Shown one piece after another: positions 1-60,090 of a DNA stretch of 60,090 bases. The stretch is from positions 1 through 60,090 of the forward strand of contig MEDZ01000076.1 in assembly GCA_001724275.1 (NCBI GenBank), written 5' to 3'. Made by a program: the position numbers and the translations under genes. The notes under the pieces are model-generated. The model saw only the letters and a list, made by a program, of their open reading frames with translations, was not told where the DNA came from and did not search any database. Within the stretch, counting starts at the first letter, position 1. The number at the start of each line of letters is the position of its first letter. Source of the DNA: Gemmatimonadetes bacterium SCN 70-22. Lineage in GTDB: Bacteria > Gemmatimonadota > Gemmatimonadetes > Gemmatimonadales > Gemmatimonadaceae.

Positions 1-1032
1 GAGGGGCTCGCCCGCTGGCGACGCCAGGGGCGTCGAGGCGGTGACGTGCCCCGGGCGCTCCCCCGCTCCGGCAGCGGCCACGGTCTCCGCGGAGGCTCCT
101 CCGAGCATCGCCGTCAGCGCGCGCGGAGTGGGGAGGTAATCGGCGACGCGCGGGTGCGGGGCAGCGTCGGAGTCGTTGACGAACGAGGCGAGCTGGCCGG
201 CGGTGACGGGCAGGCGCGCCCCCAGCACCACCTCCGCCGCGGCCAGCGCGGCACGCACCGGGGCGAGCGGGATGGGAAACGGGGTGCGCGGCGGGAGACC
301 GCGGGCGGCGCGCATGCGCGCGAGAAGCTCGTTCAGCGTGCACCGATCCCCCCCTCCGAGCTCGAGCGTCGTTCCCGAGGGGGGCGGCGAAGCGGTGAGC
401 GCCAGGAGGAAGTCCACCACGTCATCGACGTGAATCGGCTGCACGCGCACCGCCCCGCTCCCGGGGACGACGGGGAGGGGAGCGCTGGCGATGCGCTCCA
501 ACCCATCCTGCACCGGGCTCCCCGGGCCGAAGACCATCGTCGGGCGGACGATCGTGAAGGGGACGCCGCACGCGGCGACGACGCGTTCGGCGTCGCGCTT
601 GGCCTCGGCGTAGTGGTACCAGCGGCGATTGGCGAAGCCGGCGGCGATGGAGCTCACGAAGACCAGGTGCGACGCGCTCGCCGCGCGGGCGCCCTCGGCG
701 ATCCGCCGCGTCCCCTCGACGTTGACGCGTCGCATCATCGCCGCGGACATCCGCCCGGTGGCAGCCGCCAGGTGCAATACCACGCTCGCGGCCGGGATCG
801 CGTCGGCCGGGATGTCGGCGGTGGCCAGGTCGACCGGCACCACGCGCCAATGCGGCGGTAGCGGGGCGAGCGGCGCCAGCGATGCCGGCTCCCGGGACAG
901 GAGCGTCACCTCGCGCGTGGGGGCGCCGGGCGCAACGCGCAGCGCGCGGTCGCGCAGGGCGGCGACGAGCCGGCGCCCCACGAAGCCGCTCGCGCCCGTG
1001 ACGACGAGCGGCGGGAGCGCCACGTCCGTCAC
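1..1032 (-). CDS. NAD-dependent epimerase/dehydratase (SDR), 3' end beyond window
   Basis: The minus strand is open from a GTG at 1032 to the left edge with no stop, so the C-terminus is missing. The N-terminus carries the Rossmann motif TGASGFVG (residues 12-19), and a Tyr-x3-Lys catalytic pair (YAEAK) lies near residue 140, followed by the VRPTMVFGPG stretch usual in extended SDR enzymes. Such proteins interconvert nucleotide-sugar or related substrates using bound NAD(P). It starts 10 bases after the stop of the glycosyltransferase upstream, so the two are probably co-transcribed. A second GTG at 1023 is an alternative start. The exact substrate cannot be read from sequence; the family also includes NDUFA9-like and steroid-dehydrogenase-like proteins. 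Confidence 0.8.
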   Translation of the reverse strand, partial: MTDVALPPLVVTGASGFVGRRLVAALRDRALRVAPGAPTREVTLLSREPASLAPLAPLPPHWRVVPVDLATADIPADAIPAASVVLHLAAATGRMSAAMMRRVNVEGTRRIAEGARAASASHLVFVSSIAAGFANRRWYHYAEAKRDAERVVAACGVPFTIVRPTMVFGPGSPVQDGLERIASAPLPVVPGSGAVRVQPIHVDDVVDFLLALTASPPPSGTTLELGGGDRCTLNELLARMRAARGLPPRTPFPIPLAPVRAALAAAEVVLGARLPVTAGQLASFVNDSDAAPHPRVADYLPTPRALTAMLGGASAETVAAAGAGERPGHVTASTPLASPAGEPL

Positions 1033-1042
1033 GGGAGAAGGC

Positions 1043-1849
1043 TCAGGGGGTGAGGCGCTTGCCCAGCGCGCGCGCCGGGACGGGACGCGCCGAGACGAGC
1101 TCGCGCCACAGCTTCCACCGAAGGCGAAGGACCCCCTTGATGTCGTCCCACGCCGTCTTGACGATCTTGACGCGGCTGTCGTCGTCCTCGATCCAGACCA
1201 CCGGAATGTCGGCAATGCGGTACCCGCGCTTCTCGGCGAGCACCAGCAGCTCGGTGTCGAAGAACCAGCTTTGGTCCTTCACTTCGGGGACGAGTTCGGC
1301 CATCGCGGCGCGACTGATCGCCTTGAAGCCGCACTGCGCATCGCTGAACGACGTCCAGAGGACGGCCTTGACGAACAGGTTGTAGCTGCGCGAGATGAAC
1401 TCCCGCTTGGCCGACCGGATGGTGTTCGATTCGGGGAGGAGGCGGGAGCCGGTGGCGAGGTCGAATCCATCCGCAACGATGCCGTGCACCATCTTGGGGA
1501 GGGCGCGCAGCTCCGTGGAGAGGTCGACGTCCATGTAGCACATGACGTCGGCGTCGCTCTGGCTCCAGGCGTGGCGCAACGCGCGCCCGCGCCCCCGTTG
1601 GGGGAGCTGCAGGAAGCGAACGTCGTCGTGGGCGGCGACGAGTTCGCGCGCCACCCGATCGGTGCCGTCGGTCGAACCGTTGTCGACGACCACCACGCGC
1701 CAGCGGCAAGGAAGCGACTCCGACAGGAAGTGCCGCAGCGTCGCCACGCTCCGGGCCAGGACGTGGGCCTCGTTCAACACCGGGATCATGACGTCGACCA
1801 TGAGCGAGCGGTCCCAATCACCAACCCGCTCTGGACGATAGACCGGCAT
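1043..1849 (-). CDS. Family 2 glycosyltransferase (dolichyl-phosphate glucosyltransferase-like)
   Basis: A GT-A fold enzyme of about 268 residues. The core begins VDVMIPVLNEAHVLA, continues with VVVVDNGSTDGTD, and has the metal-binding DxD as MDVDLST. The DAQCGFKAISR segment is typical of polyprenyl-phosphate sugar transferases of the DPM1/ALG5 group. The ATG at 1849 is chosen because a GGAG sits 7 bases upstream (around 1857-1860); an in-frame codon at 1906 would add a proline/histidine-rich extension that looks spurious, and a later ATG begins MVDVMIP. No C-terminal membrane helix pair is visible, so it probably acts at the inner face of the membrane. It lies between the membrane protein at 1946-3451 and the SDR gene. 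Confidence 0.85.
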   Translation of the reverse strand: MPVYRPERVGDWDRSLMVDVMIPVLNEAHVLARSVATLRHFLSESLPCRWRVVVVDNGSTDGTDRVARELVAAHDDVRFLQLPQRGRGRALRHAWSQSDADVMCYMDVDLSTELRALPKMVHGIVADGFDLATGSRLLPESNTIRSAKREFISRSYNLFVKAVLWTSFSDAQCGFKAISRAAMAELVPEVKDQSWFFDTELLVLAEKRGYRIADIPVVWIEDDDSRVKIVKTAWDDIKGVLRLRWKLWRELVSARPVPARALGKRLTP

Positions 1850-1945
1850 GACGATGCTCCGATGGTGGACGAGGGGGCGGGGATGGGCCCCGCCGGGCAC
1901 GGTCACGCCATGCAGAGGGCGTGCCGCAAGAAGTGACGTGGGGCG

Positions 1946-3451
1946 TCAGCGACTCGAGGTGTCCGCGCTCGCTCGCCACGGGCGATCGAACTTCCAGATC
2001 CCGTAAATGATGGCGGCGGTGAACACCATTACCGGAAGCGCGGACGGGCGGCCGCTCAGCCAGGGGGCGTACTGGGCGGACATCTTCCCCAGCGTATTGA
2101 GCCAGGGGAGCTGGAATCCCTCCACGAAGACGCGGATGACGTTCTGGTGCACGCCGTACTGGTTGCGAACCATGGCCATCGACCACGAGACGGTCACGGC
2201 GAGGACGACGACGCCGTACGCGGCCGCCCTCGGCAGGCGCAACAGCACCGCCGCCGCGGGGAGAAAGAGGAACGGGACCACCGGCATCAGGTACCGGATC
2301 CCCGTGCTCCATTGCAGGCGGGTGTACGCGATCGCGCTGAAGAACAGGAGGTAGGCCACCGCGACCGCGAGACAGACGAGCAACTCTCGCCCCGGGAGGA
2401 AGCTCTTGCCGCTTCGAAGCACCCACGGGGCGCCGAGCGCGAGGACCAGGAGGGGGGCCGACACGACCAGCCCGAAGCTCGGATGGAACAGCAGGTCGAG
2501 CAGGAGGGCGAGGTTGGGACCGGTCACGCCCTGATAGCCCTGGTCGCTGTAGATCACGGGAGGCATCCAGTGCTGCGGGGGCAGGATGAAGCTGCCGAAC
2601 GCCGACCACTGGTACCACCAGAGGATCAGGATCATCGGTACCGCGCCGGCCGTATAGAGCGCGCCGGCGCGGATCACCCCTCTCCAGTCCTTCGAGTCCC
2701 GAGCCTTCGCGAGGGCGTACAGTCCAAGAATTCCGAGTGAGAGCGCGCCGCTGTAGTCGCACAGGAAGCCGAAGCCGGCGAGCGCGCCGGCAAGTACCGT
2801 CCGGCGATCCTCGCTCATCTGCAGGCGCCCGCCCGGATTCCACAACAACAGGAAGGCCATGATGGCCACGATCCCGATCGCGAGGTTCTGGTTGAGATAG
2901 GCAGTGCGGAACAGGACCGGCGTCCCGAAGGCGTACAGCAGCGACAGGGCGAGCGCGTGCCGCTCCCCCACCCCGGCCCCTTCCAGCAATCGGTGCACGG
3001 CGACCACGCCCAGCGCCGAGAGCGGTGCCATGCAGAGCACCATGGTGATGATGCCGACCAGTCCGAACCGGACGTCGAGCCCCAGTGCGTAGGCCTGCTT
3101 GTAGAACCGCACGCGCGCCTCGCGCGGATCATTGTACACCGCGAGCGTGTCGTGCCCGCTCGCGCTGCGGGCGGCGAGGCTCCGCGCCACCACCCGGTCG
3201 ACGAGGGGGCGAACCGCCGCATACGGAATGGCGGCAAGCATCGAGATCCCCGGGTTGGCACCATGGTGCACGCCGGGGTGTGGCGCCCGGTCGGGGTTCC
3301 TGAAGATGTCATCGTGCAACCCGAGGTACTTCCCGAGGTCGAAGGTCGCGTCCTCCGCCATGCTGACGACGAGATAGTGCTCGCGCACGAAGTCGGTCGC
3401 GAAGTGCAGGCAGAAGAGGACCCAGCACGTCAGGAAGAGGCGAGTACGCAT
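1946..3451 (-). CDS. Polytopic membrane protein, GT-C/mannosyltransferase-like
   Basis: About 501 residues with roughly ten hydrophobic segments. The N-terminal helix (RLFLTCWVLFCLHF) is followed by a large soluble loop with charged and acidic residues (DFVREHYLV, MAEDATFDLGKYLGLHDD). This layout matches GT-C type enzymes, which use polyprenyl-phosphate sugars and have a first extracytoplasmic loop with acidic catalytic residues, but I cannot name the family firmly. The ATG at 3451 is preferred; upstream in-frame sequence is Pro/Ser-rich and looks like leader shadow. It heads the minus-strand group that continues into the GT2 and SDR genes. It could instead be an uncharacterised membrane protein of unknown role. 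Confidence 0.7.
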   Translation of the reverse strand: MRTRLFLTCWVLFCLHFATDFVREHYLVVSMAEDATFDLGKYLGLHDDIFRNPDRAPHPGVHHGANPGISMLAAIPYAAVRPLVDRVVARSLAARSASGHDTLAVYNDPREARVRFYKQAYALGLDVRFGLVGIITMVLCMAPLSALGVVAVHRLLEGAGVGERHALALSLLYAFGTPVLFRTAYLNQNLAIGIVAIMAFLLLWNPGGRLQMSEDRRTVLAGALAGFGFLCDYSGALSLGILGLYALAKARDSKDWRGVIRAGALYTAGAVPMILILWWYQWSAFGSFILPPQHWMPPVIYSDQGYQGVTGPNLALLLDLLFHPSFGLVVSAPLLVLALGAPWVLRSGKSFLPGRELLVCLAVAVAYLLFFSAIAYTRLQWSTGIRYLMPVVPFLFLPAAAVLLRLPRAAAYGVVVLAVTVSWSMAMVRNQYGVHQNVIRVFVEGFQLPWLNTLGKMSAQYAPWLSGRPSALPVMVFTAAIIYGIWKFDRPWRASADTSSR

Positions 3452-3905
3452 GGGCGCGGCGGAGGGGACGAGTGGAGTACCTGGCGAGGAGGCCGGATGG
3501 GGTATCGTCGGCGTCCGCGATTCTGGACGGGACGACGAAACCGCCTCCGGGGCAATCACGGTGCCCGCGCGACCCGGAGCGACGGTCGCGCCATCCGGTC
3601 GGGGAGAATCGCACGCTCCCCGTGGGGAGTCGTCGGGGCGTCCTCCCCACGGCGCTTCCGACCTGTGGTTCGGCCGCTACACTTTCTGCGGGATCGGTCC
3701 GCGCCGGCGTTGGCCGAATGCGGCGGTGTCGCGACCGCGCGGGGGCGGTCTGGGCGTGGGCGTCCCGACATCGCGGGTCCGACGGGCACCGGCCTTGCGA
3801 TGGACTCGGGCTCGACGGGGCGCATCGCACGCGCGGGTCCGGGGCAGGCCGCGCCGGAGCGCCGTGGCGTTTCTGCGCACCGAGTGCATCGTCTTGGGAC
3901 GACAG
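3452..3905. other. Divergent intergenic region between two polysaccharide operons
   Basis: About 450 bases separate the minus-strand group ending at 3451 from the 12.6-kb plus-strand operon starting at 3906. All frames are technically open because of the GC content, but none resembles a known protein. It must hold promoters for both directions. The only AT-containing patch resembling a -10 box is TACACT near 3678-3683, with no convincing -35 box. No repeat or RNA gene is seen. Confidence 0.5.
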
Positions 3906-4712
3906 ATGACCGAACCTTCACACATGCCCCACGCCGAAGTCCTCCCCGACATCTCGTTCGTGATGCCCGCCTACAACGAGGAGGCGATCATCGCGCAGAC
4001 GATCCGCCGGCTGGTCTCCGCCTTCGACCGTGCGGAGATCCGGCTGCAACTGGTCGTGGTGGACAATGGGTCGCGCGACCGGACGGGCGCGATCGTCGCG
4101 GGGCTCGCGCGCGAGATTCCCGGGATCGTGCCGCATCGCGTGGAGACCAACATCGGTTACGGGAATGGGGTGTTGTCGGGGCTCCCCCTGGCCACGGCGC
4201 CGTGGGTGGGGGTGATCCCTGCCGACGGCCAGGTGGATGCGGAGGATGCCGTGCGCCTGTACGAAGACGCCGTCGCCACCGGGATGCCGGTGCTGGCCAA
4301 GGCACGCCGTCGCTTCCGGATGGACGGGGTGTCGCGGAAGTTGGTGTCGATCGCATACAACGTGTACTTCCGGGTGCTCTTTCCCGGCGTCCAGTCGCTG
4401 GACATCAACGGCCTCCCCAAGCTCCTCCCCCGCGAGGTCGTGAACCGGATGCAGCTGACGTCGCGCCAGTGGCTCCTGGACCCGGAAATCATGATCAAGG
4501 CGCACTACATGGGGCTCCGGGTGCTGGAGTACAACTGCTTCGCGCGGGCGCGCGGCAACGGGCTGTCGCACGTGCGCGTCACGACGATGTGGGAGTTCTT
4601 CGCGGCGCTGCTGCGGTTCCGCTTCTCGGGGACGTTCGCCGAGTGGCGGCGGGAGATCGCCAAGGCGCCGGCGATGGGGACGCTGCCGACCTCGCCGTCG
4701 AGGGCGTCGTGA
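3906..4712 (+). CDS. Family 2 glycosyltransferase
   Basis: About 268 residues. The GT-A nucleotide-binding core appears as ISFVMPAYNEEAIIAQTI followed by LVVVDNGSRDRTGAI. The usual DxD is represented by PADGQVDAED, a variant seen in some polyprenyl-phosphate hexosyltransferases. ATG at 3906 gives MTEPSHMPHAEV directly before the core; a second ATG lies 6 codons on. Longer upstream reading frames have shadow-like composition. It is the first gene of a long operon, and its TGA overlaps the GTG of the next gene (GTGA at 4709-4712), implying coupled translation. The substrate is unknown. Confidence 0.85.
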   Translation: MTEPSHMPHAEVLPDISFVMPAYNEEAIIAQTIRRLVSAFDRAEIRLQLVVVDNGSRDRTGAIVAGLAREIPGIVPHRVETNIGYGNGVLSGLPLATAPWVGVIPADGQVDAEDAVRLYEDAVATGMPVLAKARRRFRMDGVSRKLVSIAYNVYFRVLFPGVQSLDINGLPKLLPREVVNRMQLTSRQWLLDPEIMIKAHYMGLRVLEYNCFARARGNGLSHVRVTTMWEFFAALLRFRFSGTFAEWRREIAKAPAMGTLPTSPSRAS

Positions 4713-6013
4713 GCACGCCCCCGGTGGCGCCGGCCGGCGCACGCCCGGCACCTCGGTGGCAGGACGTCGCCGGGCGCGCACGCCCCGTGCACCGCGTGCG
4801 GCACGAGTGCCGGGCGTGCGGCGCCCCGACGCTGAAGCGCTTCCTCTCGCTCGGCGAGCAGCCGCTGGCCAACGCGTTCCTCCGCGGCCCCGAGGACGTG
4901 GCGAGCGAACCGCGCTTCCCGCTCGACGTCTACTGCTGCACGACGTGCGCGTTGGTGCAGCTGGCGGATGTGATCGACCCCGAGGTCCTGTTCGCGGAGT
5001 ACATCTACCTCACGGGGACCTCGACGACCATCGCCGCGCACAACCGCCAGTACGCCGCGTCGGTGGTGCGCGAACTCTCGCTCACGCCCGATGACCTGGT
5101 GGTCGAGGTGGCGAGCAACGACGGATCGCTCCTGCGATGCTTCCGCGACCTCGGGGTGCGCGTGCTGGGGGTGGAGCCGGCGCGCAACATCGCGGCCGAG
5201 GCGGTGCGCCAGGGGATCCCGACCGAGGTGCGCTTCTTCGACGCCGGCGCGGGGGCGGCCGTGCGCGCCTCGCACGGCCGGGCGCGGGCGGTGATCGGCA
5301 ACAACGTCCTGGCGCACGTCGACGACACCGCCGGGTTCCTCCGCGGGTGTGCCGACCTGATCGACGCCGACGGGGGGGTGGTGGTGGAGGTCCCCTATGC
5401 GCGCGAGATGCTGCAGGGGACGGAGTACGACACCGTCTACCACGAGCACCTGTGCTACTTCTCGGTCACGGCGCTGGCGCGGCTGGCCGAGCGCGTGGGA
5501 CTGGGGATCCGGCGGGTCGACGAGGTCCCGGTGCACGGCGGGTCGATCCGGGTCTGGTTCGGCAAGGGGATCGCGCACGCGGAGCAGCCGCGCGCCATGA
5601 TGCGCGAGGAGACGGAGAATGGCGTGAGCACGCTCGCCGCCTGGGAGGCCTTCGCCGAGCGGACCGCCGAGAACCGGCGTGCCCTCCGCCAGCTGCTCGA
5701 GGAGTTGCGCGCCGCCGGCAAGACGGTCGCCGGCTACGGGGCCCCGGCCAAGGGGAACACGCTCCTCAACTATTGCCAGGTCGACACCGGGCTCGTCCCC
5801 TTCACGGTGGACCGCAACCCGCTGAAGGTGGGGACGCTGACGCCGGGGATGCACCTCCCCGTCCGCCCCGTCGAGGCGTTGCGCGAGGAACCGGTGGACT
5901 ACGTGCTGATCCTGGCCTGGAACTTCGCCGACGAGATCATGACGCAGCTGCAATTCCACCGGGAACGGGGCGGGCGGTTCATCGTCCCGATCCCCATGCC
6001 CCGCATCGTCTAG
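4709..6013 (+). CDS. SAM-dependent NDP-hexose C-methyltransferase (TylC3/NovU-like)
   Basis: About 434 residues with the three-part layout of sugar C-methyltransferases. An N-terminal zinc-type module comes first (CRACGAPTLKRFLSLGEQPLANAF, then CCTTCALVQL), then a class I SAM-binding domain (VVEVASNDGSLL), then a C-terminal domain with YGAPAKGNTLLNYC and PVDYVLILAWNF. Family members methylate C3 (sometimes another carbon) of 4-keto-6-deoxy nucleotide sugars. A longer in-frame extension upstream is rejected; the GTG at 4709 overlaps the preceding stop. The two genes that follow make exactly such a keto sugar as its CDP form, so a CDP-4-keto-6-deoxyglucose substrate is a reasonable inference. 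Confidence 0.88.
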   Translation: MSTPPVAPAGARPAPRWQDVAGRARPVHRVRHECRACGAPTLKRFLSLGEQPLANAFLRGPEDVASEPRFPLDVYCCTTCALVQLADVIDPEVLFAEYIYLTGTSTTIAAHNRQYAASVVRELSLTPDDLVVEVASNDGSLLRCFRDLGVRVLGVEPARNIAAEAVRQGIPTEVRFFDAGAGAAVRASHGRARAVIGNNVLAHVDDTAGFLRGCADLIDADGGVVVEVPYAREMLQGTEYDTVYHEHLCYFSVTALARLAERVGLGIRRVDEVPVHGGSIRVWFGKGIAHAEQPRAMMREETENGVSTLAAWEAFAERTAENRRALRQLLEELRAAGKTVAGYGAPAKGNTLLNYCQVDTGLVPFTVDRNPLKVGTLTPGMHLPVRPVEALREEPVDYVLILAWNFADEIMTQLQFHRERGGRFIVPIPMPRIV

Positions 6014-6016
6014 CCC

Positions 6017-6787
6017 ATGCACGTCGTGATCCTGGCCGGCGGGCGCGGCACGCGCCTGGCCGAGGAGACCGCCGCACGCCCCAAGCCGATGGTCGAGATC
6101 GGCGGGCGCCCGATCCTCTGGCACCTCATGCGCTTCTACGCCGCACACGGGCACAAGGACTTCGTGGTGGCGTGCGGCTACAAGGGCGAGATGATCAAGC
6201 AGTACTTCCGCGACATCGCGACGCACGAGAGCGACTTCTTCGTCGACCTGCGCGACGGCTCGGTCGAGACGGTGAACGCCTCGCGCCTGGACTGGAAGGT
6301 GGGGCTGTTCGACACCGGGGTGAACGCGATGACGGGGGGGCGCCTCAAGCGCCTCGAGCCGCTGTTGCGCGACGACACCTTCATGTGCACGTACGGCGAC
6401 GGCCTCTCGGACGTGGACATCGGGGCGCTCGTGCGCTTCCACCGCGCCCACGGGCGGCTGGCCACGGTGACCGCCGTGCGCCCCCCCGCCCGCTTCGGCG
6501 GGCTCGCCCTGGACGGCGACGCGGTGCAGGCCTTCACCGAGAAGCCGCAGGCCGAGGGCGGGTGGATCAACGGCGGCTTCTTCGTCTTCGAACCGGGGGT
6601 GCTCTCGTACCTGGCGGACGACAGCACGATCCTCGAGCGCGAGCCGCTGGAGCGGCTTGCGGCTGACGGACAGCTCATGGCCTTCCGCCATGATGGCTTC
6701 TTTCAACCCATGGACACGGTGCGCGAGCGCGACCTGCTGGAATCGCTCTGGGCGGGCGGGCACGCACCATGGAAGATCTGGCCGTGA
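6017..6787 (+). CDS. rfbF: Glucose-1-phosphate cytidylyltransferase
   Basis: 256 residues, the normal length for RfbF. The nucleotidyltransferase signature AGGRGTRLAEET begins at residue 7, with RPKPMVEIGGRPILWH after it, and the family-specific TYGDGLSDVD, GGFFVFEP and QPMDTVRERDLLE segments are all present. It converts CTP and glucose-1-phosphate to CDP-glucose, the entry step to CDP-dideoxy and CDP-branched sugars of O-antigens. It starts 3 bases after the methyltransferase stop and overlaps the next gene, the CDP-glucose dehydratase, by 19 bases. That pairing is the classic rfbF-rfbG order. Confidence 0.95.
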   Translation: MHVVILAGGRGTRLAEETAARPKPMVEIGGRPILWHLMRFYAAHGHKDFVVACGYKGEMIKQYFRDIATHESDFFVDLRDGSVETVNASRLDWKVGLFDTGVNAMTGGRLKRLEPLLRDDTFMCTYGDGLSDVDIGALVRFHRAHGRLATVTAVRPPARFGGLALDGDAVQAFTEKPQAEGGWINGGFFVFEPGVLSYLADDSTILEREPLERLAADGQLMAFRHDGFFQPMDTVRERDLLESLWAGGHAPWKIWP

Positions 6788-7806
6788 CCTTCTGGCGACA
6801 TCGCCGCGTCTTCGTGACCGGCGCCACCGGCTTGCTGGGCTCCCACCTGGTGGCCGAGCTGCTGCGACGCGAGGCCGAGGTCGTGTGCCTCGTCCGCGAC
6901 TGGGTTCCCGACAGCGAGGCGGTGAGCGCGGGGACGCTCTCGCGCTGCCGGCTGGTGCGGGGGGAGCTCGAGGACTACATGACGGCGCTGCGCGCGCTCA
7001 ACGAGTACGAGATCGACACGGTCTTCCACCTCGGCGCGCAGACCATCGTCGGGACCGCCTCGCGCTCGCCGCTCTCCACCTTCGAGTCGAACATCAAGGG
7101 GACATGGGTCCTCCTCGAGGCGGCGCGGCAGCTCGGGAAGCGCATCGAGCGCGTGATCGTGGCGTCGAGCGACAAGGCGTACGGCGCGCACGACATCCTC
7201 CCCTACACCGAGGATGCGCCCCTGGTGGGTCGCTTCCCGTACGACGTCTCCAAGTCGTGCGCGGACCTCATCGCGCTCTCGTACTTCCACTCGTATCGCC
7301 TGCCGGTGGCCGTCACCCGCTGCGGGAACCTGTACGGCGGCGGCGACCTGAACTTCAACCGCCTCGTCCCGGGGACGATCCGGTCGGCGCTGCTCGACGG
7401 GTCGCCCGTGATCCGGAGCGACGGCTCGTTCGTGCGCGACTACTTCTTCGTGCGCGACGCGGTGGAGGCATATCTCGCCCTGGCCGAGCGCCTCCCGGAG
7501 GAGCGGTTCGTGGGCGAGGCCTTCAACTTCGGCACCGAGACGCCGCTCTCGGTGATCGAGATGGCGCAGGCGATCCTCACGGCCATGGGGAAGGGTGACG
7601 TGCCCCTGACGATCCTCAACCAGGCCACGAACGAGATCCCCCGGCAGTATCTCGACTGCGCCAAGGCGCGCCAGCGCATGCACTGGGCGCCGCGCTGGAC
7701 GCTCGAGGCATCGCTCGTCGAGACGGTGCAGTGGTATGGCGACTGGATGGCGCGGCAGCGCGATCGCGCCGCAGGGCGCGGACACGTGCCGGAGGGGAAC
7801 GCGTGA
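6769..7806 (+). CDS. rfbG: CDP-glucose 4,6-dehydratase
   Basis: 345 residues of the extended SDR family. The NAD-binding motif is TGATGLLG (residues 17-24), and the catalytic Tyr-x3-Lys is YDVSK at about residues 158-162. VVASSDKAYG and TRCGNLYGGGDLNFNRLVPG are characteristic of RfbG. It removes water from CDP-glucose to give CDP-4-keto-6-deoxyglucose. Position directly after rfbF, with a 19-base overlap, supports the assignment. No RfbH-type 3-dehydrase follows, so the product is not obviously channelled to a 3,6-dideoxyhexose; the C-methyltransferase upstream is the more likely next step. Confidence 0.92.
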   Translation: MEDLAVTFWRHRRVFVTGATGLLGSHLVAELLRREAEVVCLVRDWVPDSEAVSAGTLSRCRLVRGELEDYMTALRALNEYEIDTVFHLGAQTIVGTASRSPLSTFESNIKGTWVLLEAARQLGKRIERVIVASSDKAYGAHDILPYTEDAPLVGRFPYDVSKSCADLIALSYFHSYRLPVAVTRCGNLYGGGDLNFNRLVPGTIRSALLDGSPVIRSDGSFVRDYFFVRDAVEAYLALAERLPEERFVGEAFNFGTETPLSVIEMAQAILTAMGKGDVPLTILNQATNEIPRQYLDCAKARQRMHWAPRWTLEASLVETVQWYGDWMARQRDRAAGRGHVPEGNA

Positions 7807-9209
7807 GCCGGCTCCCCCACATCGTCGTCCTCGGCGGCGGCCCCGCCGGGTGCGGTGCCGCCTACCAGCTGCGCCGCACGCAGAAGGCGACCGTCACGCT
7901 GCTGGAGAAGCAGGACGTGGTCGGCGGGAATGCCGCGAGCTTCCAGTGGGGAGGACAGTGGCTCGACTACGGGAGCCACCGGCTGCACCACACCGTCGCC
8001 CCCGAGATCCTGGCCGACATCCGGCAGATGCTCGGCGACGACTTCGGCGACTTCGCCCGCCATGGGCGGATCCGCCTGCGCGGGAAGTGGCTGCACTTCC
8101 CGATCCAGACCGTCGACCTCCTGAGACGGCTCGACAAGGGGTTCGCGCTGGGGATGGCGCGCGACATGGTCCTGACGAAGCTGTCGAGGCGGGACGAGGG
8201 GGACAGCTACGCCTCGGTCCTCCTGGCGAACCTCGGGCCGACGATGAGCCGGCACTTCTACTTTCCGTACGGGCGCAAGATGTGGGGGCGGGAGCCGGAG
8301 GAGCTGTCGGGGATCCAGGCCCGCAAGCGGGTATCGGCCGGGAGCTTCGGCAAGCTGATCCGGCGCCTCCTCAAGCCCGTCGGCGGGGGGAACTACTACT
8401 ACATGCGCGAGGGGTACGGGCAGATCTCGCGCGCGTACGCCCGCCACGCCGAATCGTTAGGCGCGGAGGTCGCGCTGCGTTGGGGGGCGACGTCGATCAC
8501 CCGCTCCCCCACGCCGGGCTACACCTGGACGGTGACGGCCGAGCGCGACGGCGAGATGCGGAGCATCGACTGCGACCATGTCTGGAGCACGATCCCGATC
8601 ACGCTCCTCGCCAGGCTGATGCGGGCGCCCGCCGACTCGCCGGTGATGCAGGCGGCGACGCAGATCCACTACCGCGCCATGGTGCTGGTGTACGTCAAGC
8701 TCCCGGTGCCGCAGTTCACCACGACCGATGCGCACTATTTCCCCGAGGAGAACGTGCGCGTCACCCGCCTGTCGGAGCCCAAGAACTACTTCCGTTCGAC
8801 GGAACCGCGCGACTCCACGGTGCTCTGCGGCGAGTACCCCTGCGCCATCGGCGATGCACTCTGGACGGCGAGCGACGCCGAGCTGGCGGGCATCATGGCG
8901 CGCGATGCGGCCACGGCGGGGATCCCCTTCCCCGCCGCCCCGACCGACGTCCTCGTCCGGCGCCTCCCCCAGGCGTACCCGATCTACCTGCGGGGGTACG
9001 AGGTTCCGTTAGGCACCCTGGACGACTGGGCCGCGTCGCAGCCGAACGTCCTCGTGTATGGGCGCCAGGGGTTGTTCGCGCACGACAACACGCACCACGC
9101 CCTGTACATGGCGTACTCCGCCGTCGACTGCCTGGAGGGGATGGCGTTCAACCAGGCGAAGTGGGCGGGGTATCGCGAGGTGTTCAAGTCGCATGTGGTC
9201 GAGGACTGA
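7803..9209 (+). CDS. FAD-dependent oxidoreductase, UDP-galactopyranose-mutase/protoporphyrinogen-oxidase-like
   Basis: About 468 residues. The N-terminal dinucleotide-binding motif is VVLGGGPAGCGAAYQL, followed by LLEKQDVVGGNAASF. The central FPYGRKMWGREPEEL stretch resembles the substrate region of UDP-galactopyranose mutases, and the C-terminal GRQGLFAHDNTHHAL resembles the FAD-closing segment of amine-oxidase-type enzymes. The start is the GTG at 7803, which overlaps the rfbG stop (GTGA). It contains two TTA-GGC Leu-Gly pairs (8459, 9009). A second, divergent member of the same family lies in this operon at 15171. The role could be ring contraction of a sugar nucleotide or another redox step in sugar tailoring. 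Confidence 0.75.
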   Translation: MSRLPHIVVLGGGPAGCGAAYQLRRTQKATVTLLEKQDVVGGNAASFQWGGQWLDYGSHRLHHTVAPEILADIRQMLGDDFGDFARHGRIRLRGKWLHFPIQTVDLLRRLDKGFALGMARDMVLTKLSRRDEGDSYASVLLANLGPTMSRHFYFPYGRKMWGREPEELSGIQARKRVSAGSFGKLIRRLLKPVGGGNYYYMREGYGQISRAYARHAESLGAEVALRWGATSITRSPTPGYTWTVTAERDGEMRSIDCDHVWSTIPITLLARLMRAPADSPVMQAATQIHYRAMVLVYVKLPVPQFTTTDAHYFPEENVRVTRLSEPKNYFRSTEPRDSTVLCGEYPCAIGDALWTASDAELAGIMARDAATAGIPFPAAPTDVLVRRLPQAYPIYLRGYEVPLGTLDDWAASQPNVLVYGRQGLFAHDNTHHALYMAYSAVDCLEGMAFNQAKWAGYREVFKSHVVED

Positions 9210-10833
9210 CCGCACCGCCACGTCCCCGCCAGCCGCAGGGTGGTGGGGCGTGGCGACGGCCACGCTCGTCGCGCTCGTCGCCCGCCTCATCGGGGTGAAC
9301 GGGGGACTGTGGATCGACGAGATCTACTCCCTCGTGCGGTCGTTCCGCGCCCCGCTCGGGGTGATCCTCACCGAGTACTGGGGCGACAACCACCACCCGC
9401 TGTACGCGGTGCTGGCGCACCTCAGCCGCGCCGCCTTCGGCGAGTCGGCGTGGTCGGTGCGGCTCCCGGCGGTGCTCTTCGGGGTCGCCGCCGTCCCGGC
9501 GCTGTACGCCCTGGGGCGCCTCGTGGCGAACCACCGCGAGGCGCTGCTCGCGTCGTTGCTCCTGGCGGTGAGCTACCACCACGTCTGGTTCTCGCAGAAC
9601 GCGCGCGGCTACAGCGCGATCGCCTTCTTCGCCATCGTCACCATGTGGGCCATGCGGCGGGGGGCGGAGACGGGGCGCCTGCGCTACTTCGCCTGTTACG
9701 GCGTGGCGGCGGCGCTGGGCGCCTACACGCACCTCACGATGGTCCTCGTGGTCGCGGGGCACGCGCTGGGGGCGCTCGCCTACCTCGTCGCGCCGGGGGC
9801 GCGGGAGACGATCGGGACGTCCCGATCGCCGGGGGCCGCAGGGGCGGCAGGCGCGGAGGGGGGGGCCGGGGCGAACCAGGCGCCGGGCGCCGTCGACCGC
9901 CGTACCCTCCTGCGCGGCGGAGTGGTCGCCTTCACCCTCGCGGCGCTCCTCACCCTGGCGCTGTACGCCCCGATGCTGGGGGAGGTGGTCGACTTCTTCC
10001 TGCATCGCCCCTCGGGGCTGCGCGGGGTCTCGACGCCCGGGTGGGCGTTCATGGAGACGATTCGCGTCCTCGTCCTCGGACTGGGGGCGGGGCTGGCGCT
10101 CGTGGGCATCGTCGTGGTGGCGGCGGGCGTGGTGGTGGGGGGGAGCGGTCTCGCCTCGCTCTGGCGCCGGGAGCGCCTCTTCGTGTTGCTCCTGGCGGGG
10201 GCGTGCCTGGCAACGGTCGCCGGCGCCGCGGCCGCGCGCGGCACCATGTACCCGCGCTTCTTCTTCTTCGCCATCGGGCCGGCCATCATCATCGCGGTCC
10301 GCGGCGCGTTTGCCTCGTGCGGATGGTTGGCCGGGCGCCTCGGACGCGGGGCATGGGGCGATCGCATCGCACTCGCCGGCGTGGCGGCCGTGATCGCCCT
10401 TTCCGCCGCCTCGCTCGGCTTCAACTATCGCTATCCCAAGCAGGACTTCGAAGGGGCGATGCGCTACGTCGTGGCCGAGCGTGGCGCCGGCGACGCCGTG
10501 GTGTCGAGCGGGCTGTCCGCCGACCCCTACCGGATGCTCTTCGGGGAGTCATGGCCCGTCGTCTCGACCAGGGCCGAACTGGACTCCGTGCGGCGGCAGC
10601 ACGCCCGCACCTGGGTCCTGTGGACCTTTCCCCGCTACCTGGAGCGGTCCGCCCCGGAAATCGATGCCGAGTTGAAGCGGGAGTGCCCGACGCCGCGCGT
10701 CTTTCGCGGGACGGTGGGGGGGGGCGACGTGATGGCTTGCTTCCTGCCTAGGCTAGAGCCGACGCCGGTGACCGGGGACACCGCCGTGGCCGGCGGCTCG
10801 CCGGTGCGTCAAGATCCCGCGAAACCGAAATGA
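9193..10833 (+). CDS. GT-C membrane glycosyltransferase (ArnT/PMT-like)
   Basis: About 546 residues with around ten membrane helices. The first extracytoplasmic loop holds [15 protein letters not shown], the acidic pair typical of GT-C enzymes of the ArnT/PMT_2 group, and later [10 protein letters not shown] is also typical. These proteins transfer a sugar from a polyprenyl-phosphate donor on the periplasmic side. A Gly/Ala/Pro-rich low-complexity loop (about residues 210-235) interrupts the helices. The ATG at 9193 overlaps the preceding gene by 17 bases; codons further upstream read as shadow of that gene. Next to it is a DPM1-like enzyme that would make the donor. Confidence 0.8.
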
Positions 10834-11789
10834 CGAAGCTCATCATCCAGATTCCCTGCTTCAACGAAGCCGCGACGCTCCCGCCGACGCTGCGGGACCT
10901 GCCACGGTCCATTCCGGGAATCGACGTGATCGAGTACCTGGTCGTCGACGACGGGAGCCGCGACGACACCGCGGCCGTGGCGCGGGCGCACGGCGTGCAC
11001 CACGTGGTGCAGTTCGAGCGCAACCGCGGGTTGGCGGCCGCGTTCCGCGCCGGCCTCGAGGAGTCGTTGCGGCAGGGGGCGGACATCATCGTCAACACCG
11101 ACGCCGACAATCAGTACCAGGCCGCCGACATCGCCACGCTGGTGAGGCCGATCGTCGAGGGGCGCGCGGAGCTGGTGGTGGGCGACCGCGGCGTGGGTGC
11201 GCTCCCCCACTTCTCGTACCTCAAGCGTCGCTTGCAGGTGTTGGGGAGCTGGGTGATCGGGCGCGCGGCCGAGCTGCGCACCCCCGATGCCACGAGCGGC
11301 TTCCGTGCCCTGTCGCGCGAGGCGGCGCTCAAGACCGTCGTGCTCAGTGACTACTCCTACACGCTGGAGTCGCTGATCCACGCCGGCTCGCGCAAGGCGG
11401 CGGTGGAGTCGGTGCGCATCGGGATCAACCCGCAGACCCGCCCGTCGCGCCTGATGAAGTCGATTCCGCACTACATCCGGAAGTCGGGGGTGACGATCGT
11501 GCGCGCCTACGCCATGTACCGGCCGCTGCGCGTCTTCAGCGCGCTCGGCACGCTCTTCATCCTTGCCGGGTGCATCCCGGGGATCCGTTTCCTCTGGTTC
11601 TACTTCACCGGGGAACGCGTCGGGCACGTCCAATCGCTGATCCTGGCGGCCATCCTCATCATCGTCGGGTTCCAGATCCTCCTGATCGGGCTCCTGGCGG
11701 ACCTCATCGCGAACAACCGCAAGATGCTCGAGGAGACGCTTTACCGCGTGCGCAAGCTCGAGCTCGGGGGAGAGCGCCGGGAGCGATGA
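10830..11789 (+). CDS. Polyprenyl-phosphate glycosyltransferase, GtrB/DPM1-like (GT2)
   Basis: 319 residues. The catalytic domain has [23 protein letters not shown] and the metal-binding NTDADNQYQ. The C-terminus has two hydrophobic segments ([22 protein letters not shown] and [18 protein letters not shown]), as in GtrB-type enzymes that load a sugar on undecaprenyl phosphate. It overlaps the GT-C gene before it by ATGA at 10830, and the YbhN-like gene after it by ATGA at 11786. This fits a donor-making and donor-using pair. Confidence 0.88.
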
Positions 11790-12796
11790 CCGCTGCTGCC
11801 GAAGCACCCGCCGCGCGGCCGTTCCTGAAGCATCCCCTGGTGCGCCTGGGGGGGAGTGCGGCGATGCTCGCGCTCCTCTTCACCGCCCTTCCGTTCGGCG
11901 ACATCGCCGCCGCCATTCGCAGCGTGCCGCCGGCCGTCTGGCCCGGGGCGTTGCTGCTGTACATGACGTTGCACCTGGTGGGCGTCGCCAAGTGGCGCCT
12001 GCTGGTGAACACCGCGGGGGCCGGGCTGTCGTTCCGGACCGCCGTTCGCGCCTACTACATGGGGCTGTTCGGGAACACCTTCCTCCCCTCGATCGTGGGG
12101 GGAGACGTGGTACGGGCGGGGGTGGCGCTCCGCGCGGCCCACTCGAAGAGCGGGCTGGTCCTCGGCTCCCTGGTCGACCGCCTGCTCGACATCGTCGGCC
12201 TGGCGGCGGTGGCGGGGATCGGGGCGCTCCTCTCGCCGCGCGCCCTGGACGGGCAGAGCCGCCGGATCTTCCTCACGTTAGGCACCCTCCTGGGCGCGGC
12301 CGCGATCGGGACGCTGATCGCGCTCGCCGTCATTCCCGTGCGCCGCTTCCCGTGGAAGGTGCGGCGCAAGCTCGTGCAGGTGCGGCGCGCCGTGCGGGCG
12401 ACGATCCGGCGTCCGCAGGCGCTGGTGCAGGCGTTGGTGCTGGGGATGCTGCTCCAGTCGCTCCTCACGGTGCTCAACTGGTGGCTGGGGCGCGTGATCG
12501 GGATCGACATTCCGCTGTATGTCTGGCTCTTCGTGTGGCCGCTGGCCAAGATCGCCGGGCTCCTCCCGCTGACGCAGAACGGGATCGGGGTGCGCGAGGC
12601 GGCCCAGGCGGTGCTCTTCGCCCCCTTCGGCGTGTCGGCAGCGAAGGCGGTGGCGACCGGGCTCGTGTTCGAGGTCGTCATCATCAGCGGGGGACTCCTC
12701 GGCGGCGCGGTCGCCTTCCTGCTCAGCGGGAGCGGGCAGGAGCGCGCCGCGCTGCGGGTGCGGCCGGCCCCGGGGCACCCCACACACCTCGCGTAA
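11786..12796 (+). CDS. YbhN/AglD-like integral membrane protein (LPG synthase TM family)
   Basis: About 336 residues with roughly eight helices and the family signatures [32 protein letters not shown] and [13 protein letters not shown]. Members are often found beside GT2 genes and are thought to act as lipid-linked sugar flippases or accessory membrane proteins; the catalytic domain of true lysylphosphatidylglycerol synthases is absent. The ATG at 11786 overlaps the GtrB-like stop. One TTA-GGC Leu-Gly pair lies at 12278. A paralogue of the same family is at 30399-31379. Direction and cargo of any transport are not visible. Confidence 0.83.
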
Positions 12797-12802
12797 CGCG
12801 CC

Positions 12803-14446
12803 GTGCGACCCATGGACGCCCCATTGCGGCAGACGGCCGGCCTCGCGCCCCCCGGGGACGAGGCGGAGCCCCGTTGGTGGCTCCCGCTGTTCGCCGCCGG
12901 CGTCCTGATGCTTCGTATCGTTGGAGCTGACTTCGGGCGCTTCTACGAGGGCGATGACATCTCGATTGCCGCGGGTATCGCGGCCCTGGTGCGTGACGCC
13001 GCGGGCGACACGTACCGCTACGGCGTGCAGGTGGGCTACTACCACCTGCTGGCCTGGCTCTCGGCGCTGTCGGGCGGGCGCCTGATGAGCATCCCCGATC
13101 TCATGACGTGGGTGTCGGTGATTGCCGGCGCGATGATCCCGGTCGTCGCCACGCGTGCCTTTCGGCGCGACCTGTCGCGAGGCGAGCGGTGGATGGCCGG
13201 GGCCCTCCTCGTCGCGAATCCCGTCGTGTGGCAATCCAGCCAGTACGGCAACACCGCGACGCTCTCGGTGGCATTGACCCTGGCGACCATCGCCATCCTC
13301 TCCAATCGCCCCGGCGTGCTGGGTGAGGGCATCGCGATGGCGCTCCTTGCGGCGGCCATCCTGGTGCGGGCGGATGCGGTCCTGGCATCGGGTGCGATCT
13401 TCGTCATCCTGTGGCGCACACACCGTGCGTTCGTGCGGGCCGCCGCCCCGCTGGCCCTGTGCGGCGCGACCGTCGCGGCCACACTCGCGGCCCTTCTCCT
13501 CCTCGACCCGCGCATGGACGGCGTCCTGCAGTCGGTCGCCGAGCACGCCCAGAACCCGATCACCACGCGATTCGCCACGTTCCTCCTGTATGGAATGTCG
13601 CCCGTGCCGCTCCTCATGGCGTCGGCCGGCGCGCGTGACCTGCAGCGGTCCCGGGGGTGGATCCTGGCCATCCTGGGGGCGTGGATCGTCCCCTTCGTCG
13701 CGTTCTACTTCACCAACACCACCACTCCGCGCTACCTGATGCAGCTGATGCCGCCCCTCTGCATGGCGGCGGCGGTGGGGACGCTGGGCTCGCTGGCCAG
13801 CGAGGGCTGGGCGCGCCTCGCGACGCGCGTGGTGGTCATCCCCCTCACGTTCGCGCACCTGCTGGTCGGCCTCGGTGAATTCTCGCCGGCCACGCGGCGG
13901 GGGTGGCTGACCGAATCCATGATCTCGTCCGACGACGGACCGGCGTGGACGGGAGCGCTCCTGTACAAGACCTTCGTGCGGCGTCCCGATCGGGGGCGCG
14001 CCACGCTGCGACTGCGTCACTTCGCCCCCTGGAACGAGGTGGAGCGCTCGCTGCTGCAGGGCTTCGATTCCCTCGCCACGGGGAGTCGCCGGGGACGTCG
14101 CGTGACGATCGTGACGGCGGCGGGAACGGGGAACGAGCTGCACTTCTTCGCGCAGGTGGCCGGCGTGCACTTCCGCGACGCCATGCCCGGGCCCGAGTTC
14201 GGACGCCGCTGGCACCTGGAGCACGGGGGCACGTCGCTCACCACGGTGGGGATGTACCACCTGCAGGCGACGCACACCCCGGTCCCCGTCGCCGCGGGCG
14301 ACGAGCTGTGGGGGATATTCGACTCGCGCGGCGCCGCCGATTCGCTCCTCCTCCCCGCCCTCCCCCCGGGCCTCCACGCGCGGCCGCTGCCCGACTGGCC
14401 GGGAGCCCTGCGGCTGTGGCGCTACTCCATCGAACGTGGGCCGTGA
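12803..14446 (+). CDS. Putative GT-C membrane glycosyltransferase
   Basis: About 547 residues, starting at a GTG at 12803 (or the ATG at 12812). The N-terminal half has multiple hydrophobic helices, with the acidic loop FGRFYEGDDISIAAGIAALV after the first one, as in GT-C enzymes. The C-terminal part (about residues 370-540) is soluble and contains FFAQVAGVHFRDAMPG. It is similar in plan to mannosyl- and arabinosyltransferase-like membrane proteins, but no specific family can be named. It sits between the YbhN-like gene and another GT2, with its stop overlapping the next start (GTGA at 14443). Confidence 0.7.
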   Translation: MRPMDAPLRQTAGLAPPGDEAEPRWWLPLFAAGVLMLRIVGADFGRFYEGDDISIAAGIAALVRDAAGDTYRYGVQVGYYHLLAWLSALSGGRLMSIPDLMTWVSVIAGAMIPVVATRAFRRDLSRGERWMAGALLVANPVVWQSSQYGNTATLSVALTLATIAILSNRPGVLGEGIAMALLAAAILVRADAVLASGAIFVILWRTHRAFVRAAAPLALCGATVAATLAALLLLDPRMDGVLQSVAEHAQNPITTRFATFLLYGMSPVPLLMASAGARDLQRSRGWILAILGAWIVPFVAFYFTNTTTPRYLMQLMPPLCMAAAVGTLGSLASEGWARLATRVVVIPLTFAHLLVGLGEFSPATRRGWLTESMISSDDGPAWTGALLYKTFVRRPDRGRATLRLRHFAPWNEVERSLLQGFDSLATGSRRGRRVTIVTAAGTGNELHFFAQVAGVHFRDAMPGPEFGRRWHLEHGGTSLTTVGMYHLQATHTPVPVAAGDELWGIFDSRGAADSLLLPALPPGLHARPLPDWPGALRLWRYSIERGP

Positions 14447-15168
14447 CCCCTGACCAGATGCAACTCAGTGTCGTGATGCCGGCCTACAACGAGGCCGACG
14501 GGATCCATGCCGCGGTCGATGCCGTCAGGAGCAACATCCTCGACCGGATCCCGGGCTCCGAGCTGGTCGTGGTGAACGACGGCTCGCGCGACAACACGGG
14601 GGCCATCCTGGACGACATCGCCGGGCTCGACCCCCGGGTCCGGGCCGTCCACAAGGCCAACGGGGGGCACGGCCCCGCGATCATGACCGGGGTGGGGGCC
14701 GCCCGGGGGGAGTATGTCTTCCTCGTCGACAGCGACAACCAGATCCCGCGCGAGGAGTTCGCCCCCTTCTGGGCCGCGGTGCAGGGAGGGAAGGACGCGG
14801 CCTTCGGCGTGCGTCGCGTGCGCCACGACGCCGACCTGCGCAAGGTGCTGACGGTGGTGATCCGGCAGAGCCTGCGCCTGCTCTTCGGCGTGCAGCTGTA
14901 CGACGCGAACGTGCCGTACAAGCTCCTCCGCCGCTCCCTGTGGGAAGACGCCCGGCGGCTGATTCCCGACGGGACGCTCGCCCCCTCGTTGTTCCTGGCG
15001 GTCTTCGCCGCCCGGCGCGGGTATGACATCGCCTTCATCGACGTCACCCACAAGGACCGGGAGACGGGGACCGTGTCCATCAGGCGATGGAAGCTGGTGA
15101 AGTTCTGCGCTCGCGCGTTGCGGCAGCTGCTCGACTTCCGCCGCGCCCTCGTCGCCGACGCCCGCTGA
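14443..15168 (+). CDS. Family 2 glycosyltransferase
   Basis: About 241 residues if the overlapping GTG at 14443 is used; an ATG five codons later (14458) starts MQLSVVMPAYNEADG and is a good alternative. The core shows VVVNDGSRDNTG and the metal-binding VDSDNQIPREE, and HKDRETGTVSIRRW near the C-terminus is typical of polyprenyl-phosphate sugar synthases. No transmembrane tail is present. It is the third GT2 of this operon. Confidence 0.85.
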   Translation: MTPDQMQLSVVMPAYNEADGIHAAVDAVRSNILDRIPGSELVVVNDGSRDNTGAILDDIAGLDPRVRAVHKANGGHGPAIMTGVGAARGEYVFLVDSDNQIPREEFAPFWAAVQGGKDAAFGVRRVRHDADLRKVLTVVIRQSLRLLFGVQLYDANVPYKLLRRSLWEDARRLIPDGTLAPSLFLAVFAARRGYDIAFIDVTHKDRETGTVSIRRWKLVKFCARALRQLLDFRRALVADAR

Positions 15169-15170
15169 CC

Positions 15171-16565
15171 ATGCGCATCATCGTCCTGGGAGCCGGCCCC
15201 ACCGGCATCGGCGCCGCCTGGCGCCTGGCCGAGCACGGACACCCCGATTGGCTCCTGATCGATGCCGCCGACCGCCCGGGCGGGCTGTCGATGTCGGTGG
15301 TGGACGATGCCGGGTTCACCTGGGACCTGGGCGGCCACGTCCTCTTCTCGCACTACCGGTACTTCGACCGGCTCATGGATCACGCGTTGGGCGACGCGTG
15401 GTGCGAGCACGAGCGCGAGGCGTGGGTCTGGATGCGCGAGCGCTGGATCCCGTACCCGTTCCAGAACAACGTCTGGCGCCTCCCCGACGACGACCTCGTA
15501 CGCTGCCTCGAAGGGCTGGTCGACGCCCACCGGGCCCCGGCCACGGCGCCCCCCACCGACTTCGCCGAGTGGCTGCAACGCGCGTTCGGGCGCGGGCTGT
15601 GCGACGTCTTCATGCTCCCCTACAACTTCAAGGTCTGGGCGTACGAGCCCCACACCATGGGGACGACGTGGATGGGGGAGCGGGTGGCCACCGTCGACCT
15701 TGCGCGCGTGCTGCGCAACCTCGTGCTCCGACGCGATGACGTCAGCTGGGGACCCAATGCCACGTTCCGCTTCCCGCGGCGCGGAGGGACCGGCGCCATC
15801 TGGGAATCGCTCGTCCGCCAGCTCCCCCCGGAGCGACTCGCCCTGGGGCGCGCCGTCGTGGCGATCGACACCGCGGGACAGCGGCTGCACTTCCGCGACG
15901 GCTCCACGGAACGGTACGACGCGCTCATCAGCTCGGCGCCGCTGGCCGACACGCTGCGCATGGCCACCGACCTCCCCGCGCTGCGCCCGCTCGCCGACCG
16001 CTTCGTCCATTCCTCGAGCCACATCATCGGCGTCGGACTCGAGGGTACCCCGCCGGACGCGCTGCGCACCAAGTGCTGGATGTACTTCCCCGAGGGCGAC
16101 ACCCCGTTCTACCGGGTCACGGTCTTCTCCAACTACTCGGAGAACAACGTCGCCCATCCCGGCCGGCAGTGGTCGCTCATGGCCGAGGTGAGCGAGTCCC
16201 CGGCCAAGCCGGTCGATGCCGCACGCGTCGTCGCCGACGTCGTGGCCGGCTTCCGGCGCGTTGGCTTCATCGACGACGCGGCTCGCATCGTCACCCGCTG
16301 GCATCGTCGCCTCGCGTACGGGTACCCCACGCCGTGGCTCGGGCGCGATGCGGTGCTCGACGAGGTGCAGCCGGTGCTGGAGGCGCGCGGGATCCTGAGC
16401 CGCGGACGCTTCGGCGCATGGAAGTACGAGGTCTCCAACCAGGATCACTCGGCGATGCAGGGGGTGGAGACGGTCGACCGGCTCCTCCTTGGCACGCCGG
16501 AGTCGACCGTGACCGGGCAGATGAACGCCGAGCCGCCGGCGGTGGCGCCGGCGCTGCGTCGTTAG
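15171..16565 (+). CDS. UDP-galactopyranose-mutase-like FAD protein
   Basis: 464 residues. The N-terminal FAD motif is IIVLGAGPTGIGAAWRLAEHG, with DLGGHVLFSHYRYFD soon after, as in Glf-type and amine-oxidase flavoproteins. LPYNFKVWAYEPHTMGTTWMG corresponds to the substrate-domain region, and GRFGAWKYEVSNQDHSAMQGVE matches the C-terminal FAD-contact segment. Known Glf enzymes interconvert UDP-galactopyranose and UDP-galactofuranose; this is a divergent relative, so that activity is only possible. The ATG at 15171 follows the previous stop by 2 bases. Its TAG stop lies inside a CGTTAGGC octamer shared with the stop of the convergent gene. Confidence 0.75.
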   Translation: MRIIVLGAGPTGIGAAWRLAEHGHPDWLLIDAADRPGGLSMSVVDDAGFTWDLGGHVLFSHYRYFDRLMDHALGDAWCEHEREAWVWMRERWIPYPFQNNVWRLPDDDLVRCLEGLVDAHRAPATAPPTDFAEWLQRAFGRGLCDVFMLPYNFKVWAYEPHTMGTTWMGERVATVDLARVLRNLVLRRDDVSWGPNATFRFPRRGGTGAIWESLVRQLPPERLALGRAVVAIDTAGQRLHFRDGSTERYDALISSAPLADTLRMATDLPALRPLADRFVHSSSHIIGVGLEGTPPDALRTKCWMYFPEGDTPFYRVTVFSNYSENNVAHPGRQWSLMAEVSESPAKPVDAARVVADVVAGFRRVGFIDDAARIVTRWHRRLAYGYPTPWLGRDAVLDEVQPVLEARGILSRGRFGAWKYEVSNQDHSAMQGVETVDRLLLGTPESTVTGQMNAEPPAVAPALRR

Positions 16566-17569
16566 GCAGGGGCATCGGGGGCGGACGCCCCGGCGGCGCG
16601 CACGCGCGCCTCGGCCAGGCGCGCCACCGTCCGCGCCACCCCGCCGGCAAGGTCGTCGTCCGGCGCCCAGCGCGTGAGCTCGCGCAGCCGGCGCACCGAC
16701 ACCCCGTCGTGGTGCATCTCCTCCGCGCGGGCGGGCAGCGCGCCAAAGCGCAGCCGCCCGGCCGGGATGCCCACGACGCCCGCCGCCGTCTCGGCGAATT
16801 CGCGCACGCTGTGCATCACGCCGGTCGCGAGGTTCACCACCTCTCCTGGCTCGGCCTCGCTTACCGCCAGGCGCAAGAGTCCCTCCGCCACCTCCTCGAC
16901 ATACGCGAAGTCGCGGCGTTGCGTCCCCGCCGAGAGGGGAACCTCGGCGCCGGAGGCAGCGGCCGCCAGCAACGTCGGGAGCAGGCGCCCCTCGTGCTCA
17001 CCGGGCCCGAACACGGTGAAGAGCCGCGCGGTGCACGCCTCGACCCCATGCTCCGCCGCCAGGTGCTGCAGGGCCAGCGTCCCCGCCAGCTTGCTTCGCC
17101 CATAGGCCGTGGTCGGCGCGCACGGCGACGACTCGTGCAACTCCCCGCCCGTGGTGCCGTACTCCAGCGCCGACCCCACGTGGACGAGCCGCACCCCCTC
17201 CCAGTCGTCGCGCGGCATCCCTCGCACCACGTGGCCGAGCACCTCGACGAAACGATGGTTGAGGAGGTCGCCTTCCGCCTCGTCGCGCTCGCCGCGATCC
17301 ACCCCATAGCCGGCCAGGTTGAAGATGACCGACGGACGGAGCGCCGGGACCCACGAGGCGAGCGCGTCCAGGTCCGCAAGGTTGCGCCTGACGACCACCG
17401 TGCCAAGTTGCCAGCGCGCGAGTCGCTCGGCGCCCGCGATCGTCCGCACCGCGCAGATCAGGTGGGCCCCCTGCGCGCGCAGGGCGCGGGCCACCCAGTG
17501 GCCGACGAATCCCGATGCCCCGAGGACGAGGACGCGGGTGTAGAGGAAGGGCGAGGGAGGGCGCGTCAT
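16562..17569 (-). CDS. NAD-dependent epimerase/dehydratase (SDR)
   Basis: 335 residues. The Rossmann motif is VLGASGFVGHWV near the N-terminus, VHVGSALEYG supplies the catalytic Ser region, and AYGRSK is the Tyr-x3-Lys pair. ARLFTVFGPGEH and RRDFAYVEEVAEGLL are typical of nucleotide-sugar epimerases and reductases. The start ATG overlaps the methyltransferase stop (ATGA, 17566-17569); a long in-frame extension upstream is shadow. It is the last gene of a five-gene minus-strand operon, and its TAA overlaps the TAG of the convergent gene. It probably makes or reduces a sugar used by the neighbouring glycosyltransferases. Confidence 0.85.
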   Translation of the reverse strand: MTRPPSPFLYTRVLVLGASGFVGHWVARALRAQGAHLICAVRTIAGAERLARWQLGTVVVRRNLADLDALASWVPALRPSVIFNLAGYGVDRGERDEAEGDLLNHRFVEVLGHVVRGMPRDDWEGVRLVHVGSALEYGTTGGELHESSPCAPTTAYGRSKLAGTLALQHLAAEHGVEACTARLFTVFGPGEHEGRLLPTLLAAAASGAEVPLSAGTQRRDFAYVEEVAEGLLRLAVSEAEPGEVVNLATGVMHSVREFAETAAGVVGIPAGRLRFGALPARAEEMHHDGVSVRRLRELTRWAPDDDLAGGVARTVARLAEARVRAAGASAPDAPA

Positions 17570-18642
17570 GTGCTCCGTGCTGTGCTCCGTGCGACGACCG
17601 CGAGCGTGGGTGCCACCTGCAGGACGACCCTGCGCACGCCCGGGAGCCGTCGCGCCAGGTGATAGGCGGCAATCGCGAGATCGATGTGCGGTGGCTGTCC
17701 CGCACGCTGCGCATCGGCGAAGCGAGGGAGGGCGATGCGGATCGTCTCGAGTCCGCCCTCCCGCAGTGCGTCCACGAGTTCGTGTGGGGAAAAGAGGCGC
17801 CGGCGCGGCATCACCTGCCCCGTGCGCTGTGCATGGCGCCGCAATGCCCCGAGCGAGCGCCACCCGCCAGCCAGGAGTCCGAGGTGGGGATCCGGGCCCA
17901 GCGAGTACCGGTTCGGCGTGGTCAGCGCCACGGGGCCGCCGGCACGCGTGACCCGCCGCATCTCCGCGATCCCGGCCTCGGGATCGGTGAGGTTCTCGAG
18001 CACCGATTCCCCCACCGTCGCCGCGAACCCGCCGTCGCGGAGCGGGAGACGCTCCGCGTTGGCGCAGAGCACCGGGAGGTCGATGCCGCGCTCGGCGGCG
18101 CGCTTGCGCGCCAGCACCAGCCATCGCAGCCCTGCATCGATCGCGAGCACCCGATGCCCCGCCGCCGCCATCACGACACCTAACGGCGCCGTGCCGCACC
18201 CCACCTCGAGGACGGTACCGGCGCGGTCGATCGTCGCGCCCAGCTCGCGCCAGGTCTCCAGGGTGGCGGTCGCGCGATCCGCCGCGGCGAGGACCCCATG
18301 GGTGAAGCGCACCACCTGGTCGTGCGTCACCTTGTCGTTCCCTTCGTAGTACGCGGCGTACAGCGCGGCGAACGACAGCGCGTCCTCCCGTGACGCAAGG
18401 GCCGTCGCCGCGGCCGCATCCTCGGCCAGGCCGAGATACGGATCGCCGATCGTCCGCAGGTCCGGGATGCCGCAGGTGACCGGCCATGTCGCCCCGCACC
18501 TCGTGCAGGCGAGCGCGCTCACCCCTGCATCGACGAGCGCGCCCTGGCACAGGGGGCACACCACGCCGAGTGCCCCCCAGTCCGCGGCGCGGCGCGGCTG
18601 CGCCGCCGTCGCGGGCGCGGTCCGCATCGAGTGTCCGATCAT
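17566..18642 (-). CDS. Class I SAM-dependent methyltransferase with N-terminal zinc-ribbon-like module
   Basis: 358 residues. The N-terminus has two CxxC pairs (CPLC and CTRC, within the first 50 residues), as in Trm112-like modules. The methyltransferase domain has VLEVGCGTAPLGVVMAAAGHRVLAID for SAM binding, LCANAERLPLRDGGFAATVG and NLTDPEAGIAEMRRVTRAGG. Such genes in polysaccharide loci often encode sugar or lipid methyltransferases, but the acceptor is not visible. Both ends overlap neighbours by 4 bases. It contains a TTA-GGT Leu-Gly pair inside the SAM motif (near 18180). Confidence 0.82.
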   Translation of the reverse strand: MIGHSMRTAPATAAQPRRAADWGALGVVCPLCQGALVDAGVSALACTRCGATWPVTCGIPDLRTIGDPYLGLAEDAAAATALASREDALSFAALYAAYYEGNDKVTHDQVVRFTHGVLAAADRATATLETWRELGATIDRAGTVLEVGCGTAPLGVVMAAAGHRVLAIDAGLRWLVLARKRAAERGIDLPVLCANAERLPLRDGGFAATVGESVLENLTDPEAGIAEMRRVTRAGGPVALTTPNRYSLGPDPHLGLLAGGWRSLGALRRHAQRTGQVMPRRRLFSPHELVDALREGGLETIRIALPRFADAQRAGQPPHIDLAIAAYHLARRLPGVRRVVLQVAPTLAVVARSTARST

Positions 18643-19535
18643 CGCCCCTCCCGCAGGTAGCCTTCGCGCTCCCCCGCCGACCAGGCGAGCGCCGCCCGCA
18701 CGAGCGGCGGCCACGCGGAGCGCGGAACGCATGTCAGCAGGTGTCGTGCTCGCAGGCGCTGCACCACCCGCCCCACGATCACCAGCGGAAGGGCGTAGGT
18801 CGACATGACGAGGCGGACGCGCTGCATGGTCGACATCCCCGCGACCCGCGTCGCGGCGAAGATCCGCCCATGCGCTCGCCGTTCCGGGAGCCACGCGCCG
18901 ATCGAGACCTCGCGATGTTGGAGGACGACGATGGCCGGGTCCAGCTTCACGCGTACCCCGTGCCGTTCGAGTGCCCAGTGCACCGTGGTCTCGTGGAACT
19001 CCTCGTTCCAGCTCCCGGCAACACCTTCCAGCGACTCGCGCGGGTAGGAGACGTTGCAGTCCGACGCATAGGCGGCGGGGCCGGGGCGCAGCGGCGACAT
19101 GTAGCGTGTGTAGTCGAGGAGGTACGCCGCCCACGCCGCGCCATCGGCCGACGGCGCCTTGTCGATCGCCCCGCCCACGACGGCCTGGTTGGCCGCATGC
19201 GCCTCCCTGATGCGGGCGCACCAGTCGGGCGCCGGCGTGCAGTGGTCCTCGGTGCAGGCGACGACGGCGCCGGTCGTGGCGCGTACCCCCAGCGCGCGGA
19301 GTCGCGCGGGCGAGGCGCCGGTGTGCCCCGCGACCCACCGTACCCAGGGAAAGCGCTCTCGCAATTCGTCGCTTGGCCCCTCCTTGTCGCGGTGGGCGAC
19401 GACCACCTCGGGGTCGTCGTCGGTGCGCTGAGGCGCGAGCGCGGCGAGCGACGCGGCGAGTCGATCGCCGCCGGCGAAGCGCACGATCACGACCGACAGC
19501 GAGGGCCGCGACGGGGCGTTGGCGGGCGATGTCAC
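18639..19535 (-). CDS. Family 2 glycosyltransferase
   Basis: About 298 residues from a GTG at 19535 that overlaps the stop of the membrane protein upstream. The core starts SLSVVIVRFAGGDRLAASLAAL, has ARLRALGVRATTGAVVACTEDHCTPAPDW as the donor region (an EDH in place of a standard DxD), and GSWNEEFHETTVHWALERHG later. The C-terminal MQRVRLVMSTYALPLVIVGRVV may be a membrane-associated helix. It resembles rhamnosyltransferase-type GT2 enzymes. Linkage specificity is unknown. Confidence 0.8.
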   Translation of the reverse strand: MTSPANAPSRPSLSVVIVRFAGGDRLAASLAALAPQRTDDDPEVVVAHRDKEGPSDELRERFPWVRWVAGHTGASPARLRALGVRATTGAVVACTEDHCTPAPDWCARIREAHAANQAVVGGAIDKAPSADGAAWAAYLLDYTRYMSPLRPGPAAYASDCNVSYPRESLEGVAGSWNEEFHETTVHWALERHGVRVKLDPAIVVLQHREVSIGAWLPERRAHGRIFAATRVAGMSTMQRVRLVMSTYALPLVIVGRVVQRLRARHLLTCVPRSAWPPLVRAALAWSAGEREGYLREGR

Positions 19536-21826
19536 GTCCCGCCTCGCTGCGGCGCGTGCCCCGCCGCACTCCCCGCCGTACGCCCCGCCGTGCTCCCTGC
19601 CGCGCTCACCGCCGCGCTCACCGCCGCACTCCCAGCCGTGCTCCCTGCCGCGCCCGCCGCCGAGCTTGCCGCCGCGCTCACCGCCGCGCTCCCCTGCGCG
19701 CGCCCCGCGGCGCCCTGCGACAGCCCGCGTTGCAGCTGACGCTGCGCCTCGCGCTGCGCCTCGAGTTGCGCCTCGAGTTGCGCCTCGCGGCGACGGATGC
19801 TCGGAACCTCGTCCGAACTGGGGACGTCGGGCGCGAGCGAGCCCGGGGGGAGCGGCCCGGCGGCAATGCGGAATCCGTCCCCGGTCACGGTCGGACCATC
19901 GATGATGTAGACCGGGCGGTCCGGATAGGCGGCGACCGCCGCGCGACGCACGTCGGCGGAACGGTCCCAGGCGTAGACCGTTCGCGATGTGTCGGCAAGG
20001 TCGAGCGGGTTCTCCAGCGATGCCATGTGGTAGTCGGGATGGCGGCGCCCCCGCACCAGGACGAGCGCGCGTCCCCAGTGGTGCGACGCGGCGAATGCGC
20101 GCATGTCGCCGCTCATGAAGCGATAGCCGTGGTACTTGTCGACCGCCCGCCAGGGCATCCACGTCAGCATCGCACTCGCGCTGAGGGCGAGCATGGCGAC
20201 CGTGGCGCGTGCGGCTGACGGGGTTGCCCGGCCGAAGAGCGCTCCGGGGGCGCGCGCCACGAGGACCAGGCACGGAACGACGATGAGGAACCAGTAGCGT
20301 GCCGCGAAGTCGGGGCCGCCCGAAAACCAGTAGAAGGCGTGAAGGCCGACGACCAGGGCGATGACGGCCAGCATCGCGACGTCGAGGGCGCGCAGTCGCC
20401 GCGAGCAGAGCAGGGCGACGATGAGGACGAGAGAGCCGCAGGCCCACCCCAGCAGCTCGTAGTCGAGCGCAGCGCCATTGAGGAGCGAGTTGAGCACGAC
20501 GTCGCGCAACCCATGGCCGGGCCACGGATCGAGCCCTCCCCATCCCATTCCTCGGTTCGGGCCGAAGCCCATGTCGTTGGCGCCCGGGGCGTAGTACTTG
20601 TCGACGTACATCATGATCGGGAACCGCTTCGCCGATCCGGTGAGCGCCGCGTTGTACGGAAGCGTGAGTGCCGCCGTGGCGACGGTGACCACGGTGAGCA
20701 CGGCGCTGGGAAGGAGCCGGAACCAGCGATGACGCGCACCGAGTGACCAGACCCCCATCACGAGGGCGACGGCCACCCCTTCCAGCGGACGGATGAGCCC
20801 GACGACACCAGTCGCCACCCCCGCCAGCGCCGCCGGGAGCAAGACCTGTCGCTCGCGCGCCAGCGCGATGCCGAGCGCCGCGGCCAGGGCGCACGCCAGC
20901 GTGGCGGTATGCGTCATCAGGCTCATCCCGAGGAAGAGGAACCAGGGAGAGACGGCGAGCAGGAGCGTCGCCAGCCGCGCGGTGCGCGGGGTGTCGAGCC
21001 GCCGCATGAGCGCGTGCACCAGGAGGATGCACACCCCGCTCAGGATCGGGTTCACCAGCCACGGCGCGCCGACACGGACGCCGAGCGCCAGGATGGCCGG
21101 CCACCCGGGCGGGACCGGCGAGAACATGCGCGTGTCGTCGAAGTAGACCAGGTCCACGTCGAATGCCGCCGGCACCGGAGGCGCCGGCAGCTGCAGCAAT
21201 CCCCGGGCGAGGTAGCGCGCGTGGAAGAGATAGACGATCTCGTCGGGAAGGTGCGGAACCGCCTCGTAGGCGACGTAGGCCAGGAGGGTGCAGGCCGCCA
21301 CCACGGCCAGCCCGCAGCTGACGGCAAACGGGTCGAGGAATCGCCCGGGGGAGGGACCGTCCTCGCCGCCCAGGAGGCGCGTGAGGCGACCGGCGACGCG
21401 GCCGGCTGCGGCGTCGCCGAGCGAGGCGGCCAGCAAGGTTGCCGTCGCCAGCGACAGGAGCTGCAGCGCCGTCGACAGGAGCAACTCGCCGGCGTAGGCA
21501 CGGGGGTCGCGCGAGGCCACGGCGCTGAGCCCGGCCAGGAAGAGCCCACCCGCCAGGAGCATCCCCGCCGGGGCCAGCCCGCGCAGCCAGGCGAGCGCCG
21601 CCGCCCAGCGCCCGCGCATCCCCCACCCGACCGCCGCCAGCTGCACCAGCAGGACGGCGGTCGCGGCGGCGTGCGGCCAGTGGACCAGGCGCGCCAGCTG
21701 GTAGTGCGGGTACCAGACGTCCTTTCCGGAGAGGATCAGCGACAGCGAGGCCCCCTGCCCCGCGACCAGGAGGACGAACCACCCCAGGGGAGTCCCTCGG
21801 CGCGGGGCGGACGGACCGGCCGTCAC
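19532..21826 (-). CDS. GT-C type membrane protein with a repeat-coded C-terminal tail
   Basis: About 764 residues from the GTG at 21826 (GTGA overlap with the gene before). Around twelve hydrophobic segments fill residues 15-560. The loop YEAVPHLPDEIVYLFHARYLARG carries the acidic pair typical of GT-C enzymes, and FSPVPPGWPAILALG follows as in mannosyltransferase-like relatives. A soluble domain follows, ending with PVYIIDGPTVTGDGFRIAAGPLPPG. The last 85 or so residues are low complexity: EAQL/EAQR tetrapeptides, then Ser/Ala/Gly/Val-rich repeats. The tail has no counterpart in usual family members and looks like an expanded coding minisatellite. Confidence 0.72.
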   Translation of the reverse strand: MTAGPSAPRRGTPLGWFVLLVAGQGASLSLILSGKDVWYPHYQLARLVHWPHAAATAVLLVQLAAVGWGMRGRWAAALAWLRGLAPAGMLLAGGLFLAGLSAVASRDPRAYAGELLLSTALQLLSLATATLLAASLGDAAAGRVAGRLTRLLGGEDGPSPGRFLDPFAVSCGLAVVAACTLLAYVAYEAVPHLPDEIVYLFHARYLARGLLQLPAPPVPAAFDVDLVYFDDTRMFSPVPPGWPAILALGVRVGAPWLVNPILSGVCILLVHALMRRLDTPRTARLATLLLAVSPWFLFLGMSLMTHTATLACALAAALGIALARERQVLLPAALAGVATGVVGLIRPLEGVAVALVMGVWSLGARHRWFRLLPSAVLTVVTVATAALTLPYNAALTGSAKRFPIMMYVDKYYAPGANDMGFGPNRGMGWGGLDPWPGHGLRDVVLNSLLNGAALDYELLGWACGSLVLIVALLCSRRLRALDVAMLAVIALVVGLHAFYWFSGGPDFAARYWFLIVVPCLVLVARAPGALFGRATPSAARATVAMLALSASAMLTWMPWRAVDKYHGYRFMSGDMRAFAASHHWGRALVLVRGRRHPDYHMASLENPLDLADTSRTVYAWDRSADVRRAAVAAYPDRPVYIIDGPTVTGDGFRIAAGPLPPGSLAPDVPSSDEVPSIRRREAQLEAQLEAQREAQRQLQRGLSQGAAGRAQGSAAVSAAASSAAGAAGSTAGSAAVSAAVSAAGSTAGRTAGSAAGHAPQRGGT
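19555..19800. repeat. Coding minisatellite, roughly 12-base units, in two adjacent arrays
   Basis: Two degenerate arrays lie inside the 3' end of the GT-C gene. On the plus strand, units such as ccgccgcgctca recur about 19600-19690 and read on the coding strand as SAAV/SAAG/STAG tetrapeptides. Units such as gagttgcgcctc recur about 19745-19790 and read as EAQL/EAQR. Units are multiples of three, so copy-number change would keep the frame. This is direct-repeat DNA and not a CRISPR array: there are no spacers. Confidence 0.7.
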
Positions 21827-23391
21827 GGCCCGCTCCCCGGGCGCGCGATCCAGTACGCCTCGACCTCTCGCGCCATCGCGGTCCCCTGCGCGCGCAGGCG
21901 CGCCAGCGCCGCCGCGTCCAGCAGCCGCCCCCGGGTCATGACCATCTCGACGCGCCGCGTGTTGCGGATGTCGCGCGTCGGATCGCCCTGGAGCACCACG
22001 AGGTCGGCGACGCGCCCCGGCGCCACCGTGCCTAACGAATCGGTGGCCGCGAGGTACTCCGCGGGACGCAGCGTGGCCGACTGCAGGGCCTGCAGCGGCG
22101 ACAGTCCGGCCCGCACCAGCAGTTCCAGCTCGTCGTGCAGCGCGAGCCCGGGGGCGGCGTACAGGTTCGGCGTGTCGGACCCCGCCAGGATCGGGACCCC
22201 GGCGCGCGCCATGGCCCCGACGACCCATTGCTGCCGCGCGAAGATCCGCGACAGCGGGTGCCCCACGGGCTCTGGCTCGCGGGCCCACCCGCGCCACGCG
22301 TTTCGCGGCGGGCGCAACTCCAGCGGCGCCGGGGGGAGGCGTACCGCCGAATCGGCCGAACGGCCCAGGACCCCCATCAGCCGCAACGTCGGAACCTGGT
22401 ACACGCCGGCCTTCGCCAGGCGCGCGAAGAGCGACTCGGCGCGTGCCTGGCTGAACGATGGCAGCAACAGTGCGTCCGGATACTCGCTGCGCTCCCACAC
22501 GCCTGCCTTCCAGAGCGCCCGCGCCCACCACGGTCGTTCCCGGTATGCCCGGACCTTCCACCGCACCGATTCGTCGGCCGCGCACGACGCGAGGATGTCG
22601 TCCAGGTGCTCCACGACGCTCTGCCCCGCCTCCAGCTGTCGGGCGAGCGTCTCCCCCTCCGGAACGCTCCCTTCCAGGCGCAGGCCGTGCCGGCGACTGG
22701 CCGCCGCCAGGACGGGAATGAGCGCATCGTCGAGCGACAGCAGGTACACACCGGTCGCCCCCGCCGCCTGCAACGCCTGCACCGTGGCCTCCACGTCCTC
22801 CCGGGAGCGCAACGGGTGAGGGAGTCCGGGCGCGACCGGCGCCATCCCGATCTTGGGGCCGGTGTACACGATGCGCGGCCCCAGGCGCTCTCCGCGCTCG
22901 ATGGCCGTGCGCCAGCGCCGAAGCACCGACACGTCCCCTGCCACATCGCGAACGCCGGTCACGCCGCTGGCCAGGAAGAGCGGGTGAAAGAGGCGCGCGT
23001 TCGAGTCGAGCGGGGCGCCGTCCCTCTCAGGGAGCGCCTGCTCCACGTGCATGTCCCAGAGGCCGGGGATGATGAAGCGTCCTTCCACCCCCACCACTCG
23101 CAGTCCGCCCGTGCGGCGCCAGGCGGCACGCGGCACCACCTCACGCACCCTCCCGCCCTTCACGACGACGACCTGGTCCGCGTGCCGGGCACCGGTCGCG
23201 ACGTCGATGACGGTCGCCCCGACGAGCGCCATCGTCTCGCCCTCGGCCGCGTCCCGTTGCGCCGGCGCCGCGCTCCCCTGCGACCGTGCCTCACCCGAAA
23301 CACTCGAGACGATCGCGAGCGCGCATGCCAGGCGCACGACGGCGTTCGAGGGGTGCGAGAGAGTGAGGAACCGGATCGGGAAGTGCGCCAT
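21823..23391 (-). CDS. Secreted amidohydrolase-family protein
   Basis: About 522 residues from the ATG at 23391, which gives a signal-peptide-like N-terminus (HPSNAVVRLACALAIVSSVSGEARSQG). The metal-dependent hydrolase layout is clear: FIIPGLWDMH, GVTGVRDVAGD, a conserved HLDDIL, AGSDTPNLYAAPG, and the C-terminal LGTVAPGRVADLVVLQGDP that rebuilds the small beta domain. The first metal motif reads WDMHVEQ, where most relatives have HxH; the second His is replaced by Glu. Imidazolonepropionase-like and prolidase-like relatives are common. It heads the five-gene minus operon, yet its link to polysaccharide synthesis is not obvious. Confidence 0.8.
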   Translation of the reverse strand: MAHFPIRFLTLSHPSNAVVRLACALAIVSSVSGEARSQGSAAPAQRDAAEGETMALVGATVIDVATGARHADQVVVVKGGRVREVVPRAAWRRTGGLRVVGVEGRFIIPGLWDMHVEQALPERDGAPLDSNARLFHPLFLASGVTGVRDVAGDVSVLRRWRTAIERGERLGPRIVYTGPKIGMAPVAPGLPHPLRSREDVEATVQALQAAGATGVYLLSLDDALIPVLAAASRRHGLRLEGSVPEGETLARQLEAGQSVVEHLDDILASCAADESVRWKVRAYRERPWWARALWKAGVWERSEYPDALLLPSFSQARAESLFARLAKAGVYQVPTLRLMGVLGRSADSAVRLPPAPLELRPPRNAWRGWAREPEPVGHPLSRIFARQQWVVGAMARAGVPILAGSDTPNLYAAPGLALHDELELLVRAGLSPLQALQSATLRPAEYLAATDSLGTVAPGRVADLVVLQGDPTRDIRNTRRVEMVMTRGRLLDAAALARLRAQGTAMAREVEAYWIARPGSGP

Positions 23392-23591
23392 TCCGTCGAG
23401 AGAATTCGTTGGGTGCACTCCTTGCAAGCGCCGTTCCTGTTGCCGGGGCCGCCGCCCCGGCGTCACCGCCTTGCCGCATCACCTCTCCCAACCTCGCGTC
23501 CGGCGTGGTCGTGCGAAGCGATGCCGGCGGCTCGCCCGAGTCCTACCTTGGGGGGCCCGCCCCGACCATCCGTCCACCTCCCGACTCCCGC
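23392..23591. promoter_or_regulatory. Divergent promoter region with a GC-rich hairpin
   Basis: Two hundred bases separate the amidohydrolase operon (minus) from the deacetylase operon (plus). A perfect inverted repeat, GCCGGGGC-CGCC-GCCCCGGC, lies at 23442-23461. AT-containing patches at gagaattcgttg (23399-23410) and tcctaccttgg (23541-23551) are the only promoter-like stretches, and neither shows both consensus boxes. Longer in-frame starts for both flanking genes fall inside this region and are judged less likely. Confidence 0.4.
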
Positions 23592-25745
23592 ATGGCGGCT
23601 CCCCGCGGCGCACCGATCACCATCGCCATCGACCCCGCCGCGCGCGAATCGCTGGACGAGGTTCGCTACGCCCTGCGCACGCTGGCGCATACGGCCGGAT
23701 TCTCCACGCACATGGTCTGGTTCGCCAGCGGCATGACCCCCGACGTGTACTACGGCCCCGCGAAGGACGTCGACGCCGCCATTCGCATCCCGGCCGTCCC
23801 GTGGGCCTTCGCCACCGCGCCCAATCGGGAGCCGGTGCGTGCCCGCCGGGCCATGGGACTCCCCTTCCTCGAGTTCCCGGGGGAGACGTTCGGGGATGCA
23901 CTCATCGACGACCGGCGACTCGCGTATCCCTCGGACGTCGCCTTCGCCGCCTACTGGCTCCTGACGGGAGCGGCCGAGCCGTCGTACCCGCGCTCGCGCT
24001 TCGACGACCTCGACCTCGACCGCTCCGTCCTCGTGCGCGACGCGCTGCTCTCGCAGCCGCTCGTCTCGCTGCATGCCGCGCAGTGGCGCGCGCGGCTCGA
24101 CCCCGCCGGGACGCGCGCCCTGCCGTGGGCATGGGAGGAGGGGGAATCCCGCTTCGCCTTCGCCTTCACACACGATGTCGACTACCCGGAACTCATTCGC
24201 CCCATCGAGGTGCTTCGGGTCCTGAGGGATCGCGGGCGGCACGGCATTCCCCTCGCCGCGCGCGTCGCGAGCGGACGCAGCCACTTCTGGACCTTCAGGG
24301 AGTGGGTGGAACTCGCCGCCACGTACGGCACGCGCCCCTGCTTCTACTTCATGGCGCGGCAGGGGTCGCTGTGGCAATACGCCCGCGGCACCCCGGACGA
24401 CTTCTACGACGTGCGTGCGCCTCGCTTCCAGCGCCTCTTTGCCGAGCTGCGCGACGCGGGATGCGAGATCGGGCTCCACGCCTCCTATCACGCGCACCGC
24501 AGCACCGACATGCTGCGCCGCGAGGTGCAACGCATCGCCGAGGCGGCCGGGGTCGAGTGCGCAGGGAACCGCCACCACTACTGGCACCTCGACCCCGACG
24601 ATCCCAACGAGACGCTGCGCCGTCACGCGGAGGCGGGGCTGCGCTACGACTCGTCGCTGGGGCTGGAATACTACCCGGGCTTCCGTCGGGGGATCTGCCA
24701 CCCATTCCGTCCCTTCCACCCGGCGCGTCGCGAGCTCCTTCCCATCGTGCAGCTCCCGCCGGCCTGGATGGACGACCACTTCGACCGCCGGCTCGCGAAG
24801 AACCGTATCGACGCCCCCGACGCGGCGGCGAGGGCGCTCCTCGATGCCGCCCGCGCCACGCAAGGGATCGTCGTGGTGGACTACCACTCGCGTGGGATGA
24901 ACGGCGAGTTCTATCCGCGCTACGGCCCATGGCTCACCCGGTTCGCCCGAGCGAACTTCGATGCGTCCCTGCGCGGGATGACGCCGAGAGAGATCCACCA
25001 GGCCTTCCTCGCCCGCGAGCGCGCGCTCGAGGCGGTTGCGCGCGATGACACGATGCCGTCCAGTCCACCACGCGCGTCGTCCTCGGGGCCCACGCTTGAA
25101 ATCACAGCCATGGAGACCGAAGACATCGCCGCGGTCGCCGCACTGCACCATTCGCTCTTCGGCGACCCGAGGATCAACGGTCACTCCATCGCGACGCTCG
25201 GCGCCGGCTTCCTGGCCGACGCATTCTACGCGCTGAACCTGGACAATCCGGGAATCCGGTGCCTCGTCGCCCGGCTCGATGGACGCGTGATCGGGTTCTC
25301 GGTGTACGCAATCGACAGGGATTCCGTCTTCCGCCATCTCGTCAGGCGGCACCCGCTCCGCCTCATGCTGGCATCGGCGCGCACGATACTCCGGCGACCG
25401 TCCACCATTGGCGCGTTCGTGAGCAATGCACGATACATGGGAAGCGAACGGCTCCCGTTCCTCGACGACGTGCCGGGGTGGTGGATCGTGGCCGGCGTCG
25501 AGCCCGAGGCCCGCACACCCGAGTTCGAGGCACGCATCGGCCGCAGGGTCGCCGCCCAACTCTTCGACAGCATGGAAGCGCACATGCGTTCGGTTCGATG
25601 CAACGCGTGGTACGGCGTCGTTCGCCCGGACAACCCCCAGATCAACGCCTTCCTTCAGCGTCGCGGCGCCCGGGACGTCGGAACAGCAAGGGCGCAAGGA
25701 CTCACGATGCGCTACTACGTCAGACGCTACGGCGAGGACTCGTGA
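23592..25745 (+). CDS. Fusion protein: polysaccharide deacetylase domain plus GNAT N-acetyltransferase
   Basis: About 717 residues from the ATG at 23592. Residues 1-170 resemble the N-terminal domain found before some deacetylases (SYPSDVAFAAYWLLTG-like region). The NodB-type deacetylase follows: AFTHDVDYPELI gives the acidic metal ligands, and GLHASYHAHRS gives the His-x3-His. After a Ser/Pro-rich linker near residue 495 comes a GNAT-like domain (LEITAMETEDIAAVAALHHSLFGDP to the end), with DGRVIGFSVYAI and RRGARDVGTARAQ. One half would remove an acetyl group and the other add an acyl group, so the protein may remodel an amino sugar. Its TGA overlaps the next gene's GTG. Confidence 0.8.
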   Translation: MAAPRGAPITIAIDPAARESLDEVRYALRTLAHTAGFSTHMVWFASGMTPDVYYGPAKDVDAAIRIPAVPWAFATAPNREPVRARRAMGLPFLEFPGETFGDALIDDRRLAYPSDVAFAAYWLLTGAAEPSYPRSRFDDLDLDRSVLVRDALLSQPLVSLHAAQWRARLDPAGTRALPWAWEEGESRFAFAFTHDVDYPELIRPIEVLRVLRDRGRHGIPLAARVASGRSHFWTFREWVELAATYGTRPCFYFMARQGSLWQYARGTPDDFYDVRAPRFQRLFAELRDAGCEIGLHASYHAHRSTDMLRREVQRIAEAAGVECAGNRHHYWHLDPDDPNETLRRHAEAGLRYDSSLGLEYYPGFRRGICHPFRPFHPARRELLPIVQLPPAWMDDHFDRRLAKNRIDAPDAAARALLDAARATQGIVVVDYHSRGMNGEFYPRYGPWLTRFARANFDASLRGMTPREIHQAFLARERALEAVARDDTMPSSPPRASSSGPTLEITAMETEDIAAVAALHHSLFGDPRINGHSIATLGAGFLADAFYALNLDNPGIRCLVARLDGRVIGFSVYAIDRDSVFRHLVRRHPLRLMLASARTILRRPSTIGAFVSNARYMGSERLPFLDDVPGWWIVAGVEPEARTPEFEARIGRRVAAQLFDSMEAHMRSVRCNAWYGVVRPDNPQINAFLQRRGARDVGTARAQGLTMRYYVRRYGEDS

Positions 25746-27487
25746 CCCACGCTTCACATGACGGAGCGGCGGCCGGACGTGCGACGCTGTACCGGCGCGC
25801 GGTCCTCGAAGCCACACCACGCCTCCTGGGCCAGCTCGACCGGGAATCACTCTCCCCGACCTGGGGGAGCTTCGATCGCGACCATTGGGCGTGGAAGTTC
25901 CGCGACTTCCCGGTCAACATGCTGCAGTTCGGGCTGCTCCCGCTCTCCTGGCTCTATCAGCAGCCGTTCGAGGGCAATCCCTACGCAGGGAGTGCAGTGC
26001 TTTTCGGCTGGCTGACCGGGGGCACCGAGGCGGTCCTCACAAGACAGCACCGCAACGGTGCCTTCGATACCGTCGCCCCCAACTCGCAGGACCATGGCGT
26101 CACTCTCGCCATGGCCTATACGCTCGCCACAATCCTGCAGCGGCTTGGCGACGAACTACCGGCCACGCTGCGCGATCGTGTCACCGAGGCGGTGCGCCGC
26201 GCCTGCACCTTCGCGGCGCGCTCTCATGAAGACTACGCGTTCATCAGCAACCACCAGGCGCTCTTCGCCCTCGCCTGGCTGCGTGCTGGGGAATTGCTGG
26301 GCGACGACGCGCTGGTTGCCCGTGCCGAAGCCACGGTGGCCGAGATCATGCGCCAGCAGTCGGCCGACGGGTGGTATCGGGAGTACGGGGGGGCGGATCC
26401 GGGCTACGAATCGCTCGGCATCCAGTACCTCGCCCAGTACAGGACCCGGCGCCCGTCCAGTGCCCTCGATCGCTCCCTCGAGAAGGCGCTCCACTTCCAC
26501 TCGCACTGCATCCACCCGGATGGGAGTGTCGGCGGTGGCTACGGTTCCCGCCACACATCGCTGTGGTACCCGGGAGGGTTCGAGCTGCTGGCTCGCGACT
26601 TCCCCATCGCCAGGGCCGCGGCGCGCTTCCTCCGAGAACGGCTCGATGCCGCGAACGTGGTGACCCCGGCCACGGTCGATGCGCACAACCTCGCGTCGCT
26701 GCTGAACGGCTATAGCGTGGCGGCCGACGCCAGCGCTGGAGCGCCCCAAGACGAGCCGGCCCCCCCCCTTCCCTGCGAGCGAGACGAAACGTGGCAGGTA
26801 TTCCACGACTCGGGGATTGTTGTGGCTGGCAAGCCACAGTACTACGCGGTAACGAGCCTGAACAAGGGCGGTGTGCTGGCGGTCTTCGACCGAGCCGCGC
26901 AAACGCTTGTCTATGAGGACGGAGGGTATGTCGTCAGCTCCGGGGGCCGCACCTGGTCCTCGGCGCTCCTAGGGGGCGGCCGGGGCGAGGCCGGGCGGGA
27001 GCACGGCTCCAGCGTCGCCGTCAGTGCGCGCTTCGGACGGGCGGATCGGGAAGTCCTGACCCCCGCCAAATTCCTGCTCCTGCGACTCCTCAATCTGACG
27101 GTCTTCCGGAACGTCGCCCTTGGGGCGCTGGTCCGTCGCATGATAATTGCCAGACTCGTGACCGGCCGAACGGACGGCCCATTCCGTCTTTCGCGTCGCA
27201 TCGACTTCGCCGAGGACAGGGTGGAGGTGCAGGATGAGGTACTCGCCGAGGAGCGTGACGCGATAACCGGGGTGTGGCGACCGAGCGCGTTCACCGCAAT
27301 CCACATGGGGTCGGCGCGCTACTTCAGGGGACGCGACCTCATCGATGTCGAGGGGAGGAGGGCGGGCGAAGGGACCGACCTGGCGCAGCGCCTCGCAGCG
27401 ACGGGACGAATCTCGCTGCGGCTCGTCATTTCGTGCATGGCAGGGCAAGCGGCGCGAGTCTCGCAGTCCGATACCGAAGTCGAGTAG
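25742..27487 (+). CDS. Heparinase II/III-like (alpha/alpha)6-barrel protein
   Basis: About 581 residues starting at a GTG that overlaps the preceding stop. The N-terminal 350 residues are helical with Trp/Tyr/His-rich stretches (FISNHQALFALAWLRAGELLG, QQSADGWYREYGGADPGYESLG), as in alpha-toroid domains of heparinase and alginate-lyase families. The C-terminal 200 residues are beta-rich (GIVVAGKPQYYAVTSLNKGG, FRLSRRIDFAEDRVEV), like the beta-sandwich of those enzymes. No signal peptide is visible, so it may work inside the cell or be a non-lyase relative. It sits directly after the deacetylase-GNAT fusion, suggesting a shared polymer substrate. Composition is a little less GC-rich than neighbouring genes. 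Confidence 0.6.
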   Translation: MTHASHDGAAAGRATLYRRAVLEATPRLLGQLDRESLSPTWGSFDRDHWAWKFRDFPVNMLQFGLLPLSWLYQQPFEGNPYAGSAVLFGWLTGGTEAVLTRQHRNGAFDTVAPNSQDHGVTLAMAYTLATILQRLGDELPATLRDRVTEAVRRACTFAARSHEDYAFISNHQALFALAWLRAGELLGDDALVARAEATVAEIMRQQSADGWYREYGGADPGYESLGIQYLAQYRTRRPSSALDRSLEKALHFHSHCIHPDGSVGGGYGSRHTSLWYPGGFELLARDFPIARAAARFLRERLDAANVVTPATVDAHNLASLLNGYSVAADASAGAPQDEPAPPLPCERDETWQVFHDSGIVVAGKPQYYAVTSLNKGGVLAVFDRAAQTLVYEDGGYVVSSGGRTWSSALLGGGRGEAGREHGSSVAVSARFGRADREVLTPAKFLLLRLLNLTVFRNVALGALVRRMIIARLVTGRTDGPFRLSRRIDFAEDRVEVQDEVLAEERDAITGVWRPSAFTAIHMGSARYFRGRDLIDVEGRRAGEGTDLAQRLAATGRISLRLVISCMAGQAARVSQSDTEVE

Positions 27488-27512
27488 CCGTTGCGCCTCC
27501 ACCACTTTCGCG

Positions 27513-28364
27513 ATGATCTACGTCCTGCTCCCAGCCTACAACGAGGAAGACGCCATCCGGCCGCTGGTCGAGAAGATCGGCAAGGCGATGGCGAAGCTGC
27601 AGGCCGACTATCAGGTCGTCGTCGTGAATGACGGGAGTCGGGACCGCACGCTCGAACGCTGCCTCGAATTGGCGCGGCACCATCCCCTCCACGTCATTTC
27701 CCACAAGCTCAATCGCGGCCTTGGCGAGACCATCCGCGACGGGATGGAATACATCGCCGAAGTGGGGAGCCGCAGCGACATCGTCGTGCGCATGGATTGC
27801 GACGATACACACGATCCGGAGTACATCATCGGCATGGTGGAGAAGCTCCGGGACGGGTGGGAGGTCGTGATCGCCTCGCGCTACGCGCCGGGCGGAGGCC
27901 AGATCGGAGTTGACTGGTACCGGCGAACCATCAGCCGCTGCGCAAACCTGCTGATGAAGACCTGCTTCCCGATGCGCGATATCTGGGAGTACACCAGCGG
28001 ATTTCGCGCCTACCGTGTCGCATTGATCAAGGATGCGATCGCGATCTTCGGCAATCAGTTCATCGACCTCAAGGGGATGGGGTTCACCGGGACGGTGGAG
28101 AAGCTGGTGAAGTGCCGCATGCTCGGGGCGCGCGTCACCGAGCACGGCTTTGTCCTGCGCTATGACCAGAAGGTGGGACCAAGCAAGGTCATTACCTCGC
28201 TGACGACGCTGGGCTACCTGATGGTGATCGCGAAGTACATCGTGTACTGGGGCGACGTCGGGGCGCGTTGGAAGCTCGAGAGCGCGGAGCGCCAACGGGT
28301 GGCGTACGACGAGCGCGGAATGCCTCGCGAGACCGTGGAGCTGAAGAGCGCATGTGTGGCATAG
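27513..28364 (+). CDS. Family 2 glycosyltransferase (polyprenyl-phosphate type)
   Basis: 283 residues. ATG at 27513 starts directly at IYVLLPAYNEEDAIRPLV. The core has VVVVNDGSRDRTLERC, and the metal site is RMDCDDTHDPEYI. SRYAPGGGQIGVDWYRRTIS and YTSGFRAYRVALI are hallmarks of DPM1-like enzymes. Upstream in-frame sequence is shadow of the previous gene. It overlaps the asparagine synthetase start by 13 bases. Confidence 0.88.
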   Translation: MIYVLLPAYNEEDAIRPLVEKIGKAMAKLQADYQVVVVNDGSRDRTLERCLELARHHPLHVISHKLNRGLGETIRDGMEYIAEVGSRSDIVVRMDCDDTHDPEYIIGMVEKLRDGWEVVIASRYAPGGGQIGVDWYRRTISRCANLLMKTCFPMRDIWEYTSGFRAYRVALIKDAIAIFGNQFIDLKGMGFTGTVEKLVKCRMLGARVTEHGFVLRYDQKVGPSKVITSLTTLGYLMVIAKYIVYWGDVGARWKLESAERQRVAYDERGMPRETVELKSACVA

Positions 28365-30289
28365 CCGGGATCGTTTCGCATGACCTCGGAGCTGCGCCCG
28401 ACTCCGAAATGCTCGGAGCGATGCTCGACGCCATCGCCCACCGCGGTCCGGACGGCGAGGGAATGCACCTCGACGGGCCGGCGGCACTGGGGCACAAGCG
28501 GCTCGCCATCATCGACCTCGAGACAGGGCGGCAGCCCATGTCCAACGAGGACGGCTCCATCTGGATCACCTTCAACGGCGAGATCTACAACTACGTGGAG
28601 CTGCGCCGCGAACTGGCGCGGCACCATCAGTTCCGCACGCATAGCGACACGGAGGTCATCCTCCACCTGTACGAGGAGCTGGGCGAGCGCTGCCTGGAGC
28701 GGCTGAACGGGATGTTCGCGTTCGCTATCTGGGACAGCCGCCGCCAGCGGCTGTTCGCGGCGCGCGACCGCATCGGGATCAAGCCGTTCTACTGGGCCAT
28801 GACCGACCGGGCCCTCCTCTTCGCCAGCGAGCCCAAGGCGCTCCTGGCCACCGGCATGGTGAGCGCCGAGCCCGACAGCGTCGGACTCGAGGAGTACCTG
28901 ACCTTCCAGTTCTGCCTGGGCGAGCGCACGCTCTTCCGCGACATCCGCAAGCTGGAACCGGGGCACTACCTCACGTTCCGTCCCGGACGCGATCGCGCAC
29001 CTGCCGATGTCTGCTATTGGGACTACAACTACGAGCTCGACTTCCACCATACCGAGGACTACTACCGCGAGCAGCTGGTCGCCGTCCTGAACGATGCCAT
29101 CCGCTTGCAGCTTCGCAGCGACGTCCCGGTGGGAGCCCACTGCTCCGGCGGCATCGACTCGTCCACCGTCGTCTCGCTGGCCGCCCGTCACTATCCGCAC
29201 ACCTTCAAGACGTTCACCGGAGCCTTCCGCGAGGGACCGCAGTACGACGAGACGCGCTATGCGCGGGCAGTGGCCGAGAACGTGAACGCCCACTACCACG
29301 AGGTGTGGCCCTCGGCACGGGAGTTCGCCGACACCCTCCCGTGGCTCATCTACATGATGGACGAGCCAGCGGCGGGCCCTGGCCTCTTCCCGCAGTACGC
29401 CGTCTCGAAGCTCGCGCGCGACCATGTGAAGGTCGTGCTCGGTGGCCAGGGAGGCGACGAGCTGTTCGGCGGCTATGCGCGCTACCTCGTCGCATACCTC
29501 GAGCAGGCGCTCAAGGGCGCGATCTACGGGACCGGGAGCGACCCGCGCTACGTGGTCACCTGGGACTCCATCGAGCCGTCACTGGGGATGCTGAAGCAGT
29601 ACCGGCCGATGCTCCAGGGCTTCTTCAAGGACGGGTTGTTCGAGGAGATGGATCGGCGCTACTTCCGCCTCGTCTCGCGCATCGAGGATGCCGAGTCGCT
29701 CATCAGCGGCGACGTCTGGGGACCCACCGCGCACGATCGGATGTTCCAGTCGTACGCCCAGATCTTCAACAACCCCTCGACCAAGTCGTACTTCAACAAG
29801 ATGACGAACTTCGACCTCAAGACGCTCCTGCCGGCGTTGCTCCAGGTCGAGGATCGCACCAGCATGTCGGTCTCGCTCGAGTCGCGCGTCCCGCTGCTGG
29901 ATCACCGCATCGCCGAGTTGGTCACGCGCATGCCGCCCGCCATGCGCTTCAAGGGAGGCGATTCCAAGCGCATCTTCCGCGAGGCCGTCCAGCCCTTCAT
30001 CCCCGACGTCGTCTTCTCGCGCCGCGACAAGATGGGCTTCCCGGTCCCGCTCACCGAGTGGCTCCACGGTCCCATTCGTGAATTCGTGGGCGACGTGCTG
30101 CTCAGCGACCGTGCGCGCCAGCGGGGCGTGTATCGCATAGGGGGGGTGGAACGGCTGCTCGCAGGAGAGGCCGCGTTCGGGCGGCAGTTGTGGGGGCTCC
30201 TGTCGCTCGAGCTCTGGTTCCGGGCCTTCGTGGATGGCGAGCAGCTCCCGCGCCGGCGCCTGGGGAGCGCCGCAGCCGTCGTCTCGTGA
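28352..30289 (+). CDS. asnB: Asparagine synthetase (glutamine-hydrolysing)
   Basis: 645 residues, usual for AsnB. MCGIAGIVSHD exposes the catalytic Cys2 of the glutaminase domain, and FNGEIYNYVELR and RGPDGEG are conserved glutaminase segments. The synthetase domain has the ATP pyrophosphatase loop SGGIDSS (about 265-271) and GGQGGDELFGGYARY. In polysaccharide operons such proteins often amidate sugar acids or other carboxylates and need not make free asparagine. Because it keeps Cys2 it is distinct from the lasso cyclase at 32960-34861. Confidence 0.92.
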   Translation: MCGIAGIVSHDLGAAPDSEMLGAMLDAIAHRGPDGEGMHLDGPAALGHKRLAIIDLETGRQPMSNEDGSIWITFNGEIYNYVELRRELARHHQFRTHSDTEVILHLYEELGERCLERLNGMFAFAIWDSRRQRLFAARDRIGIKPFYWAMTDRALLFASEPKALLATGMVSAEPDSVGLEEYLTFQFCLGERTLFRDIRKLEPGHYLTFRPGRDRAPADVCYWDYNYELDFHHTEDYYREQLVAVLNDAIRLQLRSDVPVGAHCSGGIDSSTVVSLAARHYPHTFKTFTGAFREGPQYDETRYARAVAENVNAHYHEVWPSAREFADTLPWLIYMMDEPAAGPGLFPQYAVSKLARDHVKVVLGGQGGDELFGGYARYLVAYLEQALKGAIYGTGSDPRYVVTWDSIEPSLGMLKQYRPMLQGFFKDGLFEEMDRRYFRLVSRIEDAESLISGDVWGPTAHDRMFQSYAQIFNNPSTKSYFNKMTNFDLKTLLPALLQVEDRTSMSVSLESRVPLLDHRIAELVTRMPPAMRFKGGDSKRIFREAVQPFIPDVVFSRRDKMGFPVPLTEWLHGPIREFVGDVLLSDRARQRGVYRIGGVERLLAGEAAFGRQLWGLLSLELWFRAFVDGEQLPRRRLGSAAAVVS

Positions 30290-30398
30290 GCCCGATTGGT
30301 CCGACTTCAGACCGGTGCGCTCCCACCGGGGCGCACAAGTCCAGTGCCGGCATCAGGCAGTGCACGGCCGCCCTCCCGCTGGCTGCCGGAGGTGCGCC
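30290..30398. other. Short gap with an imperfect hairpin
   Basis: The gap holds an inverted repeat, GTGCGCTCCC-ACCG-GGGCGCAC (30315-30336, one bulged T), with no T-tract. The following gene has a clear GGAGG at 30388-30392. Confidence 0.3.
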
Positions 30399-31379
30399 GT
30401 GGCGCTGTCGCTGACGGCCAGGCGGCGCGCGTGGTCGATTGGGCGTGCCGCGCTGGCGGTCGCACTGCTGACCCTGCTGGCGCGCGGAGGACTCATCGAG
30501 TGGCCCAAGTTGAAGGGGCTGGTGCTGCATTGGCCGTTGTCGCTCCTTGCCCTCGCCCTGTTGTTGCTGGGGCTGGCGATCGGGTCGTGGCGATTCTGCG
30601 TCCTCACCGCGGCGCGCGGCTTTCGCTTGACCCTCGCCAACTCGCTTCGCCTGACGCTGATGGGCAACGCCGCGAACTTCGTCCTGCCGACGATCGGGAG
30701 CGACCTGGTCCGCGTCTGGTTTGCGTCTGACGGGCACGCCGGGCACCGCACCGAGATCGCCACAATCTGCCTCCTGGATCGCGTGCTCGGCCTGATGGGA
30801 CTGCTCCTCCTCCCCGTCGCCCTTGCGCCGTGCTTTCCCGGCATCGTGCGCACGAGCCCCGTCGTCCTTTCGATTCTCCTGGTCTCGGCGGCCGGCGCTG
30901 GCGCGCTGGCGGCGGCGATCCTGGTCGCCCTGTCGCGACGCGGGCTCGCGAGCGCCCCCGTCCGCTTCCTCCTCCGCACCTTCCCGCTCGGCGGATACCC
31001 CCGACGGGTCCTCGATACCATCCACGTGTACCGCCAGTACCCCGCCGCGCTCGTCTGGGGCGTCGTCTGGTCGGTCGTCTCGAACTTCTGCATGGCGGCC
31101 AGCATTGCCGCCCTGCAGCTGGCGGGAATTCCCGTGGCGGTCGCCATGCTCGGGGGATTCCTCGCCTCCCTCGCCTTCGTCCTCAACAACGTCCCCATCA
31201 CGCCGGGGGGGATCGGTTTCACCGAGGCGGCCGTGGCGTCGCTCTACGGTCATGCCGGCCTGGGCGGCGGGGCGGAAGTGATGCTGCAGATGCGCATCCT
31301 CCTCCTCGTGCTGGCGCCGGTCGGCGTGATGCTCTACTTCCGCGGCATGCGAGCGTACTTGACGCCGGCGCGCGCCTGA
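30399..31379 (+). CDS. YbhN/AglD-like integral membrane protein (LPG synthase TM family)
   Basis: 326 residues from the GTG at 30399, which has a textbook GGAGG 6 bases upstream; longer in-frame extension is rejected for that reason. About eight helices carry family segments LMGNAANFVLPTIGSDLVRVW, LLDRVLGLMGLLLLP and NNVPITPGGIGFTEAAVASLYG. Members are candidate flippases for lipid-linked sugars. It is a paralogue of the protein at 11786-12796, with the same motif order but low apparent identity. It lies between asnB and the UDP-GlcNAc 2-epimerase gene. Confidence 0.83.
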   Translation: MALSLTARRRAWSIGRAALAVALLTLLARGGLIEWPKLKGLVLHWPLSLLALALLLLGLAIGSWRFCVLTAARGFRLTLANSLRLTLMGNAANFVLPTIGSDLVRVWFASDGHAGHRTEIATICLLDRVLGLMGLLLLPVALAPCFPGIVRTSPVVLSILLVSAAGAGALAAAILVALSRRGLASAPVRFLLRTFPLGGYPRRVLDTIHVYRQYPAALVWGVVWSVVSNFCMAASIAALQLAGIPVAVAMLGGFLASLAFVLNNVPITPGGIGFTEAAVASLYGHAGLGGGAEVMLQMRILLLVLAPVGVMLYFRGMRAYLTPARA

Positions 31380-31394
31380 CGTCCCACCCCCCGG

Positions 31395-32474
31395 ATGAAG
31401 CGCCCCCGCATGAAGGTCCTGACCGTCGTCGGTGCCCGCCCGCAGTTCATCAAGGCCTGGCCGGTGGGACGCGCCCTCCGCGAAGCCGGAATCGACGAGC
31501 ACCTCGTCCACACGGGGCAGCACTACGACGAACGGATGTCGCAGGTGTTCTTCGAGGAAATGGGGATCCGCCGCCCGGACCAGAACCTCGACGTCGGCAG
31601 CGCCTCGCACGGCATGCAGACCGGGCGCATGCTCGAGGCGCTGGAACGCGTCATGATCGACCAGCGTCCCGACTGGGCACTCGTTTACGGAGACACCAAC
31701 AGCACCCTGGCCGGCGCCCTGGCGGCGTGCAAGCTGGGGATCCCGATCGCCCACGTCGAGGCGGGGCTCCGGTCGTTCAATCGCAGCATGCCGGAGGAGC
31801 ACAACCGGGTCCTGACCGATCACTGCTCCGAGCTCCTCCTCTGCCCGACGCAAACGGCGGTGGACAACCTCGCACGAGAGGGGGTGACGCGGCGGGTGCA
31901 CCTGGTGGGCGACGTCATGTATGACGCCGTCCTCCACTTCGGCGCGATGGCGCGCGAGCGCTCGCGCATCCTCGAGGAATGCCGCGCGGGTGACGGCGGC
32001 TACTACCTCGCCACGATCCATCGCGCGTACAACACCGACGGCGGCGAGCGCCTGCTGGCCCTGCTGCGCGCCCTGGACGAGCTCGACGCGCCGGTCGTCC
32101 TCCCCCTCCACCCGCGGACGCGCGCTCGGCTCACGGAGCACGCTCCGCGCACCGCATTCTCGCGCCTTCGCCTGATCGATCCGGTCGGCTACCTGGACAT
32201 GCTGCGCCTCGAGCAGGGGGCGCGCGCCATCATCACCGACTCGGGTGGCGTCCAGAAGGAGGCGTACTTCTTCGGCGTCCCGTGCTTCACCCTGCGCCCG
32301 GAGACGGAGTGGGTCGAAACACTGGCCAGCGGGTGGAACACCCTGGTAGGTGACGACGCATCGGCACTCCGCCGCATCGTACCGGAATTCCGACGCCCGT
32401 CGACCCAGCAACCTCCGCTATATGGCACCGGAGACGCAGCCCAGCGAATCGCCGCGCTTCTGCTGGACCGATAG
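31395..32474 (+). CDS. wecB: UDP-N-acetylglucosamine 2-epimerase (non-hydrolysing)
   Basis: 359 residues, the normal WecB length. Conserved segments are all present: VVGARPQFIKAWPV near the N-terminus, HTGQHYDERMSQVFFEEMGI, VYGDTNSTLAGALAA, HVEAGLRSFNRSMPEEHNR and DSGGVQKEAYFFGVPC. It interconverts UDP-GlcNAc and UDP-ManNAc, a precursor of ManNAc or ManNAcA in surface polymers. ATG at 31395 is used; ATG at 31410 (MKVLTVVG) is equally plausible. It closes the plus-strand operon, and two hairpins follow. Confidence 0.95.
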   Translation: MKRPRMKVLTVVGARPQFIKAWPVGRALREAGIDEHLVHTGQHYDERMSQVFFEEMGIRRPDQNLDVGSASHGMQTGRMLEALERVMIDQRPDWALVYGDTNSTLAGALAACKLGIPIAHVEAGLRSFNRSMPEEHNRVLTDHCSELLLCPTQTAVDNLAREGVTRRVHLVGDVMYDAVLHFGAMARERSRILEECRAGDGGYYLATIHRAYNTDGGERLLALLRALDELDAPVVLPLHPRTRARLTEHAPRTAFSRLRLIDPVGYLDMLRLEQGARAIITDSGGVQKEAYFFGVPCFTLRPETEWVETLASGWNTLVGDDASALRRIVPEFRRPSTQQPPLYGTGDAAQRIAALLLDR

Positions 32475-32488
32475 CGCTCTGCAGCGAT

Positions 32489-32511
32489 CCGCGAGGTAGC
32501 GAGCTTCGCGG
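32489..32511 (+). terminator. Candidate terminator hairpin after wecB
   Basis: CCGCGA and TCGCGG form a 6-bp stem around an 11-base loop, starting 15 bases after the wecB stop. No T-run follows, so it could also be a simple 3'-end stabilising hairpin. Confidence 0.35.
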
Positions 32512-32575
32512 CACGCCGGGCGCATTTCGACCTGCACTACGCGGACTTCGAGCAGCGCGATGCCATGCAAGCACG

Positions 32576-32610
32576 ACAGCGCTGCCCCCTGTTTCAGGGA
32601 GCAGCGCTGT
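32576..32610. terminator. Strong symmetric hairpin between convergent wecB and lasso precursor genes
   Basis: ACAGCGCTGC (32576-32585) pairs perfectly with GCAGCGCTGT (32601-32610). After one mismatch CCCTG pairs with CAGGG around a TTT loop. This is the most stable hairpin noticed in the window. It lies about 75 bases past the precursor stop on the minus strand and 100 bases past wecB on the plus strand, so it can serve both. There is no T-tract on either side. Confidence 0.55.
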
Positions 32611-32684
32611 GTCAGTTGCACGTTAGATGGTCGTGAGACCAGCCGGGGCGAATCCGACCGACCTTTAGGACCTACCCAGACGAC

Positions 32685-32819
32685 TCAGGAGCAGCGAGCG
32701 CTGGGATCCGAAGTGCAGCCGTCGTTCCGCGTAGCCGCGCCGTCGAGCACGCCGTAGCGGCCCTGCAGCGTGATCTCGCGAAACGTTCCGAACTTGGTCA
32801 GTTCAGGAGACTTGTACAT
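32685..32819 (-). CDS. Lasso peptide precursor (A gene), 44 residues
   Basis: This short gene reads MYKSPELTKFG at its start and ARCS at its end. The leader has the exact spacing of lasso leaders: Tyr2, Pro5, Leu7, Gly11 and Thr17 (Y-x2-P-x-L-x3-G-x5-T). Thr at position -2 predicts cleavage after Leu18, giving a 26-residue core starting QGRYGVLDG. Cleavage one residue later would give a Gly-first core. Asp26 is the only acidic residue in ring range (position 8 or 7), so the isopeptide should form there. Cys35 and Cys43 in the tail could form a disulfide. The last residue is Ser44, matching the target of paeninodin-type kinases. A GGGAGG lies 10 bases before the ATG. The cyclase and kinase genes are just upstream on the same strand. 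Confidence 0.88.
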   Translation of the reverse strand: MYKSPELTKFGTFREITLQGRYGVLDGAATRNDGCTSDPSARCS

Positions 32820-32829
32820 GTAGATAGAT

Positions 32830-32835
32830 CCTCCC
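32830..32835 (-). promoter_or_regulatory. Strong ribosome binding site of the lasso precursor
   Basis: GGGAGG on the minus strand, 10 bases before the ATG at 32819. It is one of the best Shine-Dalgarno matches in the window and decides the start of the short gene. Confidence 0.8.
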
Positions 32836-32884
32836 TAAGACTCCGGGCACTGGCCCCGGCACCATGCGATCCCCTGTGACCGCA

Positions 32885-32914
32885 ATTCTAAGACACCTCG
32901 ATCGTTCAAGGCAA
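32885..32914 (-). promoter_or_regulatory. Sigma-70-like promoter for the lasso precursor gene
   Basis: On the minus strand, TTGCCT (32914-32909, 4 of 6 to consensus) and TAGAAT (32890-32885, 5 of 6) are separated by 18 bases. Transcription would begin near 32878, leaving an untranslated leader of about 60 bases before the precursor ATG. It lies between the cyclase stop and the precursor, so the precursor can be expressed independently of the enzyme genes. Confidence 0.6.
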
Positions 32915-32959
32915 GGGCAACTTCCTCCGCTCCCTCCCGGGAAACCCTTGCACCGCGCC

Positions 32960-34861
32960 CTACTCGGTCGATCGGAGCCACCACTCGGCCTGCAGCGCCG
33001 TCAGCAGCGCATGGGCCCGCTCGAGATCGTCCGACCTTCCAGCCAGGTAACTGTCGACCTCCTCCAACAACTTACGGTGGTCTACGACTCCGAGGTCCGC
33101 GAGAAGCATGCCAGCCCCGAATCCCTCCCGTCCCTCGCGCAGGTGCGCACGAAGCGTCCGGCCCAGGTACGTCACCGGTGTCCCCGTACGCTCCGCCCGC
33201 GGCGCGACGACCTCATCAGGGAGCAGACCCCGCATCGAATATCGCAGCAGGTGCTTGTTCTGTCTCCCGGAATTGCTTTCCCAGCGCGGGCGCGTGGCGG
33301 CAAACCGGACAATCCGGTTGTCGAGGAGGGGGGTCCGCAACTCTACACCCTCCCCCTGACAAATCGCGAACACCAACGCCGTGATGCGCTCGGGGTACGA
33401 GGCCCGCAGAAACCACGTGCGTCCCAGCGCCGAGAGCCCCTCGCCCCGCCGCCGCGGCCAGTCGATGCGCCGACGCGCCAGGAGGTCGCGACTTCGCCGC
33501 AACGGATCGGCAATCCATGCCGGGGGGTGACGCACATGATGGTCGCTCAGCGGGCGTCCGCCACGCACCCACGCCAGCGCGGCAAGAATTGCCGGGGACA
33601 GATTTGGCTGTACCGCGGTCTTGAAGACACGGTACGGCGTCACTCGGCCGAGCAGCACCTTCCACTCCCGGCGGAACTCGAGCAGCCGTCCTTGGCGAAG
33701 GAGGTCGGCGAGGAATACGGGAGAGGTCGAGAACCAGGGGTCGCCGCCGTTGCCGTTCAGGGCGACGTGCGCCCCTTCATGGCGACACCCACGCGCCAGC
33801 GCTCGGTTCCACAGCTCGTACGAATGGTAGATCGGTTCGTCGCGACGGCGGGCCCGGGCAAGCGACGGTTCGAAGTCCGGAACATCGCCGATCGGGATGA
33901 AATGTGGCTCCGCCCCCCAACGCCGCGTGGTCGCCTCGATCAGCTCGTCCTCGCGTCCGGGGTCGCCGGCCGGATGAGAGAATGACACCGACCGTAGCGC
34001 GGCCCCACTTCCTCCGCTCCCCAGCCGCCAATTTCCCGCGGCATAGATCGCCGGGGAATCGTAGCCGCCGCTCAGCATGACGGCGGTCCCACGCGGTAGA
34101 TCGGTTCGCTCCGCCACGGCTTCCGCGAGCAGGCGGCGCAGTTCCTCGGCTCCTTCCTCGAACGGTACGCCCGAGTCTTGCTCGAAGACCGGTACCTCCC
34201 ACCACCGCCGGACGGAACCCTTGCGCTCCGCGCTCCACTGCAACGCATGCCCACTCGGAATGCGATGGATGGCCGTGCAGGCCGTCTCTGTCGGAACGGC
34301 GAGGTCGATGTCTGCCGCATCTTCGCACAGCGCAATCACGTTCCACCCGTGCGGACAGCCGGGGACTGCGCGCACCTGGCGCAGCCTGGTCGCCACGGCA
34401 ATGCCACTGCCGATGTCGGCGTGAAACAGGGTGCGCGCTCCCGAGTGGTCTCGTGCCGCAAAGAGGACGTGCTCCTTCGCATCCCATGCGACGAAGGCGA
34501 ACTCCCCCTCCAGATGGTCGACGGCACGCCACTGCCACGCACGCACCGCAGCCAGGATCGCCGTCGCGGCCGGAGCCTCGCGGGAAAGCGGCGGCTCGGC
34601 CGCGCGCATCAGCGCGGCATTCAGCGCGTCACGATAGAACAAGGCCGCGTGGGCGATCACAGTGTAGCGGCCGTCAGTGGCGACCCTATGCTCCGCGCGC
34701 TCGTCCCACGCCGGTGACGCAACTCCGAGAACGACATCGGGAGCGGGACGGTGGAGGGCCACGGTCGCATCGTCCGCCATGCCAGCTGGAGCAAGCAGCG
34801 CGCGCACCCCATGGTCGTCGAGCGCGGCCGGGGCGCCCACGAGGGCGAGCAGCGACGTCAC
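32960..34861 (-). CDS. Lasso peptide macrolactam synthetase (C protein, asparagine-synthetase-like)
   Basis: 633 residues starting at a GTG that overlaps the kinase stop. Overall it follows AsnB, but the N-terminus is VTSLLALVG with no Cys at position 2, so the glutaminase site is lost, as in lasso cyclases. The ATP pyrophosphatase loop is intact as SGGYDSP (about 264-270), and NGNGGDPWFSTSPVFLADLLRQG is characteristic of lasso C proteins. The enzyme adenylates the side chain of an Asp or Glu in the core and closes the ring with the N-terminal amine. The precursor gene lies 140 bases downstream on the same strand. Confidence 0.88.
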   Translation of the reverse strand: MTSLLALVGAPAALDDHGVRALLAPAGMADDATVALHRPAPDVVLGVASPAWDERAEHRVATDGRYTVIAHAALFYRDALNAALMRAAEPPLSREAPAATAILAAVRAWQWRAVDHLEGEFAFVAWDAKEHVLFAARDHSGARTLFHADIGSGIAVATRLRQVRAVPGCPHGWNVIALCEDAADIDLAVPTETACTAIHRIPSGHALQWSAERKGSVRRWWEVPVFEQDSGVPFEEGAEELRRLLAEAVAERTDLPRGTAVMLSGGYDSPAIYAAGNWRLGSGGSGAALRSVSFSHPAGDPGREDELIEATTRRWGAEPHFIPIGDVPDFEPSLARARRRDEPIYHSYELWNRALARGCRHEGAHVALNGNGGDPWFSTSPVFLADLLRQGRLLEFRREWKVLLGRVTPYRVFKTAVQPNLSPAILAALAWVRGGRPLSDHHVRHPPAWIADPLRRSRDLLARRRIDWPRRRGEGLSALGRTWFLRASYPERITALVFAICQGEGVELRTPLLDNRIVRFAATRPRWESNSGRQNKHLLRYSMRGLLPDEVVAPRAERTGTPVTYLGRTLRAHLREGREGFGAGMLLADLGVVDHRKLLEEVDSYLAGRSDDLERAHALLTALQAEWWLRSTE

Positions 34862-35781
34862 GAATGCCAGCCGACGATGGTCCTGGCCACCGATTCGACG
34901 GACTCGAGGGTGCGCGCCACCTCGAGCCGGTACACCGGAACGTGCGACGCCAGTGTCGCACAGCGGTCGAAGACGCGGATCGACTCGACGCCGCCCATGA
35001 GTACCCCGAGCTTGGAATGCGTCATCAGCGTGACGGTGGCCAGCGCCGCGGGAAGCACGGTGCGCTGTACGAGCGGCGCCCCGGCTCTTCCCTCGACCGG
35101 GATCAGCTCGTACAAAGCGGCAAGGGGGACAGGGTCGTGCTGCACCAGGTCAGCGGGGAGCGCGTCGAAGGTGCGTTTCTGGCTGAGGCCCACGCGCCAG
35201 TCCCCCAGCGTTCCGAAACGCTCGGCGGCATCGCTCCACAGTCGCACCGAGTGCACCCCGGGCCGCGCGATCGCCTCCCTCGGATCGACTGGCAGCGTGT
35301 CGTCGGTGAGGAGCCGTGCTCCGAGCGAGGCGAGTGTCAGCGCCAGCGTCGACTTGCCCGAACCTTTCGGCGCAAGGAAGCCGATTCCGCTCCCGCCGAT
35401 GGCGACGCCGCTTCCGTGAAGGCACAGGAGACCCTGCTCGTGTGTGGCTACGGCGAGGACCCGGCCGAGGATGTCGATGCGGACGAGTTCCCGGTCGCTG
35501 TTCGCAACGGGATACCACGTGACCTCGGCTCCGGACGACGTAACGTCGAAGGTCCCCGTGTCGTCGAAGACGAGCCGAAGTCCACGTGGCGTCTGATGAA
35601 GTGCAGCCTCGATCCCGGTGGTCAGTTCGTCACGGCCGACGAGTGTGCAGGGCAGCTCCGGGGGCGGGGAGTCCTCGACGCAAAGCGTCCAGTCCGCCTC
35701 CGCGCCATCCTCGACGCTCCGGAGTTCCGGGAATGGGAAGGGAGCCGACAGGACGCCGCCGAAGACGCGATAGCGCAACAT
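34858..35781 (-). CDS. HPr-kinase-like protein, probable lasso peptide kinase
   Basis: About 307 residues from the ATG at 35781 (MLRYRVFGGVL); an ATG at 35835 would add 18 residues. The C-terminal half carries the P-loop APKGSGKST (about 138-146) followed by LGARLLTDDTLPVD, the arrangement of HPr kinase/phosphorylase. The HPr-binding loop region is otherwise divergent, and no HPr gene is near. Lasso clusters of the paeninodin type encode such a kinase, which phosphorylates the side chain of the C-terminal Ser of the precursor. The precursor here does end in Ser. The gene is translationally coupled to the cyclase. Confidence 0.8.
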   Translation of the reverse strand: MLRYRVFGGVLSAPFPFPELRSVEDGAEADWTLCVEDSPPPELPCTLVGRDELTTGIEAALHQTPRGLRLVFDDTGTFDVTSSGAEVTWYPVANSDRELVRIDILGRVLAVATHEQGLLCLHGSGVAIGGSGIGFLAPKGSGKSTLALTLASLGARLLTDDTLPVDPREAIARPGVHSVRLWSDAAERFGTLGDWRVGLSQKRTFDALPADLVQHDPVPLAALYELIPVEGRAGAPLVQRTVLPAALATVTLMTHSKLGVLMGGVESIRVFDRCATLASHVPVYRLEVARTLESVESVARTIVGWHS

Positions 35782-36017
35782 GAACGAGTGATGAACGTCG
35801 GGAACACAGGGATGGATCGACAGGACGCGCCGCATTGGGCACAGGCATTCACGCCCGATCGCGTAGCGGTACGTGCAATCCGCGCGCCTGCTCCTCGCGC
35901 TCGTGATGGCGCGGCCGAAAATTGCGCGCCACGAATCAAGAAAGATATTCGGACAGACCGTGCCATGCGGTCCGCGGATGTGCAGATTTGCCTCCATTCG
36001 AAGGCACATCTCCTGCA
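35782..36017. promoter_or_regulatory. Divergent region between lasso kinase and sulfatase-fold operon
   Basis: A relatively AT-rich patch lies at 35918-35950. On the plus strand TTGCGC (35922-35927) and GATATT (35944-35949), 16 bases apart, make a weak sigma-70-like pair. Immediately downstream GACCG-tgccatg-CGGTC (35956-35972) forms a dyad that could be an operator. No clear promoter for the kinase was found on the minus strand. Confidence 0.35.
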
Positions 36018-37928
36018 TTGACCAGACGCGTGACCCAGAATCCGGACCCGACAGCATCTCGTTCTGTCCGGGGCGTTCCGCCCGAGGGCGACGTCCCGGC
36101 CGCCGCGACCATCGTCTTCAGCGCCGCTATCGCGGCGGGTCTCGGGGAGCTCCTCGTCAGGGTACTGCTGCGGCACGTCGCCTCGACGTTCGACAATTCA
36201 TTCTACCTCAATCCCCAGGCGATCTGGATGGGAGGGCTCGCGAACCTCCCACTGTTCGCCCTGTTCGGTTGGGTCGCCTTCACGCTGGCGCGCATGCGGG
36301 GGGACCCCGCACCGTGGCGCTGGGTTCTTGGCGCCGTCGCGTGGCTGGGGGCGTTCGAGATCGCCCTCGTGTCGCGCCGGTTGCACATCGTGGCGCAGTG
36401 CATCGCCGCGGCCGGCATTGCCGCGGTCGCGTTGCGGGTGGCGGAGGGGTCACCCGGGCGGATCGCTCGAGTGGCGCGGCGCGCGACCGTCGTCCTGGCG
36501 GCAGTCTCCGCACTCGGGGGTGTCGCCTGGAACGTGCAGCGTGCCATGCATGAGCGGCGGGCGGTGGCTGCCCTTCCGGTCGCCCCTGACGGCGCACCGA
36601 ACGTCCTGCTCCTCATCCTCGACACCGTGCGGGCTTCGCACCTGAGCGTGTACGGATACGATCGCCCCACGACGCCGGGGCTCGAACGCTTTGCAGTCGA
36701 CGCCATCCGATTCGACCGGGCCATCGCCGCCGCGCCGTGGACACTCCCCAGCCACGCCTCGATCTTCACGGGGCGCTATCCGTTCGAGCTGCGAGTCGGA
36801 TACGATGAGCCGCTCGAGCACGACGCTCCGACGCTCGCCGAGACGCTCGGCGCGGTGGGATATCGCACCGGAGGGTTCGTGGCCAACACCGTGTATGGCT
36901 CGTACCTGCACGGACTGGATCATGGGTTCCAGCGCTACCGCGATTACCCCATGTCGGTGAGCGAGCTCTTCGGGGCGTCGACGCTCAATCGCTTGCTCAT
37001 GCGAATCTGGAACCTGGCGACGCAGTCGTACGTGGAGGCCGGCGTGAAGGACGCCCCGGTCGTGTCGGGCGAGTTCACCGACTGGCTCGACGGGATTCCC
37101 AGGGGGCGCCCGTGGTTCGCCTTCCTCAACTTCTTCGACGCGCACATGCCGTACGACCCGCCAGCGCCGTACGACCTGATGTTCGCCGCGCGTCCGCCGC
37201 GCGTTCGGTCTGTCTACGCCGAGTCGCGCCACCAGCGCGATTCATCGGACGTGCACGGGCTGCGGGACGCCTATGATGGGGCGATCGCGTATCTGGACGC
37301 GGAGCTGCAGCGCCTGTTCCGGGACCTCGAGGCGCGGGGCCAGCTCGACAACACCGTGATCATCGTGACCGCAGACCACGGCGAGGCATTCGGCGAGCAC
37401 GGCTTCCTCAACCATGGTTCGAGCCTGTATCTCCCCGAGGTGCACGTCCCCCTCCTCGTGCGCCTGCCGGGAAAGGCAATGCGTGGCTGCGTCGTGAGCG
37501 ACTGGGTGAGCCTGCGCGACATCGCCGCCACGATCAGCGAGCTGACGCCGCTGGGCCGCGGTGCGTTCCCCGGAAGCTCGCTCCTGTCGAGGTGCCGCAC
37601 GGCGGTGAGCGGCGCGGTGGCGAACGGTGGCGCCGAAGCGGCGAGCGATGCGGTGGGATCGCCTGCGTTGTCGATCGTGAGGGCACGCCGGCACCTGAAG
37701 CCCTGGTACCCAGCGGCGAGCGGCGACATCCGCGGCCTCATGGAGGGGCGATTCACCCTGCTCGAGCACGAGGACGGGCGCGTCGAGCTGTTCGACGTCG
37801 ACGCTGACCCCGGGCAACAGCACGACCTTGCCCGGATTCCGTCCGTCGCGGCGGACCGGGCTCGGCTGGAAGGCGAGCTGCGCGCGCACTTCGCGCCACC
37901 GCACGCCAACTCACCGGATCGGCCCTGA
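36018..37928 (+). CDS. Membrane-anchored sulfatase-fold hydrolase/transferase 1
   Basis: About 636 residues; the start is uncertain (TTG at 36018 or GTG at 36030, with no strong ribosome binding site). About four or five N-terminal helices (to residue 180) precede a sulfatase-fold domain: PNVLLLILDTVRASHLSVYGYDRPTTP supplies the first metal site, and TADHGEAFGEHG the second. The nucleophile position reads APWTLPSHASIFTG: where sulfatases have Cys or Ser before x-P-S-R, this has Thr (about residue 242) and His in place of Arg. That points to a Thr nucleophile, as in phosphoethanolamine- or glycerolphosphate-transferases of the same superfamily. It is coupled to the next paralogue (TGATG). Confidence 0.8.
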   Translation: MTRRVTQNPDPTASRSVRGVPPEGDVPAAATIVFSAAIAAGLGELLVRVLLRHVASTFDNSFYLNPQAIWMGGLANLPLFALFGWVAFTLARMRGDPAPWRWVLGAVAWLGAFEIALVSRRLHIVAQCIAAAGIAAVALRVAEGSPGRIARVARRATVVLAAVSALGGVAWNVQRAMHERRAVAALPVAPDGAPNVLLLILDTVRASHLSVYGYDRPTTPGLERFAVDAIRFDRAIAAAPWTLPSHASIFTGRYPFELRVGYDEPLEHDAPTLAETLGAVGYRTGGFVANTVYGSYLHGLDHGFQRYRDYPMSVSELFGASTLNRLLMRIWNLATQSYVEAGVKDAPVVSGEFTDWLDGIPRGRPWFAFLNFFDAHMPYDPPAPYDLMFAARPPRVRSVYAESRHQRDSSDVHGLRDAYDGAIAYLDAELQRLFRDLEARGQLDNTVIIVTADHGEAFGEHGFLNHGSSLYLPEVHVPLLVRLPGKAMRGCVVSDWVSLRDIAATISELTPLGRGAFPGSSLLSRCRTAVSGAVANGGAEAASDAVGSPALSIVRARRHLKPWYPAASGDIRGLMEGRFTLLEHEDGRVELFDVDADPGQQHDLARIPSVAADRARLEGELRAHFAPPHANSPDRP

Positions 37929-39691
37929 TGGCGACGGCCGACAGCCCGACGACTGCCGACGGTTCCACGCCGCTCCGGTCGTGGCGACTGGTGGCAGTCG
38001 GCGCATGGGCCGGCCTGCTGGCCGGACTGGCCGAGGGTGCGCTGCTCGCCGCCACTCGACATGTCCCGACGATCCTCTCGCCGCACAAGGCCCCCCTCGA
38101 TGTCGTGTGGATTGCGCCACTCGCCAACGCCATCGTCTTCGCCGCCGCGAGCGCTGGGCTGTCGCTGATCGGCACCCTTTGGCGGAGACGGTTGGGTTCG
38201 CGGTTCGACACCTTGATCGTCGGCAGCGCGCTGTTTGGGATGCTCGCGATTCCGCTCATCACCCTCGAAGTCCTCTTCCTTCCAAGCGCGCTACTCCTCG
38301 CCCTGGGGGCGGCCGTGCTCCTGACGCGCAGGTTCGGGAGCCGGATTGTGTCCGCGACGGGAATGCTCGCGCAGCGGCTGCTTGTCCTCCCCCTCGTGGT
38401 CGCCGTCCTGTCCCTGATCACCACGGGGGTGACCCGGTACGCCGAATGGCGGGTTGCGGGTGCGCTCCCCGCCGCCGCCGTCGGGGCGAAGAACGTGTTG
38501 ATCCTCGTCCTCGACACGGTGCGCCGGGATCGCTTTGCACGCGACGTCCGCTCGATGCTGGCGCCAACCATTGACAGCCTGCACGATGTGGGGACGTGGT
38601 ACCGGCAAGCCTGGTCGACCTCATCGTGGTCGCTCCCCTCACAGGCATCGCTCCTGACCGGACGCTACCCGCACGAGCATGGTGCCGACTGGCCGGGGAT
38701 CGGGCTGAGGTCGGAAGTGCCCACGCTCCCCGAGGTGTTGGCGGAACACGGCTACGCGACCGGGGCGTTCTCGGGTAATTCGTCCTGGGTCGTCCCCGAG
38801 CATCTCGGGCGGGGATTCGCACGCTTCGAGGCGTATCGCGCTATCGACGTCGTGCAGCGCCTGGCCGGCTACCGCGCCGTGAAGCCGATCCTCATGGCAA
38901 TGGGCGTGCACGATTCGGGATACGGGAGACAGGCCCCTTCGCTGCGCTCGGCGCTGGCGCGATTCATCGACGACTATCATGGGCGCCCGTTCTTCGCGTA
39001 CGTGTGCCTCATGGACGTGAACCAGGCGCTGCACCGCCGCCGGCTGTCACACCCCGCCTGGGAGGACGACCCGGACGCCGACCAGGTTCGCGCCGCGTAC
39101 GATTCATCGCTTCGCGTGGTGGACGGCGAGATCGCGGGCATCCTGGCGGACTTGCGGACGCGAGGCGTGCTCGACAACACGCTCATCGTGATCACGTCCG
39201 ACCATGGGGAATCGTTCGGGGCGGAGGGGACTCGTGACCACGACCCGGAGGGGCATGGCTCGAGCCTGTATCCGGAGCAGACGCGCGTCCCACTCCTGGT
39301 CATCCTTTCCAAGGCGAACCAGCGGGCCGAGATCGTCGACGTCCCTGTCAGCATCCGGGCGCTTGCCTCCACCGTGCTCGAGGCGCTGGGTTTCCCGGAC
39401 GCGACGAGATTCGGTCGCGGACTCCCCATCCACGGTGCCGCGACGGAAGCCGCAGCGCCCGCCGCCGCCAGCGCGGTGCTCCTGACGCTGCGATATGCGG
39501 ACGTGCATGAAGACGCGTTGGTGGAAGGGACGTCGTTCCTGCTGCGCCGGGCGGCCGATCGCGGGCAGGAATCCAGACTCTACGACATCGCTCGTGACCC
39601 CTTCGCCACGCGCGAGCTCGACGACGAGGAGAAAGTGCAGGAGATGCAGCAGCGTCTCGACTCGCTGCTAGGCGCGTCCTCGGTCCCGTGA
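37928..39691 (+). CDS. Membrane-anchored sulfatase-fold hydrolase/transferase 2
   Basis: 587 residues; the ATG shares a base with the previous stop. N-terminal helices (about residues 15-180) are followed by NVLILVLDTVRRDRFARD and ITSDHGESFGAEGTRDHDPEGHGSSLYPEQTRVPLLV, the two metal-binding regions. The nucleophile segment reads SSWSLPSQASLLTG, giving Ser (about 235) with Gln in the place of the usual Arg. It thus differs from its three paralogues, which have Thr. It ends 8 bases before the convergent paralogue's stop. Confidence 0.8.
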   Translation: MATADSPTTADGSTPLRSWRLVAVGAWAGLLAGLAEGALLAATRHVPTILSPHKAPLDVVWIAPLANAIVFAAASAGLSLIGTLWRRRLGSRFDTLIVGSALFGMLAIPLITLEVLFLPSALLLALGAAVLLTRRFGSRIVSATGMLAQRLLVLPLVVAVLSLITTGVTRYAEWRVAGALPAAAVGAKNVLILVLDTVRRDRFARDVRSMLAPTIDSLHDVGTWYRQAWSTSSWSLPSQASLLTGRYPHEHGADWPGIGLRSEVPTLPEVLAEHGYATGAFSGNSSWVVPEHLGRGFARFEAYRAIDVVQRLAGYRAVKPILMAMGVHDSGYGRQAPSLRSALARFIDDYHGRPFFAYVCLMDVNQALHRRRLSHPAWEDDPDADQVRAAYDSSLRVVDGEIAGILADLRTRGVLDNTLIVITSDHGESFGAEGTRDHDPEGHGSSLYPEQTRVPLLVILSKANQRAEIVDVPVSIRALASTVLEALGFPDATRFGRGLPIHGAATEAAAPAAASAVLLTLRYADVHEDALVEGTSFLLRRAADRGQESRLYDIARDPFATRELDDEEKVQEMQQRLDSLLGASSVP

Positions 39692-39699
39692 CGTAAGAA

Positions 39700-41541
39700 C
39701 TAGTGCAGCCCCCTACGCGGGGGAGGCCAGGGAGTTCCCAGCGTTTTCGCGATGATCGCGCGATGGGTCGCGATGATGGCTGCGGCTTCTGACGTCGATG
39801 CGCGGTCGCGCACTTCGGCGGGATCGTCGCGCCAGTCGAAGAGCTGTTCGACTCCCCGGCCGTCGCGCATGTAGTGCCAGCTGGAGTCGATGATCCCACG
39901 CAGTGGCCCGAATCGCGTCGGATTGTTCGGCGAGGGATTCACCGCAGCCGCCGCCTCGGCGAGCGCAGGGCTGGGTGACACGGCGCCGTCGCTTCGCCAC
40001 GTGACGGCGAGGGAGGTCCCGGGGAGCGAGCGTCCCGTTCCGCCCACCAGGTCGAGGAGCGTGGCCGCGAGGTCGCGAAGGGACACAACGTCCGAAATGC
40101 GCCGACCGGCGGGAACTCGACCGGGGGCCCGCACCAGTAGCGGGACCCGTAGCAACGTCCGGTAGAGCGAGTTGGTGTGGCCAAACAGGCCATGTTCGCC
40201 CCACTGCTCGCCATGGTCCGAGGTGACGACAAGGATGGTCCGATCCAGGTCACCGCGCCCACGCAGACGCTCGACGATCGTCCCGATCACGCTATCCTCG
40301 TAAGCGATCCCCCCGTCATACCGATCCCTTCCCTCACGCCCCCGCTCGAATCGATAGCGGAAGCCATCCGGTGGGTCGTGAGGGCCATGCGCGTCCATGA
40401 AGTTCAGCATCGCAAAGTACGAGCGTTCCCCGACACCGTCGCGCCACTGGAAGAAGTGGTCCGCGATCTGTGCAGCGGTCGGTGTCTGGGACGTCCGGAC
40501 CGTCACGGTGCGCAGTCGAGGATGCGTGATCGCCTCGCGCACGCGCCATCGCTCGCCCTTGAAGATCCCGTCCATGAGGAGTTGCCCCGATCCCGTCTGC
40601 GATAGCGTGGTACTCCAGAGCGCCTGTTGCAGGGTGAGGGGATAGTCCTCGTAGTGCGTGAACCCCCGGGACAGACCGACCTGGTAGCCGGCATAGCCCG
40701 TGTTGGCCATGAAGGCGCCGGACACGTACCCGCGTTCGCCCAGGCGCTCCGCGAGGGTGGGGAGCGAGTCGTGCATGGGGTGCAGGTAGTCTGCGCCGGC
40801 CTGGCTGGCGTAGGCGCCCGTCATCATGCTGGCGTGCGATGGGGCGGTCCACGGCGCAACCGAGTGGGCTTGGTCGAAGACGGACGCCTCGGGCGCCAAC
40901 GACTCGAGCACCGGGGTCGTGCGACGCTCGTAGCCGTAGAGGCTCAGGCTCGAGGCGCGCACCGTGTCGAGGATCAGGAGGATCACGTTAGGCGCGCCGG
41001 GCCGGGCTTCGGGAAGCGATGCGACGCGCCCCGCCTCGCCGAAGCGATGTCGCGCGCCTGCGGCGAGGCCGGCGAATCCCAACACGAACGCCCCCGCGAC
41101 CGCCAGCGCCCGCGTCAGCCGCATGCGACGCCCAGGTTGCCGGGCAATCCATGCGCCGCACTGGACACCGACCCCGGCGGCGAGGGCCAGCTGGGCATAC
41201 GAATGCAGCTGCTGCGCGAGGAGGAGCACCGAGAATGCCGTCACGGACGCAAGGACGGACGCCACCAGTACGAGCGGCAGGCGACGTCGCAGCACCAGCA
41301 CCACGGCGACGACCGGGATCCCCAGCGCGAGAAATGCCACCAGGTAGCCGCCGAGTGCCAGCCATGCGAACTCGCGGCTGACCCAGGTGAGTTGGTGCAG
41401 GATCCGATAGCGGAATTCGGTGAAGGCGGTGTGGAGCAGCGCGGCGGCGACCGCGCCTGCCACGGCCAGCCACCACACGTCGACCAGCGTGGCGACTGGA
41501 CGGCGGGTCGCGCCCTCGGCGTCCCTCGAGGGCGCACTCAT
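39700..41541 (-). CDS. Membrane-anchored sulfatase-fold hydrolase/transferase 3
   Basis: 613 residues from the ATG at 41541, which overlaps the stop of the next paralogue (ATGA). A block of five helices fills residues 20-170. The catalytic domain has PNVILLILDTVRASSLSLYGYERRTTP, nucleophile segment APWTAPSHASMMTG (Thr about 231), NFMDAHGPHDPP and TSDHGEQWGEHGLFGH. It follows the same plan as the plus-strand pair, so the four genes are paralogues arranged tail to tail. The last gene of a five-gene minus operon. Confidence 0.8.
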   Translation of the reverse strand: MSAPSRDAEGATRRPVATLVDVWWLAVAGAVAAALLHTAFTEFRYRILHQLTWVSREFAWLALGGYLVAFLALGIPVVAVVLVLRRRLPLVLVASVLASVTAFSVLLLAQQLHSYAQLALAAGVGVQCGAWIARQPGRRMRLTRALAVAGAFVLGFAGLAAGARHRFGEAGRVASLPEARPGAPNVILLILDTVRASSLSLYGYERRTTPVLESLAPEASVFDQAHSVAPWTAPSHASMMTGAYASQAGADYLHPMHDSLPTLAERLGERGYVSGAFMANTGYAGYQVGLSRGFTHYEDYPLTLQQALWSTTLSQTGSGQLLMDGIFKGERWRVREAITHPRLRTVTVRTSQTPTAAQIADHFFQWRDGVGERSYFAMLNFMDAHGPHDPPDGFRYRFERGREGRDRYDGGIAYEDSVIGTIVERLRGRGDLDRTILVVTSDHGEQWGEHGLFGHTNSLYRTLLRVPLLVRAPGRVPAGRRISDVVSLRDLAATLLDLVGGTGRSLPGTSLAVTWRSDGAVSPSPALAEAAAAVNPSPNNPTRFGPLRGIIDSSWHYMRDGRGVEQLFDWRDDPAEVRDRASTSEAAAIIATHRAIIAKTLGTPWPPPRRGLH

Positions 41542-43355
41542 CGCGGCACCGAGGTCGCCGACGGCATGGAATCGGCGAGCGCCCGCCGGAGGGCGGAGTC
41601 GAGCGCGGGCACGAGCAGGCGATGCGCACCCTTCGCGAGGTTCGACTCCTCGCGTGGGTCGCGTCGGTACGCGTAGAGCTCCACCGACCCGTCTCCATTC
41701 CTGATGTAGTGCAGCGAATCGTCGGCCAGCGAGCGCATATTCCCCCACGCATTGAGCGCGCCGGAGTCGGGATTGACGCCGCGACTCACTTCGGAGACGG
41801 CGGCACTCCCGCGCGCCTCGGGCGATCTCCACGTCGCGGCGAGCGACGTCCCCCCCAATCCTCGTGGATCGGGGAGGCCGCTGAGCTCGACCAGCGTTGC
41901 GGCCAGGTCACGGAGCGAGACCTGTTGCGTCACGCGCCTGCCCGCCGGCACGCGCGACGGATAGCGGATGATGAGCGGGACGTGCAGCAGCTGTTCGTAG
42001 AGTGAGTTGCTGTGCCACCCGAGGCCGTGTTCACCGAACTGCTCCCCGTGATCCGCCGTGATCACGACGATCGTGTTGTCGAGGGTTCCGCGCGCCGCGA
42101 GCGCGTCGCGAAGGGCGGCGAGGGCGTCGTCGAGGTAGCGGACGGCGCGCTCGTACTTGTCTAGCCCGCGATCGCTGGGACCGAAGAGCGTGTCGTACCG
42201 CGCGGGCGATGAGTACGGCCCGTGCGCGTCGAAGAAGTTCAGGAAGGCAAAGTAGGGCCGGTCGGGGTGCTCCTGCTGCCAGCGCAGGAATGCACCCGTG
42301 ATCATGTCGGCCGACTTGGGAGCATTGTCCGGATAGGAGAACCGCGGCTCGAAGTCGAAGCGGGCGAGCGCGCGCGCCGCCCCACCCATCCAATGCGCGT
42401 GCACGAGCTGGTCCCACGCGTCGCGGAGTGAGCCGGCCTGGGCAAGGGTGGTGGACAGGACCACCTGCCCCAGCGAGCGACGATGATCCTCGTAGCGAGC
42501 AAAGCCGCGGTCGAGGCCGAAGCCGCGAGGCGTGGCAACCAGGTTGGCAGTGAAGCCTGCCGTGGCGTAGCCGTACGAGGCGAAGACGTCGGCCAGGGTG
42601 GCGTGCGCTCCGTCGAGGGGACGCGTCCAATCGCCGGCCTGCTGGCTGGGATAGCGACCCGTGAAGATCGACGCGTGCGAAGGGAGCGTCCACGGTGCAG
42701 TCGAGAACGCCCAATCGAAGGTGACGGCCGTCTGCGCGAAGGCGTCGAGCTTCGGCGTTGTCGGGCGCCCCTCCCCGTAGAGGGACATCGAGCTGGCGCG
42801 TACCGTATCGAGGATGAGGAGGAGGACGTTGGGCGCCCCCGCGGGAGCCGGACCTAACGCGGCAGTCGCGTTCCGTTCGTGCAGGGCGCGCCGTCCAGTT
42901 TGGTATCCCCAGGCTCCCAGCGTAACGAGCGCGAGGAGCAACGCGGTGCGAGCCAGCCGAGGGCGCCAGCGCGACGCATCGGCGTCGATGATCGCTGCCG
43001 TTCGCACCCCGATCCCGAGGCCGAGCATGAGCGACGCGTATTGGTGCAGCCGCGGGAAGAGGAGGAGGCCGCCGAAGGCCGCGAGCGAGGCGAAGAGGAA
43101 GGTTGCCACGCGCAGCGCGGGGAGGCGGGGGAGCGCCGCGGCGACCGCAACCAGCAGCAAGGCGAGCGGGAGGAAGATGACCACATAGCCCAGCGGCGCC
43201 ATCCACGCGGTGTCTGGCGACATCCAGGTGCGCAGGAGGTCGTGCAACAGTTCGCGCCGGATCCAGGAGACGATGGCGTGAAACAACCCGGCCGCGAGGG
43301 CGAAGGCCGCGGCGGCGAGCAGGACGTCGAGGATGCGGCGCGAGCGAGGGCTCAT
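41538..43355 (-). CDS. Membrane-anchored sulfatase-fold hydrolase/transferase 4
   Basis: 605 residues. N-terminal helices are in residues 8-160. The domain has PNVLLLILDTVRASSMSLYG, nucleophile segment APWTLPSHASIFTG (Thr about 222), NFFDAHGPYSSP and TADHGEQFGEHGLGWHSNSLY. It is preceded 12 bases upstream by the acyl carrier protein gene and overlaps the following paralogue. A TTA-GGT Leu-Gly pair occurs near 42855. The catalytic domain faces the periplasm by prediction, where it could modify a surface polymer or lipid. Confidence 0.8.
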   Translation of the reverse strand: MSPRSRRILDVLLAAAAFALAAGLFHAIVSWIRRELLHDLLRTWMSPDTAWMAPLGYVVIFLPLALLLVAVAAALPRLPALRVATFLFASLAAFGGLLLFPRLHQYASLMLGLGIGVRTAAIIDADASRWRPRLARTALLLALVTLGAWGYQTGRRALHERNATAALGPAPAGAPNVLLLILDTVRASSMSLYGEGRPTTPKLDAFAQTAVTFDWAFSTAPWTLPSHASIFTGRYPSQQAGDWTRPLDGAHATLADVFASYGYATAGFTANLVATPRGFGLDRGFARYEDHRRSLGQVVLSTTLAQAGSLRDAWDQLVHAHWMGGAARALARFDFEPRFSYPDNAPKSADMITGAFLRWQQEHPDRPYFAFLNFFDAHGPYSSPARYDTLFGPSDRGLDKYERAVRYLDDALAALRDALAARGTLDNTIVVITADHGEQFGEHGLGWHSNSLYEQLLHVPLIIRYPSRVPAGRRVTQQVSLRDLAATLVELSGLPDPRGLGGTSLAATWRSPEARGSAAVSEVSRGVNPDSGALNAWGNMRSLADDSLHYIRNGDGSVELYAYRRDPREESNLAKGAHRLLVPALDSALRRALADSMPSATSVPR

Positions 43356-43367
43356 GGACGATCTCCG

Positions 43368-43622
43368 CTAGGGCTGGAGCTTTGACCGCACGAGGTCGGC
43401 GATCTGCGTGAGCGTGTCGAGGTGGTCGGCGCTCGCCTCGTGCGCGGCGACCGCGATCCGATACTGATCCTCGGGAAATGTGACGAGGCGCACCGTCGCC
43501 AGCGAGTCGAGGATGCCGGTCGAGATGAGCGGCGTGTCGTCGGCCAGTTCCGACGGATCGGCGCCGGGAAGGAAGGCGTCGAGGACGTTACTCTTCACGG
43601 CAGTGACGACCGGGTCATTCAT
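43368..43622 (-). CDS. Acyl carrier protein
   Basis: 84 residues from the ATG at 43622 (MNDPVVTAVKSNVLD). The phosphopantetheine attachment motif is TPLISTGILDSLATV with Ser40, followed by acidic helix II/III sequence (ASADHLDTLTQIADLV). Length and charge match discrete ACP and DltC-like proteins. It lies between a phosphodiesterase-fold gene and two sulfatase-fold genes on the same strand, away from any fatty acid synthase gene. An acyl or aminoacyl group carried by it could be used to modify the polymer or a lipid. A PaaK-like adenylating enzyme 10 kb away (53841) is a candidate loader, but this is a guess. Confidence 0.85.
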   Translation of the reverse strand: MNDPVVTAVKSNVLDAFLPGADPSELADDTPLISTGILDSLATVRLVTFPEDQYRIAVAAHEASADHLDTLTQIADLVRSKLQP

Positions 43623-43789
43623 GAAGCGTGACGGGGTCGGGGTTGGGAGGCGGTCGGCCGCGTCGCCGTCGAGGGGACGCGCCGATGAGCGAGGCGGCTG
43701 GGGACGGGACTGTCGTTCGTCCGACGGCACCCTCGGTGGCGCACCCGTCAGTAGCAACTTTGGTGCTACGTGCAGGGGCGGCGTCCGGA

Positions 43790-45676
43790 TCACCGTTCCG
43801 CCGCGCGAGAGCAGTGATGGGCAAACCGCGCGCGCCCTTCGTGCACGGGACGCGGGGCAGCTCCGAGCGTGTCGAGGATGCTCGGCGCCATGTCAATCAT
43901 GGCGAGGTCCGCAGGATCGAATCGGTGGTTCGAGAAGAAGACGCCCGGGACGAGCGCGGGTGAGACGATGTGGTCGCCCCCCCACTTGCGCGTGTTGTCC
44001 TCGAACGTGGCATCGCCGAAGCCACCCAGCGCGGTGGCCCACGAGACGCGATATCCGGCGTTGAAGTCGACGACGACGTCCGGTGACTCGTCGGCGTACG
44101 TCCCGCGGTACAGCTCGGCTCGCGTGCGTCCACCGAGCACGGCCACCGCTCCACGCGCCGAGTCGTGCAGGCCGGAGAGGGCAGCTGCAATGCGCCCGCC
44201 GAGCGCCGGCGCCTCCGTGACCGGAACGATCCCGTCGCGTTCGCGCCCGGCGACGTTCAGGTAGATGCTCCCGAGCCCCAGTGCATAGGCGCGCGTGCGC
44301 CCCCAGTCGACCTCTCGCAGGAAGTCTGGGGTGGAGGCGCGCGGCGCAGCGCCCCCGCGCAGGACCAGCAGCCCCTGCTCGTGCAGCCAGTTGTTGAGGT
44401 TGAGCCCGCGCTGGAACGAGGCAAAGCCGTGGTCGGAGAGGACCAGGAAGAGGGTCTCGTCGTCCATCGCCGCCATTGCCATCCCCACGGCGCGATCGCA
44501 GCGCCGATAGTGTTCCTCGATGACGTGGGCGAGTTCGCGGACGCGCGCGCGGTCCTCGCCGTTGGCCGGGTGCCCCGGCTCGCGGAAGCGCCAGAACATG
44601 TGCTGCACGCGGTCAGGCGTGTCGAAGAGGACGAAGAAGAATCCGTCGCGGAGGCGCGCCAGCTCGAACTGCATCATCGTCTCTCGCTCGCGCATCACTT
44701 CCTCGCACTGCGCGAGGTACGCCTCCTCGGAGAAGCGCCCGTTGGACAGGCCGGCGTGGTCCTCCACCATCCCCGTGGTGTAGTACGGCCGCCCCAGCGC
44801 CCGGGCCAGCTCGGCGGCGTAGTGTGCCGGGTGCGAGATGGGATACAGCGGGGCGCGCGGGTCGAAGTTGGCGGGCGAGGCGTACAGCTCCACGTGCGGC
44901 TCGGTGCGCACCAGGAGGAAGCGCATGGTCGCGCGCACGCGTGCCAGGCGCCCGGCGCGGAACGTCAGCTGCAACCAGTCACTCCACTCCCCCAGGCGCA
45001 CCGACAGGCGCGCGGGCTCGCCGTGGGTTTCCACGGTGGCGATCCCGGCACCTCGATCGACCGTCAGGGTGAGCGGTGCCGTGACATCGACGCGCGTCCT
45101 CGGGTGACGGGGCCCCACGAGGTGGCCGTGCAGGCGCTCGCCCGCACGTTCGAGTCGCACGAGGACCTCGCTCTCGCGAGCGCGTGCCGCCGGGTCCTCC
45201 GAGAGGATCGTCGCGGTTCCGAGGCCCCCCCGAATGTCGGGGACCCCCATCCCTGACAGGAGGCGCCCCGCGAGCCGGTCCGGGGGATAGGTGGCCGGGC
45301 AGCGGAGGACGGTGGCCGGGATCCCCGCGTCCGCCAGGTCCTCCCACAGGGGCGTCCCGCGGCGCAGGTTCACCGCGCGCGGGGGGAGCCAGGCGCTCTC
45401 CTGCTCGTACCTGCTGAGCGACAGGTCGGGGAGGTAGGTCGCGGGGTCGCGGCGAAGGAAGTCGAAGATCCCGTGTCCACCGGGATTCACCCCGGTGGCG
45501 AAGGTGGACCAGGCGACGGGAGTCTGCGCCGGCGTGGTCGTCGCCAGTCGCGCATAGCCGCCCATGCGGCGAAGCCGCTCGAGGTGCGGAAGCTCACCGC
45601 GCTGCAACATGGGCTCGACGATGTCGGGGGCGAACCCGTCGAGACCGATGACGATGACCTTCCGCGCGCGCCGCAC
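43790..45676 (-). CDS. Alkaline phosphatase-superfamily phosphodiesterase/nucleotide pyrophosphatase-like protein
   Basis: 628 residues from a GTG at 45676. The first metal region is VIVIGLDGFAPDIVEPML, the nucleophile segment is TPAQTPVAWSTFATG (Thr), and the second metal region is FLVLSDHGFASF with HFD/DTPDRVQHMFWRF between. This is the type I phosphodiesterase/nucleotide pyrophosphatase branch of the same superfamily as the sulfatase-fold neighbours. No signal peptide or membrane helix is obvious, so it may be cytoplasmic. It follows the small membrane peptide gene by 42 bases. A 167-base gap without an evident gene separates it from the ACP gene. Confidence 0.85.
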   Translation of the reverse strand: MRRARKVIVIGLDGFAPDIVEPMLQRGELPHLERLRRMGGYARLATTTPAQTPVAWSTFATGVNPGGHGIFDFLRRDPATYLPDLSLSRYEQESAWLPPRAVNLRRGTPLWEDLADAGIPATVLRCPATYPPDRLAGRLLSGMGVPDIRGGLGTATILSEDPAARARESEVLVRLERAGERLHGHLVGPRHPRTRVDVTAPLTLTVDRGAGIATVETHGEPARLSVRLGEWSDWLQLTFRAGRLARVRATMRFLLVRTEPHVELYASPANFDPRAPLYPISHPAHYAAELARALGRPYYTTGMVEDHAGLSNGRFSEEAYLAQCEEVMRERETMMQFELARLRDGFFFVLFDTPDRVQHMFWRFREPGHPANGEDRARVRELAHVIEEHYRRCDRAVGMAMAAMDDETLFLVLSDHGFASFQRGLNLNNWLHEQGLLVLRGGAAPRASTPDFLREVDWGRTRAYALGLGSIYLNVAGRERDGIVPVTEAPALGGRIAAALSGLHDSARGAVAVLGGRTRAELYRGTYADESPDVVVDFNAGYRVSWATALGGFGDATFEDNTRKWGGDHIVSPALVPGVFFSNHRFDPADLAMIDMAPSILDTLGAAPRPVHEGRARFAHHCSRAAER

Positions 45677-45718
45677 GTCCGGATCGGGGGACGGAGGGGG
45701 CGGGCGCGCCGCCGCCCC

Positions 45719-45853
45719 TTATTGCTTGGAGGACAACTTCGACGCGATCAGCTTCACGGCACCCACCACCCGTCGCCAGAACATGAGGAAGAAGCCGGCG
45801 ATGGCGGCAAAGACGGACGCGATCGGCATCAGGGAGTCGGGACCGATATACAC
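45719..45853 (-). CDS. Small single-helix membrane protein, 44 residues
   Basis: Starts at a GTG at 45853 with GGAGAG 6 bases upstream; the longer in-frame reading is Arg/Pro-rich and unlikely. The sequence has one hydrophobic helix (MPIASVFAAIAGFFLMFW, residues 9-26) followed by a basic, Lys-rich tail (RRVVGAVKLIASKLSSK), so the tail should be cytoplasmic. It leads the minus-strand operon containing the phosphodiesterase-fold protein, ACP and two sulfatase-fold proteins. I do not recognise a family; a membrane anchor or accessory subunit for the neighbouring enzyme is possible. Confidence 0.65.
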   Translation of the reverse strand: MYIGPDSLMPIASVFAAIAGFFLMFWRRVVGAVKLIASKLSSKQ

Positions 45854-46150
45854 GTAGCTCTCTCCTGGAGTGTTGCGGGGGGGCTGAGCCACCCGTCGTG
45901 AAGGCGCGCCGAGCCGCGGTCGCCAGCGGCGAAGGATCGTCCGGGTCGACCTGCGAGGCAACGCTATTGCAAGATCAGGGCACGAACGATCCCCCACCCC
46001 CCTCCCGGAGCCTCGGGCACCCTTCGCGCGGCGCGACGTCTGGCGCTGGCCGGCGCGACTATTGTTATCCGAGGGCCCCGTCCACGAGGACGCACGAGGG
46101 GGCGAAAGCGTAGCAGCGTCGGCACTTCCATCTCTCCACCAGGTAAAGAC
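45854..46150. other. Divergent intergenic region
   Basis: About 300 bases between the small membrane protein operon and the sulfate-activation operon. AT-containing patches at 45960-45972 and 46060-46072 (actattgttatcc) are promoter-like, without clear paired boxes. The PAPS synthase has AGGT 7-10 bases before its ATG. No riboswitch-like structure was recognised. Confidence 0.35.
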
Positions 46151-47899
46151 ATGAGCAGAGGCGTCACCGTCTGGTTCACCGGACTTTCAGGGTCGGGCAA
46201 GACCACCGTTGCCCGGCGCGTACATGAATTGTTGCAGGAGCGCCATATCCTGTCGGAGCGCCTCGACGGGGACGTGGTGCGCCAGAGCCTCTGCCGCGAC
46301 CTCGGCTTCTCCAAGGAGGACCGGGACAGGAACATCGAGCGTGTGACCTTCGTCGCCAAGGTCCTCACGCGCAACGGCGTCGTGGTGCTGTCGTGCTTCA
46401 TCTCGCCATATGCCCGCATGCGCGACAACGCACGCACCGAGATCGGCGATTTCCTCGAGGTCTACGTCCGCGCGCCCATGAACGTCCTGATCGAGCGCGA
46501 CGTGAAGGGGATGTACAAGAAGGCCATGGCCGGGGAGATCCAGGGCTTCACCGGGGTGAACGACCCGTACGAGGAACCGGTGAACCCCGAGCTGGTCCTC
46601 GACACGGCGGCGGAATCGATCGAGCAGAGCGCCCAGCGCGTCATCCGCCTGCTGGAGGAGCGCGGCTACCTCGCGGCCGGCGTCGTTGCAGCTGACCGTG
46701 CCGAGCTGGCGCGCCGGGTCGAGCAGGGGAAGCGCGTTCCCGGCCCCATCGCCCCCCACGGCGGGACGCTCGTGAATCGCGAGCTCACCGGCGAGAAGCG
46801 GCTGCAGGCCATCGAGCATGCCAAGGCGCTCAAGCACTTCGACCTCGACGACCGCGAGGCGAGCGACCTGGAGATGATCGGCGTCGGCGCGCTCTCGCCG
46901 CTCACCGGTTTCATGCGCCAGGCCGACTACGACACCGTCGTCGACTCGATGCGCCTGTCCGACGGGCTGGTCTGGGCGCTCCCGGTCACCAAGGCGGTCA
47001 CGAGGGAGCAGGCCGCCACGCTCACGGTCGGGGAGGAGATCGCCCTGCGCGATCCCGATGGGAAGCTGATGGGAATCATGCAGGTGACCGACATCTTCGA
47101 CTACGACAAGGAGCGCGAGGCGCGAAAGTGCTTCGGGACGGCCGAGACCGCGCACCCCGGGGTCGCCCGCCTCATGGCGCAGGGCGACGTCCTCCTCGGC
47201 GGCCCGGTGCAGGTCGTCAACCGCCCCACGCACGAGCTGTTCAACGACTACCGCCTCACCCCGCTGGAGACGCGCCAGCGGTTCGACGAGCTGGGGTGGA
47301 AGACGGTCGTCGGCTTCCAGACGCGCAACCCCGTGCACCGCGCCCACGAGTACCTGCAGAAGGTCGCGATGGAGATCGTCGACGGCCTCCTCCTGCATCC
47401 GCTCGTCGGGGCCACCAAGTCGGACGACGTCCCGGCCGAGGTGCGCATGAAGACGTACGAGGCCGTCCTCGAGCACTACTACCCGAAGAGCCGCGCCATG
47501 CTGGCCGTCTTCCCGGCCGCGATGCGCTACGCCGGGCCACGCGAGGCCGTCTGGCACGCGATCGCCCGCAAGAACTACGGGTGCACGCACTTCATCGTCG
47601 GGCGCGACCATGCGGGGGTGGGGAACTACTACGGCACCTACGACGCCCAGCTCCTCATCGACCAGTTCCCGGCGCACGAGCTGGGGATCACGCCGTTCAA
47701 GTTCGAGCACACGTTCTACTGCGCGACGTGCGGCAACATGGCGTCGACGCGCACCTGCCCGCACGACAAGACGCACCACGTCGTGCTGAGCGGGACGAAG
47801 GTCCGCGCGATGCTCACCGCCGGCGAGCTCCCGCCACCGGAGTTCACGCGCCCCGAGCTGGCGCGCATCCTGATCGACGCGTACGCCACGGCCCGGTAG
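46151..47899 (+). CDS. Bifunctional PAPS synthase: APS kinase plus ATP sulfurylase
   Basis: 582 residues. The N-terminal APS kinase (1-180) has the P-loop GLSGSGKT (11-18), LDGDVVRQSLCRDLGFSKEDRDRNI and FISPYARMRDNAR. The C-terminal ATP sulfurylase (about 200-580) has QTRNPVHRAHEYLQ (from about 390) and GRDHAGVGNYYG (from about 484), both nucleotide-site signatures. Together they turn sulfate and ATP into APS and then PAPS, the donor for sulfotransferases. The kinase-first order is the one found in animal PAPS synthases. The operon continues with a PHP phosphatase, a permease and a second APS kinase, so it looks dedicated to making PAPS. Confidence 0.93.
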   Translation: MSRGVTVWFTGLSGSGKTTVARRVHELLQERHILSERLDGDVVRQSLCRDLGFSKEDRDRNIERVTFVAKVLTRNGVVVLSCFISPYARMRDNARTEIGDFLEVYVRAPMNVLIERDVKGMYKKAMAGEIQGFTGVNDPYEEPVNPELVLDTAAESIEQSAQRVIRLLEERGYLAAGVVAADRAELARRVEQGKRVPGPIAPHGGTLVNRELTGEKRLQAIEHAKALKHFDLDDREASDLEMIGVGALSPLTGFMRQADYDTVVDSMRLSDGLVWALPVTKAVTREQAATLTVGEEIALRDPDGKLMGIMQVTDIFDYDKEREARKCFGTAETAHPGVARLMAQGDVLLGGPVQVVNRPTHELFNDYRLTPLETRQRFDELGWKTVVGFQTRNPVHRAHEYLQKVAMEIVDGLLLHPLVGATKSDDVPAEVRMKTYEAVLEHYYPKSRAMLAVFPAAMRYAGPREAVWHAIARKNYGCTHFIVGRDHAGVGNYYGTYDAQLLIDQFPAHELGITPFKFEHTFYCATCGNMASTRTCPHDKTHHVVLSGTKVRAMLTAGELPPPEFTRPELARILIDAYATAR

Positions 47900-47902
47900 C
47901 CG

Positions 47903-48769
47903 ATGGCGCACGTGCCGGGGCGGTACGCCGACCTGCAGCTCCACTCCTCCGCCTCCGACGGGTCCGACGCCCCCGCGGAGGTGGTGCGGCGGGCCCATGC
48001 CCTGGGGTTCGCCGCCATCGCCCTCACCGACCACGACACCCTCGCCGGGGTCCCCGAGGCCATGGAGGCGGCGGAGGCGTTAGGCATCGAGCTCCTCCCG
48101 GCCTGCGAGATCTCCACCCTCGACGCCGGCGAGCGCCAGGTGGACCTGCTGGCCTTCGGGGTGGCGCTGGACGACGTCGCCTTCGCCCACCTGCTGCATT
48201 CCCTGCGCGACGGGCGCTTTGCCCGCGCCTGGGGAATGGTGCGGAAGCTGAACGAGTACGGGTACGCGGTCTCGTTCGACCGGGTGGTGGAGATCGCCGG
48301 GGGGACGGAGAACATCGGGCGCCCGCACGTGGCCCGGGCGATGGTCGAGGCGGGGATCGTCCCCGACGTGAAGTCGGCCTTCACCCCGGAGCTCATCCTC
48401 GACGGGGGGCGCTGCTACGTGCAGCGGGTCAAGGTCTCGCCGCAGGAGGCCATCGCCGCCGTTCATGCAGCTGGCGGGGTCGCCGTGGCCGCGCACCCGG
48501 GGCGTACCGGCCTCTCCGACGACGACATCTCGCAGTTCGTCGCCTGGGGACTGGACGGGATCGAGGTCCAGTACCCGCAGCACAGCGAGGCGCAGACGGC
48601 GCACTTCGCCGCGCTCGCCACGCGGCACGGGTTGCTGGTCACCGGCGGCTCGGACGACCACGGCGACGTCAACGAGGGGCGCCTCATGGGGCGCATTCGC
48701 CTCGCATACGAGCATGTGGAGCGGCTGAAGGACGCGGTGGCGCAGCGCGCGTCGGCCCTCCGCCACTAG
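47903..48769 (+). CDS. PHP-domain phosphatase, probable 3',5'-nucleotide (pAp) phosphatase
   Basis: 288 residues. Metal-binding motifs of the PHP family are intact: YADLQLHSSASDG (HxH), ALTDHDTLAG, LLPACEIS, RPHVARAM, AAHPGR and GGSDDHGD. Relatives of the YciV/RnmAA group remove the 3' phosphate of pAp or act on short RNA ends. Since sulfotransferases release pAp from PAPS, a pAp phosphatase next to the PAPS synthase makes sense, and no CysQ gene is seen here. A TTA-GGC Leu-Gly pair lies at 48080. Substrate is inferred from context. Confidence 0.8.
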   Translation: MAHVPGRYADLQLHSSASDGSDAPAEVVRRAHALGFAAIALTDHDTLAGVPEAMEAAEALGIELLPACEISTLDAGERQVDLLAFGVALDDVAFAHLLHSLRDGRFARAWGMVRKLNEYGYAVSFDRVVEIAGGTENIGRPHVARAMVEAGIVPDVKSAFTPELILDGGRCYVQRVKVSPQEAIAAVHAAGGVAVAAHPGRTGLSDDDISQFVAWGLDGIEVQYPQHSEAQTAHFAALATRHGLLVTGGSDDHGDVNEGRLMGRIRLAYEHVERLKDAVAQRASALRH

Positions 48770-48786
48770 CCTCGGCGCGACTCCCC

Positions 48787-50310
48787 ATGGGCGTCTTCTT
48801 CACCGAAGCCTCGACCGCTGCACCTGGCGGCTCGCCCAGGCGCGGCACGGGGTTCCGCTGGCCGCAGGAGCGACGTCCCACCCCCCCCTCCGGCCCCGCC
48901 GTCCCCCCGCCGCCGCCAGCCGGGTGGGAAGACTGGGGGCAGCGCCTGCTCGTCATCGGCGGGATCGTCGCCGCGGCCCTGATCTACCTGGCGCCCCCGG
49001 CCGACGGGCTCAGCGCCGAGGGCCAGAAGGCCTTCAGCGTCTTCGTCCTCTGCACCACGCTCTGGATCTCCAACGCCCTCCCCTACGGCGTCACCGCCCT
49101 CCTCGCCGTCGCCGGGCTGGGGCTCACCGGGGCGATGAAGCCGTCGGAGGCCTATGCGGCGTTCGGCTCCTCGGCGATCTTCTTCCTCATCGGGATCTTC
49201 CTGATTGGCGGCGCGCTCACCGAGACGGGGCTCAGCAAGCGCTGCGCCCTCCTCATGCTGCGCCGCTTCGAGCAGTCCCCCTTCGCCTTCGCCATGGGGA
49301 TGATGCTCACCGGGGCCTTCGCCACCGTCTGGATGCCGAACCAGGCGACGACGGCGATGCTCTTTCCCATCGCCATGGAAGTCGCCGCCGCCCTGCACCT
49401 CAAGCCCCGGGAGAGCCAGTACGGCAAGCTCCTCTTCTTCGCCATGGCGTGGGGGGCCATGGTGGGGGGGAACCTCTCCTTCCTCGGCAGCAGCCGCGCC
49501 GCCTTGGCGTTAGGCATGCTCCAGCAGCGCTACAGCCAGGGGATCGCCTTCTCGGAATGGATGCTGGCGGCGGCCCCCGTCGTCCTCCTCGGGCTCGTGA
49601 CCACGCCCATCATCCTGCGGGCGGCCTTCGACCCCGAGCCCGTCGACTTCGGCGCGGCCCGCCGCGTGATCGAGCGGGCCGTGGAGAACCTCGGGCCCAT
49701 GCGCCGCCCGCAGTACGTCGCGCTCGCCATCATCTCGCTCACCATCCTCGCCTGGGTCAGCGTCGGCGGGCGCCGCGTGGACCTGGCGGTCATCGCGCTC
49801 CTCGGCGCCGTGGCGCTCTTCGCCTTCAAGGTGCTCACGTGGGAAAAGGCGGAGCGCCACGTGTACTGGAACATCGTCCTCATGTACGGCGGGGCCATCG
49901 CGTTAGGCTCCGCGCTCGACCGGACCGGGGCCGCGAAGTGGCTCCTGCAAGGGGTGCTCGACGGCTACCAGCCGTCGGCGCACATGACGATCCTCGGGGC
50001 GGCCGTCCTGGCGCTCATCCTGTCCGAGGTGATGAGCAACGCCGCCGCCCTGGCCGTGGTCCTCCCGCTGGCCTTCACCCTCGCCAACCACTCCGGCGCC
50101 TCGCCCGTGGCGCTCGTCCTCGCCGTCTCGTTCGGCGCCGGGCTCGACTTCATGTTCCCGATGAGCACCGCCCCCAACACGATTATCTTCGCCTCCGGGT
50201 ACCTGCAGACGAAGGACTTCCTCAAGGCGGGACTCCTCATGACCGTGGCCTCGATCCTCATCCTGCTCGCGGTCGTGCATTGGTGGTGGCCCATCATCGG
50301 ACTGGTATGA
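48787..50310 (+). CDS. SLC13/DASS-family anion permease, probable sulfate transporter
   Basis: 507 residues. A Pro-rich cytoplasmic N-terminus (about 45 residues) leads into 11-12 helices. Family segments include WISNALPYGVTALLA, GSSAIFFLIGIFLIGGALTETGLSKR, WMPNQATTAMLFPIAM and the C-terminal MFPMSTAPNTIIFASGYLQTKDFLKAG. SLC13 proteins couple sodium or protons to uptake of sulfate or dicarboxylates. The position inside a sulfate-activation operon argues for sulfate. Two TTA-GGC pairs occur at 49510 and 49903. Its stop overlaps the next start (ATGA). Confidence 0.85.
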   Translation: MGVFFTEASTAAPGGSPRRGTGFRWPQERRPTPPSGPAVPPPPPAGWEDWGQRLLVIGGIVAAALIYLAPPADGLSAEGQKAFSVFVLCTTLWISNALPYGVTALLAVAGLGLTGAMKPSEAYAAFGSSAIFFLIGIFLIGGALTETGLSKRCALLMLRRFEQSPFAFAMGMMLTGAFATVWMPNQATTAMLFPIAMEVAAALHLKPRESQYGKLLFFAMAWGAMVGGNLSFLGSSRAALALGMLQQRYSQGIAFSEWMLAAAPVVLLGLVTTPIILRAAFDPEPVDFGAARRVIERAVENLGPMRRPQYVALAIISLTILAWVSVGGRRVDLAVIALLGAVALFAFKVLTWEKAERHVYWNIVLMYGGAIALGSALDRTGAAKWLLQGVLDGYQPSAHMTILGAAVLALILSEVMSNAAALAVVLPLAFTLANHSGASPVALVLAVSFGAGLDFMFPMSTAPNTIIFASGYLQTKDFLKAGLLMTVASILILLAVVHWWWPIIGLV

Positions 50311-50912
50311 CGCAGAATCGCGGGGCCGTGGTCTGGTTCACCGGGCTCCCTTCCTCGGGGAAGTCCACCATCGCGCAGGCGGTCTACCAGCGGCTCCTCG
50401 ACCGCGGGGTGGCGGTCGAGCTCCTCGACGGGTCGGAGGTGCGCGAAAGCCTGTCCCGCGGCCTCGGCTTCTCGCGCGAGGACCGCGAGGAGAACGTGCG
50501 CCGCATCGGCTACGTCGCCAAGCTCCTCTCGCGCAACGGCGTCGTCGCCATCTGCGCCGCCGTGTCGCCGTATCGCGCCACGCGCGACGAGGTGCGCCGC
50601 AACACGACCGGTTTCGTCGAGGTGTACGTCGACTGCCCCGTCGACGTCGCCGAGGCGCGCGACCCCGATGGCCTGTACGCGCGCGCGCGCCGGGGCGAGA
50701 TCGAGGAGTTCACCGGCGTCAACGCCCCGTACGAACCACCCGAGGCGCCCGAGGTGCACATCCGCGCCGAGCGCGAGTCGGTGCACGAAGCCGCGTGGAA
50801 GGTGCTGCGCACCCTCGAGATGATCGGCATCATCCCCTCGGCGCCCGAGCAGGCGCGCTCGCAGCAGGAAGAGGACATCCGCCGCCGGCTCGCGTCGTTA
50901 GGGTACCTCTGA
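50307..50912 (+). CDS. cysC: Adenylylsulfate (APS) kinase
   Basis: 201 residues, standard for CysC. P-loop GLPSSGKS (13-20), then LLDGSEVRESLSRGLGFSREDREENVRR, CAAVSPYRATRDEVR and EEFTGVNAPYEPPEAPEVHI. It phosphorylates APS to PAPS. It is the second APS kinase of the operon, in addition to the N-terminal domain of the PAPS synthase; it has DGSEVR where the fused copy has the commoner DGDVVR. It contains a TTA-GGG Leu-Gly pair at 50898. Confidence 0.92.
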   Translation: MTQNRGAVVWFTGLPSSGKSTIAQAVYQRLLDRGVAVELLDGSEVRESLSRGLGFSREDREENVRRIGYVAKLLSRNGVVAICAAVSPYRATRDEVRRNTTGFVEVYVDCPVDVAEARDPDGLYARARRGEIEEFTGVNAPYEPPEAPEVHIRAERESVHEAAWKVLRTLEMIGIIPSAPEQARSQQEEDIRRRLASLGYL

Positions 50913-52312
50913 TGCCGCCGCGCGGCATCGGCGCGCGGTTCATGGCGCTGGGCGGCGGCGAGGCGGCCGCGCGCCTGGCCGCCTTCGCCGCCACCGTCTA
51001 TCTCGCCCGCACCCTCTCCCCCGCGATGTACGGCATCGTGGGGGTGGCGATGGGGGTGATGCTCTACCTCACGCAGCTGGCCGACGGGGGGATCGAGCTC
51101 GTCGGCGTCCCCCTCGTCGCCCGCAACCGCGGGCGCCTGGCGGAGCTGGCCGAGCCGATTCTCTCGCTCCGCTTCGTCGCCTCGATCGTTCTCGCGCTCG
51201 TCGTCGTGGCGGCGGGGCTCACCGTCCTCCCGCAACCCGACGGCGCCGTCATGGCGTCGTCGGCGCTCGCCCTCGCCTTCACGGGGCTCAGCGTCCGCTG
51301 GATCCATCTCGGCTTCGAGCGCGCCGGCGAGATCGCCGTTTCGCGAACCCTCGGCGAAGCCGTTGCCCTCCTGGCCATCGTCCTGCTGGTACACGGGGCC
51401 GGCGACGTGGGCCATGTCCCGCTCGCCCAGTTCATCGGCGCCGCCGTCACCGCCATGGTCCTCCTCGCGACGCTGCAGCGCCGCGGCCACCGGCTCCGGT
51501 GGCGCTGGGACCCGGTCGCGGCGCGCCCGGTCTTCGCCCGGTCGCGACACCTGATCGTCTTCACCCTGCTCGGCCTCCTCCTCTTCAACTTCGACCTCAT
51601 CTACCTGCGCCTCCGCAGCGGGGCGGCGGCGGCCGGATATTATGCCGCGGCGTACACGATGGTCGCCTTCGCCGCCAACCTCATCGTGGCCTTCGCCCAC
51701 ACCGTCCTCCCGACCCTGTCTCGCCTGGAGGGGGAGCGCGAGGAGCGCGAGGCGCTGTTCACCACGGCGTGCGCCCAGGCCTTCGCCATCGCGCTCCCGG
51801 TGGGTGTCGGGGCCTGGTACATCTCGGCGCAGGTCGTGGGGGAGATCTTCGGCGCCGCGTACCTCCCCGGCGTGGTGGCGCTGCAATGGCTGGCGTGGAG
51901 CATCCCCCTGGCCGCGCTGCGCGAGCTCCCGGTGGTGGCGCTCATCGCCGCTGGCGAGGAGCGCGAGCTGCTGCGCGTCAACGCCATCGCCGCGGGGTGC
52001 AACGTGGCGCTGGTCGTGGCGGCCGTCCCCCGGTGGGGGCTCGAAGGGGCGGCCGCGGCAACCCTCGCCACGGAGCTGATCCGGCTGGGGCTGGCGGCGC
52101 ACTACGCGCGGCGAGCGGGGTATCCGGTGGTGCCGCCGCGGCGCCTGTACAAGGCGACGTTGGCCAGCGCGGCCATGGCCGCCGCGTTGATCATCCTCGC
52201 CCCCCGGTCGCTCCTGGGCTCCGTCCCCCTGGGCGGGGCGATCTACGGAGCGGTGCTCGTGCTCGTGGGCGGCTTCGCGCTCAGGGGCCGGACCCCGGTG
52301 CTGAGCGTGTAA
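50912..52312 (+). CDS. Wzx-like polysaccharide flippase (MATE/MOP superfamily)
   Basis: 466 residues with about twelve to fourteen helices. The N-terminal FMALGGGEAAARLAAFAATVYLARTLSPAMYG is the typical opening of Wzx/RfbX proteins, and IVAFAHTVLPTLSRLEGER and FGAAYLPGVVALQWLAWSIPL are also characteristic. It would move undecaprenyl-linked repeat units to the periplasmic side. The ATG shares one base with the APS kinase stop. It is followed by the ligase/polymerase gene. Confidence 0.88.
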   Translation: MPPRGIGARFMALGGGEAAARLAAFAATVYLARTLSPAMYGIVGVAMGVMLYLTQLADGGIELVGVPLVARNRGRLAELAEPILSLRFVASIVLALVVVAAGLTVLPQPDGAVMASSALALAFTGLSVRWIHLGFERAGEIAVSRTLGEAVALLAIVLLVHGAGDVGHVPLAQFIGAAVTAMVLLATLQRRGHRLRWRWDPVAARPVFARSRHLIVFTLLGLLLFNFDLIYLRLRSGAAAAGYYAAAYTMVAFAANLIVAFAHTVLPTLSRLEGEREEREALFTTACAQAFAIALPVGVGAWYISAQVVGEIFGAAYLPGVVALQWLAWSIPLAALRELPVVALIAAGEERELLRVNAIAAGCNVALVVAAVPRWGLEGAAAATLATELIRLGLAAHYARRAGYPVVPPRRLYKATLASAAMAAALIILAPRSLLGSVPLGGAIYGAVLVLVGGFALRGRTPVLSV

Positions 52313-52390
52313 CTTGCAGGGGCCTGGCGGTTGCAGGCGGGGTACGGAAACCGTCCTAATGAGGGACACTGACGTGAGGAACCGGTCGAC

Positions 52391-53821
52391 ATGAGGGGAG
52401 GCGCAGCGGGCTGGCGAACGGCGCGATGGCGGGGGGAGGGAGACGCCGCAGCGGTGCCGCCGGCGGCGCCCGCAACCGCGCGACGCGGCGTGCAGGGGCC
52501 GGCGGCGCCGGTCGCCCCACCCACCGGCTTCGAGCGCATCGAGCAGCGATTCACGTGGCCGTGGCAGGGGGTGGACTGGTCGCTCGGCTACGTCGCCTTC
52601 CTCGGCTACATCTTCATCATCACGTCGTACCTGGTGAACCTGGGGCAGGTGCTGATGCTGGCGGCCATGGTCGGCGTGACCCTCGGCTCGCGCGAGCGAT
52701 GGAAGTTCCCGCCGATGATCGCCTGGATGGTGCTCTTCCTGATGCTCCTCGGCCTCACGTACCAGAGCACCGAGTACCGGCAATACGACACCAAGGCGCT
52801 GCAGGATATCACCAAGGTGATGATCATTGCGGCCGTGACGGTGTCGGTGCTGACGAACCGTGCGCGCATCCGGTTCTTCATGTTCTTCTACCTGGCCTCC
52901 TTCGCGCTCTATCCGGTGCGCGGCGGGATCATGAACTGGTTCGTGTACAACGCGACCACGCAGGGGCGCGTGGCGTGGAACTATGCGTTCGAGAACCCGA
53001 ACGACTACGCGGCGCTCCTGCTCTTCCCGCTTGGGCTCTGCCTGGCGCTGCTGTACACCGAGCGTGGAAAGCTCATCCGGCAGGCGGCGTTCATCGGGCT
53101 CGCGTCGATCCCGATGATCATCTTCATGACGCAGTCGCGCGGCGCGATCCTCGCCATTGGCGTCGCGGTGCTGGCCTACTTCGTCTTGCAGGGAAAGGGT
53201 CGGACGCGATCGTTCATCGGCGTGGTGGCCATTGCGGCCGTGGTCATCACGTTCGCGCCGAGCGACGTGTGGAGTCGTCTGGGGAGCCTGAAGAGCGCCG
53301 GCGAGTCCGGCGACCTGCGTTCGGCCAACGACCAGCGATCGGCGGAACAGCGTTTCGAGATCTGGAAGGTGGCGTGGGCCGTGCACAAGCAGTTCCCCTG
53401 GACGGGGGTTGGCTGGTCCGCGTATCCCAACGCGCACGCCGAGGTTGCCCGGCGCGGGATGTTCAATCCCATCGCGGGCGGGGCACGCGATGCGCACAAC
53501 ACCTACCTGACGGTACTCGCCGAGACGGGGTGGATCGGCCTCCTCCTGTGGAGCCTCATCATCGGGTCGGCGATCACGACGGCCGTCCGCGCCATGCGCC
53601 GCGTGCGCCCATATGCCGAGGCATACGCGATGCAGCTGAAGGCGCTGATGCTCGCGTTGCTGGCGTACGCTGCCGCCGGGGTGTTCGGCTCGTTCGCGGG
53701 GATGAGTTTCACGTACGTGAACCTGTCGACGCTCCTCGCCCTCGCCCTGGTGACGCGCGAGGAGGTGGCGGCATTCGAGCGCGGGCCGCGCGTGATGCGC
53801 AGCGCGCTGCGCCTGACGTGA
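52391..53821 (+). CDS. O-antigen ligase/polymerase family protein (Wzy_C)
   Basis: 476 residues, about eleven helices. An Ala/Pro-rich cytoplasmic N-terminus is followed by helices. The long periplasmic loop contains SAEQRFEIWKVAWAVHKQFPWTGVGWSAYP and GGARDAHNTYLTVLAETG, whose DAHNTYL motif is the family hallmark. These proteins polymerise O-antigen repeat units or ligate glycan to lipid or protein. A gap of 78 bases precedes it. Which of the two activities it has cannot be decided by sequence alone. Confidence 0.87.
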   Translation: MRGGAAGWRTARWRGEGDAAAVPPAAPATARRGVQGPAAPVAPPTGFERIEQRFTWPWQGVDWSLGYVAFLGYIFIITSYLVNLGQVLMLAAMVGVTLGSRERWKFPPMIAWMVLFLMLLGLTYQSTEYRQYDTKALQDITKVMIIAAVTVSVLTNRARIRFFMFFYLASFALYPVRGGIMNWFVYNATTQGRVAWNYAFENPNDYAALLLFPLGLCLALLYTERGKLIRQAAFIGLASIPMIIFMTQSRGAILAIGVAVLAYFVLQGKGRTRSFIGVVAIAAVVITFAPSDVWSRLGSLKSAGESGDLRSANDQRSAEQRFEIWKVAWAVHKQFPWTGVGWSAYPNAHAEVARRGMFNPIAGGARDAHNTYLTVLAETGWIGLLLWSLIIGSAITTAVRAMRRVRPYAEAYAMQLKALMLALLAYAAAGVFGSFAGMSFTYVNLSTLLALALVTREEVAAFERGPRVMRSALRLT

Positions 53822-53840
53822 GCGGGAGGCGACGCGCATC

Positions 53841-55235
53841 GTGCTGACGCCTCGCGAACTGGTCGGGCGCGGGGTGACGGCCGCCATCGACGTGGCGCGT
53901 GCGATGCGGCCGGCTACACGCCGCGGGGAGCGCCACTTCCGGGATGGCTTGCGCTTCCGGCACGACGCACAGGGCTGGAGCGACGACGCGCGACGGGCGT
54001 GGACGCTGCGGCGGCTCCGCGAGGTGGTGCGCGAGGCCGCGCGCACCACCCCCTTCTATCGCGAGCGCCTGCAGCGCATCGGCTTCGATGCCGGGCGCGA
54101 CTTCGACTTCGACGATTTCGCCCGCCTCCCGGTGCTCGAGCGTTCCGACGTGCATCGCGACGTCGACGGGATGCTCTCCCCCGAGGTCGCGCCGCAGGGG
54201 CGTCGGCGCGATGGGACCGGGGGGTCGACCGGCGTCCCCCTCGTCTACTACAGCGGCCCACGCGAGCGGGGATGGCGGCTGAGCGGGCAGGAGCACTTCA
54301 TGCGTCGCCTCGGCGTCCCCCGGGGAGTGAGCACCGCGTTCCTGTGGGGGCACCACCTCGACGCACGCGAGCGCACGGAATGGCGCGAGCGCGTGCGCGA
54401 TGCCCTCACCAACCGCCGTTGGTACGACTGCTTCCGGCTGGAGCCCGAGGTACTGCTGGCGTATCACGAGGAGATGGCGCGCACGCGTCCCGCGTGCCTC
54501 GTGGCGTATGCGAGCGCCCTCGACTCGCTGGCGAGCGTCCTGCTCGAGCGAGGGATGGCGGCGGACTATCCGCAGCATCGCATCGTGACCGGGGCGGAGA
54601 AGCTGTGGCCGCAGCAGCGCGCCCGGATCGAGCGCGCCTTTCCCGTCCCCGTGCACGAGCGCTATGGCAGCCGGGAGGTCGGCCTCATCGGCATGCAGGT
54701 CGCGACGGGTGAGTCGCCAGCCTTCGAGGTGGACTGGGCCAACCTGCTCGTCGAACCGGATCGCGATGGCGGCGAGGCGGACATCCTCGTCACCAAGCTC
54801 AACGCGGATGCGATGCCGATGCTCCGCTACCGGATCGGCGACGTCGGACGCTTTCCGTCGGGGAGCAGGCCCGGGCATCCGGCGCTGCAGCTGACGGAGG
54901 TCCACGGCCGGATCCTCGACCGGCTCCACCTCCCCAACGGCCGCTGGCTCCACGGCGTGGGGATCGCGCACCTCATGAAGGATTTTCCGCTGCGCGAGTT
55001 CCAGATCCGCCAAGCCGCCGACTACAGCATCGAGGTCGTGCTCGTCCCCAACACCGGCTACGAGCCCTCGCACGGCGATGCCATCCTGGCGGTGTTGCAG
55101 CTGAACCTTCCCGGCCTCCCCATGCACCTCACGATCGCGAACGAGATCCCGCGCTCGGGCGCCAACAAGTGGCGCCCCGTGCTGTCGCACGTGGCCGCGG
55201 CGGCCCACCCGACTCCTTCATCTCCCGTCCCATGA
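53841..55235 (+). CDS. Phenylacetate-CoA ligase-like (PaaK/CapK) adenylate-forming protein
   Basis: 464 residues from a GTG preceded by a GGGAGG. The adenylation core shows DGTGGSTGVPLVYYSGPRER (the P-loop-like signature of the family), SALDSLASVLLERG, GAEKLWPQQRARIERAF, HERYGSREVGLIG and LRYRIGDVG, with a Lys-containing C-terminal IPRSGANKWRPVL. Such proteins appear in capsule loci as CapK, with unclear substrates. It might activate an acyl group for the polymer or load an acyl carrier protein. Its stop overlaps the DUF362 gene (ATGA). Confidence 0.85.
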   Translation: MLTPRELVGRGVTAAIDVARAMRPATRRGERHFRDGLRFRHDAQGWSDDARRAWTLRRLREVVREAARTTPFYRERLQRIGFDAGRDFDFDDFARLPVLERSDVHRDVDGMLSPEVAPQGRRRDGTGGSTGVPLVYYSGPRERGWRLSGQEHFMRRLGVPRGVSTAFLWGHHLDARERTEWRERVRDALTNRRWYDCFRLEPEVLLAYHEEMARTRPACLVAYASALDSLASVLLERGMAADYPQHRIVTGAEKLWPQQRARIERAFPVPVHERYGSREVGLIGMQVATGESPAFEVDWANLLVEPDRDGGEADILVTKLNADAMPMLRYRIGDVGRFPSGSRPGHPALQLTEVHGRILDRLHLPNGRWLHGVGIAHLMKDFPLREFQIRQAADYSIEVVLVPNTGYEPSHGDAILAVLQLNLPGLPMHLTIANEIPRSGANKWRPVLSHVAAAAHPTPSSPVP

Positions 55236-56617
55236 GTAGCCCGCGAACCGTCGCCATAGCCCGTGTCGATCCGGTCGGATACGACGCCTCCCGGGTCCGG
55301 CAGGGAGTGCGCGACGTGGCGCGCGCCCTTGGGTGGAACGGTACCGGAGACGCCCCGGCGTTCCGCGCCCTCCTCCCCGTGGGGGCGCGCGTCCTCGTCA
55401 AGCCCAACCTGGTGCTGCACCAGAACCAGGGGCCGTGGGGGGTGGAGCCGCTGTTCACGCATGCATCGCTCATCCGGGCCGTGGTCGAGGAGCTCCTCGA
55501 CAGTGGCGCGGCGCAGGTCACGCTGGGTGACGCACCGCTGCAGGAGTGCGACTTCGACCAATTGCTGGCCGTGAGCGGCCTGGGGGAGTGGGCCGCGTCG
55601 CTGGCTGCGCGCGAGCCGCGCTTCAGCGGTCCTCACGACTACCGGCGCACCACGTCCCGATTCGATGCCGGGCTCCGGCGCGAACGCGAAGGGCTCCTCC
55701 CGGTCGATCGATTCGTCCTGTTCGATCTCGCGCACGACAGCCTGCTCGAACCCATCGCCGAGGAAGGGAGGTTTCGCGTCACGCAGTACCCACCGGCCGA
55801 GCTCGCGCGGACGCATGCGCCGGGACGTCACCAATTCCTCGTCGCGCGCGACATCATCGAAGCCGACGTGGTCGTCAACCTCCCGAAGCTCAAGACGCAC
55901 AAGAAGGCCGGCGTCACCTGCGCCCTCAAGAACCTGATCGGGATCAACGGGAACAAGGAGTTTCTTCCGCACCATCGCATCGGAGGATCGGCGACAGGGG
56001 GCGACTGCTACCCGGGAAGCGACCCGGTGAAACGCGCGCTCGAGTTCGTGTACGACCAGGCCAACGCCACGCGCTCGATCGCGGCCCGGCGCGCCCTGCG
56101 ACTCGGGACGCGTGCGTTGCACCGCGTGCTGCACGAACGGGGTGACGAGCTCGGCGTCGAAGGCGCGTGGTCGGGGAACGACACCATCTGGCGCACGTGC
56201 CTCGACCTCAACCGCATCCTCGTGTACGGCCGCACGGACGGCACGCTGTCCGAGGCGCCGCAGCGTCGCGTGGTGCACGTCGTCGACGCGATCGTCGCCG
56301 GCCACGGTGACGGGCCACTGCGTGCGGAGCCACTCCCGGTGGGGCTCATCCTGGCGGGCGAGAGCGCAGCCGCCGTCGACCTCGTGGGCGCACGACTGCT
56401 CGGCTACGACCCGGCCCGCATCCCGATCATTGCCCATGCCTTCGACCGCTTCCGCTGGCCGCTCACCGATTTCACACCAGGCGACGTGCAGGTGTCGGGG
56501 GCCCTGGGCGACGGCGAGGCGGCGGAGCGCGTGTCGGCCGCTATCGATCCCGCCGAGGTGCACTACCCTGCCGGGTGGCGTGACGCCGTGGCCGCCCAGG
56601 CGACGACGGCGCCGTAG
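55232..56617 (+). CDS. DUF362 domain protein
   Basis: 461 residues. DUF362 features are clear: VLVKPNLVLHQNQGPWGVEPLFTHASLI near the N-terminus, TLGDAPLQECDF, NLPKLKTHKKAGVTCALKNLIGINGNKEFLPHHRIGG in the centre, and GHGDGPLRAEPLPVGLILAGESAAAVDLVGARLLGYDP. No ferredoxin-type Cys clusters are seen, unlike many relatives. Function of the family is unknown; it commonly occurs beside phenylacetate-CoA-ligase-like proteins in polysaccharide gene clusters, as here. The TAG ends exactly before the convergent asparagine synthetase stop if that gene's frameshift is corrected. Confidence 0.83.
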   Translation: MSSPRTVAIARVDPVGYDASRVRQGVRDVARALGWNGTGDAPAFRALLPVGARVLVKPNLVLHQNQGPWGVEPLFTHASLIRAVVEELLDSGAAQVTLGDAPLQECDFDQLLAVSGLGEWAASLAAREPRFSGPHDYRRTTSRFDAGLRREREGLLPVDRFVLFDLAHDSLLEPIAEEGRFRVTQYPPAELARTHAPGRHQFLVARDIIEADVVVNLPKLKTHKKAGVTCALKNLIGINGNKEFLPHHRIGGSATGGDCYPGSDPVKRALEFVYDQANATRSIAARRALRLGTRALHRVLHERGDELGVEGAWSGNDTIWRTCLDLNRILVYGRTDGTLSEAPQRRVVHVVDAIVAGHGDGPLRAEPLPVGLILAGESAAAVDLVGARLLGYDPARIPIIAHAFDRFRWPLTDFTPGDVQVSGALGDGEAAERVSAAIDPAEVHYPAGWRDAVAAQATTAP

Positions 56618-58472
56618 TCAGGCGACGGCGCGAACGCTCCCCGGTGCGTGCTCGGCGCGCCACCAGGCGTCGAGCACGTAGAGATACCACAGGCGCAACG
56701 CGGCGCGCCAGCTCGGGGCCCACGCCACGCGGATCGAGCCACCCCGCTGCGGCGAGCGGCGAGTCGTGCAGCGCGGCGCGCACGTCGCCCCCCCATCGTC
56801 CCGCGATCCACGACGTCACCGGGATGGTGAAGCCGCGCTTCTTGCCGGTCGCCACCTGGGCGCCGATGCGCCGCTCGGCGATGCGACGCAACACCGCCTT
56901 CAGCGTCCCGCCATGCAGGCGCACGTCCACCGGGAGCGAAGCCGCGAACTCCCAGAGGTCCTGGTCCAGGAAGGGGGAGCGCGCCTCCAGCGCGTAGTGC
57001 ATCGTGGCCCCATCGACCTTGGTCATGTACTCGGCGACGAACTGCGTGCGCACGTCATGCGCCAGGTAGTCGGACAGCACGCGCCGCGCGGCCCCGACCG
57101 ACCACGGCCGCTGGCGCGCGGGGATGCTCGCCTCTCGCAACCGTGCCCCGAGCAACCCACGATCCTTGAACGCCGGCAGTCCATCGTTTGCGGAGAGGAA
57201 GGCGCCCAGGCCGCCCGTGGTGTAGTCGACGAGGTGACGCGCACGCCGCAGCGCGCCGCGCGGCGGGACGGCCGTGCGCAGCGCCCGCCAGGCCGGTCCC
57301 GCGGCTCCGGGAATCCATCGCGCCGCCCGCTCGATGCGCCGAAGCATGAGGTGGCGATCATAGCCCAGAAAGACGTCGTCCCCGCCATCACCGGTGAGCA
57401 GCACCTTGGCTGCCGAGCGCGACACGGCCCGCGACACGGTGAGCATGCCCAGCGCCGACGAGACCGCGAACGGCTCGGCATAGGCCGCCACCAGCGTCGA
57501 CACGTCCGCCTCGTCGTCGGCCGACAGCGGGAGGATCTCATGGCGGATCCCCAGCTGCCGCGCGGTGGCCGCCGCGTCGGACGACTCGTCGGCCTCGTGC
57601 CCGGGCGTTCCGGCCGTGTAGGCCGCCACGTCACCGCCGAGGTGCGTGATGGCCCAGCAGACGAGGGCCGAGTCGATGCCGCCGCTGAGCAGTGCCCCCA
57701 CCGGGACATCGGCCTGGAGGCGGCGCTCCGTGGCCGCCAGGAGCAACTCCTCGGCGCGGTCCACGGCATCGGAGAAACCGAGGCGGAGCGTCCCGGCATC
57801 CGGCGGCGTCCAGTAGCACCGCTCGCGGAGCTTCCCGTCCGAGAACTCCACGATGGTCGCCGCCGGGACCTTGCGCGCCCCGGCGTAGATGACGCGCTCG
57901 TCGGTGACGTAGCCGTACTCCAGGAACTCGGCCACCGCCAGCGGATCGAGGTCGGCGACCCACCCGCCAGCGCGCAAGGCGCGGACGGTCGAGGCGAAGG
58001 CGAGGGTCCCCTCGCGCTGCACGTAGATGAGCGGCTTCACCCCCAGGCGATCGCGAACCAGCCAGAGCGACGCGCGATCGTCATCCCACAGCGCGAAGGC
58101 GAACATCCCGCGCAGGCGCTGGACGAGCCCGTCGATCCCCCAGGCGCGATAGCCGCGCAGCAGGACCTCGGTGTCGGTCCGGCTGCGAAAGCGCTCCCCC
58201 CCCTGTTCCAGCTGGGCGCGCAGGTCCTTGAAGTTGTAGATGGCCCCGTTGAACACGACGCCAAGCCGCTCGTCCTCGAGCAGCATCGGCTGGTGCCCTG
58301 CCGGGCTCAGGTCGAAGATCGCGAGACGCCGGTGCCCGAGGATGGCGCGACGCCAGGCGTGGGTCCCGGCGCTGTCTGGTCCGCGCCGCGCGAGGGCGTC
58401 GACCATGGCGTCGACCCGCGCCGCGTAGGGCGACGTGGCGTCGGTGCCGACCAGGCCAGCAATTCCACACAT
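56618..58472 (-). CDS. asnB: Asparagine synthetase (glutamine-hydrolysing) with apparent C-terminal frameshift
   Basis: Starts MCGIAGLVGTD with Cys2, then RRGPDSAGTH, FNGAIYNFKDLR, SGGIDSALVCWA and TGDGGDDVFLGYDRHL, so both domains are present. Near 56729 the frame that has been followed (ending GWLDPRG) turns into Arg-rich sequence. Shifting by one base gives VAWAPSWRAALRLWYLYVLDAWWRAEH, the usual C-terminal helices, and a TGA at 56618-56620. Corrected length is about 618 residues. The uncorrected frame would run to 56541, overlapping the convergent gene. The end at 56618 directly abuts the DUF362 stop, which supports the correction. Either a sequencing error or a recent mutation. Confidence 0.8.
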
Positions 58473-58612
58473 GCGTTCCTGCCAGTTCGAGTGCCGGGGA
58501 GTGGGCGATTCGGGCCACCGACGTGGAGCATAATCCGGGCCGTTGTGGCCGGGCAAGCGAATGCGGGACGGGGTCTCGCCCCGCCCCGCATGCGCGCGTG
58601 CTGCAACGGCTC
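58473..58612. other. Intergenic region with hairpin
   Basis: About 140 bases between the beta-helix gene and the asparagine synthetase, both minus strand. It holds the hairpin annotated separately. No small gene is evident. Confidence 0.4.
58561..58591 (-). terminator. Candidate terminator hairpin after beta-helix gene
   Basis: ATGCGGGACGGGG (58561-58573) pairs with CCCCGCCCCGCAT (58579-58591), with one mismatch and a 5-base loop, 20 bases after the beta-helix stop. No T-tract. Confidence 0.4.
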
Positions 58613-60090
58613 CTACGGGATCACCACCCCCGACGTCGCGGACGTGACGGCCGATTGGTTGGCGCCCAGGCCGGTCGCCAGGGCGCTGCTGAGCGATGAC
58701 ACGAAGGTCGCGTTCGGATACCCGCTCTTCTGCGCGCCGATCAGGACGCTCTTCTCGAAGACGATCGTGCCCTGGAAGGCCTGGACGTTCGGCGTCTCGC
58801 CGATGCCGTACCAGGAGGAGAAGAAGCCGTATTGGCCGTAGGACGCGATGTTGTTCTGGAAGGCGAAGTTCGTCGCCGCCGGGACGCTCGCGACGTTGAT
58901 GTACTGCGACAGCGAGCCCGTCGTGCTCATCGTGTTGTTGCGGATGGTGACGTCGGACGCGTTCTGCATGATGCTGATCATGCGCCCGTCGCCGGTGTAC
59001 GCCCCCACGTTGACGTTCTCCACGATGTTGTGCTCGATGAGGAGCTTGTTGAGCAGCTCGCCGACGGGATAGGTGTTGGAGCCCTCCTTGCCGGTGATCC
59101 CGAAGGCCGCCCCCACGTTGCGGATGATGTTGTTGCGGATCGTGATGTCGCGCGTGGCGCACCAGGTGCAACTACCCGACTGGTTGGCGACCTTGAGGAC
59201 GAAGGCGTAGCCGACCTGTCCGTCGGTCCACGACCCCTCGAAGACGTTCCCCTCGATCAGGAGGCGCTGCGCGTTCTTGGTCTCGAAGAGGTTCTTCTTC
59301 GTCCACACGCCCTTCCAGCTGGCGGGGGTGTAGACGTAGTTGCGGCGGATCTCCACGTCGCCCGGGATGAGCCCGCTGATGGTCGGGTCGCCGCCGCCGA
59401 ACATGATGTTCTCGCCGGCACCGGCCAGCGTGTTGTTCACGATCTTGAACGGACCGGGCCCGTTCCACCCCACGATGGCCTGGGAGTCGAAGCCCTTGGC
59501 ATGGCACTCGACCAGGTAGCTGTCCTGTACGGCGGTGCGGGCGCTGTTCAGCTCGAGGCAGCGCTGGACGTTCTGCGTCGCCTGCGGGTGGATGTAGACG
59601 CGGTCGAAGACGATGTCGTACGGCACCTGCGAGAGGGAGCTCTGGGAGGCGCCCGCGCTCCCCATCGCCACCACGCGCCCGATGACCGACGTCACGGCCG
59701 GGGCGACGGTGAACTCGATTCCGCTGATCCACCACCCGTTCGTGGACGGCGTCGTCGCCAGCGCGGGGCCGGTATTCGGCGAGACGAGCTTCGGCATGAG
59801 CGACGCCTGCGCCGCCGTCACTCGGGTCCCCTGCGGCGGCAGGCTCCCCGCCATGTCGGAGCGGATGAGGATCCACCCGTTCGCCGACGTCCCCGTCTTG
59901 ACCGGCAGGGTGAAGTTCCCGGAGAAGGTGGCGCCCGCCTGGATCACGATCTCGTCACCACGCTGCGCCGAGTTGATGATGTTCTGCAGGTTGTCGCCAG
60001 CACGCACGCTCCACGTCTTCCCCGTCACCTTCGGGTACGCGAAGTTGAGCAGCGTCGGCGCGGCCGGCAGGGAGATCGTGGTGGGGACGG
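58613..60090 (-). CDS. Right-handed parallel beta-helix protein, 5' end beyond window
   Basis: At least 492 residues; the frame is open through the right edge, so the N-terminus and any signal peptide are missing. The repeats of beta-helix proteins are visible: VRAGDNLQNIINSAQRGDEIVIQAGATFSGNFTL at the start, then many NN-containing turns such as NNTLAGAGENIMFGGG, RRNYVYTPAS, RNNIIRNVG, EHNIVENVNVG and RNNTMSTTGS. The SGSCTWCATRD segment carries two Cys. This fold is typical of polysaccharide lyases, glycosidases and epimerases such as AlgG, and also of surface proteins. Catalytic residues cannot be assigned. It lies downstream of the polysaccharide assembly genes. Confidence 0.8.
   Translation of the reverse strand, partial: VPTTISLPAAPTLLNFAYPKVTGKTWSVRAGDNLQNIINSAQRGDEIVIQAGATFSGNFTLPVKTGTSANGWILIRSDMAGSLPPQGTRVTAAQASLMPKLVSPNTGPALATTPSTNGWWISGIEFTVAPAVTSVIGRVVAMGSAGASQSSLSQVPYDIVFDRVYIHPQATQNVQRCLELNSARTAVQDSYLVECHAKGFDSQAIVGWNGPGPFKIVNNTLAGAGENIMFGGGDPTISGLIPGDVEIRRNYVYTPASWKGVWTKKNLFETKNAQRLLIEGNVFEGSWTDGQVGYAFVLKVANQSGSCTWCATRDITIRNNIIRNVGAAFGITGKEGSNTYPVGELLNKLLIEHNIVENVNVGAYTGDGRMISIMQNASDVTIRNNTMSTTGSLSQYINVASVPAATNFAFQNNIASYGQYGFFSSWYGIGETPNVQAFQGTIVFEKSVLIGAQKSGYPNATFVSSLSSALATGLGANQSAVTSATSGVVIP

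Follow-up and report, generated by a model that had tools for sequence, protein, structure and literature searches.

We identified in Gemmatimonadetes bacterium SCN 70-22 a lasso-peptide locus that is likely one half of a split pathway: a cassette of precursor (A), cyclase (C), and kinase (K) genes matured in trans by the leader-binding protein B1 and the leader protease B2, both encoded at a second locus between rpsG and fusA. The cassette was found in a window of 60,090 nucleotides, by which we mean the whole stretch of DNA analyzed (contig MEDZ01000076.1). The window locus is real and probably functional; it belongs to a known kind, and its division over two loci is unusual.

Table 1. Features of the lasso locus in the window and related loci at the rpsG-fusA site.
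Feature	Position	Strand	Basis
Lasso precursor A, 44 aa	32685..32819	-	NF033521 above cut-off; single copy in genome; dN/dS; aligned with 16 other precursors
A leader, residues 1-18	32766-32819	-	
A core QGRYGVLDGAATRNDGCTSDPSARCS, residues 19-44	32688-32765	-	
Lasso cyclase C, 633 aa, GTG start overlapping the K stop	32960..34861	-	Lasso clade; no Cys2; SGGYDS; 75% identity in sister species
HPr-kinase-like tailoring kinase K, 307 aa from ATG at 35781	34858..35781	-	Invariant residues; fold; start backed by family alignment
Promoter-like site in C-A spacer, TTGCCT-18-TAGAAT	32885..32914	-	Consensus match; -10 region kept in sister species
Strong hairpin 3' of A	32576..32610	-	Folding energy -31.7 kcal/mol; sister-species counterpart -28.5
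str-region lasso clusters or B halves in the family	L014, L015, L045, L046, L049, L050, L053-L055, L059, L066-L068, L070, L074, L075		

The precursor gene translates as MYKSPELTKFGTFREITLQGRYGVLDGAATRNDGCTSDPSARCS and is preceded by GGGAGG. The sequence-only reading had described a 44-codon gene whose leader carries Tyr2, Pro5, Leu7, Gly11, and Thr17, and the gene was found exactly as stated, with all five residues present. The YxxPxL-type leader with Thr at position -2 was recognized in the alignment of 17 precursors and by the NCBIfam model NF033521 (lasso_leader_L3; 24.2 bits against a curated cut-off of 19), an existing NCBI model that already names this leader. A profile of the 17 precursors, of which the window sequence is itself one row, found exactly one A-type gene in the genome (E 8e-16). 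When compared with the copy in a sister species (G002; DAIESF010000004.1, a Gemmatimonadetes MAG), A showed 15 synonymous and 4 nonsynonymous codon differences (dN 0.056, dS 0.739) and no amino-acid change in the leader. Because the differences are mostly synonymous and the leader is unchanged, A is a real coding gene for a conserved protein and not a chance ORF; it is under purifying selection. The gene is conserved beside cyclase orthologs within the genus and across Gemmatimonadaceae, a point on which the sequence-only reading had staked its claim.

If the core begins after Thr17-Leu18, an acidic residue falls within core positions 7-9, as Asp8, and the family alignment agrees. A core start at Gly20, with Thr at -3 and a seven-residue ring, was considered and set aside, as family members in which Gly immediately follows T-Q (ELTQ/GKSDPGFD, Asp8) and a recurrent Gly2 favor Thr at -2. 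Gln at core position 1 is unusual: in the metanodin paper, Asn1 is reported as a first, and Gln at this position is mentioned only in a predicted peptide (PMC12670498). Alternatively, Gln1 could close to pyroglutamate. Comparison of the window core, QGRYGVLDGAATRNDGCTSDPSARCS, with that of the sister species, QGRYGVLDGGATRNDGCTADPAGRCS, revealed that both internal serines are replaced by alanine in the latter, which leaves the terminal serine as the sole serine in common, while two core threonines and two tail cysteines are kept. Since the cysteine pair is conserved, a tail disulfide is possible. The predicted product carries a Gln1-Asp8 ring, a C-terminal phosphate, and perhaps one tail disulfide. 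The monoisotopic masses calculated for it are 2638.161 (reduced), 2636.146 (one disulfide), 2718.128 (reduced, with phosphate), and 2716.112 (disulfide and phosphate), the phosphate adding 79.966.

The cyclase begins MTSLLAL and has no Cys2, where asparagine synthetases have MCG, while the SGGxDS motif is retained as SGGYDS; the protein is, as described earlier, asparagine-synthetase-like and devoid of the glutaminase cysteine. Clustering of C with ordinary asparagine synthetases would have contradicted the sequence-only reading. We built a tree from window C, ten family homologs, six cyclases from plasmid loci that carry an annotated lasso B2, and nine asparagine synthetases with an N-terminal Cys, three of them from the window genome. 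The lasso-type cyclases, window C included, were separated from all asparagine synthetases with 100/100 support. C scored 109.5 against TIGR01536 (cut-off 267.1), and it and its relatives likewise remain below the curated NCBIfam cut-offs. The named loci closest to C belong nearly all to Gemmatimonadaceae, Gemmatimonadales, or Gemmatimonadetes MAGs. A true amidotransferase of the same fold does occur in the surrounding polysaccharide cluster (28268-30289), and C might on that account be read as an ordinary asparagine synthetase or amidotransferase of this cluster, with A a chance ORF. The tree, the missing Cys2, and the conservation and dN/dS of A all contradict such a reading, which we regard as extremely improbable.

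The kinase residues H120, K141, D158, and D159 are invariant across 32 sequences, comprising window K, 30 family homologs, and one Paracoccus lasso-cluster kinase; His, Lys, Asp, and Asp residues are reported to be essential in lasso kinases (PMC9266682). A structural model of K (mean pLDDT 88) matched HPr kinase and related PEP carboxykinases. Sequence profile scores were weak (Hpr_kinase_C 20.0, cut-off 33.3; TIGR04352 36.5, cut-off 200), and the thresholds of the HPr-rel-A system (TIGR04352/TIGR04353) were missed both by K and by B1 (23.8, cut-off 35). The description of the third protein as HPr-kinase-like is thus borne out by an HPrK/PEPCK fold and the His-Lys-Asp-Asp residues, and its true start fits the end coordinate that the sequence-only reading had given.

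Precursor A ends in Ser, as paeninodin-type precursors do, and this terminal Ser is a plausible phosphate acceptor, with comparative support from the sister-species core. It is also conceivable, if unlikely, that the lasso peptide is as proposed and K phosphorylates another residue (Thr, or several sites) or a target other than the precursor. The lasso kinase BsfK of Bradymonas modifies Ser3 and not the terminal Ser (PMC10368454), the two core threonines of A are conserved in the sister species, and the similarity of K to named kinases is low at the sequence level. Against this, the terminal Ser is the only one shared by the two species, many precursors in Gemmatimonadaceae end in Ser, and K adjoins the A/C region in 30 of 32 lasso-cyclase loci, the remaining two ending at a contig edge.

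In the window, all three genes lie on the minus strand and run K, C, A; the stop of K falls within the GTG start codon of C, and A follows C after approximately 140 bases. The site in the C-A spacer is suggestive of a promoter, and the hairpin after A is suggestive of a transcript end, though it has no good T run. In the sister species, A-C-K likewise lies between a wecB-like gene and a sulfatase. An empty site was sought in a third member of the genus (G001), but no close ortholog of the window wecB region was found there. The window also encodes four sulfatase-fold proteins in a row, two per strand, followed by an acyl-carrier-like protein and a type I phosphodiesterase (35922-47899), with a fused APS kinase/ATP sulfurylase nearby (46151-47899). 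A Paracoccus plasmid (L125; NZ_CP067230.1) carries PqqD, lasso B2, cyclase, serine kinase, and ABC transporter genes beside polysaccharide genes, so a lasso cluster near such genes is not unique to the window.

No B1 or B2 gene is present in or beside the window locus. Genome-wide (G000; 4.7 Mb, 84 contigs, 99.98% complete), we found one Transglut_core3/B2 gene and one PqqD/B1 gene, which overlap each other on another contig (C30). B2, PqqD/B1, lasso cyclase, and precursor are each present in single copy. The B1/B2 pair is followed by an ABC ATPase, an ABC-2 permease, and a PF14907 nucleotidyltransferase (NT), and the block lies between rpsG and fusA. B2 passes the lasso B2 model NF033537 (64.5, cut-off 33), and B1 matches the lasso RRE TbiB1 (5v1u, E 5.7e-7). 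Neither a cyclase nor a lasso-motif precursor was found in this rpsG-fusA half. The sister species is split in the same way, with B1-B2-ABC-permease-NT next to fusA and A-C-K elsewhere; in both species, the A, B, and C genes do not form one contiguous cluster, the two halves lying on separate contigs with their own flanking genes. Contamination or mis-binning as the source of the split was rejected, as both halves recur in the sister species at consistent identity. In the third member of the genus, the rpsG-fusA gap holds all parts as a single block, which includes two precursors. Of the lasso locus originally proposed, A and C hold as lasso genes and K holds as a kinase; the three genes are incomplete, leader recognition and protease being encoded elsewhere.

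The histories of the two halves were compared by phylogeny. The B half of the window genome and its sister species groups with G007, G013, G029B, G030, and G054 (100/100), and its grouping with G001 was rejected (AU test, p 0.006). The best placement of window C, with weak support, is beside G001 and the second cyclase of G007; its joining the G013 group was marginally rejected (AU test, p 0.049), and the corresponding test for K gave p 0.13. The halves appear to differ in origin, though the AU tests are mixed and fall short of clean proof. A G007-like ancestor in which two systems shared one B2 would fit this pattern, if one A-C-K set was later lost and the other moved to a new place.

Given these seemingly different histories, the B1/B2 pair of the window genome may have evolved with another precursor. 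The two halves seem to come from different lasso subfamilies, and it could be argued that they do not cooperate, A-C-K being a non- or half-functional leftover and the rpsG-fusA B1-B2 pair the relic of another, lost lasso system. We consider this quite improbable: each half has stayed intact in both species, whose C proteins differ by about 25%, the selection on A and the retained catalytic residues of C and K argue against a leftover, and there is one B2 per genome with no other precursor or cyclase found for it to serve in either species.

Under the split pathway that we favor, the enzymatic steps, the action in trans, the ring, the disulfide, and the phosphate are all inferred. K would phosphorylate precursor A, most likely at the C-terminal Ser. 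This step would precede leader cleavage, an order borrowed from paeninodin, where, according to a review, the kinase acts before cleavage (PMC9266682). B1, supplied from the rpsG-fusA contig, would bind the YxxPxL leader, and B2 would cut after residue 18, with Thr at -2. C would then activate Asp8 of the core with ATP and couple it to the Gln1 amino group, so that an eight-residue ring encloses the tail. By analogy, the product may be secreted by the ABC exporter of the rpsG-fusA locus, and the NT encoded there may modify the phosphate as PsmN does (PMC9266682).

The sequence-only reading had described the lineage as one with few known lasso peptides. At the genome level it proved rich, with about thirty cyclase loci accompanied by precursors and kinases in 118 sampled Gemmatimonadaceae genomes. 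We found no characterized Gemmatimonadota lasso peptide in the open papers that we searched; subscription journals may hold one. Most other surveyed loci of the family are contiguous, the commonest gene order being B1-B2-C-A-K-ABC-permease-NT. Judged by the presence of rpsG and/or fusA within the retrieved stretch, 16 genomes from eight genera have a cluster or B half in the rpsG-fusA gap. No relevant paper emerged when the literature was searched for lasso genes together with rpsG or fusA. The str-operon site may stem from coexpression, from an insertion long ago, or from some connection with translation.

Several loci depart from the contiguous arrangement. In genus g22, the second loci (L056-L058) have a cyclase and no local B2, L057 having long flanks, and the same holds for G104 (L065), where L064 ends at a contig end. 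G029 carries C-A-K-ABC-permease and NT without B1/B2 (L062) and, on a separate contig next to fusA, B1-B2-A-K-ABC-permease without a cyclase (L075); this genome also looks split; its assembly is only 77% complete. In G007, two cyclases, two precursors, two kinases, and one B2 are found in one block (L066, 7972-18910), as if two lasso systems shared one leader protease. We tentatively raise the possibility, about which we are more doubtful than confident, that the str-operon locus is a shared hub in the family, where one B1-B2-exporter-NT set matures dispersed A-C-K cassettes that have no leader protease, the product in the window genome being a Gln1 lasso peptide. If true, this would explain the split in the window genome and G029, the second g22 loci without B2, and the G007 block.

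Some lasso-leader precursors lack an acidic residue (Asp or Glu) at core positions 7-9 (L067 8180-8350, L070 7279-7506, L066 9900-10112, and L075 1491-1778). Their first core acid is at 13-14 (G013, G030), 15 (G007), or 23 (G029B), and most have a common tail like PxIGxxDC. These precursors may form larger rings, follow other chemistry, or have a wrongly placed core start. Separately, the G102 cyclase (L073, 2286-4414) is broken by an in-frame TAA, so L073 may be decaying or misassembled.

If true, the division described here would give a kinase-tailored lasso pathway in which the genes for precursor and cyclase are apart from those for leader recognition and proteolysis. Such a pathway matters for genome mining, where B and C are usually expected side by side, and for the question of whether a single leader-processing set can serve several cyclases. 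It also connects lasso genes with a recurrent rpsG-fusA site in a phylum that is known largely through metagenomes.

Among known systems, the paeninodin-type clusters (PadeK, ThcoK, SyanK; PMC9266682) share with the window locus a T(-2) leader, a terminal Ser, an asparagine-synthetase-like cyclase, and an HPr-kinase-like enzyme with His-Lys-Asp-Asp. Unlike them, the window locus has its B genes elsewhere, the order K-C-A, a Gln1 ring start, and two tail cysteines. The bsf cluster of Bradymonas sediminis has the same kinds of parts (A, B1, B2, C, D, K, and N) and is bordered by ribosomal protein genes, as are many contiguous Gemmatimonadaceae clusters (PMC10368454). However, bsf is contiguous, with Ile(-2) and a phosphorylated Ser3 (PMC10368454), whereas the window peptide has Thr(-2), lacks Ser at position 3, and ends in Ser. 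The contiguous Gemmatimonadaceae clusters have homologous A, C, and K genes and B1-B2-ABC-permease-NT at the same str-operon site, but in the window genome and its sister species, among the genomes examined, A-C-K lies in a polysaccharide locus, in permuted order. Finally, some RiPP pathways have enzymes encoded outside the cluster, as with lanthipeptide proteases (PMC8960859); they resemble the present case in that the maturation protease is supplied from elsewhere in the genome. In contrast to these, the RRE, protease, exporter, and tailoring gene here stay together as a second, intact block within the str region.
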